The notes below the pieces were generated by a model. The model ran no database searches. It worked only from the letters and a program-made list of their open reading frames with translations, and had not been told where the DNA came from. The position numbers and the translations under genes are program-made. From Prosapia bicincta (lineage: Eukaryota; Arthropoda; Insecta; Hemiptera; Cercopidae), in assembly GCA_036971475.1 (NCBI GenBank), contig JBAIZL010000008.1, forward strand, positions 29,149,376 to 29,213,375: 64,000 bases of DNA, read 5' to 3'. This document shows positions 1 through 64,000 of the stretch, piece after piece; positions within the stretch are counted from its first letter, which is position 1, and each line of letters opens with the position of its first letter.

Positions 1-459
1 AATAAACAAGGGTGATAACAAATTGAAGCTTTTTAAGGTAAACTTTTGATTTTATTTAGAAAAGGGTGAAATTATATATGTGTATAAAATAAATTGAATC
101 AAACCAAGGTTTGAGTAAGAATAAAGGGTTATGATTTTGATATGTGTAGATTTTAAATATTTTAAAAGGTGCAACAAAAGAGTTAAGTTAACCAAGAGAT
201 TTTAAATTTGTAAGTGGGTCTAGCTAACCATAAAAATTTGTTAATATAAGTTTTCTTTTTTGAATTATAAATATATATATTGTTTATTTCATGATTTATA
301 TGTATGTATAATAATATGTCGGTGGTAGGGTAACTTAGAAAGAAAATTGAAATTTTTGCAAATTGGTTTAAATATAAATTATATAAAATAAAGGCAAATG
401 AGCTAGTAGCCATTTAGCAAAGGTTACTCAAGATTTATTAAATATCAATTTCCTTCAGA

Positions 460-870
460 AATTGCATTGAACAATTTTAAATAAATTTTAATTAAACTTC
501 AGTATTTATAATTTTCATGAAGAAAGGGTTAATTCAAATGATAACCAAAGGGTTACATATTTTACATTAAAAGGGTTAAATAAATTTTAAAATTTGTAAA
601 TTTCTTTGTAAATGATCAAGGATCAGTTCAAAAGGGTTTAACTATGTTTCAACAAATATTAATAAATTTCATTATGTGAATTTTCATGCCGAAAGGGTTA
701 ATCAAAGAGTAACCAAAGGGTTAAATATTTTCTAGTAAAAGGGTTAAATGAATTTAAATAAATTTGTAGATTTTGTAAATGAGTGAAGATATTTTTAAAA
801 AAGGGTTTTAAATATGTTTCAGTAAACGATTGAATTAAAATATGTATTTAAATGTTATAATTTCAATATG
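460..870. repeat. Decayed ~169-bp tandem repeat with aaagggtta motifs
   Basis: Two adjacent stretches can be aligned, each with the order ttttcatg, gaaagggttaa, taaccaaagggtta, aaaagggttaaat and then tatgtttcag or a variant. The ttttcatg landmark occurs at 512 and 681, a spacing of 169 bp. A weaker third copy may start near 859. The aaagggt motif is also scattered through 1-460, so the array may once have been longer. The copies carry many substitutions and small indels, so this is old. No coding potential is seen. Confidence 0.6.
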
Positions 871-1809
871 GGAAGGTGTTTGAATTTATTCAGCAGATGA
901 TTTAACAATTTTTACAAATTATGATTTGATGTTCAGTAAATATTTTGATAATCTTGTAGGAGATATGGCTATATGTTTTATATGTAATTTTTGTTTCAGT
1001 ATGTACTTCATAATTGGTTTTTATATAATTTGATATGTTTTATGAAATTGTTTTTAGGTTGTTTGGTAAAATTGATTGAAACTTTACCTGCTAAAGTAAA
1101 TAGAAATTGAATTTTAAAAAGGTCATTTTAAATTGATAAAGATATAGAAAAAATTTTATCATTTACATGGCTATGTAAAATATGGCCATAAATAAAGTAG
1201 TGTGTTTAGAAAGTTTAAATAAATGGAACAAAATGTGAAAAGTAGGGACCTTTCGGAGTGTGTTGAAAAGTAAGGCTTTGCTTGAATCAACGAATATTTG
1301 TAATTTCTAAGAATTAAATTTTCAGAAATAATTTAAGTAAACAAAACAAACTATTGACAATTAAAATTGCAAGGTTGAGAACCTGGGATAATGAAATAAG
1401 ATTAGGACAAGCAGTAAAGGCTTGCTAAAAGGTCACTTAAGGGAAAAGAGAATTTTTTAATTTGAAGATAAGAACAAGAATTTCAGGTAGTAAAGAGTTA
1501 TATTTTCGACAAGTAAGATTGACCGTCAAGAAGAGCAAAGTTTTACGCTTTGGCATACTCCGATTGAAAGAAAAATAAAATCGTAAATTCTTAATTTAAA
1601 TTTAAATGTCAACTAAAATAAACAGAGTATGGTTTCTTAACTGTGTAAGAACCAACACAAAGGATATTTTTAAGTCAAATAAATTGCAGACTGTGGATTG
1701 TAATATTAAATTTTAAATTTTTTAAAATTAAAAAATAAATATTTTTTAACTAACTTGCAAACAAACTGAGTATTATTTTAAACAAGTTTCTTACACTCTC
1801 CTACAGCTG
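871..1809. other. AT-rich DNA without a gene; imperfect inverted repeat inside
   Basis: No open frame of note, RNA gene or tandem repeat is visible. The only structure is an imperfect inverted repeat: 1254-1292 against the reverse complement of 1523-1562. They share cggagt, gtaa and ctttgct in the same order. It could be the terminal repeats of a small (~310 bp) decayed DNA element or a chance match. I found no clear target-site duplication. Confidence 0.4.
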
Positions 1810-2095
1810 ATTTGGTCATTTCGCCGTTTAGATGTCATTCAAAAGAACCCATCCCCCGGGATGACTTACCCGTTAAGGGTAGAATCCGCAGCAAGTTAGG
1901 TTTTTTCTTTTTTAAGTCCAGTGACTTGTTCTCTGGCAGATTTTGGCGAGCATTGCACAGCGTTCGTGGTTTTGGCTGCGAGCGGCTCGTTTCAAAATTC
2001 TTGCTCTGCAATGGGCGGTGGCGGGCGGACTTGCGCGCGCGTGCTGGTCAACGGTAGGGTTGACGGCGTCGCGCGTAGGTGGTGGCTCGGTCCGT

Positions 2096-2100
<5 letters not shown>
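1810..2100. other. CpG-richer patch next to the TG tract
   Basis: This ~290-bp stretch is far richer in G+C and CpG than the DNA around it, with a run of cgcg and gcgg motifs at 2020-2080. Overlapping open frames of 81-91 aa cross it. They show no family motif, and two of them run into poly-Cys/Val encoded by the TG tract, so I do not call a gene. It may be a fragment of a mobile element or a small CpG island. Confidence 0.4.

Positions 2101-2179
<79 letters not shown>
2101..2179. repeat. (TG)n microsatellite, about 40 repeats
   Basis: An uninterrupted alternating TG run of 79 bases. It has no interruptions, so it is probably length-variable between individuals. Long TG tracts can adopt left-handed DNA, which is general knowledge and is not shown here. 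Confidence 0.98.
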
Positions 2180-2182
<3 letters not shown>

Positions 2183-3524
2183 CATTTTGTGATTAGATAA
2201 TATACTACAAATATATATTTTAAATATCTAACAAAACTTCAGTTACCATATACAGTTGAAATTAGTAAAAATAGAATTAAATTCGATAAGAACTTTTCAT
2301 GGCCAAGTCCTATAATCTGATGGCTCTTACAATGCCGCGTTATATAGCCATCACCGTGCTCTTAGTCTAAAAAGTATCGCAATAATTGAAACATAGATGC
2401 CAATATACAAATAGAATATTTGTAAAAAAACAAGCTTAAAATAAAACTAAACCTGGGTTTGAAATTTTATTTTTATTCAATAATTAACGAAAGTAGAATT
2501 TCCAAAATTTTAAAGTGTTTCTCTTGATTTCTCTCATGTATTTAATACAAAAGAAAATTTTATAAATTAGAGATATTTTTAATTTCTATCATTGGTTTTC
2601 AATTTAAATACAAAGTATCAAAAATTACATGTTTTTAATTACCGTTCCTGTTTAAAAAGAAATAATTTTTTTACTGTTTTTTGTTTTTAATTTCTAGAAT
2701 GGGTAAAACAAATTTTTAGGAAATCTTTATTTAGCTCCGTGATTGTATGTTGGATTATTTGTATTTCGTAAGGGAATATTTTTGTGTTGCAAACCCACAA
2801 AGCGGACCTAATAGCTACACAAAACATTTATATCATTGGCAAGCATTGGATAAATATGTGTAGAAAAATAGTTGCGAGTGGAAAGTAATTTTAATTGTCT
2901 GGAAATATATTCCAACACCATTTGCGTCACTGAATGACATCTTATTAATCAGAACTTATCAAACATATTTTCAACTTCGAAGTTTGCATGTTCTTCAATA
3001 AAGACAAGCAACTAGCGAAGCTTGAGTTAATATACGATTTCCGTTAAACCATGATTACAGAACATTTACAACACGCTTGTATAAATAAGATGGCACGCCA
3101 AAGCTAGTTTTGCGCACATCCGTTGCTTGCTAGTTTTTCATGCAATGTATATTACGTATAGATAAGCTGCCGTTTCTACTGTCTCGAGCAATCTGGCCAC
3201 GACATTCGTGGATGTAGTGGTGTAACTTGTTCCGGCCACAGGGGATAAATCGCCAAACACATACTCTGCCTATATTTTTAAACACTTTATCTGATTCGCT
3301 TAATGAATTGCTGTGTTCCTTTTCCGTGCAAAACGAGGAATGTCGCGTGGCAGAGAAATGACTGAATTTGCAACATGCATTCCTTCTTTGAAGTAATACT
3401 GTTTCCTTTATAATGTTATTCTTTTTAATTTATTAATTTCATTCGACAATTAATCATAGATAACCATGCAGATGCATTAAGTAAATACAATAGAGCAGAA
3501 ATGTTGAAGAAAACTTGAGTATAT
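2180..3524. other. AT-rich DNA, nothing identified
   Basis: I see no supported gene, RNA or repeat array. Composition is AT-rich with homopolymer runs. A slightly more balanced stretch at about 3060-3390 has no open frame or motif that I recognise. Confidence 0.5.
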
Positions 3525-3603
3525 GTGTAGCATAATAAAATGTAAATGTATAAATAGACCAAGTTATAAATTGGACTGGTGTAGTTATACAAAATATTAA
3601 AAT
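3525..3603. repeat. Decayed left edge of the 158-bp satellite
   Basis: Degenerate ~30-bp blocks with the motifs ataaattgg, ctggtgta and atacaaaata precede the regular array. They resemble single subunits of the 158-bp monomer and suggest it grew out of a simpler ~31-bp repeat. Confidence 0.6.
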
Positions 3604-6600
3604 GAACTGGTAAAAATATACAAAATAATAAATTGGCTTGGCGTGAGTATACAAAATAATAAATTGTACAAGTGTAAATATATAAAATAAAAGTATAAAA
3701 TATGTGGGTGTAAATAAAATCAATATAAATATACAAAATATTAAAAAGAACTGGTAAAAATATACAAAATAATAAATTGGCTTGGCGTGAGTATACAAAA
3801 TAATAAATTGTACAAGTGTAAATATATAAAATAAAAGTATAAAATATGTGGGTGTAAATAAAATCAATATAAATATACAAAATATTAAAATGAACTGGTA
3901 AAAATATACAAAATAATAAATTGGCTTGGCGTGAGTATACAAAATAATAAATTGTACAAGTGTAAATATATAAAATAAAAGTATAAAATATGTGGGTGTA
4001 AATAAAATCAATATAAATATACGAATATAAATATACAAAATATTAAAAAGAACTGGTAAAAATATACAAAATAATAAATTGGCTTGGCGTGAGTATACAA
4101 AATAATAAATTGTACAAGTGTAAATATATAAAATAAAAGTATAAAATATGTGGGTGTAAATAAAATCAATATAAATATACGAATATAAATATACAAAATA
4201 TTAAAATGAACTGGTAAAAATATACAAAATAATAAATTGGCTTGGCGTAAGTATACAAAATAATAAATTGTACAAGTGTAAATATATAAAATAAAAGTAT
4301 AAAATATGTGGGTGTAAATAAAATCAATATAAATATACGAATATAAATATACAAAATATTAAAAAGAACTGGTAAAAATATACAAAATAATAAATTGTAC
4401 AAGTGTAAATATATAAAATAAAAGTATAAAATATGTGGGTGTAAATAAAATCAATATAAATATACGAATATAAATATACAAAATATTAAAATGAACTGGT
4501 AAAAATATACAAAATAATAAATTGGCTTGGCGTAAGTATACAAAATAATAAATTGTACAAGTGTAAATATATAAAATAAAAGTATAAAATATGTGGGTGT
4601 AAATAAAATCAATATAAATATACGAATATAAATATACAAAATATTAAAATGAACTGGTAAAAATATACAAAATAATAAATTGGCTTGGCGTAAGTATACA
4701 AAATAATAAATTGTACAAGTGTAAATATATAAAATAAAAGTATAAAATATGTGGGTGTAAATAAAATCAATATAAATATACGAATATAAATATACAAAAT
4801 ATTAAAATGAACTGGTAAAAATATACAAAATAATAAATTGGCTTGGCGTGAGTATACAAAATAATAAATTGTACAAGTGTAAATATATAAAATAAAAGTA
4901 TAAAATATGTGGGTGTAAATAAAATCAATATAAATATACGAATATAAATATACAAAATATTAAAATGAACTGGTAAAAATATACAAAATAATAAATTGGC
5001 TTGGCGTAAGTATACAAAATAATAAATTGTACAAGTGTAAATATATAAAATAAAAGTATAAAATATGTGGGTGTAAATAAAATCAATATAAATATACGAA
5101 TATAAATATACAAAATATTAAAAAGAACTGGTAAAAATATACAAAATAATAAATTGTACAAGTGTAAATATATAAAATAAAAGTATAAAATATGTGGGTG
5201 TAAATAAAATCAATATAAATATACGAATATAAATATACAAAATATTAAAATGAACTGGTAAAAATATACAAAATAATAAATTGGCTTGGCGTAAGTATAC
5301 AAAATAATAAATTGTACAAGTGTAAATATATAAAATAAAAGTATAAAATATGTGGGTGTAAATAAAATCAATATAAATATACGAATATAAATATACAAAA
5401 TATTAAAATGAACTGGTAAAAATATACAAAATAATAAATTGGCTTGGCGTAAGTATACAAAATAATAAATTGTACAAGTGTAAATATATAAAATAAAAGT
5501 ATAAAATATGTGGGTGTAAATAAAATCAATATAAATATACGAATATAAATATACAAAATATTAAAATGAACTGGTAAAAATATACAAAATAATAAATTGG
5601 CTTGGCGTGAGTATACAAAATAATAAATTGTACAAGTGTAAATATATAAAATAAAAGTATAAAATATGTGGGTGTAAATAAAATCAATATAAATATACGA
5701 ATATAAATATACAAAATATTAAAATGAACTGGTAAAAATATACAAAATAATAAATTGGCTTGGCGTAAGTATACAAAATAATAAATTGTACAAGTGTAAA
5801 TATATAAAATAAAAGTATAAAATATGTGGGTGTAAATAAAATCAATATAAATATACGAATATAAATATACAAAATATTAAAATGAACTGGTAAAAATATA
5901 CAAAATAATAAATTGGCTTGGCGTGAGTATACAAAATAATAAATTGTACAAGTGTAAATATATAAAATAAAAGTATAAAATATGTGGGTGTAAATAAAAT
6001 CAATATAAATATACGAATATAAATATACAAAATATTAAAATGAACTGGTAAAAATATACAAAATAATAAATTGGCTTGGCGTAAGTATACAAAATAATAA
6101 ATTGTACAAGTGTAAATATATAAAATAAAAGTATAAAATATGTGGGTGTAAATAAAATCAATATAAATATACGAATATAAATATACAAAATATTAAAAAG
6201 AACTGGTAAAAATATACAAAATAATAAATTGGCTTGGCGTAAGTATACAAAATAATAAATTGTACAAGTGTAAATATATAAAATAAAAGTATAAAATATG
6301 TGGGTGTAAATAAAATCAATATAAATATACGAATATAAATATACAAAATATTAAAATGAACTGGTAAAAATATACAAAATAATAAATTGGCTTGGCGTAA
6401 GTATACAAAATAATAAATTGTACAAGTGTAAATATATAAAATAAAAGTATAAAATATGTGGGTGTAAATAAAATCAATATAAATATACGAATATAAATAT
6501 ACAAAATATTAAAATGAACTGGTAAAAATATACAAAATAATAAATTGGCTTGGCGTAAGTATACAAAATAATAAATTGTACAAGTGTAAATATATAAAAT

Positions 6601-7617
6601 AAAAGTATAAAATATGTGGGTGTAAATAAAATCAATATAAATATACGAATATAAATATACAAAATATTAAAAAGAACTGGTAAAAATATACAAAATAATA
6701 AATTGGCTTGGCGTAAGTATACAAAATAATAAATTGTACAAGTGTAAATATATAAAATAAAAGTATAAAATATGTGGGTGTAAATAAAATCAATATAAAT
6801 ATACGAATATAAATATACAAAATATTAAAATGAACTGGTAAAAATATACAAAATAATAAATTGGCTTGGCGTAAGTATACAAAATAATAAATTGTACAAG
6901 TGTAAATATATAAAATAAAAGTATAAAATATGTGGGTGTAAATAAAATCAATATAAATATACGAATATAAATATACAAAATATTAAAAAGAACTGGTAAA
7001 AATATACAAAATAATAAATTGGCTTGGCGTAAGTATACAAAATAATAAATTGTACAAGTGTAAATATATAAAATAAAAGTATAAAATATGTGGGTGTAAA
7101 TAAAATCAATATAAATATACGAATATAAATATACAAAATATTAAAATGAACTGGTAAAAATATACAAAATAATAAATTGGCTTGGCGTGAGTATACAAAA
7201 TAATAAATTGTACAAGTGTAAATATATAAAATAAAAGTATAAAATATGTGGGTGTAAATAAAATCAATATAAATATACGAATATAAATATACAAAATATT
7301 AAAATGAACTGGTAAAAATATACAAAATAATAAATTGGCTTGGCGTAAGTATACAAAATAATAAATTGTACAAGTGTAAATATATAAAATAAAAGTATAA
7401 AATATGTGGGTGTAAATAAAATCAATATAAATATACGAATATAAATATACAAAATATTAAAAAGAACTGGTAAAAATATACAAAATAATAAATTGGCTTG
7501 GCGTAAGTATACAAAATAATAAATTGTACAAGTGTAAATATATAAAATAAAAGTATAAAATATGTGGGTGTAAATAAAATCAATATAAATATACGAATAT
7601 GAATATACAAAATAATC
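3604..7617. repeat. 158-bp satellite array, 26 units
   Basis: Using gaactgg as landmark, units start at 3604, 3748, 3892, 4050, 4208, 4366, 4493, 4651, 4809, 4967, 5125, 5252 and then every 158 bp to 7464. The first two spacings are 144 bp because they lack a 14-bp piece containing cgaatataaa. Two units (4366 and 5125) are 127 bp and lack exactly 31 bp that include ggcttggcg. Each unit contains about five ~31-bp subunits sharing tatacaaaataataaa. The 759-bp block 4366-5124 (one 127-bp and four 158-bp units) recurs from 5125, so there is higher-order structure. The many 62-aa open frames on the minus strand are by-products of the period and are not genes. Confidence 0.95.
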
Positions 7618-7745
7618 AAATGAACTGGTGATAATTTAATAAACTAAGAAGGAACTAATGTAAATATACAAAATAAAAAGACGCACAGGTGTAAAAATAC
7701 AAAATAATACAATGAATTGCTGTAAATACATGAAATAATAAAATG
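7618..7745. repeat. Decayed right edge of the 158-bp satellite
   Basis: Four or so diverged ~30-bp subunits (atacaaaataa, ggtgtaaa, aatacaatgaattg) follow the last regular unit. As on the left edge, monomers decay outward into the ~31-bp subunit form, typical of array margins that no longer take part in homogenisation. Confidence 0.65.
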
Positions 7746-8782
7746 TAGGGCTATATTTATGACAGATTGTCACTGAGTGACACAAGAAATTTATCAAAAA
7801 ATCTTTGATAAACTAGTAATTTTAATACTGTGGGTAGAAAAACGTAGCTGCTTTAAAACTCAGCGGCAAGGGAGTGAGTTCATCGTTCATAGCGGGAATA
7901 TACCTAAGCGCGTTGCATGGCAAGAGTTTCCAGCCGGTGCAGGAAGTATTTTTTCGTAGGACGTAGAATGCAATTAGTCCTTAAGAAGGCCACCGGTAGT
8001 TTTCCCAGAAAGCATTATCACATTCCTACCCAAGAAGTTCTCACATTACGTCTGACTCAATACGTGATGCATGTAGCATTCAGCCACAATTTTGTTTACT
8101 AATGCGTATTCAAAAAACGTTTACGTAGCTAAAGTTATAAAAAATATCACTAGTATAGATATTGCTTTGTCTGATTAATTTCATCTTTCTTCATTTCTTT
8201 GTTAACAAATTACCTTAAGAAAGTAGTATAAAACCGCTAACGGAAAATTTAGAGAAACTAATTACATTTTGTAAATTCATAAATATTGTTATAATATATT
8301 TATATATGTATACACAAAATATATATTGACAATTTATTCAAAAACAATGTTGTCATCAAAAACCCGAATTTCAATTCATGGGGATAAACAGCTTTGAGTA
8401 AGTTTTAAGCTCGTTATATTCTCCGAGACAACATGAACGCTTCTGTATTCTTATGTTTCAAAAATTGTAAAAACTTTGTTTATTTCAAAGTCTTTTATTG
8501 TAATTAAGGCTTTTGTTTAGCGGAGAACATTAATACGGATAACCTTAAAAATGAGATCTTAGTAATAATAGAAATTAATAGATAGTATCATACTATTACA
8601 AATTGTTATTTTTACGTTTAAGAAACCTTTACAACCCATAATCAAAAGTTATTATGTTAAAATTACGACAGTAGATTTTATAATGTTTTGTAACTTAAAA
8701 CGCCTAACTTGAAATGAGTAATTATTCCATAAATAGGGAAACATCTAAACATGTGTGCAATATTTATTCCTAACTCTCATTA
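7746..8782. other. Spacer with a more GC-balanced patch at 7840-8100
   Basis: Mostly AT-rich. A patch at about 7840-8100 is more balanced and holds two overlapping open frames of 60 and 61 aa on the plus strand (7777-7959 and 7917-8102). Neither shows a motif that I recognise. It could be a fragment of a mobile element or an exon, but I cannot support either. A 15-base dyad with one central base sits at 7768-7782 (tgtcact-g-agtgaca). Nothing else was found. Confidence 0.4.
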
Positions 8783-8825
8783 ACACACGCACACGCACAA
8801 GCACAAGCACACGCGCCACACACAC

Positions 8826-8861
<36 letters not shown>
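8783..8861. repeat. Compound CA/CG/TA microsatellite
   Basis: A run of cacacgcac and cacaag variants passes into a TA run that ends at 8861. This is a mixed simple repeat with interruptions. Confidence 0.9.
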
Positions 8862-8864
<3 letters not shown>

Positions 8865-9657
8865 TAAAACGTTTCTTCACTTGAGTTCTATAAAGGCATT
8901 AGATGGGTATAGACTACCTTTGTAAAACGTATCTAACTAGAGTATGTAACATTGATTTGGTCACCCTTTATATACAGTAATATTAATAAATATATATTAT
9001 ATTTTTCCATTAAAAAGTAAAACACCAAAATCTAAACCTAAATTTTCTCATAACTGTATTGTTTAGGAATCTTCGGTAGCGACGCCAGAAAACCTTATTG
9101 GATTGAACTTATGAATATATTTATCTTCATTTCTGTTGGGAATATTTCTAAATGTTTGAGTACATCTTTCTGCCTTCTCTAACTTTTGAGTACTATTGAA
9201 GTTTTGAAAATGGAGTTAATCCGAAACGCGTCAACAAAAAGAAAATATTGTAAAGTTAGGAATACCTTACGTTATGTTGTAAAATAACTGTTGACGAAAA
9301 TGGTAATTATTAAATACTTTCAGTCAGTAAATAAATATATAAATTTATTTATGTTTTCATAATTCACAATACAAATAATTCAATATAAACAATAATTTAT
9401 GTCTTTAAATCAATACTTTTAAAATGAATACATTCTTAGGCCCATCTGATACAAAATGTATAGGTTATTTTGCATTACATAAAATTGAACGTTTTTCTCA
9501 AATCATAATTTCTGTAAACGTGACTATATCTGCTTTCGCTGCTTTCGGCCACCCCCGAGTTCCACAACCTCTTTTCCCTGGGATGATAGCTATTTTATCA
9601 TTTACCTCTTTTAATAGGAGAGGAAATACCTATTGGGACCTGTCGCAATGAAAACAG
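8862..9657. other. AT-rich spacer, no assignable gene
   Basis: An open frame of 75 aa (9424-9651, plus) covers a more GC-balanced stretch at 9535-9650 just before the satellite starts. Its C-terminal half has a Pro/Gly-rich piece and then RRGNTYWDLSQ. I do not recognise a family, and there is no supporting context such as splice sites or a second exon. The rest is AT-rich and featureless. Confidence 0.35.
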
Positions 9658-11105
9658 TTTATAGTGGGTACTATTTAATACAACCAAGTTTATCGTGGGT
9701 ACTATTTTATGCAACCAAGTTTATCGTGGTACTATTTTATGCAACCAAGTTTATCGTGGGTATATAAATTGGCAATAGGTTTATCTTGGGTAATATTTAT
9801 TGCCACCAACTTCATTGTGGGTACTTTTTTATGCAACCAAGTTTATCGTGGGTACTATTTTATGCAACCAAGTTTATCGTGGGTACTATTTTATGCAACC
9901 AAGTTTATCGTGGGTACTATTTTATGCAACCAAGTTTATCGTGGGTACTATTTTATGCAACCAAGTTTATCGTGGGTACTATTTTATGCAACCAAGTTTA
10001 TCGTGGGTACTATTTTATGCAACCAAGTTTATCGTGGGTACTATTTTATGCAACCAAGTTTATAATGGGTATATAAATTGGCAATAAGTTTATCTTGGGT
10101 AATATTTATTGCCACCAACTTTATTGTGGGTACTTTTTTATGCAACCAAGTTTATCGTGGGTACTGTTTTATGCAACCAAGGTTATCGTGGGTGCTATTT
10201 TATCCAACCAAGTTTATCGTGGGTACTATTTTATGCAACCAAGTTTATCGTGGGTACTATTTTATGCAACCAAGTTTATCGGGGGTACTATTTTATGCAA
10301 CCAAGTTTATCGGGGGTACTATTTTATGCAACCAAGTTTATCGTGGGTATATTAATTGGCAATAAGTTTATCTTGGGTAATATTTATTGCCACCAACTTT
10401 ATTGTGGGTACTTTTTTATGCAACCAAGTTTATCGTGAGTACTATTTTATGCAACCAAGTTTATCGTGGGTACTATTTTATGGAACCAGGTTTATCGTGG
10501 GTACTATTTTATGCAACCAAGTTTATCGTGGGTACTATTTTATGCAACCAAGTTTATCGTGGGAACTATTTTATGCAACCACGTTTATCGTGGGTACTAT
10601 TTTATGCAACCAAGTTTATCGTGGGTACTGTTTTATGCAACCAAGTTTATCGGGGGTACTATTTTATGCAACCAAGTTTATCGTGGGTACTATTTTATGC
10701 AACCAAGTTTATCGTGGGTACTGTTTTATGCAACCAAGTTTATCGTGGGTACTATTTTATGCAACCAAGTTTATCGGGGGTACTATTTTATGCAACCAAG
10801 TTTATCGTGGGTATATTAATTGGCAATAAGTTTATCTTGGGTAATATTTATTGCCACCAACTTTATTGTGGGTACTTTTTTATGCAACCAAGTTTATCGT
10901 GAGTACTATTTTATGCAACCAAGTTTATCGTGGGTACTATTTTATGGAACCAGGTTTATCGTGGGTACTATTTTATGCAACCAAGTTTATCGTGGGTACT
11001 ATTTTATGCAACCAAGTTTATCGTGGGAACTATTTTATGCAACCACGTTTATCGTGGGTACTGTTTTATGCAACCAAGTTTATAGTGGGTACTATTTAAT
11101 GCAAC
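9658..11105 (+). repeat. 31-bp satellite, homogeneous block
   Basis: The monomer is 31 bp and contains tttatcgtgggtac, then tattttatgcaaccaag. Copies run head to tail (for example tttatcg at 9842 and 9873) with few changes. A marker copy with tatggaaccagg recurs at 10481, 10945 and 11534, offsets of 464 (15x31-1) and 589 (19x31), so longer blocks have been duplicated. A variant unit with ttggcaataag also recurs. Because 31 is not a multiple of 3 and the monomer lacks stops, open frames up to 171 aa run through it. These are repeats of one 31-aa string and are not genes. Confidence 0.95.
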
Positions 11106-12700
11106 CACGTTTATCGTGAAGAATATTATTTGCCCCTAAGTTTATCGAGGGTTCTATTTATAGACACCTGGTTTATAGTGGGTATTATTTAATGCCACTA
11201 AGTTTATCGTGGGTAATATTTAATGCAACCACGTTTATCGTGGGTAATATTTAATGCAACCACGTTTATAGTGAAGAATATTATTTGCCCCTAAGTTTAT
11301 CGTAGGTTCTATTTATAGACACCTGGTTTATAGTGGGTACTATTTAATGCAACCAAGTTTATCGTGGGTAATATTTAATGCAACCACGTTTATCGTGAAG
11401 AATATTATTTGCCCCCAAGTTTATCGTAGGTTCTATTTATAGACACCTGGTTTACAGTGGGTACTATTTAATGCAATCAAGTTTATCGTGAGTACTATTT
11501 TATGCAACCAAGTTTATCGTGGGTACTATTTTATGGAACCAGGTTTATCGTGGGTACTATTTTATGCAACCAAGTTTATCGTGGGAACTATTTTATGCAA
11601 CCACGTTTATCGTGGGTACTGTTTTATGCAACCAAGTTTATAGTGGGTACTATTTAATGCAACCACGTTTATCGTGAAGAATATTATTTGCCCCTAAGTT
11701 TATCGAGGGTTCTATTTATAGACACCTGGTTTATAGTGGGTATTATTTAATGCCACTAAGTTTATCGTGGGTAATATTTAATGCAACCACGTTTATCGTG
11801 GGTAATATTTAATGCAACCACGTTTATCGTGAAGAATATTATTTGCCCCCAAGTTTATCGTAGGTTCTATTTATAGACATCTGGTTTATAGTGGGTACTA
11901 TTTAATGCCACCAAGTTTATCGTGAAGAATATTATTTGCCCCTAAGTTTATCGTAGGTTCTATTTATAGACACCTGGTTTATAGTGGGTACTATTTAATG
12001 CCACTAAGTTTATCGTGGGTAATATTTAATGCAACCACGTTTATCGTGGGTAATATTTAATGCAACCCGTTTATAGTGAAGAATATTATTTGCCCCTAAG
12101 TTTATCGTAGGTTCTATTTATAGACACCTGGTTTATAGTGGGTACTATTTAATGCAACCAAGTTTATCGTGGGTAATATTTAATGCAACCACGTTTATCG
12201 TGAAGAATATTATTTGCCCCCAAGTTTATCGTAGGTTCTATTTATAGACACCTGGTTTACAGTGGGTACTATTTAATGCCACTAAGTTTATCGTGGGTAA
12301 TATTTATTGCAACCACGTTTATCGTGAAGAATATTATTTGCCCCCAAGTTTATCGTAGGTTCTATTTTTAGACACCTGGTTTATAGTGGGTACTATTTAA
12401 TGCAACCAAGTTTATCGTGGGTAATATTTAATGCAACCACGTTTATCGTGAAGAATATTATTTGCCCCTAAGTTTATCGTAGGTTCTATTTATAGACACC
12501 TGGTTTATAGTGGGTACTATTTAATGCAACCAAGTTTATCGTGGGTAATATTTAATGCAACCACGTTTATCGTGAAGAATATTATTTGCCCCTAAGTTTA
12601 TCGTAGGTTCTATTTATAGACACCTGGTTTATAGTGGGTACTATTTAATGCAACCAAGTTTATCGTGGGTAATATTTAATGCAACCATGTTTATCGTGGG
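11106..12700 (+). repeat. 31-bp satellite, higher-order 124/155/279-bp block
   Basis: Here the 31-bp monomer is grouped. A marker monomer containing gaagaatattatttgcccc occurs at 11118, 11273, 11397, then among others 12202, 12326, 12450 and 12574. Spacings are 155 (5x31) and 124 (4x31), and the last four are a regular 124-bp tetramer. Companion monomers carry atagacacctgg and gttctattta. The block at about 11480-11640 repeats part of 10880-11080. Confidence 0.9.
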
Positions 12701-13883
12701 TGCCATTTTATGCATCCAAGTTTATCGTGGGTATATTAATTGCCAATATGTTTATCTTGGGTAATTTTTTTTGCCATCAAGTTTATCGTGGGTACTATTT
12801 AATGCAACTAATTTTATCGTGGGTAATATTTAATGCAACCACGTTTATCGTGAGTAATAGTAATTGCCACTAAGTTTATCGTGGGTTATATTTAGTGCCA
12901 CCTGGTTTATAATGGGTTCTATTTAATGCAACCAATTTTATCGTGGGTAATATTTAATGCAACCAAGTTTATCGTGGGTACTATTTAATGCAACCAAGTT
13001 TATCGTGGGTACTATTTAATGCAACTAATTTTATCGTGGGTAATATTTAATGCAACCACGTTTATCGTGAGTAATAGTAATTGCCACTAAGTTTATCGTG
13101 GGTTATATTTAGTGCCACCTGGTTTATAATGGGTACTATTTAATGCAACCAATTTTATCGTGGGTAATATTTAATGCAACCACGTTTATCGTGAGTAATA
13201 GTAATTGTCACTAAGTTTATCGTGGGTTATATTTAGTGCCACCTGGTTTATAGTGGGTATTATTTAATGCAACCATGTTTATTGCTACCAGGTTTATCAT
13301 GGGTAATATTTAATGCCTAATGGTTTATCGTCTTACTATTTAATGCAATCACGTTTATCGTGGGTAATATATACTGCTACCAGGTTAGTCGTTAGTAATA
13401 TTTATTGTCATCTGATTTATCGTTAGTAGGCCTACTATTTAAGGCTAACAAGTTTATCGTGTATAATATTTATTGATACCAGGTTTATCGTCGGTAGTAT
13501 TTATTGCAACTAATTTTTTCCTGAGTAATATACATTGCTACCGGGTTTAACATAGGTAATATTTTATGCCACCTGGTTTATCTTAGGTACTATATAATGC
13601 AATTTGTCATTTATATTATATATTGCTACCAGGTCTATCGACACTAATATTTAATGCCACCAGGTTTATCGTCCGTACTATTTAATGCAACCAAGTTTAT
13701 CGTTCGTAATATTTAATGCCACCAGGTTTATCGTCGGTAATTTTTGAGCCACCTGGTTCATCGTGGGTAATATTAATGCCACCAAGTTTATCGTTGATTA
13801 AATTTATTGCTACCAGGTTATTCATCGGAGCTATTAATTGCAATCAAGTTAATCGTTGGTAATATTTAATTCTACCAGGTTTA
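12701..13883 (+). repeat. 31-bp satellite, diverged block left of the inserted element
   Basis: The 31-bp monomer is still recognisable (accaggtttatcgt, gtaatatttaatgc) but increasingly diverged toward 13880, with single-base indels and mixed variants. A taggcctacta motif sits near 13427. This is the oldest-looking part of the array, and the large inverted-repeat element lies inside it. Confidence 0.85.
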
Positions 13884-13889
13884 CCTTAG
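13884..13889. other. Left target-site duplication, CCTTAG
   Basis: CCTTAG directly precedes the left end of the inverted-repeat element and is repeated in the same orientation at 26413-26418. It cannot be extended: 13883 is a against t at 26412, and 13890 is a against g at 26419. It occupies the position of the satellite hexamer tcgtgg between ttta and gtaat. Confidence 0.85.
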
Positions 13890-13955
13890 AGTAGATCGCG
13901 CCCTAGACTAGCACAGCCACCCCTAAACTCGGCCGCTACGTAACCTAGGACTATA

Positions 13956-14098
13956 GGGGTAGTTTTGGATGATGCTCAAGGTCATCCCGGCCGTGACCCC
14001 AGACCAAGGGGTGGTTTCGACCACGTTCAGGGGGGTAGGGGGTAGTTTTTCGAAAAAAAAAAAAAACAAAATCGGCCGCTACGTAACCTAGGACTGTA
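13956..14098 (+). repeat. Outer terminal module, first copy
   Basis: Begins ggggtagttttggatgatgc and ends just before a second, similar copy at 14099, a period of 143 bp. The lead-in cggccgctacgtaacctagg is present before both copies (13931 and about 14073). It includes ggggtagtttttcgaaaaaa followed by a poly-A run. Mirrored at 26204-26346. Confidence 0.8.
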
Positions 14099-14260
14099 GG
14101 GGTAGTTTCGGATGATGCGAGCGGACGTCGTGACCCTGACCGTAGCTTTGGGGGTGGTTTTGAACACGTCCAGAGGGGTGGGGGGTAGTTTTTCGAAAAA
14201 ATTTATTTCCAACACACTGACCTAAGCCAACCAAAATGGATCAAACCTAACCTAACCTAC
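14099..14260 (+). repeat. Outer terminal module, second copy
   Basis: Begins ggggtagtttcggatgatgc and ends with cctaacctaacctac. In between are gaacacgtccagagggg, gtagtttttcgaaaaaa and cctaagccaacc. The same order of blocks occurs at 20183-20331, in the same plus orientation but at the inner end of the other arm. Mirrored at 26042-26203. Confidence 0.8.
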
Positions 14261-14420
14261 GTGTAGGGGGTGACCTCGGCTACGTTCAGGACCATCTCCG
14301 GGGGTAGCTCCGGGGGTGGATTGGGGGTGGGGGGTAGTTTTCGAAAAAATTTTGGATAAACGTGCCTTGGCCGGTAGGGTATGTCTAGAGTGTATTAATG
14401 CATCGGTAGGGGTAGTTTCA

Positions 14421-14650
14421 CCTAGGGGTAGTTTTTGAATAAAATACGAAAATGCCGAAAATCGAACGGTTGGATCAACAGACAGTACGGGATACGTGTA
14501 GAGTCCATTACGGGCTGCTGCGGGGGCGGTTTACCTAGGGGTAGTTTTTACAAAAAATATAAAATTGCCGAAAATCGACCGGCTGGATCAAATGACCGTA
14601 TATGGTATGGTTAAAGTCCATCTTGGTGGGCTGTGCGGGCGGTTTCACCT
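14421..14650 (+). repeat. 113-bp duplication inside the arm
   Basis: Two diverged copies begin cctaggggtagtttt at 14421 and 14534. Both continue with gccgaaaatcga, ggatcaa and gggcggttt-like ends. Mirrored in the right arm at 25652-25881. Confidence 0.7.
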
Positions 14651-15500
14651 GTTTTTAGATCGCCAAAAATAATCGGGGTCCTAGGTAAAATCCACCCAGG
14701 CATCAGTTAAACCCGCCAAGGTAGAGCCAATATGGAGCACGCTATCGGTTAAAGCCAAACCGAGCCCAGCCACCCGGCAGCTAGGCCTTAGGTAAAGCTA
14801 ACACGGAGCTAGCCCTCGGGTACGGACATCTCAAGGCCGATTCTTAGGTAAAGTAACCCGGAATAGCTCCGGTGGTGGGGGTAACTTTTGGAAAGATTTA
14901 ACGGTTATCTGATGACGTATCAGCGCTTGAGCGAGTCTAGGCAAGTAGTAGGCATACCCCAACTAGAGTGTTCTACCCTAAATAAATTGGCTGATGCAGG
15001 GCAAGGGGCAAACCTGCAGAGTTAACACACTATCTTGGAGGTAGGCCCACCCAAACCTCAGGCATAGCATCCCTGCAACGGGGATTTAGCCAACCCAAGG
15101 CAGGCCCCTAAGTAAAGCCACCCGAGGAAAAGGCTTAAGGTAAAGCTACCTTTGAGCCTGGTCTTAGGTAAAGCCCCATTGGAGGTAGACCTTAAGTAAA
15201 GCTACCCAAGAGTCCGGCCAGGCTGGTTGCTATATCAATTACAACCTATCGACCAAGACAAATACCTCCACCAAGTCCTAGGTAAAGCCATCCGGGTGTC
15301 AGACCATAGGTAAAGTAACCGCGGAGCCGGGCGTGAGGTAAAGCCAGCTAGGCCTTAGGTAAAGCTACCACTGAGGCAGACCATCGGTAAAGCCACCCAG
15401 GACATAGGAATAGTCTATACGGAGCATGGCCTCAGGTAAAAGCCATCCCGAAGACTGCCCATAGGTAAAAGTAACCTAGGAATCTTACATTAAGTGAGGG
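14651..15500 (+). repeat. Degenerate ccttaggtaaagc repeat field
   Basis: Roughly a dozen short units share cyttaggtaaag followed by cyaccc or gtaaccc and a gag or gac stretch, at irregular spacing of about 25-45 bp. Within and after this field, the motif atgacgtatc-gcg-gagcga at about 14911-14942 recurs at about 15917-15943. Interestingly the target hexamer CCTTAG is part of the unit. No coding potential is evident. Mirrored at 24802-25651. Confidence 0.65.
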
Positions 15501-17680
15501 TGGTTATCAAATGAAATTACCAAAAATGATCGGCTACATCAAATGACCAACATTCCAACTAAACACTAATTGTAACCGACCAACCGAGCGTAAATAGTCA
15601 ACAAGTTGAATCGACCAATCACAGTGCAGGGACCCGGTAGGCTTACGCAAACGGTCGCAGTAAGACGTGAAAGCCCATATACCATGTTAAACCAATATAT
15701 ATGATAGTCCACATAATGTGTTAAACAAATACGCAAGCTTGCATACATACTATGCTAGGCCAACATACTATGTCGGTAAATCACCGGCCAAACCCCGTAT
15801 GACCTGAGCTATTTTCACCTCCTCTATCAGGTTGATCCTGGCAACCGTCTAATATGGGAGGTACTATAGGGTACATCTACCAATGCATAACCTATCAAGC
15901 CCACGTAAAGATTTATGACGTATCGGCGTTCGAGCGACTCAGGTATTAGACCCTCCATAACTAGAGGGGGCAAGGGTTATGAATGTCAAAATTTGTCTAT
16001 GCTACAAAATAATAAACAAAGCAATAAAGCCCTGTCGTTTCAGGGAATACGCTTGACCGTGTGTTAGACATGTACAGACTTGCAGCGATAACACATTATC
16101 TAAAAACCGCAACGGCTGCCGGCGACCGCTATAGCAGGCATAAAAACCAGCACGGCTATGTCGTTGTGAATCTAGGCACGTGTTTATGTTTTGATTACTG
16201 TATCAAATTACTGTGTGCTGTCGACATACCAAGGCCTACATATATATAATCAGAAATCAGTGTAAATAATCAAATAGCCTCAATGGACATCTCCTATAGC
16301 TGTAAATGTATCTAGATATAAAGGTATATATGGAGAACCCTAATAATGAGGCCTATCACAAAACGTGAATAAATATATGTTATAAAACGATGCTAAGCCA
16401 ACACGCATGCTATCATACATAGGCTTGTTGGGCATACATACATGATAGTACACATAACGTGTTAAACAAACATACGTGTAAACCTGCATACTATGCCAAG
16501 CCGACTTACATGGGCCTACTATGTCGGTAAACCACTGGCCAAGGCCTATATGATCTGAGCTAGTTTCACCTCGTCTATCAGGTAGAATCTGGCAACCGTA
16601 TAATACGGGAAGTACTATATGGTATAGCTAACAATGCTAACCTATATGGTATAGCTAACCTATCACGCCCATGACGGTCAACAAATATTACAATATAATT
16701 TAAAAAAGTTACGCAACCTATATACATACAATGCTAAGCCAACTTTCAGGCATATATACTATGTTAAACCAGCATGCAATATACTCTAAATAGCCATATA
16801 TACGTTGTTAAACCAATATGCAGGTTAACCTATATACATCCTGTATTAGGCAAATATCCCCGTTACCCGCACAGGCCTATGTTAAGCCAGGATGAATGAT
16901 AGCTTATATAGTGTGTTAAACAAATATGCTTGTAAACCTACATAAATAATATGCTAAGCCTACATACTGTGCTAAACAGATATGCGTGTAAACCTACATA
17001 AATACTATGCTAACCAGCATGGATGCTATCCTACATAAGCTTATATACTATGTTAAACCAGCATGCAATATACTCTAAATAGCCATATATACGCTGTTAA
17101 ACAAATATGCGTGTAAACCCACATAAATACGCCAAGCCAATATCCGTGCTATAATAGATAGGCGTATATACTATGTTAGGCCTACATACTGCGTTAAACA
17201 AACATGTATGTAAGCCGACAAGGGCCTACAAATTATATCCAATGCATAGTTTAGCTAAAGGGCAATCACACACTATCCTAAAAGCGGCCCGCAAATTACC
17301 ACATAATACCTGATACATAGCTTGGCTAATCATTAACACATAGTATGACCCAACACATAATATCCGGTGCATAGCCTCGCTAAATAAGCATAAACCCCCC
17401 AAAATTGGCTTATCAATTATGTATGGTCTAGATATAGTCACACATGTCATTTCAAAAGTCAGCCGGAAAGAAACACTACCCTGGTATATAATATGTTAAA
17501 CCAGCATGCAATATACTCTAAATAGCCGTATATACGCTGTTAAACAAATATGCGTGTAAACCGAATAAATACTATGGTAAGCCAACACGCATGCTATCAT
17601 AGATAGACGTATATACTATGTTAGGCCTACATACCGCGTTAAACAAACATGTGTGTAAGCCTGCATAGATATTATGCTAA
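15501..17680 (+). repeat. Nested duplications with gttaaaccagcatg repeats
   Basis: A ~260-bp diverged duplication starts near 15640 and 16400; its landmark ctatgtcggtaaa is at 15768 and 16518, an offset of 750. A second family beginning tatgttaaaccagcatgc, then tactctaaatagcc and gttaaacaaatatgcg, occurs at about 16760, 17049 and 17492. Short open frames here (60-74 aa) have no recognisable product. Mirrored at 22622-24801. Confidence 0.7.
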
Positions 17681-18590
17681 GAAGACACGGGCCCACAAAG
17701 TATAACACATTATATCCAGTGTATAGTTTAGCTAATGGTTATCACACAGTAGCCTGACTACAACTTGCCCGCATAATACCCGACACATAGCTAGACTAAT
17801 CATTAACACATAGTATCCGATGCATAGCCCGACGATGGGTTAACATATAGTATCCGATAAGTAGCTTGAGAATGCCCCAACACATAATATCCGGTGCATA
17901 GCCTCGCTAATGGTTAGCACATAGTAGCCGATGCTGAGCCTGGCTATGGAATATCACATATTATCTGATGTGTAGCCTGACTAATGGTTAACACAGCCAA
18001 TGCATAGCTAGGCTAATGATTAACATAAAGTATCCAATGCATGGCTTGGGTAATGTATATAGTTAGCCTACATTCTGTGTTATCTGTGTAAACTCACATA
18101 CTATGCTAAGCCGGTTATCCATAGACACAAATCTATGGTGATGCAAGAGTAACCAGCACCCTGACAACAGATACCTAGCATGATCATAGCCTACATTGCC
18201 TGATAACAGATACCTAGCCTGACCATAGCCTACATAGCTAGACAAAAGATACATAACTAGACAATAGATACCTAGCCTGACAACAGACACCAATCCTGGA
18301 ATCAAATACATAGCCCGACAAACGATGCATAGCCCGACAAGGGCTATCACATAGTATCCGAGGTATAGAATGACTAACGGTTAACACATGGTATCCAAAG
18401 CATAACTAGGCTAGTGAATAACTAATGGTTAGTTTAACTATGGTTAACACACACAGTGTCCGATGCATAGCTTAGCTAATGGATAACACATAGTAACCTA
18501 TGCCTAGCCTGACTAGGGCTAACACATAGTACCCGATGAATGGCTCGACTAAGGCCAACACACAGTATCCGATGCACAACCTAGGATCGA
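17681..18590 (+). repeat. Degenerate catagtatccgatgcatagc repeats
   Basis: Many imperfect copies of about 37-40 bp share gttaacacatagtatccgat, gcatagc and ctaatgg. Between 18150 and 18330 they give way to shorter units with gacaacagatacctagc. A perfect tgacgtca palindrome lies at 18594-18601, just past the end. No gene is supported. Mirrored at 21712-22621. Confidence 0.7.
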
Positions 18591-18899
18591 ATATGACGTC
18601 ATCCAGGTGGAGAACAAGATGGTGGCTATGTTGATACCGTGATGGCCAGTGTAGGCTAGATCAAATAACCAGCGTTTCAACCAAACTACTGTCTTACGCT
18701 AAGTTTAACCAACCAACCAACATACGCGAAGTTCAAACGAACAACATTTACACCAAGCTCAAATAGGCTATAGCGGCTATGCCCAGATCAACGTATCAGC
18801 TAATCAAAATGAAAAACTTACGCTAATCAACCAACATCTACACCGAGGTCAAATGGGTTATGGTTAGCGAAGGCACTGGCAAAAGCTTTAAGCCCTAGA
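18591..18899 (+). other. Arm segment with little repeat structure
   Basis: This ~310-bp stretch separates two repeat fields. It contains a short duplication around ccaaccaacata and tcaaat-ggctatagcg but no array, open frame or RNA signal. Mirrored at 21403-21711. Confidence 0.5.
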
Positions 18900-19860
18900 C
18901 ATAATTATAGCTATCAACGCGTACCAAAATAGCTATGCAGAAACCGTCAAGGTCATTACACATATTGTCCGGGTATGTTCTCCATCAGACCGAGACTTTA
19001 GACACCATCTCTGTAAAACAGCTAACAAATTATACTCTACCACAATAGGTATGTCAAAACTGTTACCGGCTCATAATCTAAGACAGTGGTTACGTAACGC
19101 CCTTTATCAATTTAAGACCTTAAGAGATATCTTCGTAAAGACAGCTACCAACCCATATTATATCACAATAGTTACGTTAGAGCTACCGCTGCTCACCCTA
19201 CCATAATAGCTACGTACAGAAGGTTAATATTGTATAACCTATCACAAGACTTATGTAAAAACAGCTAGGCATAACCTGTCACACAATAACTGCGTAAAGG
19301 CAGCTAACAAGGCCTACCCCATTAAAATAGCTACGAAAAGATAACATCCAATACATACCCTATCATATTAGCTATGTAAAGACAATAAATGCGTAAAGGC
19401 AGCTAACAATGCCTACCCCAGTAAAATAGCTACGAAAAGATAACAACCAATACATAACTTATCATAATAGCTATGTAAAGACAGCTAAAGATGCATAACC
19501 TAACTCAGTAATGATTGCTATTAAATAATGAACCATTACACTAGCCACGTAAAGACAGCCACCAACATCACAATAGCTACGTAAAAAACAGTTATCGACC
19601 CGTGACCAAGATAATACTTACGTAAGATCTATATCAGTGCTAAGACAATAGCTCCGTAAGGAAAACCTACCACCTCATGAACTACGACAACAGCAAGGTG
19701 TGGACGGCTACCAATACATTACTTATCACAGCTACCAACACATAACTCGGCACACTAGCTAAGTAAATAGCGCTACGATTGAATAGCCTATCACACAGGC
19801 TAATTGACGGTCACTAACTAAACCATCACAATATCTCTGTACATGGCAGATGGCGTGATG
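18900..19860 (+). repeat. Degenerate tagctacgtaaagacagct repeats
   Basis: Imperfect ~37-40-bp units share atagctacgtaaagacagc and a variable part with aacctatcac. A longer near-copy with gcgtaaaggcagctaacaa occurs at about 19289 and 19391. Mirrored at 20442-21402. Confidence 0.7.
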
Positions 19861-19887
19861 ATCCTCATCTTTATCGCACACCTAACA

Positions 19888-20125
19888 GTAGGTTAGGTTA
19901 GAAGCACTCTGGCTAGCTTAGGTTAGTGGGTTGAAAAACTACCCCTCTAGACGTGGTTGAACACCCAACAGTAGGTTAGGTTAGAAGCACTCTGGCTAGC
20001 TTAGGTTAGTGGGTTGAAAATAATTTTTTCTAAAAACTACCCCTCTAGACGTGGTTGAACCCTCCCCCAAGGCTACGATCAAGGTCACATCGACCGCCTG
20101 CATCATCCAAAACCACCCCTAACTT
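19888..20125 (-). repeat. Inner terminal module of the left arm, with an 83-bp duplication
   Basis: In minus orientation this repeats the outer module of the same arm: the block order of 14099-14260 is found reversed at 19971-20119. The part containing gtaggttaggttag and cactctggctagcttagg is duplicated at 19888 and 19971, a period of 83 bp. The inner end lacks the extra ~209 bp that precede the module at the outer end. Mirrored at 20177-20414, where the module reads in plus orientation from 20183 to 20331. Confidence 0.8.
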
Positions 20126-20176
20126 TCAAAGGTTGGTCGTATCTCCATCACCGGCATCACTGATCTGTGGTTGTAG
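20126..20176. other. 51-bp central spacer of the palindrome
   Basis: This is the only unpaired part between the two arms. It starts tcaaaggttggtcg and ends gtggttgtag and is not itself palindromic. A short direct repeat, catcac, occurs twice in it. It is the single unique landmark of the element and would form the loop of a hairpin. Confidence 0.85.
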
Positions 20177-23100
20177 AAGTTAGGGGTGGTTTTGGATGAT
20201 GCAGGCGGTCGATGTGACCTTGATCGTAGCCTTGGGGGAGGGTTCAACCACGTCTAGAGGGGTAGTTTTTAGAAAAAATTATTTTCAACCCACTAACCTA
20301 AGCTAGCCAGAGTGCTTCTAACCTAACCTACTGTTGGGTGTTCAACCACGTCTAGAGGGGTAGTTTTTCAACCCACTAACCTAAGCTAGCCAGAGTGCTT
20401 CTAACCTAACCTACTGTTAGGTGTGCGATAAAGATGAGGATCATCACGCCATCTGCCATGTACAGAGATATTGTGATGGTTTAGTTAGTGACCGTCAATT
20501 AGCCTGTGTGATAGGCTATTCAATCGTAGCGCTATTTACTTAGCTAGTGTGCCGAGTTATGTGTTGGTAGCTGTGATAAGTAATGTATTGGTAGCCGTCC
20601 ACACCTTGCTGTTGTCGTAGTTCATGAGGTGGTAGGTTTTCCTTACGGAGCTATTGTCTTAGCACTGATATAGATCTTACGTAAGTATTATCTTGGTCAC
20701 GGGTCGATAACTGTTTTTTACGTAGCTATTGTGATGTTGGTGGCTGTCTTTACGTGGCTAGTGTAATGGTTCATTATTTAATAGCAATCATTACTGAGTT
20801 AGGTTATGCATCTTTAGCTGTCTTTACATAGCTATTATGATAAGTTATGTATTGGTTGTTATCTTTTCGTAGCTATTTTACTGGGGTAGGCATTGTTAGC
20901 TGCCTTTACGCATTTATTGTCTTTACATAGCTAATATGATAGGGTATGTATTGGATGTTATCTTTTCGTAGCTATTTTAATGGGGTAGGCCTTGTTAGCT
21001 GCCTTTACGCAGTTATTGTGTGACAGGTTATGCCTAGCTGTTTTTACATAAGTCTTGTGATAGGTTATACAATATTAACCTTCTGTACGTAGCTATTATG
21101 GTAGGGTGAGCAGCGGTAGCTCTAACGTAACTATTGTGATATAATATGGGTTGGTAGCTGTCTTTACGAAGATATCTCTTAAGGTCTTAAATTGATAAAG
21201 GGCGTTACGTAACCACTGTCTTAGATTATGAGCCGGTAACAGTTTTGACATACCTATTGTGGTAGAGTATAATTTGTTAGCTGTTTTACAGAGATGGTGT
21301 CTAAAGTCTCGGTTTGATGGAGAACATACCTGGACAATATGTGTAATGACCTTGACGGTTTCTGCATAGCTATTTTGGTACGCGTTGATAGCTATAATTA
21401 TGTCTAGGGCTTAAAGCTTTTGCCAGTGCCTTCGCTAACCATAACCCATTTGACCTCGGTGTAGATGTTGGTTGATTAGCGTAAGTTTTTCATTTTGATT
21501 AGCTGATACGTTGATCTGGGCATAGCCGCTATAGCCTATTTGAGCTTGGTGTAAATGTTGTTCGTTTGAACTTCGCGTATGTTGGTTGGTTGGTTAAACT
21601 TAGCGTAAGACAGTAGTTTGGTTGAAACGCTGGTTATTTGATCTAGCCTACACTGGCCATCACGGTATCAACATAGCCACCATCTTGTTCTCCACCTGGA
21701 TGACGTCATATTCGATCCTAGGTTGTGCATCGGATACTGTGTGTTGGCCTTAGTCGAGCCATTCATCGGGTACTATGTGTTAGCCCTAGTCAGGCTAGGC
21801 ATAGGTTACTATGTGTTATCCATTAGCTAAGCTATGCATCGGACACTGTGTGTGTTAACCATAGTTAAACTAACCATTAGTTATTCACTAGCCTAGTTAT
21901 GCTTTGGATACCATGTGTTAACCGTTAGTCATTCTATACCTCGGATACTATGTGATAGCCCTTGTCGGGCTATGCATCGTTTGTCGGGCTATGTATTTGA
22001 TTCCAGGATTGGTGTCTGTTGTCAGGCTAGGTATCTATTGTCTAGTTATGTATCTTTTGTCTAGCTATGTAGGCTATGGTCAGGCTAGGTATCTGTTATC
22101 AGGCAATGTAGGCTATGATCATGCTAGGTATCTGTTGTCAGGGTGCTGGTTACTCTTGCATCACCATAGATTTGTGTCTATGGATAACCGGCTTAGCATA
22201 GTATGTGAGTTTACACAGATAACACAGAATGTAGGCTAACTATATACATTACCCAAGCCATGCATTGGATACTTTATGTTAATCATTAGCCTAGCTATGC
22301 ATTGGCTGTGTTAACCATTAGTCAGGCTACACATCAGATAATATGTGATATTCCATAGCCAGGCTCAGCATCGGCTACTATGTGCTAACCATTAGCGAGG
22401 CTATGCACCGGATATTATGTGTTGGGGCATTCTCAAGCTACTTATCGGATACTATATGTTAACCCATCGTCGGGCTATGCATCGGATACTATGTGTTAAT
22501 GATTAGTCTAGCTATGTGTCGGGTATTATGCGGGCAAGTTGTAGTCAGGCTACTGTGTGATAACCATTAGCTAAACTATACACTGGATATAATGTGTTAT
22601 ACTTTGTGGGCCCGTGTCTTCTTAGCATAATATCTATGCAGGCTTACACACATGTTTGTTTAACGCGGTATGTAGGCCTAACATAGTATATACGTCTATC
22701 TATGATAGCATGCGTGTTGGCTTACCATAGTATTTATTCGGTTTACACGCATATTTGTTTAACAGCGTATATACGGCTATTTAGAGTATATTGCATGCTG
22801 GTTTAACATATTATATACCAGGGTAGTGTTTCTTTCCGGCTGACTTTTGAAATGACATGTGTGACTATATCTAGACCATACATAATTGATAAGCCAATTT
22901 TGGGGGGTTTATGCTTATTTAGCGAGGCTATGCACCGGATATTATGTGTTGGGTCATACTATGTGTTAATGATTAGCCAAGCTATGTATCAGGTATTATG
23001 TGGTAATTTGCGGGCCGCTTTTAGGATAGTGTGTGATTGCCCTTTAGCTAAACTATGCATTGGATATAATTTGTAGGCCCTTGTCGGCTTACATACATGT

Positions 23101-26100
23101 TTGTTTAACGCAGTATGTAGGCCTAACATAGTATATACGCCTATCTATTATAGCACGGATATTGGCTTGGCGTATTTATGTGGGTTTACACGCATATTTG
23201 TTTAACAGCGTATATATGGCTATTTAGAGTATATTGCATGCTGGTTTAACATAGTATATAAGCTTATGTAGGATAGCATCCATGCTGGTTAGCATAGTAT
23301 TTATGTAGGTTTACACGCATATCTGTTTAGCACAGTATGTAGGCTTAGCATATTATTTATGTAGGTTTACAAGCATATTTGTTTAACACACTATATAAGC
23401 TATCATTCATCCTGGCTTAACATAGGCCTGTGCGGGTAACGGGGATATTTGCCTAATACAGGATGTATATAGGTTAACCTGCATATTGGTTTAACAACGT
23501 ATATATGGCTATTTAGAGTATATTGCATGCTGGTTTAACATAGTATATATGCCTGAAAGTTGGCTTAGCATTGTATGTATATAGGTTGCGTAACTTTTTT
23601 AAATTATATTGTAATATTTGTTGACCGTCATGGGCGTGATAGGTTAGCTATACCATATAGGTTAGCATTGTTAGCTATACCATATAGTACTTCCCGTATT
23701 ATACGGTTGCCAGATTCTACCTGATAGACGAGGTGAAACTAGCTCAGATCATATAGGCCTTGGCCAGTGGTTTACCGACATAGTAGGCCCATGTAAGTCG
23801 GCTTGGCATAGTATGCAGGTTTACACGTATGTTTGTTTAACACGTTATGTGTACTATCATGTATGTATGCCCAACAAGCCTATGTATGATAGCATGCGTG
23901 TTGGCTTAGCATCGTTTTATAACATATATTTATTCACGTTTTGTGATAGGCCTCATTATTAGGGTTCTCCATATATACCTTTATATCTAGATACATTTAC
24001 AGCTATAGGAGATGTCCATTGAGGCTATTTGATTATTTACACTGATTTCTGATTATATATATGTAGGCCTTGGTATGTCGACAGCACACAGTAATTTGAT
24101 ACAGTAATCAAAACATAAACACGTGCCTAGATTCACAACGACATAGCCGTGCTGGTTTTTATGCCTGCTATAGCGGTCGCCGGCAGCCGTTGCGGTTTTT
24201 AGATAATGTGTTATCGCTGCAAGTCTGTACATGTCTAACACACGGTCAAGCGTATTCCCTGAAACGACAGGGCTTTATTGCTTTGTTTATTATTTTGTAG
24301 CATAGACAAATTTTGACATTCATAACCCTTGCCCCCTCTAGTTATGGAGGGTCTAATACCTGAGTCGCTCGAACGCCGATACGTCATAAATCTTTACGTG
24401 GGCTTGATAGGTTATGCATTGGTAGATGTACCCTATAGTACCTCCCATATTAGACGGTTGCCAGGATCAACCTGATAGAGGAGGTGAAAATAGCTCAGGT
24501 CATACGGGGTTTGGCCGGTGATTTACCGACATAGTATGTTGGCCTAGCATAGTATGTATGCAAGCTTGCGTATTTGTTTAACACATTATGTGGACTATCA
24601 TATATATTGGTTTAACATGGTATATGGGCTTTCACGTCTTACTGCGACCGTTTGCGTAAGCCTACCGGGTCCCTGCACTGTGATTGGTCGATTCAACTTG
24701 TTGACTATTTACGCTCGGTTGGTCGGTTACAATTAGTGTTTAGTTGGAATGTTGGTCATTTGATGTAGCCGATCATTTTTGGTAATTTCATTTGATAACC
24801 ACCCTCACTTAATGTAAGATTCCTAGGTTACTTTTACCTATGGGCAGTCTTCGGGATGGCTTTTACCTGAGGCCATGCTCCGTATAGACTATTCCTATGT
24901 CCTGGGTGGCTTTACCGATGGTCTGCCTCAGTGGTAGCTTTACCTAAGGCCTAGCTGGCTTTACCTCACGCCCGGCTCCGCGGTTACTTTACCTATGGTC
25001 TGACACCCGGATGGCTTTACCTAGGACTTGGTGGAGGTATTTGTCTTGGTCGATAGGTTGTAATTGATATAGCAACCAGCCTGGCCGGACTCTTGGGTAG
25101 CTTTACTTAAGGTCTACCTCCAATGGGGCTTTACCTAAGACCAGGCTCAAAGGTAGCTTTACCTTAAGCCTTTTCCTCGGGTGGCTTTACTTAGGGGCCT
25201 GCCTTGGGTTGGCTAAATCCCCGTTGCAGGGATGCTATGCCTGAGGTTTGGGTGGGCCTACCTCCAAGATAGTGTGTTAACTCTGCAGGTTTGCCCCTTG
25301 CCCTGCATCAGCCAATTTATTTAGGGTAGAACACTCTAGTTGGGGTATGCCTACTACTTGCCTAGACTCGCTCAAGCGCTGATACGTCATCAGATAACCG
25401 TTAAATCTTTCCAAAAGTTACCCCCACCACCGGAGCTATTCCGGGTTACTTTACCTAAGAATCGGCCTTGAGATGTCCGTACCCGAGGGCTAGCTCCGTG
25501 TTAGCTTTACCTAAGGCCTAGCTGCCGGGTGGCTGGGCTCGGTTTGGCTTTAACCGATAGCGTGCTCCATATTGGCTCTACCTTGGCGGGTTTAACTGAT
25601 GCCTGGGTGGATTTTACCTAGGACCCCGATTATTTTTGGCGATCTAAAAACAGGTGAAACCGCCCGCACAGCCCACCAAGATGGACTTTAACCATACCAT
25701 ATACGGTCATTTGATCCAGCCGGTCGATTTTCGGCAATTTTATATTTTTTGTAAAAACTACCCCTAGGTAAACCGCCCCCGCAGCAGCCCGTAATGGACT
25801 CTACACGTATCCCGTACTGTCTGTTGATCCAACCGTTCGATTTTCGGCATTTTCGTATTTTATTCAAAAACTACCCCTAGGTGAAACTACCCCTACCGAT
25901 GCATTAATACACTCTAGACATACCCTACCGGCCAAGGCACGTTTATCCAAAATTTTTTCGAAAACTACCCCCCACCCCCAATCCACCCCCGGAGCTACCC
26001 CCGGAGATGGTCCTGAACGTAGCCGAGGTCACCCCCTACACGTAGGTTAGGTTAGGTTTGATCCATTTTGGTTGGCTTAGGTCAGTGTGTTGGAAATAAA

Positions 26101-26412
26101 TTTTTTCGAAAAACTACCCCCCACCCCTCTGGACGTGTTCAAAACCACCCCCAAAGCTACGGTCAGGGTCACGACGTCCGCTCGCATCATCCGAAACTAC
26201 CCCTACAGTCCTAGGTTACGTAGCGGCCGATTTTGTTTTTTTTTTTTTTCGAAAAACTACCCCCTACCCCCCTGAACGTGGTCGAAACCACCCCTTGGTC
26301 TGGGGTCACGGCCGGGATGACCTTGAGCATCATCCAAAACTACCCCTATAGTCCTAGGTTACGTAGCGGCCGAGTTTAGGGGTGGCTGTGCTAGTCTAGG
26401 GCGCGATCTACT
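20177..26412 (-). repeat. Right arm of the inverted-repeat element (6,236 bp)
   Basis: Reverse complement of the left arm. Open frames at mirrored positions encode identical short peptides (for example 21952-22239 and 18063-18350, 95 aa). Further stretches checked by eye also match, including 23583-23622 and 20872-20921. The identity between arms is far higher than that among the repeat copies inside one arm, so the arms are either very recent or kept alike by gene conversion. Confidence 0.9.
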
Positions 26413-26418
26413 CCTTAG
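26413..26418. other. Right target-site duplication, CCTTAG
   Basis: Second copy of the hexamer found at 13884-13889. It is followed by gtaatatttg, the normal continuation of a satellite monomer, so the satellite resumes in phase after the element. Confidence 0.85.
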
Positions 26419-26739
26419 GTAATATTTGTTGCCACCTGGTATTTAGTGGGTATAGCAACCCCGTTTATTGTGGGTAATATATATTGCTTCCTGGTTTAAC
26501 GACGATACTATTTAATGCAACCAAGTTTATCGTTGGTATTATATACTGGTACCAGGTCTATCCTGGGTAATATTTAATGCCACCTGGTTTATCATCGGTA
26601 CATTTTAATGCAACCAAATTAATTCTTTTTAGTATATATTGCTATTTGGATTATCGTGAGTACTATTTAATGTAAGTATGTTTTTAGTGGGTACTATAAT
26701 TTGCAACTAAGTTTATCTGGGTAATATTTAATGCCACCA
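26419..26739 (+). repeat. 31-bp satellite, diverged block right of the inserted element
   Basis: Monomers are recognisable by gccacctgg, gtaatatt and gcaaccaagttta, but differ by many substitutions and some indels, like the block left of the element. The orientation is the same as on the left. Confidence 0.8.
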
Positions 26740-28508
26740 GTTTTGTCGAGGGTACTATTTAATGCCACCAGTTTTGTCGAGGGTACTATTTAATGCAAAC
26801 AAGTTTATCTGGGTAATATTTAATGCCACCAGTTTTGTCGAGGGTACTATTTAATGCAAACAAGTTTATCTGGGTAATATTTAATGCCACCAGTTTTGTC
26901 GTGGGTACTATTTAATGCAACCAAGTTTATCTGGGTAATATTTATTGCCACCAGTTTTGTCGAGGGTACTATTTAATGCAAACAAGTTTATCTGGGTAAT
27001 ATTTAATGCCACCAGTTTTGTCGAGGGTACTATTTAATGCAAACAAGTTTATCTGGGTAATATTTATTGCCACCAGTTTTGTCGAGGGTACTATTTAATG
27101 CAACCAAGTTTATCTGGGTAATATTTATTGCCACCAGTTTTGTCGAGGGTACTATTTAATGCAAACAAGTTTATCTGGGTAATATTTATTGCCACCAGTT
27201 TTGTCGAGGGTACTATTTAATGCAAACAAGTTTATCTGGGTAATATTTAATGCCACCAGTTTTGTCGTGGGTACTATTTAATGCAACCAAGTTTATCTGG
27301 GTAATATTTATTGCCACCAGTTTTGTCGAGGGTACTATTTAATGCAAACAAGTTTATCTGGGTAATATTTAATGCCACCAGTTTTGTCGTGGGTACTATT
27401 TAATGCAACCAAGTTTATCTGGGTAATATTTAATACCACCAGTTTTGTCGAGGGTACTATTTAATGCAACCAAGTTTATCTGGGTAATATTTAATGCCAC
27501 CAGTTTTGTCGAGGGTACTATTTAATGCAAACAAGTTTATCTGGGTAATATTTATTGCCACCAGTTTTGTCGAGGGTACTATTTAATGCAACCAAGTTTA
27601 TCTGGGTAATATTTAATGCCACCAGTTTTGTCGTGGGTACTATTTAATGCAACCAAGTTTATCTGGGTAATATTTAATGCCACCAGTTTTGTCGAGGGTA
27701 CTATTTAATGCAAACAAGTTTATCTGGGTAATATTTATTGCCACCAGTTTTGTCGTGGGTACTATTTAATGCAACCAAGTTTATCTGGGTAGTATTTATT
27801 GCCACCAGTTTTGTCGAGGGTACTATTTAATGCAACCGAGTTTATCTGGGTAATATTTAATGCCACCAGTTTTGTCGTGGGTACTATTTAATGCAAACAA
27901 GTTTATCTGGGTAATATTTATTGCCACCAGTTTTGTCGAGGGTACTATTTAATGCAACCAAGTTTATCTGGGTAATATTTAATGCCACCAGTTTTGTCGA
28001 GGGTACTATTTAATGCAAACAAGTTTATCTGGGTAATATTTATTGCCACCAGTTTTGTCGAGGGTACTATTTAATGCAAACAAGTTTATCTGGGTAATAT
28101 TTAATGCCACCAGTTTTGTCGTGGGTACTATTTAATGCAACCAAGTTTATCTGGGTAATATTTATTGCCACCAGTTTTGTCGAGGGTACTATTTAATGCA
28201 AACAAGTTTATCTGGGTAATATTTAATGCCACCAGTTTTGTCGTGGGTACTATTTAATGCAACCAAGTTTATCTGGGTAATATTTAATGCCACCAGTTTT
28301 GTCGAGGGTACTATTTAATGCAAACAAGTTTATCTGGGTAATATTTAATGCCACCAGTTTTGTCGAGGGTACTATTTAATGCAAACAAGTTTATCTGGGT
28401 AATATTTAATGCCACCAGTTTTGTCGTGGGTACTATTTAATGCAACCAAGTGTATCTGGGTAATATTTATTGCCACCAGTTTTGTCGAGGGTACTATTAA
28501 ATGCAAAC
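26740..28508 (+). repeat. 61-bp dimer array of the 31-bp satellite
   Basis: A dimer of one 31-bp monomer (gttttgtcgagggtactatt...) and one 30-bp monomer (agtttatctgggtaatattt...) is repeated. The gttttgtcg landmark is at 26740, 26771, 26832 and finally 28479; 28479-26771 is exactly 28x61, so there is no net indel across 28 dimers. Variation is confined to a few sites, such as cgaggg/cgtggg, gcaaacaag/gcaaccaag and ttaatgcc/ttattgcc. Confidence 0.95.
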
Positions 28509-31500
28509 AAGTTTTATCGTGGGCAATGTTTAATTGCACCTGGTTTTTCGTGGGTGAAATTAGTGCAAACAAGTTTATTAGGGGTAATATTTATTACTAC
28601 CACGTTTATCGTGGGTACTATTTAATGCAATAAAATTTATTAGGGGTACTATTTATTGCAACCAAGTTTATCGTTGGTACTATTTAATGCACCCAAGTTT
28701 ATTAGGGATAATATTTTCTTCTACCGGGTTTATAGTGAGTACTACTTAATGTAACCAAGATTATCGTGGGTAATATTTAATGCCACCAGTTTTGTCGTGG
28801 GTACTATTTAATGCAACCAGGTTTATTAGGGGTAATATTTATTGCTACCAGCTTTATAGTGAGTACTACTTAATGCAACCAGGTTTATTAGAAGTAATAT
28901 TTATTGCTACCAGCTTTATAGTGAGTACTATTAAATGCAACCAAGTTTTATCGTGGGCAATGTTTAATTGCACCAGGTTTTTCGTGGGCATAATTAGTGC
29001 AAACAAGTTTATTAGGGGTAATATTTATTACTACCACGTTTATCGTGGGTACTATTTAATGCAATAAAATTTATTAGGGGTACTATTTATTGCAACCAAG
29101 TTTATCGTTGGTACTATTTAATGCACCCAAGTTTATTAGGGATAATATTTTCGTCTACCAGGTTTATAGTGAGTACTACTTAATGTAACCAAGATTATCG
29201 TGGGTAATATTTAATGCCACCAGTTTTGTCGTGGGTACTATTTAATGCAACCAGGTTTATTAGAAGTAATATTTATTGCTACCAGCTTTATAGTGAGTAC
29301 TATTAAATGCAACCAAGTTTTATCGTGGGCAATGTTTAATTGCACCAGGTTTTTCGTGGGCATAATTAGTGCAAACAAGTTTATTAGGGGTAATATTTAT
29401 TACTACCAGGTTTATCGTGGGTACTATTTAATGCAACCAGGTTTATTAGAAGTAATATTTATTGCTACCAGCTTTATAGTGAGTACTACTTAATGCAACC
29501 AGGTTTATTAGAAGTAATATTTATTGCTACCAGCTTTATAGTGAGTATTATTAAATGCAACCAAGTTTTATCGTGGGCAATGTTTAATTGCACCAGGTTT
29601 TTCGTGGGCATAATTAGTGCAAACAAGTTTATTAGGGGTAATATTTATTACAACCAGGTTTATCGTGGGTACTATTTAATGCAACCAGGTTTATTAGAAG
29701 TAATATTTATTGCTACCAGCTTTATAGTGAGTACTACTTAATGCAACCAGGTTTATTAGAAGTAATATTTATTGCTACCAGCTTTATAGTGAGTACTATT
29801 AAATGCAACCAAGTTTTATCGTGGGCAATGTTTAATTGCACCAGGTTTTTCGTGGGCATAATTAGTGCAAACAAGTTTATTAGGGGTAATATTTATTACT
29901 ACCAGGTTTATCGTGGGTACTATTTAATGCAACCAGGTTTATTAGAAGTAATATTTATTGCTACCAGCTTTATAGTGAGTACTATTAAATGCAACCAAGT
30001 TTTATCGTGGGCAATGTTTAATTGCACCAGGTTTTTCGTGGGCATAATTAGTGCAAACAAGTTTATTAGGGGTAATATTTATTACTACCACGTTTATCGT
30101 GGGTACTATTTAATGCAATAAAATTTATTAGGGGTACTATTTATTGCAACCAAGTTTATCGTTGGTACTATTTAATGCACCCAAGTTTATTAGGGATAAT
30201 ATTTTCGTCTACCAGGTTTATAGTGAGTACTACTTAATGTAACCAAGATTATCGTGGGTAATATTTAATGCCACCAGTTTTGTCGTGGGTACTATTTAAT
30301 GCAACCAGGTTTATTAGAAGTAATATTTATTGCTACCAGCTTTATAGTGAGTACTATTAAATGCAACCAAGTTTTATCGTGGGCAATGTTTAATTGCACC
30401 AGGTTTTTCGTGGGCATAATTAGTGCAAACAAGTTTATTAGGGGTAATATTTATTACTACCAGGTTTATCGTGGGTACTATTTAATGCAACCAGGTTTAT
30501 TAGAAGTAATATTTATTGCTACCAGCTTTATAGTGAGTACTACTTAATGCAACCAGGTTTATTAGAAGTAATATTTATTGCTACCAGCTTTATAGTGAGT
30601 ACTATTAAATGCAACCAAGTTTTATCGTGGGCAATGTTTAATTGCACCAGGTTTTTCGTGGGCATAATTAGTGCAAACAAGTTTATTAGGGGTAATATTT
30701 ATTACAACCAGGTTTATCGTGGGTACTATTTAATGCAACCAGGTTTATTAGAAGTAATATTTATTGCTACCAGCTTTATAGTGAGTACTACTTAATGCAA
30801 CCAGGTTTATTAGAAGTAATATTTATTGCTACCAGCTTTATAGTGAGTACTATTAAATGCAACCAAGTTTTATCGTGGGCAATGTTTAATTGCACCAGGT
30901 TTTTCGTGGGCATAATTAGTGCAAACAAGTTTATTAGGGGTAATATTTATTACTACCAGGTTTATCGTGGGTACTATTTAATGCAACCAGGTTTATTAGA
31001 AGTAATATTTATTGCTACCAGCTTTATAGTGAGTACTATTAAATGCAACCAAGTTTTATCGTGGGCAATGTTTAATTGCACCAGGTTTTTCGTGGGCATA
31101 ATTAGTGCAAACAAGTTTATTAGGGGTAATATTTATTACTACCAGGTTTATCGTGGGTACTATTTAATGCAACCAGGTTTATTAGAAGTAATATTTATTG
31201 CTACCAGCTTTATAGTGAGTACTATTAAATGCAACCAAGTTTTATCGTGGGCAATGTTTAATTGCACCAGGTTTTCGTGGGCATAATTAGTGCAAACAAG
31301 TTTATTAGGGGTAATATTTATTACTACCACGTTTATCGTGGGTACTATTTAATGCAACCAGGTTTATTAGAAGTAATATTTATTGCTACCAGCTTTATAG
31401 TGAGTACTATTAAATGCAACCAAGTTTTATCGTGGGCAATGTTTAATTGCACCAGGTTTTTCGTGGGCATAAGTAGTGCAAACAAGTTTATTAGGGGTAA

Positions 31501-31805
31501 TATTTATTACTACCAGGTTTATCGTGGGTACTATTTAATGCAATAAAATTTATTAGGGATACTATTTATTGCAACCAAGTTTATCGTTGGTACTATTTAA
31601 TGCACCCAAGTTTATTAGGGATAATATTTTCGTCTACCAGGTTTATAGTGAGTACTACTTAATGCAACCAAGATTATCGTGGGTAATATTTAATACCACC
31701 AGTTTTCTCGTGGGTACCATTTAATGCAACCAAGTTTTTTAGGGGTAATTTTCTTTGCTGCCAGGTTTATAGTGAGTACTACTTAATGCAACCAAGATTA
31801 TCGTG
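28509..31805 (+). repeat. 31-bp satellite with 186/248/434/1054-bp higher-order repeats
   Basis: Monomers here are diverged from each other but strongly ordered. A gcaaccaggtttattag monomer recurs at 29245, 29493 and 29741 (248 = 8x31), and again at 30299, 30547 and 30795, each exactly 1054 bp (34x31) later. A second marker, aataaaatttattagg, is at 28629, 29063, 30117 and 31542, offsets of 434, 1054 and 1425 (46x31-1). The missing base is a single-T deletion near 31272. Open frames up to 163 aa are a by-product of the stop-free 31-bp period. Confidence 0.92.
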
Positions 31806-32130
31806 TCCAAGTAATAATGTCCATGACACTAAATGAATGTCACATTATGCCTAAATTTTGTTAACATAACACAAGTAACAATCGATAAATTAAAGCAGCA
31901 TATTACTCGTAAAACGTAATACAGTACCAGTAACAATGTAGGAGTGTTCATGACACTAAACAAATGTCGTAATAACCCGAGAATATAGGTAACAGAACTC
32001 TAGTAACAAAGGTAGAATGTAAACTACATTAAATAAATTTCGAATTATCCCTGGGATATTAGTAACATAATACAGTGTCAGTAGCAATGTAGGATTGTTC
32101 ATGACACTAAACAAATGTCGAATACCACAC
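31806..32130. repeat. Decayed ~151-bp repeat
   Basis: Two good copies of tgttcatgacactaaacaaa lie at about 31947 and 32097, an offset of about 151 bp, each with caatgtagga in front. A weaker copy with ccatgacactaaatgaatgt is near 31831. No coding signal was found. Confidence 0.6.
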
Positions 32131-32169
32131 CACAGCAAGGGAAAACAAATACATCAAAATACAATACAT

Positions 32170-32680
32170 AAACAGAACTTCAAATAAAATAGCCCGGAAA
32201 TTTCAAAAAACAGGATACAAAATAGCATACAAAACTAATAACTAGTTACAATAAAAAACAACACGACACCAACAACAAAGATAAACTACAAGCACCAGGC
32301 TCATACAAATTAACTGCAGGCTGCACAAACTGCAACAATTTCTACATGGGCAAGCAGGTCGCAACTTCCAACAAAGAGTCGAGGAAGACACAAAATCACC
32401 GAAACAGAATACCGACTCAAATTCCCCAATCACATAAATGAAATTGGATACAAATACACTGCCATTTACCATAACGTAGAAATCTTACACATCAACAGAA
32501 AAAGAACCACATCTCAACACACTACAACAATATGAAATTTACAAACATAAAAAACAAACAAGTACAAACATATTAAACGAACAAACCCAATACAAATCAC
32601 ACATACTCTTTGATACTATCGAAAACCTACCTTTAAAACCGTCACTGCTTGACCTAACAACTCCAAGCAGAAGACACTGA
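32170..32680 (+). pseudogene. Penelope-like retroelement remnant: end of RT linker and GIY-YIG endonuclease
   Basis: Pieces in different frames line up, in order, with the C-terminus of Penelope-like element proteins: GYKIAYKTNN (32213-32242); GSYKLTAGCTNCNNFYMGK (32298-32354), which carries the paired cysteines and the YIG-like FYMG; GRNFQQRVEED (32357-32389), the conserved Gly-Arg and Arg region; FPNHINEIGYKY and VEILHINRKR in one frame (32410-32505); then LNTLQQYEIYKH and ILNEQTQYKSHILFD, ending at a tga at 32678. In intact elements the GIY-YIG nuclease nicks target DNA for reverse transcription. At least four frame changes and in-frame stops show it is dead. The upstream RT domain is missing. 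Recognition is by eye, from knowledge of the family. Confidence 0.85.
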
Positions 32681-32770
32681 TGAAGATCGGCATGGAGAGA
32701 TTGAAAACGTTTGTAAGTTTTTACAAATTTACAGAATTTAAAGTTATTACATAATACAATTTTAAAAACA
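32681..32770 (+). other. Probable 3' untranslated end of the Penelope-like remnant
   Basis: Directly after the final stop comes gatgaagatcggcatgg, then gaaaacgtttgtaag and an AT-rich tail. A short tgatga-type motif followed by aaacgttt is a common layout at Penelope-like 3' ends. The exact end of the element is not visible. Confidence 0.5.
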
Positions 32771-33235
32771 CTAAATTAATGCTAGTGACAACAGTATTGT
32801 CTAAAGTGGGGAATGCTAATATTGGCAGTTGTAATGTTTATTGTAACTGTGATGGAAGTTCGTCACACTCGGTACAATATTTGTAGAAATAAGTGAATAT
32901 TACTTGTGTTTTTAAAAGTTACTACAATATTTTAATTACTGATACAGCATCGGTTTTAGATACCCTTAATATTAGCAATGAGTTTATATTTACTTTTAGA
33001 AGTTAAAGCTTAGTAATAAATACTTATAATTACTACAAAACCACACCCATGTTCAAGCAGTGACCGGGTGTTGTACATGTGACTAAGGTAGTGTGTTAAA
33101 TACAACGCTGGTCAGAAGTTAGTGTATTAAATACAACGCTGTTTAATTTCATTGTTAATAATATCCAATTGTTGTAATCTGCTATAAGTACGTATTATAA
33201 CAATAATATTTCAAACAATTAATTTGTAAAATCTT
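32771..33235. other. AT-rich spacer with a small 31-bp duplication
   Basis: Nothing gene-like is present. A two-copy direct repeat of ttaaatacaacgctg occurs with agtgtgtt and agtgtatt in front, at 33090 and 33121, a period of 31 bp. Confidence 0.5.
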
Positions 33236-33262
33236 TCAATTCCTCCTATTAGTTCATACTCT

Positions 33263-33334
<72 letters not shown>

Positions 33335-33745
33335 CAAATTTCCAATCTTTCATAAAATATTTTATATCCATCCACTCAAGTTCAAATGGATTTTTTTAAA
33401 ATTTTAGTGGATGGCATTTGATGTTAATACAATTTTTTCAAGTATAATTTTAATAATTAAATTTAATGAAATAATTTTAGTTTTCTACGGGAAAAAACTT
33501 TTCAAAAAAAGGGGAAAGGTATGCAATATAGTTATTTCGTCCCATTTGGCTGAAAATAAGTAAAAATATATGATTTCTTAGAAGAGCTGATTTTACGTAA
33601 CAAGTCATGTGGTAGAACAGTTGTTTTAACCCTTAAGTTATGTTACTTTATTTATATTAGTTGAGATTATTTGATAAAAAATAAGAAAAATATATATTTT
33701 TTTAACCAAGTAGGAATTGACTTTAATATTTTTGTTTTGTTTATA
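33236..33745 (+). repeat. Diverged ~490-bp direct repeat, copy 1 (with TA tract)
   Basis: Shares with 34345-34822 the ordered blocks tattagttca, tgttcaaat, actcaagttcaaat, ttgatgttaat, ggaatgcaat or ggtatgcaat, atttggct and attgactttaat. This copy contains a long (TA)n tract at about 33265-33331, which the other copy lacks. Offset between copies is about 1.1 kb. It could be a dispersed element present twice or a very short LTR-type pair, but no clear TG...CA ends were found. Confidence 0.75.
33265..33331. repeat. (TA)n microsatellite
   Basis: An uninterrupted TA run of about 67 bases inside copy 1 of the diverged direct repeat. The corresponding place in copy 2 reads only tttatatatcttg. Confidence 0.95.
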
Positions 33746-34344
33746 TAACTTATATCTCAAGAATCTTATTGGCATTTATAACAAGCTTTAACAACGATCT
33801 AGGCCTATATGTCGCATCATGTCGCTCAAGTACGTTTCTTATCTATTATCTACATAGAAATTCCCTAGTCTGTGATTCTCGATGCAATTACATAAATGTA
33901 CAGTTTGCGGGGATTAAACTGAACAGTGCGTACATTGGGCCCACGTGTCCCCTGACACATGCCCTATCTATCCCCTTTAAGGTGAAGCCTTATGTGCCTG
34001 CAGTTAAGGCTAAGTGCATGTCCCCTGCCAGCCCTGCCCTGCCCTACACTCTGCAAATTAACACAACCTGGATCAATAGATGATTACGTCATGACTTGGC
34101 CAAAATCTAAGCGGATAACATTGCATCCCAAGGTGGAATGGCCGGCGTGTGGTGGACAAGCCGCAACTTCAATGCCGAACGGTTGCCTAATTGCAGTTGT
34201 TCCTCGAATTACATTAGTCGACCTTCTGATCGATGTTTTTTTATATTTATTAAAATATCGAATAACTGTGACTATAGATTGTTCTTCATTTTTTTACAAT
34301 GATTTACAAACCAGTTTTATGCTTTAATTTAAAAAATATATTTT
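33746..34344. other. Segment between the two ~490-bp repeats; GC-richer core
   Basis: The core at about 33920-34180 is clearly richer in G+C than its surroundings. Two overlapping plus-strand frames of 104 aa (33769-34083) and 111 aa (33992-34327) cross it. I recognise no domain, and neither frame has supporting context. It may be the body of a small mobile element bounded by the repeats, or an older insertion. Confidence 0.4.
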
Positions 34345-34822
34345 GTTAAATGTTTTTCAACCCCTACTATTAGTTCACACTCTCCATTTATATATCTTGT
34401 TCAAATTTTCAGCCTTTAATAAAATACCTTTTATTCACCCACTCAAGTTCAAATACATTTTTTCAAACTTGTAGTGGACGTCCCTTGATGTTAATGCAGT
34501 TTTTTCAAATATTATTTCATTCTTTCATTACATTTAATGAATTAATTTTTGTTTTAAACGGGAGAAAACCTTTCACAAAAAGAAAAAGGAATGCAATAGT
34601 TATTTCATCCTATTTGGCTTAAAATAAGTAATAACATATGATTTCATAAAGCAGCTAATTTGGTGTTATAAGTTGTGTGCTAGAACAACTGATTTAACGC
34701 ATAGGTTATGCTACCTAATTTATATTAATTGTAATTATATGATAAAAATTACCTAAAATGGAAATTTTCTTTCTTGATTTGACCAGTAATTGACTTTAAT
34801 TTTGTTGTTGTTTCTATTGGAA
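34345..34822 (+). repeat. Diverged ~490-bp direct repeat, copy 2
   Basis: Partner of 33236-33745, with the same block order, starting at ctattagttcacactct and ending near taattgactttaat. Divergence looks substantial, with many substitutions and small indels, so the duplication is old. Confidence 0.75.
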
Positions 34823-35035
34823 AATAGAAGAAATACTATTTAGAAAAGTATTTAGTTGCGTATTTTGAAACATTTATTGTAATAGTTTCATATACATCAT
34901 TATATTAGACCTATGTAGTTATCATCCTTGACAATTTAATTTATTCAGAAACTTTTTCATAAAAGTTATAATTACTGTGAAAACTCTACAAGTGAATCAA
35001 ATAGTACCAACGGCTTTATTCGGCTACATTCTTAC

Positions 35036-38000
35036 AACCATAGAGAGCTGTGTAGTTACCTAAGAACTGTATAATCAGTAGAGATGTGTATATTCACTAA
35101 GATAGTGCATAGTCCCTAAAGATTTGTATAACCACTGAGGATCTGTATAATCAGTAGAGATGTGTATATTCACTAAGATAGTGCATAATCCCTAAGGATT
35201 TGTATAACCACTGAGGATCTGTATAATCAGTAGAGATGTGTATATTCACTAAGATAGTGCATAGTCCCTAAGGATTTGTATAACCACTGAGGATCTGTAT
35301 AATCAGTAGAGATGTGTATATTCACTAAGATAGTGCATAGTACCTAAGGATTTGTATAACCACTGAGGATCTGTATAATCAGTAGAGATGTGTATATTCA
35401 CTAAGATAGTGCATAGTACCTAAGCATTTGTATAACCACTGAGGATCTGTATAATCAGTAGAGATGTGTATATTCACTAAGATAGTGCATAGTACCTAAG
35501 GATTTGTATAACCACTAAGGATCTGTATAATCAGTAGAGATGTGTATATTCACTAAGATAGTGCATAGTACCTAAGGATTTGTATAACCACTAAGGATCT
35601 GTATAATCAGTAGAGATGTGTATATTCACTAAGATAGTGCATAGTACCTAAGGATTTGTATAACCACTGAGGATCTGTATAATCAGTAGAGATGTGTATA
35701 TTCACTAAGATAGTGCATAGTCCCTAAGAATTTGTATAACCACTAAGGATCTGTATAATCAGTAGAGATGTGTATATTCACTAAGATAGTGCATAGTCCC
35801 TAAGGATTTGTATAACCACTGAGGATCTGTATAATCAGTAGAGATGTGTATATTCACTAAGATAGTGCATAGTCCCTAAGGATTTGTATAACCACTAAGG
35901 ATCTGTATAATCAGTAGAGATGTGTATATTCACTAAGATAGTGCATAGTCCCTAAGGATTTGTATAACCACTGAGGATCTGTATAATCAGTAGAGATGTG
36001 TATATTCACTAAGATAGTGCATAGTACCTAAGGATTTGTATAACCACTGAGGATCTGTATAATCAGTAGAGATGTGTATATTCACTAAGATAGTGCATAG
36101 TTCCTAAGGATTTGTATAACCACTGAGGATCTGTATAATCAGTAGAGATGTGTATATTCACTAAGATAGTGCATAGTCCCTAAGGATTTGTATAACCACT
36201 GAGGATCTGTATAATCAGTAGAGATGTGTATATTCACTAAGATAGTGCATAGTCCCTAAGGATTTGTATAACCACTAAGGATCTGTATAATCAGTAGAGA
36301 TGTGTATATTCACTAAGATAGTGCATAGTACCTAAGGATTTGTATAACCACTAAGGATCTGTATAATCAGTAGAGATGAGTATATTCACTAAGATAGTGC
36401 ATAGTCCCTAAGGATTTGTATAACCACTGAGGATCTGTATAATCAGTAGAGATGTGTATATTCACTAAGATAGTGCATAGTCCCTAAGGATTTGTATAAC
36501 CACTAAGGATCTGTATAATCAGTAGAGATGTGTATATTCACTAAGATAGTGCATAGTACCTAAGGATTTGTATAACCACTAAGGATCTGTATAATCAGTA
36601 GAGATGTGTATATTCACTAAGATAGTGCATAGTCCCTAAGGATTTGTATAACCACTAAGGATCTGTATAATCAGTAGAGATGTGTATATTCACTAAGATA
36701 GTGCATAGTACCTAAGGATTTGTATAACCACTGAGGATCTGTATAATCAGTAGAGATGTGTATATTCACTAAGATAGTGCATAGTACCTAAGGATTTGTA
36801 TAACCACTAAGGATCTGTATAATCAGTAGAGATGTGTATATTCACTAAGATAGTGCATAGTACCTAAGGATTTGTATAACCACTGAGGATCTGTATAATC
36901 AGTAGAGATGTGTATATTCACTAGGATAGTGCATAGTACCTAAGGATTTGTATAGCCACTAAGGATCTGTATAATCAGTAGAGATGTGTATATTCACTAA
37001 GATAGTGCATAGTCCCTAAGGATTTGTATAACCACTGAGGATCTGTATAATCAGTAGAGATGTGTATATTCACTAAGATAGTGCATAGTCCCTAAGGATT
37101 TGTATAACCACTAAGGATCTGTATAATCAGTAGAGATGTGTATATTCACTAAGATAGTGCATAGTCCCTAAGGATTTGTATAACCACTGAGGATCTGTAT
37201 AATCAGTAGAGATGTGTATATTCACTAAGATAGTGCATAGTACCTAAGGATTTGTATAACCACTGAGGATCTGTATAATCAGTAGAGATGTGTATATTCA
37301 CTAAGATAGTGCATAGTTCCTAAGGATTTGTATAACCACTGAGGATCTGTATAATCAGTAGAGATGTGTATATTCACTAAGATAGTGCATAGTCCCTAAG
37401 GATTTGTATAACCACTGAGGATCTGTATAATCAGTAGAGATGTGTATATTCACTAAGATAGTGCATAGTCCCTAAGGATTTGTATAACCACTAAGGATCT
37501 GTATAATCAGTAGAGATGTGTATATTCACTAAGATAGTGCATAGTACCTAAGGATTTGTATAACCACTAAGGATCTGTATAATCAGTAGAGATGAGTATA
37601 TTCACTAAGATAGTGCATAGTCCCTAAGGATTTGTATAACCACTGAGGATCTGTATAATCAGTAGAGATGTGTATATTCACAAGATAGTGCATAGTCCCT
37701 AAGGATTTGTATAACCACTAAGGATCTGTATAATCAGTAGAGATGTGTATATTCACTAAGATAGTGCATAGTACCTAAGGATTTGTATAACCACTAAGGA
37801 TCTGTATAATCAGTAGAGATGTGTATATTCACTAAGATAGTGCATAGTCCCTAAGGATTTGTATAACCACTAAGGATCTGTATAATCAGTAGAGATGTGT
37901 ATATTCACTAAGATAGTGCATAGTCCCTAAGGATTTGTATAACCACTGAGGATCTGTATAATCAGTAGAGATGTGTATATTCACTAAGATAGTGCATAGT

Positions 38001-41000
38001 CCCTAAGGATTTGTATAACCACTAAGGATCTGTATAATCAGTAGAGATGTGTATATTCACTAAGATAGTGCATAGTCCCTAAGGATTTGTATAACCACTG
38101 AGGATCTGTATAATCAGTAGAGATGTGTATATTCACTAAGATAGTGCATAGTACCTAAGGATTTGTATAACCACTGAGGATCTGTATAATCAGTAGAGAT
38201 GTGTATATTCACTAAGATAGTGCATAGTTCCTAAGGATTTGTATAACCACTGAGGATCTGTATAATCAGTAGAGATGTGTATATTCACTAAGATAGTGCA
38301 TAGTCCCTAAGGATTTGTATAACCACTGAGGATCTGTATAATCAGTAGAGATGTGTATATTCACTAAGATAGTGCATAGTCCCTAAGGATTTGTATAACC
38401 ACTAAGGATCTGTATAATCAGTAGAGATGTGTATATTCACTAAGATAGTGCATAGTACCTAAGGATTTGTATAACCACTAAGGATCTGTATAATCAGTAG
38501 AGATGAGTATATTCACTAAGATAGTGCATAGTCCCTAAGGATTTGTATAACCACTGAGGATCTGTATAATCAGTAGAGATGTGTATATTCACTAAGATAG
38601 TGCATAGTCCCTAAGGATTTGTATAACCACTAAGGATCTGTATAATCAGTAGAGATGTGTATATTCACTAAGATAGTGCATAGTACCTAAGGATTTGTAT
38701 AACCACTAAGGATCTGTATAATCAGTAGAGATGTGTATATTCACTAAGATAGTGCATAGTACCTAAGGATTTGTATAACCACTGAGGATCTGTATAATCA
38801 GTAGAGATGTGTATATTCACTAAGATAGTGCATAGTACCTAAGGATTTGTATAACCACTAAGGATCTGTATAATCAGTAGAGATGTGTATATTCACTAAG
38901 ATAGTGCATAGTCCCTAAGGATTTGTATAACCACTGAGGATCTGCATAATCAGTAGAGATGTGTATATTCACTAAGATAGTGCATAGTCCCTAAGGATTT
39001 GTATAGCCACTAAGGATCTGTATAATCAGTAGAGATGTGTATATTCACTAAGATAGTGCATAGTCCCTAAGGATTTGTATAACCACTGAGGATCTGTATA
39101 ATCAGTAGAGATGTGTATATTCACTAAGATAGTGCATAGTCCCTAAGGATTTGTATAACCACTAAGGATCTGTATAATCAGTAGAGATGTGTATATTCAC
39201 TAAGATAGTGCATAGTCCCTAAGGATTTGTATAACCACTGAGGATCTGTATAATCAGTAGAGATGTGTATATTCACTAAGATAGTGCATAGTTCCTAAGG
39301 ATTTGTATAACCACTGAGGATCTGTATAATCAGTAGAGATGTGTATATTCACTAAGATAGTGCATAGTCCCTAAGGATTTGTATAACCACTGAGGATCTG
39401 TATAATCAGTAGAGATGTGTATATTCACTAAGATAGTGCATAGTCCCTAAGGATTTGTATAACCACTAAGGATCTGTATAATCAGTAGAGATGTGTATAT
39501 TCACTAAGATAGTGCATAGTACCTAAGGATTTGTATAACCACTAAGGATCTGTATAATCAGTAGAGATGAGTATATTCACTAAGATAGTGCATAGTCCCT
39601 AAGGATTTGTATAACCACTGAGGATCTGTATAATCAGTAGAGATGTGTATATTCACTAAGATAGTGCATAGTCAATAAGGATTTGTATAACCACTAAGGA
39701 TCTGTATAATCAGTAGAGATGTGTATATTCACTAAGATAGTGCATAGTACCTAAGGATTTGTATAACCACTAAGGATCTGTATAATCAGTAGAGATGTGT
39801 ATATTCACTAAGATAGTGCATAGTCCCTAAGGATTTGTATAACCACTAAGGATCTGTATAATCAGTAGAGATGTGTATATTCACTAAGATAGTGCATAGT
39901 ACCTAAGGATTTGTATAACCACTGAGGATCTGTATAATCAGTAGAGATGTGTATATTCACTAAGATAGTGCATAGTACCTAAGGATTTGTATAACCACTG
40001 AGGATCTGTATAATCAGTAGAGATGTGTATATTCACTAAGATAGTGCATAGTACATAAGGATTTGTATAACCACTGAGGATCTGTATAATCAGTAGAGAT
40101 GTGTATATTCACTAAGATAGTGCATAGTCCCTAAGGATTTGTATAACCACTAAGGATCTGTATAATCAGTAGAGATGAGTATATTCACTAAGATAGTGCA
40201 TAGTCCCTAAGGATTTGTATAACCACTGAGGATCTGTATAATCAGTAGAGATGTGTATATTCACTAAGATGGTGCATAGTCCCTAAGGATTTGTATAACC
40301 ACTAAGGATCTGTATAATCAGTAGAGATGTGTATATTCACTAAGATAGTGCATAGTACCTAAGGATTTGTATAACCACTAAGGATCTGTATAATCAGTAG
40401 AGATGTGTATATTCACTAAGATAGTGCATAGTCCCTAAGGATTTGTATAACCACTAAGGATCTGTATAATCAGTAGAGATGAGTATATTCACTAAGATAG
40501 TGCATAGTCCCTAAGGATTTGTATAACCACTGAGGATCTGTATAATCAGTAGAGATGTGTATATTCACTAAGATAGTGCATAGTCCCTAAGGATTTGTAT
40601 AACCACTAAGGATCTGTATAATCAGTAGAGATGTGTATATTCACTAAGATAGTGCATAGTCCCTAAGGATTTGTATAACCACTGAGGATCTGTATAATCA
40701 GTAGAGATGTGTATATTCACTAAGATAGTGCATAGTCCCTAAGGATTTGTATAACCACTAAGGATCTGTATAATCAGTAGAGATGTGTATATTCACTAAG
40801 ATAGTGCATAGTCCCTAAGGATTTGTATAACCACTGAGGATCTGTATAATCAGTAGAGATGTGTATATTCACTAAGATAGTGCATAGTCCCTAAGGATTT
40901 GTATAACCACTAAGGATCTGTATAATCAGTAGAGATGTGTATATTCACTAAGATAGTGCATAGTCCCTAAGGATTTGTATAACCACTGAGGATCTGTATA

Positions 41001-42430
41001 ATCAGTAGAGATGTGTATATTCACTAAGATAGTGCATAGTACCTAAGGATTTGTATAACCACTGAGGATCTGTATAATCAGTAGAGATGTGTATATTCAC
41101 TAAGATAGTGCATAGTCCCTAAGGATTTGTATAACCACTGAGGATCTGTATAATCAGTAGAGATGTGTATATTCACTAAGATAGTGCATAGTCCCTAAGG
41201 ATTTGTATAACCACTGAGGATCTGTATAATCAGTAGAGATGTGTATATTCACTAAGATAGTGCATAGTCCCTAAGGATCTGTATAACCACTAAGGATCTG
41301 TATAATCAGTAGAGATGTGTATATTCACTAAGATAGTGCATAGTCCCTAAGGATTTGTATAACCACTAAGGATCTGTATAATCAGTAGAGATGTGTATAT
41401 TCACTAAGATAGTGTATAGTCCCTAAGGATTTGTATAACCACTGAGGATCTGTATAATCAGTAGAGATGTGTATATTCACTAAGATAGTGCATAGTACCT
41501 AAGGATTTGTATAACCACTGAGGATCTGTATAATCAGTAGAGATGTGTATATTCACTAAGATAGTGCATAGTCCCTAAGGATTTGTATAACCACTAAGGA
41601 TCTGTATAATCAGTAGAGATGTGTATATTCACTAAGATAGTGCATAGTCCCTAAGGATTTGTATAACCACTGAGGATCTGTATAATCAGTAGAGATGTGT
41701 ATATTCACTAAGATAGTGCATAGTACCTAAGGATTTGTATAACCACTGAGGATCTGTATAATCAGTAGAGATGTGTATATTCACTAAGATAGTGCATAGT
41801 CCCTAAGGATTTGTATAACCACTGAGGATCTGTATAATCAGTAGAGATGTGTATATTCACTAAGATAGTGCATAGTCCCTAAGGATTTGTATAACCACTG
41901 AGGATCTGTATAATCAGTAGAGATGTGTATATTCACTAAGATAGTGCATAGTCCCTAAGGATTTGTATAACCACTGAGGATCTGTATAATCAGTAGAGAT
42001 GTGTATATTCACTAAGATAGTGCATAGTACCTAAGGATTTGTATAACCACTGAGGATCTGTATAATCAGTAGAGATGTGTATATTCACTAAGATAGTGCA
42101 TAGTCCCTAAGGATTTGTATAACCACTGAGGATCTGTATAATCAGTAGAGATGTGTATATTCACTAAGATAGTGCATAGTCCCTAAGGATTTGTATAACC
42201 ACTGAGGATCTGTATAATCAGTAGAGATGTGTATATTCACTAAGATAGTGCATAGTCCCTAAGGATTTGTATAACCACTGAGGATCTGTATAATCAGTAG
42301 AGATGTGTATATTCACTAAGATAGTGCATAGTCCCTAAGGATTTGTATAGCCACTAAGGATCTGTATAATCAGTAGAGATGTGTATATTCACTAAGATAG
42401 TGCATAGTCCCTAAGGATTTGTATAACCAC
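35036..42430 (+). repeat. 76-bp tetramer satellite (4 x 19 bp)
   Basis: The 19-bp monomer has consensus cactaaggatctgtataac. Four variants alternate strictly, marked by gatagtgcatag, ggatttgtata, ggatctgtataat and cagtagagatgtgtata, to give a 76-bp unit. cagtagagatg lies at 35076, 35152, 35228 and so on, about 97 units, almost without indels. One single-base deletion (attcacaag) is near 37682. Units differ at a few linked sites (agtacct/agtccct, ctgagg/ctaagg, gatgtg/gatgag). The gatgag marker at 36375 and 37591 is exactly 16x76 apart. No coding signal is present. Confidence 0.96.
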
Positions 42431-45400
42431 TAAGGATCTGTATAGCCACTAAGGATCTGTATAGCCACTAAGGATCTGTATAGCCACTAAGGATCTGTAT
42501 AATCAGTAGAGATGTGTATATTCACTAAGATAGTGCATAGTCCCTAAGGATTTGTATAACCACTAAGGATTTGTATAACCACTAAGGATCTGTATAACCA
42601 CTAAGGATCTGTATAATCAGTAGAGATGTGTATATTCACTAAGATAGTGCATAGTCCCTAAGGATTTGTATAACCACTGAGGATCTGTATAATCAGTAGA
42701 GATGTGTATATTCACTAAGATAGTGCATAGTCCCTAAGGATTTGTATAACCACTGAGGATCTGTATAATCAGTAGAGATGTGTATATTCACTAAGATAGT
42801 GCATAGTCCCTAAGGATTTGTATAACCACTAAGGATCTGTATAGCCACTAAGGATCTGTATAGCCACTAAGGATCTGTATAGCCACAAAGGATCTGTATA
42901 ATCAGTAGAGATGTGTATATTCACTAAGATAGTGCATAGTCCCTAAGGATTTGTATAACCACGAAGGGTCTGTATAATCAGTAGAGATGTGTATATTCAC
43001 TAAGATAGTGCATAGTCCCTAAGGATTTGTATAACCACTAAGGATTTGTATAACCACTAAGGATTTGTATAACCACTGAGGATCTGTATAATCAGTAGAG
43101 ATGTGTATATTCACTAAGATAGTGCATAGTCCCTAAGGATTTGTATAACCACTAAGGATCTGTATAATCAGTAGAGATGTGTATATTCACTAAGATAGTG
43201 CATAGTCCCTAAGGATTTGTATAACCACTGAGGATCTGTATAATCAGTAGAGATGTGTATATTCACTAAGATAGTGCATAGTACCTAAGGATTTGTATAA
43301 CCACTGAGGATCTGTATAATCAGTAGAGATGTGTATATTCACTAAGATAGTGCATAGTCCCTAAGGATTTGTATAACCACTGAGGATCTGTATAATCAGT
43401 AGAGATGTGTATATTCACTAAGATAGTGCATAGTCCCTAAGGATTTGTATAACCACTGAGGATCTGTATAATCAGTAGAGATGTGTATATTCACTAAGAT
43501 AGTGCATAGTCCCTAAGGATTTGTATAACCACTGAGGATCTGTATAATCAGTAGAGATGTGTATATTCACTAAGATAGTGCATAGTCCCTAAGGATTTGT
43601 ATAACCACTGAGGATCTGTATAATCAGTAGAGATGTGTATATTCACTAAGATAGTGCATAGTCCCTAAGGATCTGTATAGCCACTAAGGATCTGTATAGC
43701 CACTAAGGATCTGTATAATCAGTAGAGATGTGTATATTCACTAAGATAGTCCATAGCCCCTAAGGATTTGTATAACCACTAAGGATCTGTATAATCACTA
43801 AGGATCTGTATAACCACTAAGGATCTGTATAATCACTAAGGATCTGTATAGCCACTAAGGATCTGTATAATCACTAAGGATCTGTATAACCACTAAGGAT
43901 CTATATAGCCACTAAGGATCTGTATAATCACTAAGGATCTGTATAACCACTAAGGATCTGTATAATCAGTAGAGATGTGTATATTCACTAAGATAGTGCA
44001 TAGTCCCTAAGGATCTGTATAGCCACTAAGGATCTGTATAGCCACTAAGGATCTGTATAACCACTAAGGATCTGTATAACCACTAAGGATCTGTATAATC
44101 AGTAGAGATGTGTATATTCACTAAGATAGTGCATAGTCCCTAAGGATCTGTATAGAAACTAAGGATCTGTATAGCCACTAAGGATCTGTATAACCACTAA
44201 GGATCTGTATAGCCACTAAGGATCTGTATAATCATTAAGGATCTGTATAACCACTAAGGATCTGTATAATCAGTAGAGATGTGTATATTCACTAAGATAG
44301 TGCATAGTCCCTAAGGATCTGTATAGCCACTAAGGATCTGTATAGCCACTAAGGATCTGTATAATCAGTAGAGATGTGTATATTCACTAAGATAGTCCAT
44401 AGCCCCTAAGGATTTGTATAACCACTAAGGATCTGTATAATCACTAAGGATCTGTATAGCCACTAAGGATCTGTATAATCACTAAGGATCTGTATAACCA
44501 CTAAGGATCTGTATAATCAGTAGAGATGTGTATATTCACTAAGATAGTGCATAGTCCCTAAGGATTTGTATAACCACTAAGGATCTGTATAGCCACTAAG
44601 GATCTGTATAGCCACTAAGGATCTGTATAACCACTAAGGATCTGTATAACCACTAAGGATCTGTATAACCACTAAGGATCTGTATAATCAGTAGAGATGT
44701 GTATATTCACTAAGATAGTTTATAGCCCCTAAGGATTTGTATAACCACTAAGGATCTGTATAACCACTAAGGATCTGTATAGCCACTAACGATCTGTATA
44801 ATCACTAAGGATCTGTATAATCACTAAGGATCTGTATAACCACTAAGGATCTGTATAACCACTAAGGATCTGTATAACCACTAAGGATCTGTATAACCAC
44901 TAAGGATCTGTATAATCAGTAGAGATGTGTATATTCACTAAGATAGTTTATAGCCCCTAAGGATTTGTATAACCACTAAGGATCTGTATAACCACTAAGG
45001 ATCTGTATAGCCACTAACGATCTGTATAATCACTAAGGATCTGTATAACCACTAAGGATCTGTATAACCACTAAGGATTTGTATAACCACTGAGGATCTG
45101 TATAATCAGTAGAGATGTGTATATTCACTAAGATAGTGCATAGTACCTAAGGATTTGTATAACCACTGAGGATCTGTATATTCAGTAGAGATGTGTATAT
45201 TCACTAAGATAGTGCATAGTACCTAAGGATTTGTATAACCACTAAGGATCTGTATAATCAGTAGAGATGTGTATATTCACTAAGATAGTGCATAGTACCT
45301 AAGGATTTGTATAACCACTGAGGATCTGTATAATCAGTAGAGATGTGTATATTCACTAAGATAGTGCATAGTACCTAAGGATTTGTATAACCACTGAGGA

Positions 45401-48400
45401 TCTGTATAATCAGTAGAGATGTGTATATTCACTAAGATAGTGCATAGTACATAAGGATTTGTATAACCACTGAGGATCTGTATAATCAGTAGAGATGTGT
45501 ATATTCACTAAGATAGTGCATAGTCCCTAAGGATTTGTATAACCACTAAGGATCTGTATAATCAGTAGAGATGAGTATATTCACTAAGATAGTGCATAGT
45601 CCCTAAGGATTTGTATAACCACTGAGGATCTGTATAATCAGTAGAGATGTGTATATTCACTAAGATGGTGCATAGTCCCTAAGGATTTGTATAACCACTA
45701 AGGATCTGTATAATCAGTAGAGATGTGTATATTCACTAAGATAGTGCATAGTACCTAAGGATTTGTATAACCACTAAGGATCTGTATAATCAGTAGAGAT
45801 GTGTATATTCACTAAGATAGTGCATAGTCCCTAAGGATTTGTATAACCACTAAGGATCTGTATAATCAGTAGAGATGAGTATATTCACTAAGATAGTGCA
45901 TAGTCCCTAAGGATTTGTATAACCACTGAGGATCTGTATAATCAGTAGAGATGTGTATATTCACTAAGATAGTGCATAGTCCCTAAGGATTTGTATAACC
46001 ACTAAGGATCTGTATAATCAGTAGAGATGTGTATATTCACTAAGATAGTGCATAGTCCCTAAGGATTTGTATAACCACTGAGGATCTGTATAATCAGTAG
46101 AGATGTGTATATTCACTAAGATAGTGCATAGTCCCTAAGGATTTGTATAACCACTAAGGATCTGTATAATCAGTAGAGATGTGTATATTCACTAAGATAG
46201 TGCATAGTCCCTAAGGATTTGTATAACCACTGAGGATCTGTATAATCAGTAGAGATGTGTATATTCACTAAGATAGTGCATAGTCCCTAAGGATTTGTAT
46301 AACCACTAAGGATCTGTATAATCAGTAGAGATGTGTATATTCACTAAGATAGTGCATAGTCCCTAAGGATTTGTATAACCACTGAGGATCTGTATAATCA
46401 GTAGAGATGTGTATATTCACTAAGATAGTGCATAGTACCTAAGGATTTGTATAACCACTGAGGATCTGTATAATCAGTAGAGATGTGTATATTCACTAAG
46501 ATAGTGCATAGTCCCTAAGGATTTGTATAACCACTGAGGATCTGTATAATCAGTAGAGATGTGTATATTCACTAAGATAGTGCATAGTCCCTAAGGATTT
46601 GTATAACCACTGAGGATCTGTATAATCAGTAGAGATGTGTATATTCACTAAGATAGTGCATAGTCCCTAAGGATCTGTATAACCACTAAGGATCTGTATA
46701 ATCAGTAGAGATGTGTATATTCACTAAGATAGTGCATAGTCCCTAAGGATTTGTATAACCACTAAGGATCTGTATAATCAGTAGAGATGTGTATATTCAC
46801 TAAGATAGTGTATAGTCCCTAAGGATTTGTATAACCACTGAGGATCTGTATAATCAGTAGAGATGTGTATATTCACTAAGATAGTGCATAGTACCTAAGG
46901 ATTTGTATAACCACTGAGGATCTGTATAATCAGTAGAGATGTGTATATTCACTAAGATAGTGCATAGTCCCTAAGGATTTGTATAACCACTAAGGATCTG
47001 TATAATCAGTAGAGATGTGTATATTCACTAAGATAGTGCATAGTCCCTAAGGATTTGTATAACCACTGAGGATCTGTATAATCAGTAGAGATGTGTATAT
47101 TCACTAAGATAGTGCATAGTACCTAAGGATTTGTATAACCACTGAGGATCTGTATAATCAGTAGAGATGTGTATATTCACTAAGATAGTGCATAGTCCCT
47201 AAGGATTTGTATAACCACTGAGGATCTGTATAATCAGTAGAGATGTGTATATTCACTAAGATAGTGCATAGTCCCTAAGGATTTGTATAACCACTGAGGA
47301 TCTGTATAATCAGTAGAGATGTGTATATTCACTAAGATAGTGCATAGTCCCTAATGATTTGTATAACCACTGAGGATCTGTATAATCAGTAGAGATGTGT
47401 ATATTCACTAAGATAGTGCATAGTACCTAAGGATTTGTATAACCACTGAGGATCTGTATAATCAGTAGAGATGTGTATATTCACTAAGATAGTGCATAGT
47501 CCCTAAGGATTTGTATAACCACTGAGGATCTGTATAATCAGTAGAGATGTGTATATTCACTAAGATAGTGCATAGTCCCTAAGGATTTGTATAACCACTG
47601 AGGATCTGTATAATCAGTAGAGATGTGTATATTCACTAAGATAGTGCATAGTCCCTAAGGATTTGTATAACCACTGAGGATCTGTATAATCAGTAGAGAT
47701 GTGTATATTCACTAAGATAGTGCATAGTCCCTAAGGATTTGTATAGCCACTAAGGATCTGTATAATCAGTAGAGATGTGTATATTCACTAAGATAGTGCA
47801 TAGTCCCTAAGGATTTGTATAACCACTAAGGATCTGTATAGCCACTAAGGATCTGTATAGCCACTAAGGATCTGTATAGCCACTAAGGATCTGTATAGCC
47901 ACTAAGGATCTGTATAATCAGTAGAGATGTGTATATTCACTAAGATAGTGCATAGTCCCTAAGGATTTGTATAACCACTAAGGATTTGTATAACCACTAA
48001 GGATCTGTATAACCACTAAGGATCTGTATAATCAGTAGAGATGTGTATATTCACTAAGATAGTGCATAGTCCCTAAGGATTTGTATAACCACTGAGGATC
48101 TGTATAATCAGTAGAGATGTGTATATTCACTAAGATAGTGCATAGTCCCTAAGGATTTGTATAACCACTGAGGATCTGTATAATCAGTAGAGATGTGTAT
48201 ATTCACTAAGATAGTGCATAGTCCCTAAGGATTTGTATAACCACTAAGGATCTGTATAGCCACTAAGGATCTGTATAGCCACTAAGGATCTGTATAGCCA
48301 CAAAGGATCTGTATAATCAGTAGAGATGTGTATATTCACTAAGATAGTGCATAGTCCCTAAGGATTTGTATAACCACTAAGGGTCTGTATAATCAGTAGA

Positions 48401-51400
48401 GATGTGTATATTCACTAAGATAGTGCATAGTCCCTAAGGATTTGTATAACCACTAAGGATTTGTATAACCACTAAGGATTTGTATAACCACTGAGGATCT
48501 GTATAATCAGTAGAGATGTGTATATTCACTAAGATAGTGCATAGTCCCTAAGGATTTGTATAACCACTAAGGATCTGTATAATCAGTAGAGATGTGTATA
48601 TTCACTAAGATAGTGCATAGTCCCTAAGGATTTGTATAACCACTGAGGATCTGTATAATCAGTAGAGATGTGTATATTCACTAAGATAGTGCATAGTACC
48701 TAAGGATTTGTATAACCACTGAGGATCTGTATAATCAGTAGAGATGTGTATATTCACTAAGATAGTGCATAGTCCCTAAGGATTTGTATAACCACTGAGG
48801 ATCTGTATAATCAGTAGAGATGTGTATATTCACTAAGATAGTGCATAGTCCCTAAGGATTTGTATAACCACTGAGGATCTGTATAATCAGTAGAGATGTG
48901 TATATTCACTAAGATAGTGCATAGTCCCTAAGGATTTGTATAACCACTGAGGATCTGTATAATCAGTAGAGATGTGTATATTCACTAAGATAGTGCATAG
49001 TCCCTAAGGATTTGTATAACCACTGAGGATCTGTATAATCAGTAGAGATGTGTATATTCACTAAGATAGTGCATAGTCCCTAAGGATCTGTATAGCCACT
49101 AAGGATCTGTATAGCCACTAAGGATCTGTATAATCAGTAGAGATGTGTATATTCACTAAGATAGTCCATAGCCCCTAAGGATTTGTATAACCACTAAGGA
49201 TCTGTATAATCACTAAGGATCTGTATAACCACTAAGGATCTGTATAATCACTAAGGATCTGTATAGCCACTAAGGATCTGTATAATCACTAAGGATCTGT
49301 ATAACCACTAAGGATCTATATAGCCACTAAGGATCTGTATAATCACTAAGGATCTGTATAACCACTAAGGATCTGTATAATCAGTAGAGATGTGTATATT
49401 CACTAAGATAGTGCATAGTCCCTAAGGATCTGTATAGCCACTAAGGATCTGTATAGCCACTAAGGATCTGTATAACCACTAAGGATCTGTATAACCACTA
49501 AGGATCTGTATAATCAGTAGAGATGTGTATATTCACTAAGATAGTGCATAGTCCCTAAGGATCTGTATAGAAACTAAGGATCTGTATAGCCACTAAGGAT
49601 CTGTATAACCACTAAGGATCTGTATAGCCACTAAGGATCTGTATAATCATTAAGGATCTGTATAACCACTAAGGATCTGTATAATCAGTAGAGATGTGTA
49701 TATTCACTAAGATAGTGCATAGTCCCTAAGGATCTGTATAGCCACTAAGGATCTGTATAGCCACTAAGGATCTGTATAATCAGTAGAGATGTGTATATTC
49801 ACTAAGATAGTCCATAGCCCCTAAGGATTTGTATAACCACTAAGGATCTGTATAATCACTAAGGATCTGTATAGCCACTAAGGATCTGTATAATCACTAA
49901 GGATCTGTATAACCACTAAGGATCTGTATAATCAGTAGAGATGTGTATATTCACTAAGATAGTGCATAGTCCCTAAGGATTTGTATAACCACTAAGGATC
50001 TGTATAGCCACTAAGGATCTGTATAGCCACTAAGGATCTGTATAACCACTAAGGATCTGTATAACCACTAAGGATCTGTATAACCACTAAGGATCTGTAT
50101 AATCAGTAGAGATGTGTATATTCACTAAGATAGTTTATAGCCCCTAAGGATTTGTATAACCACTAAGGATCTGTATAACCACTAAGGATCTGTATAGCCA
50201 CTAACGATCTGTATAATCACTAAGGATCTGTATAATCACTAAGGATCTGTATAACCACTAAGGATCTGTATAACCACTAAGGATCTGTATAACCACTAAG
50301 GATCTGTATAACCACTAAGGATCTGTATAATCAGTAGAGATGTGTATATTCACTAAGATAGTTTATAGCCCCTAAGGATTTGTATAACCACTAAGGATCT
50401 GTATAACCACTAAGGATCTGTATAGCCACTAACGATCTGTATAATCACTAAGGATCTGTATAATCACTAAGGATCTGTATAACCACTAAGGATCTGTATA
50501 ACCACTAAGGATCTGTATAACCACTAAGGATCTGTATAACCACTAAGGATCTGTATAATCAGTAGAGATGTGTATATTCACTAAGATAGTTTATAGCCCC
50601 TAAGGATTTGTATAACCACTAAGGATCTGTATAGCCACTAACGATCTGTATAATCACTAAGGATCTGTATAATCACTAAGGATCTGTATAACCACTAAGG
50701 ATCTGTATAACCACTAAGGATCTGTATAACCACTAAGGATCTGTATAACCACTAAGGATCTGTATAATCAGTAGAGATGTGTATATTCACTAAGATAGTT
50801 TATAGCCCCTAAGGATTTGTATAACCACTAAGGATCTGTATAACCACTAAGGATCTGTATAGCCACTAACGATCTGTATAATCACTAAGGATCTGTATAA
50901 TCACTAAGGATCTGTATAACCACTAAGGATTTGTATAACCACTAAGGATCTGTATAACCACTAAGGATCTGTATAACCACTAAGGATCTGTATAATCAGT
51001 AGAGATGTGTATATTCACTAAGATAGTTTATAGCCCCTAAGGATTTGTATAACCACTAAGGATCTGTATAACCACTAAGGATCTGTATAGCCACTAACGA
51101 TCTGTATAATCACTAAGGATTTGTATAACCACTAAGGATCTGTATAACCACTAAGGATCTGTATAGCCACTAACGATCTGTATAACCACTAAGGATCTGT
51201 ATAGCCACTAACGATCTGTATAACCACTAAGGATCTGTATAGCCACTAACGATCTGTATAATCACTAAGGATTTGTATAACCACTAAGGATCTGTATAAC
51301 CACTAAGGATCTGTATAGCCACTAAGGATCTGTATAACCACTAAGGATCTGTATAGCCACTAACGATCTGTATAACCACTAAGGATCTGTATAGCCACTA

Positions 51401-54400
51401 ACGATCTGTATAACCACTAAGGATTTGTATAACAACTAAGGATCTGTATAACCACTAAGGATCTGTATAGCCACTAACGATCTGTATAATCACTAAGGAT
51501 CTGTATAATCACTAAGGATCTGTATAACCACTAAGGATCTGTATAACCACTAAGGATCTGTATAACCACTAAGGATTTGTATAACCACTGAGGATCTGTA
51601 TAATCAGTAGAGATGTGTATATTCACTAAGATAGTGCATAGTCCCTAAGGATTTGTATAACCACTAAGGATCTGTATAATCAGTAGAGATGTGTATATTC
51701 ACTAAGATAGTTTATAGCCCCTAAGGATTTGTATAACCACTAAGGATCTATATAACCACTAAGGATCTGTATAGCCACTAACGATCTGTATAATCACTAA
51801 GGATCTGTATAATCACTAAGGATCTGTATAACCACTAAGGATCTGTATAATCAGTAGAGATGTGTATATTCACTAAGATAGTGCATAGCCCCTAAGGATT
51901 TGTATAACCACTAAGGATCTGTATAGCCACTAAGGATCTGTATAGCCACTAAGGATCTGTATAATCACTAAGGATCTGTATAACCACTAAGGATCTGTAT
52001 AATCAGTAGAGATCTGTATAGCCACTAAGGATCTGTATAATCACTAAGGATCTGTATAACCACTAAGGATCTGTATAATCAGTAGAGATCTGTATAGCCA
52101 CTAAGGATCTGTATAATCACTAAGGATCTGTATAACCACTAAGGATCTGTATAATCAGTAGAGATGTGTATATTCACTAAGATAGTGCATAGTCCCTAAG
52201 GATTTGTATAACCACTAAGGATCTGTATAGCCACTAAGGATCTGTATAGCCACTAAGGATTTGTATAACCACTAAGGATCTGTATAATCACTAAGGATCT
52301 GTATAACCACTAAGGATCTGTATAGCCACTAAGGATCTGTATAGCCACTAAGGATCTGTATAGCCACTAAGGATCTGTATAATCACTAAGGATCTGTATA
52401 ATCAGTAGAGATGTGTATATTCACTAAGATAGTGCATAGTACCTAAGGATTTGTATAACCACTGAGGATCTATATAATCAGTAGAGATGTGTATATTCAC
52501 TAAGATAGTGCATAGTCCCTAAGGATTTGTATAACCACTGAGGATCTGTATAATCAGTAGAGATGTGTATATTCACTAAGATAGTGCATAGTCCCTAAGG
52601 ATTTGTATAACCACTGAGGATCTGTATAATCAGTAGAGATGTGTATATTCACTAAGATAGTGCATAGTCCCTAAGGATTTGTATAACCACTGAGGATCTG
52701 TATAATCAGTAGAGATGTGTATATTCACTAAGATAGTGCATAGTACCTAAGGATTTGTATAACCACTGAGGATCTGTATAATCAGTAGAGATGTGTATAT
52801 TCACTAAGATAGTGCATAGTCCCTAAGGATTTGTATAACCACTGAGGATCTGTATAATCAGTAGAGATGTGTATATTCACTAAGATAGTGCATAGTCCCT
52901 AAGGATTTGTATAACCACTGAGGATCTGTATAATCAGTAGAGATGTGTATATTCACTAAGATAGTGCATAGTCCCTAAGGATTTGTATAACCACTGAGGA
53001 TCTGTATAATCAGTAGAGATGTGTATATTCACTAAGATAGTGCATAGTCCCTAAGGATTTGTATAGCCACTAAGGATCTGTATAATCAGTAGAGATGTGT
53101 ATATTCACTAAGATAGTGCATAGTCCCTAAGGATTTGTATAACCACTAAGGATCTGTATAGCCACTAAGGATCTGTATAGCCACTAAGGATCTGTATAGC
53201 CACTAAGGATCTGTATAATCAGTAGAGATGTGTATATTCACTAAGATAGTGCATAGTCCCTAAGGATTTGTATAACCACTAAGGATTTGTATAACCACTA
53301 AGGATCTGTATAACCACTAAGGATCTGTATAATCAGTAGAGATGTGTATATTCACTAAGATAGTGCATAGTCCCTAAGGATTTGTATAACCACTGAGGAT
53401 CTGTATAATCAGTAGAGATGTGTATATTCACTAAGATAGTGCATAGTCCCTAAGGATTTGTATAACCACTGAGGATCTGTATAATCAGTAGAGATGTGTA
53501 TATTCACTAAGATAGTGCATAGTCCCTAAGGATTTGTATAACCACTAAGGATCTGTATAGCCACTAAGGATCTGTATAGCCACTAAGGATCTGTATAGCC
53601 ACAAAGGATCTGTATAATCAGTAGAGATGTGTATATTCACTAAGATAGTGCATAGTCCCTAAGGATTTGTATAACCACTAAGGGTCTGTATAATCAGTAG
53701 AGATGTGTATATTCACTAAGATAGTGCATAGTCCCTAAGGATTTGTATAACCACTAAGGATTTGTATAACCACTAAGGATTTGTATAACCACTGAGGATC
53801 TGTATAATCAGTAGAGATGTGTATATTCACTAAGATAGTGCATAGTCCCTAAGGATTTGTATAACCACTAAGGATCTGTATAATCAGTAGAGATGTGTAT
53901 ATTCACTAAGATAGTGCATAGTCCCTAAGGATTTGTATAACCACTGAGGATCTGTATAATCAGTAGAGATGTGTATATTCACTAAGATAGTGCATAGTAC
54001 CTAAGGATTTGTATAACCACTGAGGATCTGTATAATCAGTAGAGATGTGTATATTCACTAAGATAGTGCATAGTCCCTAAGGATTTGTATAACCACTGAG
54101 GATCTGTATAATCAGTAGAGATGTGTATATTCACTAAGATAGTGCATAGTCCCTAAGGATTTGTATAACCACTGAGGATCTGTATAATCAGTAGAGATGT
54201 GTATATTCACTAAGATAGTGCATAGTCCCTAAGGATTTGTATAACCACTGAGGATCTGTATAATCAGTAGAGATGTGTATATTCACTAAGATAGTGCATA
54301 GTCCCTAAGGATTTGTATAACCACTGAGGATCTGTATAATCAGTAGAGATGTGTATATTCACTAAGATAGTGCATAGTCCCTAAGGATCTGTATAGCCAC

Positions 54401-57400
54401 TAAGGATCTGTATAGCCACTAAGGATCTGTATAATCAGTAGAGATGTGTATATTCACTAAGATAGTCCATAGCCCCTAAGGATTTGTATAACCACTAAGG
54501 ATCTGTATAATCACTAAGGATCTGTATAACCACTAAGGATCTGTATAATCACTAAGGATCTGTATAGCCACTAAGGATCTGTATAATCACTAAGGATCTG
54601 TATAACCACTAAGGATCTATATAGCCACTAAGGATCTGTATAATCACTAAGGATCTGTATAACCACTAAGGATCTGTATAATCAGTAGAGATGTGTATAT
54701 TCACTAAGATAGTGCATAGTCCCTAAGGATCTGTATAGCCACTAAGGATCTGTATAGCCACTAAGGATCTGTATAACCACTAAGGATCTGTATAACCACT
54801 AAGGATCTGTATAATCAGTAGAGATGTGTATATTCACTAAGATAGTGCATAGTCCCTAAGGATCTGTATAGAAACTAAGGATCTGTATAGCCACTAAGGA
54901 TCTGTATAACCACTAAGGATCTGTATAGCCACTAAGGATCTGTATAATCATTAAGGATCTGTATAACCACTAAGGATCTGTATAATCAGTAGAGATGTGT
55001 ATATTCACTAAGATAGTGCATAGTCCCTAAGGATCTGTATAGCCACTAAGGATCTGTATAGCCACTAAGGATCTGTATAATCAGTAGAGATGTGTATATT
55101 CACTAAGATAGTCCATAGCCCCTAAGGATTTGTATAACCACTAAGGATCTGTATAATCACTAAGGATCTGTATAGCCACTAAGGATCTGTATAATCACTA
55201 AGGATCTGTATAACCACTAAGGATCTGTATAATCAGTAGAGATGTGTATATTCACTAAGATAGTGCATAGTCCCTAAGGATTTGTATAACCACTAAGGAT
55301 CTGTATAGCCACTAAGGATCTGTATAGCCACTAAGGATCTGTATAACCACTAAGGATCTGTATAACCACTAAGGATCTGTATAACCACTAAGGATCTGTA
55401 TAATCAGTAGAGATGTGTATATTCACTAAGATAGTTTATAGCCCCTAAGGATTTGTATAACCACTAAGGATCTGTATAACCACTAAGGATCTGTATAGCC
55501 ACTAACGATCTGTATAATCACTAAGGATCTGTATAATCACTAAGGATCTGTATAACCACTAAGGATCTGTATAACCACTAAGGATCTGTATAACCACTAA
55601 GGATCTGTATAACCACTAAGGATCTGTATAATCAGTAGAGATGTGTATATTCACTAAGATAGTTTATAGCCCCTAAGGATTTGTATAACCACTAAGGATC
55701 TGTATAACCACTAAGGATCTGTATAGCCACTAACGATCTGTATAATCACTAAGGATCTGTATAATCACTAAGGATCTGTATAACCACTAAGGATCTGTAT
55801 AACCACTAAGGATCTGTATAACCACTAAGGATCTGTATAACCACTAAGGATCTGTATAATCAGTAGAGATGTGTATATTCACTAAGATAGTTTATAGCCC
55901 CTAAGGATTTGTATAACCACTAAGGATCTGTATAACCACTAAGGATCTGTATAGCCACTAACGATCTGTATAATCACTAAGGATCTGTATAATCACTAAG
56001 GATCTGTATAACCACTAAGGATCTGTATAACCACTAAGGATCTGTATAACCACTAAGGATCTGTATAACCACTAAGGATCTGTATAATCAGTAGAGATGT
56101 GTATATTCACTAAGATAGTTTATAGCCCCTAAGGATTTGTATAACCACTAAGGATCTGTATAACCACTAAGGATCTGTATAGCCACTAACGATCTGTATA
56201 ATCACTAAGGATCTGTATAATCACTAAGGATCTGTATAACCACTAAGGATTTGTATAACCACTAAGGATCTGTATAACCACTAAGGATCTGTATAACCAC
56301 TAAGGATCTGTATAATCAGTAGAGATGTGTATATTCACTAAGATAGTTTATAGCCCCTAAGGATTTGTATAACCACTAAGGATCTGTATAACCACTAAGG
56401 ATCTGTATAGCCACTAACGATCTGTATAATCACTAAGGATTTGTATAACCACTAAGGATCTGTATAACCACTAAGGATCTGTATAGCCACTAACGATCTG
56501 TATAACCACTAAGGATCTGTATAGCCACTAACGATCTGTATAACCACTAAGGATCTGTATAGCCACTAACGATCTGTATAATCACTAAGGATTTGTATAA
56601 CCACTAAGGATCTGTATAACCACTAAGGATCTGTATAGCCACTAAGGATCTGTATAACCACTAAGGATCTGTATAGCCACTAACGATCTGTATAACCACT
56701 AAGGATCTGTATAGCCACTAACGATCTGTATAACCACTAAGGATTTGTATAACAACTAAGGATCTGTATAACCACTAAGGATCTGTATAGCCACTAACGA
56801 TCTGTATAATCACTAAGGATCTGTATAATCACTAAGGATCTGTATAACCACTAAGGATCTGTATAACCACTAAGGATCTGTATAACCACTAAGGATTTGT
56901 ATAACCACTGAGGATCTGTATAATCAGTAGAGATGTGTATATTCACTAAGATAGTGCATAGTCCCTAAGGATTTGTATAACCACTAAGGATCTGTATAAT
57001 CAGTAGAGATGTGTATATTCACTAAGATAGTTTATAGCCCCTAAGGATTTGTATAACCACTAAGGATCTATATAACCACTAAGGATCTGTATAGCCACTA
57101 ACGATCTGTATAATCACTAAGGATCTGTATAATCACTAAGGATCTGTATAACCACTAAGGATCTGTATAATCAGTAGAGATGTGTATATTCACTAAGATA
57201 GTGCATAGCCCCTAAGGATTTGTATAACCACTAAGGATCTGTATAGCCACTAAGGATCTGTATAGCCACTAAGGATCTGTATAATCACTAAGGATCTGTA
57301 TAACCACTAAGGATCTGTATAATCAGTAGAGATCTGTATAGCCACTAAGGATCTGTATAATCACTAAGGATCTGTATAACCACTAAGGATCTGTATAATC

Positions 57401-58550
57401 AGTAGAGATCTGTATAGCCACTAAGGATCTGTATAATCACTAAGGATCTGTATAACCACTAAGGATCTGTATAATCAGTAGAGATGTGTATATTCACTAA
57501 GATAGTGCATAGTCCCTAAGGATTTGTATAACCACTAAGGATCTGTATAGCCACTAAGGATCTGTATAGCCACTAAGGATTTGTATAACCACTAAGGATC
57601 TGTATAATCACTAAGGATCTGTATAACCACTAAGGATCTGTATAGCCACTAAGGATCTGTATAGCCACTAAGGATCTGTATAGCCACTAAGGATCTGTAT
57701 AATCACTAAGGATCTGTATAACCACTAAGGATCTGTATAATCAGTAGAGATGTGTATATTCACTAAGATAGTTTATAGCCCCTAAGGATTTGTATAACCA
57801 CTAAGGATCTGTATAACCACTAAGGATCTGTATAGCCACTAACGATCTGTATAATCACTAAGGATCTGCATAATCACTAAGGATCTGTATAACCACTAAG
57901 GATCTGTATAATCAGTAGAGATGTGTATATTCACTAAGATAGTGCATAGCCCCTAAGGATTTGTATAACCACTAAGGATCTGTATAGCCACTAAGGATCT
58001 GTATAGCCACTAAGGATCTGTATAATCACTAAGGATCTGTATAACCACTAAGGATCTGTATAATCAGTAGAGATCTGTATAGCCACTAAGGATCTGTATA
58101 ATCACTAAGGATCTGTATAACCACTAAGGATCTGTATAATCAGTAGAGATCTGTATAGCCACTAAGGATCTGTATAATCACTAAGGATCTATATAACCAC
58201 TAAGGATCTGTATAATCAGTAGAGATGTGTATATTCACTAAGATAGTGCATAGTCCCTAAGGATTTGTATATCCACTAAGGATCTGTATAGCCACTAAGG
58301 ATCTGTATAGCCACTAAGGATTTGTATAACCACTAAGGATCTGTATAATCACTAAGGATCTGTATAACCACTAAGGATCTGTATAGCCACTAAGGATCTG
58401 TATAGCCACTAAGGATCTGTATAGCCACTAAGGATCTGTATAATCACTAAGGATCTGTATAACCACTAAGGATCTGTATAATCAGTAGAGATGTGTATAT
58501 TCACTAAGATAGTGCATAGTCCCTAAGGATCTGTATAACCACTAAGGATC
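42431..58550 (+). repeat. 19-bp satellite, mixed monomer runs and tetramers in ~5.3-5.4-kb macro-repeats
   Basis: Tetramers are interrupted by runs of the single 19-bp monomer (ctaaggatctgtatagcca and related). The whole pattern recurs. The marker gtacataagg is at 40051 and 45447 and aagatggtgc at 40267 and 45663, both 5396 bp (71x76). The ctatatagcc marker is at 43901, 49316 and 54617, offsets of 5415 and 5301. The aacaactaag marker is at 51431 and 56751, and tatagccac at 47742 and 53062, both 5320 bp. A cagtagagatctg block repeats 741 bp apart (57324, 58065). Every offset is a multiple of 19. The first macro-copy starts upstream of this block, near 39890. Confidence 0.93.
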
Positions 58551-58895
58551 TGTTTACTCACTAAGGATCTGTATAGCCACTAAGGATCTGCATAGTCACT
58601 AAGGGTCTGTTTAACCCCTAAAGAACTGTATACTCACTGATTTGCATACTCACTAAGGACCTGTATAGCCACTAAAGTTCTGTTTAATCACTAAGGATGT
58701 GCATATGCACTAGGGATCTGTATAACCACAAAGGATCTGTATAGTCACTAAAGAACTTTGTAATCTCTAAGGAACTCTATAGTCACTGAAATACTATATA
58801 GTAACTAAAGAACTGTGTAATCTCTAAGGAATTTATTAATTGTATAATCACTAAAGAACTGTATAATTACTAAAGAACTAAGATAGCTTATAACC
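58551..58895 (+). repeat. Decayed right edge of the 19-bp satellite
   Basis: Monomers lose regularity: gtttactcac, catagtcac, aaagaactgta and similar, with length changes, until no unit can be aligned beyond about 58890. A much shorter decayed edge exists on the left (about 35036-35075), where ctgtgtagttacctaagaac precedes the first regular unit. Confidence 0.8.
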
Positions 58896-60377
58896 ATTTA
58901 GGAAATAAAATCAACTATTGCAAAAACTGTCCAATTTCAGTATCTAGTCCAATTGAAGTTCAATTCTAGTAATGAACCTTGGTTTCGTAGCAATTGTCTT
59001 TAACGTACATAAAGTCCAAACATTATCCAGTTCACACATAAAAGTTACGTTTTTTTTAAGTGAATAATGTATGTAACAATAATGCGTAAAATAAAAATCG
59101 ATTCTTTATATATTTTGCTTATTCCAAATAATATAATCATTTTCAAAAGATTAACCGTCCTAACATATTTGTTGTAACAATAAACAATATTCAAGTTGAT
59201 AACAAATATCTTTAAGGAAGTTAGACTCCTAACAAACACGACACTTATTGTTTAATCTTGTCTCACAGCTTGTTAATGTTTTACGATTATTTCATTTTAT
59301 TCTTTTATCATTATTAATAACTTTGTTATTTCAACACTAAATATGAAAATGTAACACAAAAGCAAAAATGTTCACAATAAATAGAAGGCAATATTATAAA
59401 CAATTTTTGTAAATTTATATATCTACTCCGGTTATCAATTCAGTATGATAAATTGGGGATCGGTGTTGTTGGGCCGATGTGCTGCAAATTGTTATACTTA
59501 ATCAACGAATAAACGCAGAACTGTATAATAATACAACACTCGCCAACAGAGATAAACATGTGGTTTGTTATAATAAGCAAAATTGTTCATCAGTCTAAAT
59601 ATGCTTAATCTCTTTTGTACATTCACTCCATTGTTTCTTCGGTGATAAGTGATAACATTGGCAAAACTATAAAAAGCAAAACTAAAAGGAGGTTTCCATA
59701 ATAATATAGTGAGTAAGGAAACAAAAGCACGCTTCCGTCGTCGCCGCTAACATGTATCATATTGAGTACTCGGGAACAATGACCCGCTTCTATAAATACA
59801 CTCATATCTGCGAGGTAATTGTTTACCTTATAAATAAAGAAGTGACGACCAATCTTTGTAACACTTTGATATTACAATAAATATATCTTTTGTCAAGGTT
59901 AAAGTGCGCTACTACTAGCTCTGCCTTGTTCACGATAAGCCGTGAATAGTGGCATACATAAACAATATTTAAACGCTTCAATCTAATTGGTGAATAGCTC
60001 ATGATGCTTAAAGCTGGCTGGTCTTTCAATTTTGCGAATTTCTATAGTTTTAACCGGTTTAGGTTTCTCGTGACAGTTTGTGCGACATTTGCCCCGTTTA
60101 TAACCTTTCTGTTTACTGATAATACTGAGGGCTTGCGAGGCAGACCTGCAGTCGCTGAAGATGTAAATACCACTTAACTGCTGCGAAGAAGCTAGATTCT
60201 ATAGCTCGATTGCTGTTCTTAACAGACTAAGAACAAAACATTATAGGCCTAAATAAAAAAAATTCAGGAGATGAGACCAAATATTATCAAAACTGTGACA
60301 AGTGTCTCGACGAAGAAATTACGCTACATCTTGAATCACCTCTTACACTACCCCACAGAGGAAGATTTACAAGGTAA
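58896..60377. other. AT-rich spacer, nothing identified
   Basis: Short minus-strand frames of 60-68 aa (59045-59239, 59623-59805, 59823-60029) show no family motif. No tRNA or rRNA features, tandem repeats or clear mobile-element ends were seen. A more GC-balanced stretch at about 60030-60240 is also unassigned. Confidence 0.5.
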
Positions 60378-63130
60378 CACGGGCTTCCCAAAGTAGCAGA
60401 AACGCATGCTAGTAGTCCAAGTATCAATTCATACTCACGAGGACAACATTAAATGTTACAGTATGGGAAGATATATTAAGACAGGTTTATACCCTGATAA
60501 TGTCATAGGATACGTCACCAACCAACCACGACGGATATTATACGGTATCACGGGCTTCCCAGAGTAGCAGAAACGCATGCTAGTAGTCCAAGTATCAATA
60601 CATACTCACGAGGACAACATTAAATGTTACAGTATGGGAAGATATATTAAGACAGGTTTATACCCTGATAATGTCATAGGATACGTCACCAACCAACCAC
60701 GACGGATATTATACGGTATCACGGGCTTCCCAGAGTAGCAGAAACGCATGCTAGTAGTCCAAGTATCAATACATACTCACGAGGACAACATTAAATGTTA
60801 CAGTATGGGAAGATATATTAAGACAGGTTTATACCCTGATAACGTCATAGGATACGTCACCAACCAACCACGACGGATATTATACGGTATCACGGGCTTC
60901 CCAGAGTAGCAGAAACGCATGCTAGTAGTCCAAGTATCAATACATACTCACGAGGTCAACATTAAATGTTACAGTATGGGAAGATATATTAAGACAGGTT
61001 TATACCCTGATAACGTCATAGGATACGTCACCAACCAACCACGACGGATATTATACGGTATCACGGGCTTCCCAGAGTAGCAGAAACGCATGCTAGTAGT
61101 CCATGTATCAATACATACTCACGAGGTCAACATTAAATGTTACAGTATGGGAAGATATATTAAGACAGGTTTATACCCTGATAATGTCATAGGATACGTC
61201 ACCTACCAACCACGACGGATATTATACGGTAGCACGGGCTTCTCAGAGTAGCAGGAACGCATGCTAGTAGTCCAAGTATCAATTCATACTCACGAGGACA
61301 ACATTAAATGTTACAGTATGGGAAGATATATTAAGACAGGTTTATACCCTGATAACGTCATAGGATACGTCACCACATTACCACGACGGATATTATACGG
61401 TAACACGGGCTTCTCAGAGTAGCAGAAACGCATGCTAGTTTTCCAGGTATCAATACATACTCACGAGGACAACATTAAATGTTACAGTATGGGAAGATAT
61501 ATTAAGACAGGTTTATACCCTGATAACGTCATAGGATACATCACCAACCAACCACGACGGATATTATACGGTAACACGGGCTTCCCAGAGTAGCAGAAAC
61601 GCATGCTAGTAGTCCAAGTATCAATTCATACTCACGAGGACAACATTAAATGTTACAGTATGGGAAGATATATTAAGACAGGTTTATACCCTGATAACGT
61701 CATAGGATACGTCACCAACCAACCACGACGGATATTATACGGTAACACGGGCTTCCCAGAGTAGCAGAAACGCATGCTAGTAGTCCAAGTATCAATTCAT
61801 ACTCACGAGGACAACATTAAATGTTACAGCATTAGAAGATATATTAAGACAGGTTTATACCCTGATAACGTCATAGGATACGTCACCAACCAACCACGAC
61901 GGATATTATACGGTATCACGGGCTTCCCAGAGTAGCAGAAACGCATGCTAGTTTTCCAGGTATCAATACATACTCACGAGGACAACATTAAATGTTACAG
62001 TATGGGAAGATATATTAAGACAGGTTTATACCCTGATAACGTCATAGGATACGTCACCAACCAACCACGACGGATATTATACGGTAACACGGGCTTCCCA
62101 GAGTAGCAGAAACGCATGCTAGTAGTCCAAGTATCAATTCATACTCACGAGGACAACATTAAATGTTACAGTATGGGAAGATATATTAAGACAGGTTTAT
62201 ACCCTGATAACGTCACAGGATACGTCACCAACCAACCACGACGGATATTATACGGTAACACGGGCTTCCCAGAGTAGCAGAAACGCATGCTAGTAGTCCA
62301 AGTATCAATTCATACTCACGAGGACAACATTAAATGTTACAGTATGGGAAGATATATTAAGACAGGTTTATACCCTGATAACGTCATAGGATACGTCACC
62401 AACCAACCACGACGGATATTATACGGTAACACGGGCTTCCCAGAGTAGCAGAAACGCATGCTAGTAGTCCAAGTATCAATACATACTCACGAGGACAACA
62501 ATAAATGTTACAGTATAGGAAGATATATTAAGACAGGTTTATACCCTGATAATGTCATAGGATACGTCACCAACCAACCACGACGGACATTATACGGTAA
62601 CACGGGCTTCCCAGAGTAGCAGAAACGCATGCTAGTAGTCCAAGTATCAATACATACTCACGAGGACAACATTAAATGTTACAGTATGGGAAGAGCTACT
62701 AAGACAGGTTTATACCCTGATAATGTCATAGGATACGTCACCAACCCACCACGACGGATATTATACGGTAACACGGGCTTCCCAGAGTAGCAGAAACGCA
62801 TGCTAGTAGTCCAAGTATCAATGCATACTCACGAGGTCAACATTAAATGTTACAGTATGGGAAGATATATTAAGACAGGTTTATACCCTGATAACGTCAT
62901 AGGATACGTCACCAACCAACCACGACGGATATTATACGGTATCACGGGCTTCCCAGAGTAGCAGAAACGCATGCTAGTAGTCCAAGTATCAATACATACT
63001 CACGAGGTCAACATTAAATGTTACAGTATGGGAAGATATATTAAGACAGGTTTATACCCTGATAACGTCATAGGATACGTCACCAACCAACCACGACGGA
63101 TAATATACGGTAACACGGGATTCCCAGAGT
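60378..63130 (+). repeat. 171-bp satellite, 16 units
   Basis: The landmark cacggg starts units at 60378, 60549, 60720 and so on to 63114, each exactly 171 bp, followed by a 17-bp partial unit. Each unit contains gagtagcagaaacgcatgct, an imperfect dyad aacattaaatgtt, gacaggtttataccctg and accaaccaaccacgacgg. Copies are very similar. They differ at recurring sites such as gtaacacggg/gtatcacggg, gaggacaac/gaggtcaac and agtccaag/ttccagg. The array ends sharply at 63130. Confidence 0.97.
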
Positions 63131-63284
63131 GCGTAAAATTTATTTAATTTTATTTCCAGCAAGCTTCTCAACTGCTCGATTTAAGAACTTGTTTTAAAAT
63201 GATTAAAATTTTTTCTGTGATTATCACTTTGAAATTTATGAAATATAAAAAACAAAAACTCTTTAAATTAGTCCGAAAGATATT
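63131..63284. other. Short AT-rich spacer
   Basis: Separates the 171-bp and 62-bp arrays. No feature was seen. Confidence 0.5.
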
Positions 63285-64000
63285 TTGCTACAATATATAG
63301 GTCTAAAAACATAATGTCAAAGTATTATCTAACTATATTATTTGCTATAATAGATATGGCTATACTCAGAATGTAAAATTTTTCGACGTAGTACTACATA
63401 ATTTGTTACAATATATAGGCCTATACTCAGAATGTAAAATTGTTTCGACGTAGAACTACATAATTTGTTACAATATATAGGCCTATACTCAGGATGTAAA
63501 ATTCTTACGACATAGAACTATATAATTTGCTACAATATATAGGCCTATACTCAGAATGTAAAATTGTTTCGACATAGAACTATATAATTTGCTACAATAT
63601 ATAGGCCTATATTCAGGATGTAAAATTCTTACGACATAGAACTATATAATTTGCTACAATATATAGGCCTATATTCAGGATGTAAAATTCTTACGACATA
63701 GAACTATATAATTTGCTACAATATATAGGCCTATATTCAGGATGTAAAATTCTTACGACATAGAACTATATAATTTGCTACAATATATAGGCCTATATTC
63801 AGGATGTAAAATTCTTACGACATAGAACTATATAATTTGCTACAATATATAGGCCTATATTCAGGATGTAAAATTGTTTCGACATAGAACTATATAATTT
63901 GCTACAATATATAGGCCTATACTCAGAATGTAAAATTGTTTCGACATAGAACTATATAATTTGCTACAATATATAGGCATATACTCAGGATGTAAAATTC
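63285..64000 (+). repeat. 62-bp satellite, cut by the window edge
   Basis: The tacaatatat landmark is at 63289, a diverged copy near 63346, then 63407 and every 62 bp from there (63469, 63531, 63593 ... 63965). Each unit carries the 12-base palindrome tataggcctata or a one-base variant, then gatgtaaaatt and gacatagaactat. The first two copies are degenerate and the later ones nearly identical. The array continues beyond the window. Confidence 0.95.

Follow-up and report, generated by a model that had tools for sequence, protein, structure and literature searches.

Symmetric defective genomes are known from adenoviruses. In the snap-back defective genomes of AAV, a genome end is duplicated in inverted orientation, the strand folds into a hairpin, and helper functions replicate it (PMC8235507). 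Among mobile elements, vertebrate Mavericks are described with AGT-type ends and 6-bp target duplications, and their intact copies with terminal inverted repeats of 46-1,447 bp (PMC8097293). Galileo/Foldback elements are reported to have long repetitive inverted arms, two-arm derivatives, chimeric copies and arms that are 98-100% alike within a copy (PMC3573991). Here we analyze a palindromic element within a 64,000-bp stretch of the Prosapia bicincta genome (contig JBAIZL010000008.1, positions 29,149,376 to 29,213,375), hereafter the window. In our assessment, this element is probably a copy of a multi-copy, non-autonomous palindromic family that is related to Polinton/Maverick elements, is copied in trans and owes its symmetry to fold-back.

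Structure of the palindrome and its target site

The element is a palindrome of 12,523 bp, composed of two 6,236-bp arms and a 51-bp loop with unpaired edges (Table 1). A sequence-only reading of the same DNA had described the arms as identical wherever they were compared, which is nearly so: alignment of one arm with its mirror revealed mismatches only at 18971/21331 and 18988/21314, and the innermost 1,137 bp of both arms pair without any mismatch. That reading had also reported no coding frame above 95 aa, and the longest stop-to-stop frame is in fact slightly longer, at 105 aa. Comparison of three arm frames (95-105 aa) with Pfam returned no family above the cut-off. Between-element substitutions displayed weak codon periodicity (best chi-square 11.5 with 2 degrees of freedom, 81 windows), and the best value falls in the tandem-repeat end. 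On the basis of these two results, we reject the presence of hidden genes in the arm. Neither RNA families nor tRNAs were detected within the window, and phage records yielded no match. A scan of IMG/VR with 18 terminal bases returned two contigs, in both of which the match lies far from the contig ends.

Table 1. Coordinates of the palindromic element, its target site and related PolB genes (positions in the window unless a contig is given).
Feature	Position	Strand	Remarks
Left arm	13890..20125	+	6,236 bp, starts AGTAGATCGCG; same end in other copies
Right arm	20177..26412	-	Mirror of left arm; 2 mismatches in 6,236 bp
51-bp loop (spacer)	20126..20176	.	Common to 14 of 14 palindromic centres read
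Terminal stretch	13890..13992	+	Identical to ends of PolB-bearing C8:46463438-46476811 (left 98 bp, right 103 bp)
Subterminal tandem repeat	13925..14201	+	Period 143, 1.9 copies
Arm part 1-5045	13890..18934	+	Matches right arm of C8:46463438-46476811, largely in order, gapped, 67-96% in pieces
Inner arm end	19972..20121	+	Similar to subterminal repeats, inverted orientation, 78-81%
Target duplication, left copy	13884..13889	+	CCTTAG, directly outside left end
Target duplication, right copy	26413..26418	+	CCTTAG, directly outside right end
31-bp satellite, left	9656..13883	+	Insertion target
31-bp satellite, right	26463..31805	+	
PolB genes inward of a shared end	C8:46467020, C146:56930916, C289:367376, C146:394848409, C146:402576881, C313:246224013, C260:126280093		

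Consistent with the sequence-only reading, both ends of the element stop at the direct repeat CCTTAG, and removal of the element together with one CCTTAG restores a 31-bp satellite unit (the junction was counted by eye). The restored unit had been taken to indicate insertion in phase with the satellite. However, the phase simply follows from the duplication, as any clean 6-bp duplication would yield a 31-bp unit after excision.

The palindromic family in the host genome

Within the 2.2-Gb host genome, the palindrome of the window is one of many copies. AGTAG is present at every aligned end read, and in the window element the motif reads AGTAGA. Every element that was read on both sides (20 of 20) has a perfect 6-bp duplication just outside its ends; this count leaves out C313:174.05 Mb and C333a (N runs), C333:89.07 Mb (end unaligned), C260:22.65 Mb (single flank), C146:124.3 Mb, the facing inner-arm pairs and the end-linked PolB pairs. 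The same loop occupies every palindromic centre read (12 + 2). Querying the genome with the inner arm resulted in 40 scored matches, 32 of which form 16 pairs, and the members of all 16 pairs face each other across gaps of 1,424-2,355 bp. Together, the 14 centres and 15 further pairs bring the number of copies that have a palindromic centre, or inner arms facing each other at close range, to 29 or more. The genome thus contains the further copies that had been anticipated, with the same ends and loop and with different 6-bp duplications, and the recurrence of these features elsewhere bears out the proposal of a mobile palindrome of about 12.5 kb that transposes as a whole. A chance mirror structure is ruled out, because elements alike in ends, centre and size stand at many places and have other 6-bp duplications.

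Within single elements, 0-5 substitutions per 1,800 bp separate one arm from the other (11 elements), and identity between elements ranges from 75.5 to 99.3%, with a mean of 84.1% (55 comparisons). Arm equalisation is not universal: the arms of C350a are only 88.3% alike, yet the element is flanked by a perfect 6-bp duplication, and the outermost bases are unequal between the two ends in C350a, C359, C8:80.4 Mb and C146:56.9 Mb. The loop is 94.5% identical between copies, compared with 95.3-98.9% for the adjacent arm sequence taken in 50-bp blocks, which lends no support to a specially conserved loop. Comparison of whole arms revealed that the elements are blockwise mosaics, a claim that comes from that comparison alone because a single pair of the 171 compared over the initial 1,800 bp contained both a block of at least 99% and a block of at most 80% identity.

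Gene-bearing elements that share the ends

The statement that no named family matches the palindrome was not supported, as the palindrome has its ends, its 6-bp duplication length and most of the outermost 5 kb of its arm in common with elements of the same genome that carry a Polinton-type, protein-primed PolB gene. PF03175, which represents this polymerase, gave 197 matches from 76 scored candidates in the host genome, the longest open frame among the matches listed reaching 1,407 aa, and no matches in 14 control genomes. Seven PolB genes lie inward of an end of the palindrome's type, at 3.5-3.8 kb on one side or 7.1-8.0 kb on the other (Table 1). Both ends were located in three of these seven elements, and the duplication is perfect in both of the PolB elements with flanks read. 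The element at C8:46463438-46476811 spans 13.4 kb, and its right arm aligns with the outer part of the window arm. This match is not strictly colinear, as block 470-1054 steps back to arm positions 205-785, and off-diagonal repeat matches are found too. The PolB pieces contained no counterpart of the inner 1.1 kb of the window arm, save for a repeat-like match at its end. Within the 9.1 of 13.4 kb that were read of the C8 element, no integrase was seen as an open frame; the largest frame in these pieces is 174 aa, and two of the frames were compared with Pfam. Taken together, these comparisons suggest a link between the palindromic family and Polintons that we regard as well supported.

Elements of a further class, likewise built with two arms of this kind, carry an IAP (BIR-RING) gene. 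Five of six copies of the BIR-RING frame are unbroken, and the pooled pN/pS is 0.14. Sizes are 11,332-12,617 bp for the palindromes (n=12), 11,343-12,655 bp for the IAP class (n=4) and 12,796-13,374 bp for the PolB class (n=3), such that all three classes combine common ends and 6-bp duplications with one narrow size range. The conserved apoptosis-inhibitor frame of the IAP class is a better fit to a virus-like life than to that of a passive transposon.

Origin of the symmetry and comparison with known systems

The palindrome looks like a hitch-hiker on a DNA-virus-like element, because an element of the Polinton/Maverick kind has the same ends, the same type of target duplication and a large part of the arm. 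The palindrome may have arisen once, when the PolB side was lost and the right arm was duplicated in inverted orientation about the 51-bp loop, a snap-back of the kind known from symmetric defective viral genomes, possibly by way of the IAP class, which is itself two-armed. The absence of the inner 1.1 kb of the arm from the PolB pieces means that such an origin leaves this segment unaccounted for, and homology between the arm and the PolB element is silent on the direction of descent. A fresh snap-back at each insertion was rejected because one loop is common to all centres read. Following its origin, the palindrome would be copied in trans, with partner elements supplying the protein-primed polymerase, for which terminal sequence at both ends may suffice, and an integrase of the Polinton type would insert it with a stagger of 6 bp. 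In every round, the displaced single strand would fold on itself into a 6.2-kb hairpin, in which differences between the arms would be repaired or copied away, such that the arms stay identical while lineages diverge. We infer both the copying in trans and the fold-back of the displaced strand. The loop has no partner arm for correction, yet its conservation is barely below that of the arms, which counts against the fold-back reading, as do the unequal arms of C350a and the elements with unequal outermost bases. The Polinton reading, for its part, is weakened by the lack of an integrase frame in the C8 pieces, by the departures from colinearity, by the AGTAGA motif and by arms far beyond the length of Maverick inverted repeats.

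One alternative, which we regard as possible but doubtful, is that the insertions are old and that the arms were equalised in place by gene conversion of the sort that acts in large chromosomal palindromes, without passing through a hairpin. Near-identity of arms within elements that differ from each other by up to 25% is consistent with this explanation, as is C146a, in which one arm contains a Penelope-like insertion and the arms are otherwise about 99.9% alike. However, old insertions are difficult to reconcile with target duplications that are perfect in every element read. When 11 insertions were aged at half the distance to their nearest relative, 4.35 changes were expected in their duplications, which corresponds to P(0) of about 0.013, an estimate based on the nearest sampled relatives that nearer unsampled ones would weaken. 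Furthermore, C350a retains unequal arms beside a perfect duplication.

We entertain, only tentatively, a multipartite virus-like system in an animal genome, in which PolB-bearing, IAP-bearing and gene-less palindromic segments of like size and with shared ends would be replicated, and perhaps packaged, together by shared machinery. The palindrome would then be a stable satellite with symmetry renewed in each cycle via a giant hairpin. The common ends, duplications and narrow size range of the three classes point in this direction, as do the low pN/pS of the mostly intact BIR-RING frame and the blockwise mosaic structure of the elements. However, common descent of the arms could account for the shared size, outlying sizes were possibly missed because the elements were found via similar ends, and the portion read of the C8 PolB element showed no integrase.

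An ordinary class II fold-back transposon of the Foldback/Galileo/Mutator kind, moved by a cut-and-paste transposase and with no link to Polintons, the PolB-bearing elements having simply captured PolB, is improbable. Long, internally repetitive inverted arms around a short middle are typical of Galileo/Foldback derivatives (PMC3573991), and the lack of an integrase in the C8 pieces also fits such an element. However, the duplications differ in length from those of Galileo and Tm1 (see below), the AGTAG ends are close to Maverick motifs, seven elements of this end type carry PolB at a constant spacing from the terminus, and the duplication is perfect at both PolB elements with flanks read. Finally, long perfect palindromes are an assembly hazard and C333a leads into an N gap of 7,500 bp, but a false inverted join is very improbable for the window element, whose arms stop at the same 6-bp duplication on either side, and is refuted for the family by the same structure at many places with different duplications.

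If the palindrome is indeed a Polinton-related element copied in trans and by fold-back, then Polintons are accompanied by inherited satellites akin to defective viral genomes, the likeness of the arms would be a record of rounds of fold-back copying, and protein-primed Polinton replication in animals would become testable from genome sequence. Near-perfect 12-kb palindromes in such copy number should also matter for genome stability, double-stranded RNA and assembly. Titles and abstracts of mainly open literature yielded no report of gene-less Polinton derivatives as giant palindromes, which is weak evidence of absence.

The family resembles Polinton/Maverick (adintovirus-like) elements in its 6-bp target duplications, AGT-type ends and terminal inverted repeats, and in having partner elements with the same ends and a protein-primed PolB gene. 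Unlike these elements, the window element is a palindrome with a 51-bp loop and is gene-less, with no PolB, no frame above 105 aa and no room for a DDE (rve) integrase gene. Its end, AGTAGA, agrees with the (AG)n or (AGT)n type of Mavericks but falls short of a full (AGT)2, and its arms of 6,236 bp contrast with the repeat lengths cited above for intact vertebrate Mavericks (PMC8097293). The long, repetitive inverted arms, near-identical within a copy, are shared with Galileo/Foldback, but Galileo is described with 7-bp duplications, a P-superfamily transposase and arms of up to about 1.26 kb (PMC3573991). Tm1 Mutator/Foldback elements likewise combine composite inverted arms with gene-carrying and gene-less classes, but their duplications are mostly 9 bp, the elements described are 1.08 and 2.59 kb, and the title of the report assigns them to the Mutator type (PMC3169594). 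As in AAV snap-back genomes, the palindrome consists of inverted duplicate arms, so that a single strand would fold into a hairpin; unlike those genomes, it is inserted with target duplications, is inherited as a long-lived lineage with one loop, and is linked to Polintons.

Copies, ends and target-site duplications of the palindromic element

The arms of the window element are 6,236 bp long, surround a 51-bp spacer and differ by two mismatches in an arm-to-arm alignment. The direct repeat CCTTAG abuts the element on either side, and excision of the element with one CCTTAG restored a unit of the 31-bp satellite into which it had inserted, which is expected of any clean 6-bp duplication. The arm has a GC content of 43%, versus 28% in the left flank and 35% in the right. 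The longest open stretch in the element is 105 aa; none of its three frames of 95-105 aa scored above the cut-off of any Pfam family, and no RNA family reached threshold anywhere in the window. Satellites with units of 158, 31, 76, 171 and 62 bp occupy about two thirds of the window.

When the 2.2-Gb genome assembly, in which the window lies on contig C350, was searched with the terminal 320 bp, 24 of the best 40 of 2,073 candidates formed 12 facing pairs spaced 11.3-12.6 kb apart. A perfect 6-bp duplication was found at all 11 pairs for which both flanks were examined, including the window element, and no two duplications were alike. Overall, such duplications flank 20 of 20 elements with both flanks examined (the 11 terminal pairs, the variants C146a and C350a, five more partners and two PolB elements); four elements fall outside this tally owing to N runs, an unaligned end or a single flank. 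By eye, no motif was seen to be shared among the duplications. The outermost 30 bases differ from element to element, yet within each of the 11 pairs the two ends carry the same bases. Among other elements, the two ends are unequal in C350a, C359, C8:80.4 Mb and C146:56.9 Mb, and those of C333:3.73 Mb differ by a single base. On contig C79, two equal-score ends in the same orientation (129536405 and 129583119, +; a third end, 129596430, is on the - strand) lie 47 kb apart, possibly reflecting a nested or tandem insertion or a segmental duplication.

Coordinates of the elements, satellites and homologous blocks (C8 right-side positions are counted inward from the right end of the C8 element, arm positions inward from the outer end of the window element; L011 is a locus cut from the same genome)
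Feature	Location	Window arm	Length or identity	Duplication or remark
Palindromic element	window 13890-26412		12,523 bp	
Satellite stretches	window 3532-7629, 9656-13883, 26463-31805, 35060-58787, 60373-63130, 63331-64000			
PolB element	C8:46463438-46476811		13,374 bp	GTTATT
PolB element	C146:56927381-56940260		12,880 bp	GTTATC
Two ends with a PolB gene between them	C313:246220484-246233279			found with C8 terminus query
IAP-class middle	C350:1782849-1785669 (L011:2850-5670)			BIR-RING frame and second RING stretch, between inverted arms
C8 block	right side 1-468	1-471	95%	
C8 block	right side 470-1205	205-1119	80-85%	
C8 block	right side 1270-1591	1303-1593	67%	
C8 block	right side 2213-2648	1934-2371	96%	
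C8 block	right side 4786-5199	3962-4363	75%	
C8 block	right side 5254-5470	4766-5045	78-85%	

A common centre and gene-bearing variants

We found the same loop at all 12 palindromic centres of a first set (the window and 11 others), with lengths of 51 nt (n=8), 53 nt (n=3) and 59 nt (n=1), oriented as in the window in five (window counted) and reversed in seven. The arms beside it show 0-2 mismatches in 600-758 bp, and two further centres (loci L082 and L083) have the same loop. One loop occupies every examined centre, which indicates a single origin of the palindrome and its movement as an intact unit from then on, in multiple copies with 6-bp duplications. Using arm positions 4411-5101 as query, we found that 32 of the best 40 of 3,201 candidates formed 16 pairs, all mutually facing, with inner gaps of 1,424-2,355 bp (12 of 16 at 2.32-2.36 kb); the other eight had no mate among those 40. 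Between copies, the loop (20126-20176 in the window) is 94.5% identical, slightly below the 95.3-98.9% of the flanking arms in 50-bp blocks.

Other elements carry genes between the arms. The 2.8-kb middle of C350a holds a frame that combines BIR and RING, with another RING stretch besides, and 31 of the best 40 of 1,892 candidates matched it near full length at 92% identity or more. Inverted arms surround this middle in six of six copies examined (best inverted match 86-99.8%, comparing 1.5 kb on each side). The BIR-RING frame is intact in five of the six and its pooled pN/pS is 0.14 (10 non-independent comparisons), so these elements, the IAP class, apparently retain a functional constraint on an anti-apoptotic (IAP) gene. 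Within C313:233805100-233823686, a copy of the middle and a PolB gene are separated by about 15 kb. C146a is another variant, with a 1.4-kb middle; nested in its right arm is an 821-aa Penelope-like reverse transcriptase frame (L010:399-2861, +), whose top matches are unnamed and whose best-scoring named relatives are from arthropods (Allacma, Aedes, Molorchus, Planococcus). These relatives make an arthropod host likely. Sizes are 11,332-12,617 bp for palindromes (n=12), 11,343-12,655 bp for the IAP class (n=4) and 12,796-13,374 bp for the PolB class (n=3); the C8:80.4 Mb element (12,626 bp) was left outside these classes.

PolB-bearing partners

A profile search of the genome for PF03175, the protein-primed PolB family, returned at least 197 matches from the best 76 of 1,591 candidates, and none in 14 control genomes. 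Many of the matches listed sit in unbroken frames of 1,200-1,407 aa, which fall into several length classes (about 1273, 1308 and 1407 aa). Only seven PolB genes could be linked to the family's ends, and their frames are 1,270-1,285 aa long. The termini of the C8 element are identical to those of the window element over 98 and 103 bp, and its terminus as query revealed ends outward of five more PolB genes; the end pairs found in this way (n=12) span 11,978-13,312 bp. In all seven, the distance from PolB to the end is 3.5-3.8 kb on one side or 7.1-8.0 kb on the other, and this regularity suggests that the architecture is fixed.

The C8 element has not only its ends but also arm sequence in common with the window element. 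The matching blocks run in order save for one backward step near the end, with off-diagonal matches also present among repeats. The segment separating the 96% and 75% blocks contains a frame of 174 aa as well as a RING-finger stretch. The left side of the C8 element has an inverted repeat of about 0.5 kb, 85% identical to the window arm, and an open frame 2.1 kb from the end that shares its reading phase with the downstream PolB match. The examined C8 pieces contained no counterpart of the innermost 1.1 kb of the window arm, except for its last 150 bp, which resemble subterminal repeats in inverted orientation and may be a trace of an opposite end that was lost. No open frame for an integrase was seen in 9.1 of the 13.4 kb of the C8 element, covered as separate pieces. 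Since no integrase or capsid gene is tied to the ends, the window element is classed as a Polinton derivative rather than a Polinton, and it seems to act like a snap-back satellite.

Origin of arm symmetry

Arms are alike within an element and diverged between elements: over the first 1,800 bp, 0-5 substitutions and no more than two gap columns separate the two arms of one element (n=11 elements), versus a mean identity of 84.1% across elements (range 75.5-99.3%, 55 comparisons). Whole-arm comparison of four elements revealed mosaics, with 400-bp blocks over arm positions 1-5200 at 70-100% identity; mosaicism is scarce in the first 1,800 bp (1 of 171 pairs among 19 elements). The two mismatches between the window arms (18971/21331 and 18988/21314) are 17 bp apart and adjoin arm positions 5063-5090, where the C350a and C146a arm matches end. 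The arms of C350a are 88.3% alike and its duplication is perfect, so this element was probably already chimeric at insertion.

We consider it probable that the element is a palindromic Polinton derivative that is copied in trans and owes its symmetry to fold-back, with confidence slightly reduced because homology is compatible with descent of the arm in either direction. Protein-primed copying in trans would start at either end, the displaced strand would fold back into a 6.2-kb hairpin that equalises the arms, and insertion would proceed through a Polinton-type integrase. The main alternative, that insertions are old and their arms were equalised by conversion in place, appears unlikely: the perfect duplications count against it, as 4.35 duplication changes would be expected in 11 elements and none was seen (P about 0.013 by a simple reckoning, which unsampled nearer relatives would weaken).

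According to passages of PMC8097293, vertebrate Mavericks have 6-bp duplications and terminate in (AG)3- or (AGT)2-type motifs, and intact ones have inverted repeats of 46-1,447 bp; the present family shares the 6-bp duplications, and its ends, which begin AGTAG, are of a similar kind. The proposed mechanism may be likened to snap-back defective AAV genomes, in which, as described in PMC8235507, one end of the genome is duplicated and which replicate with the aid of helper functions.
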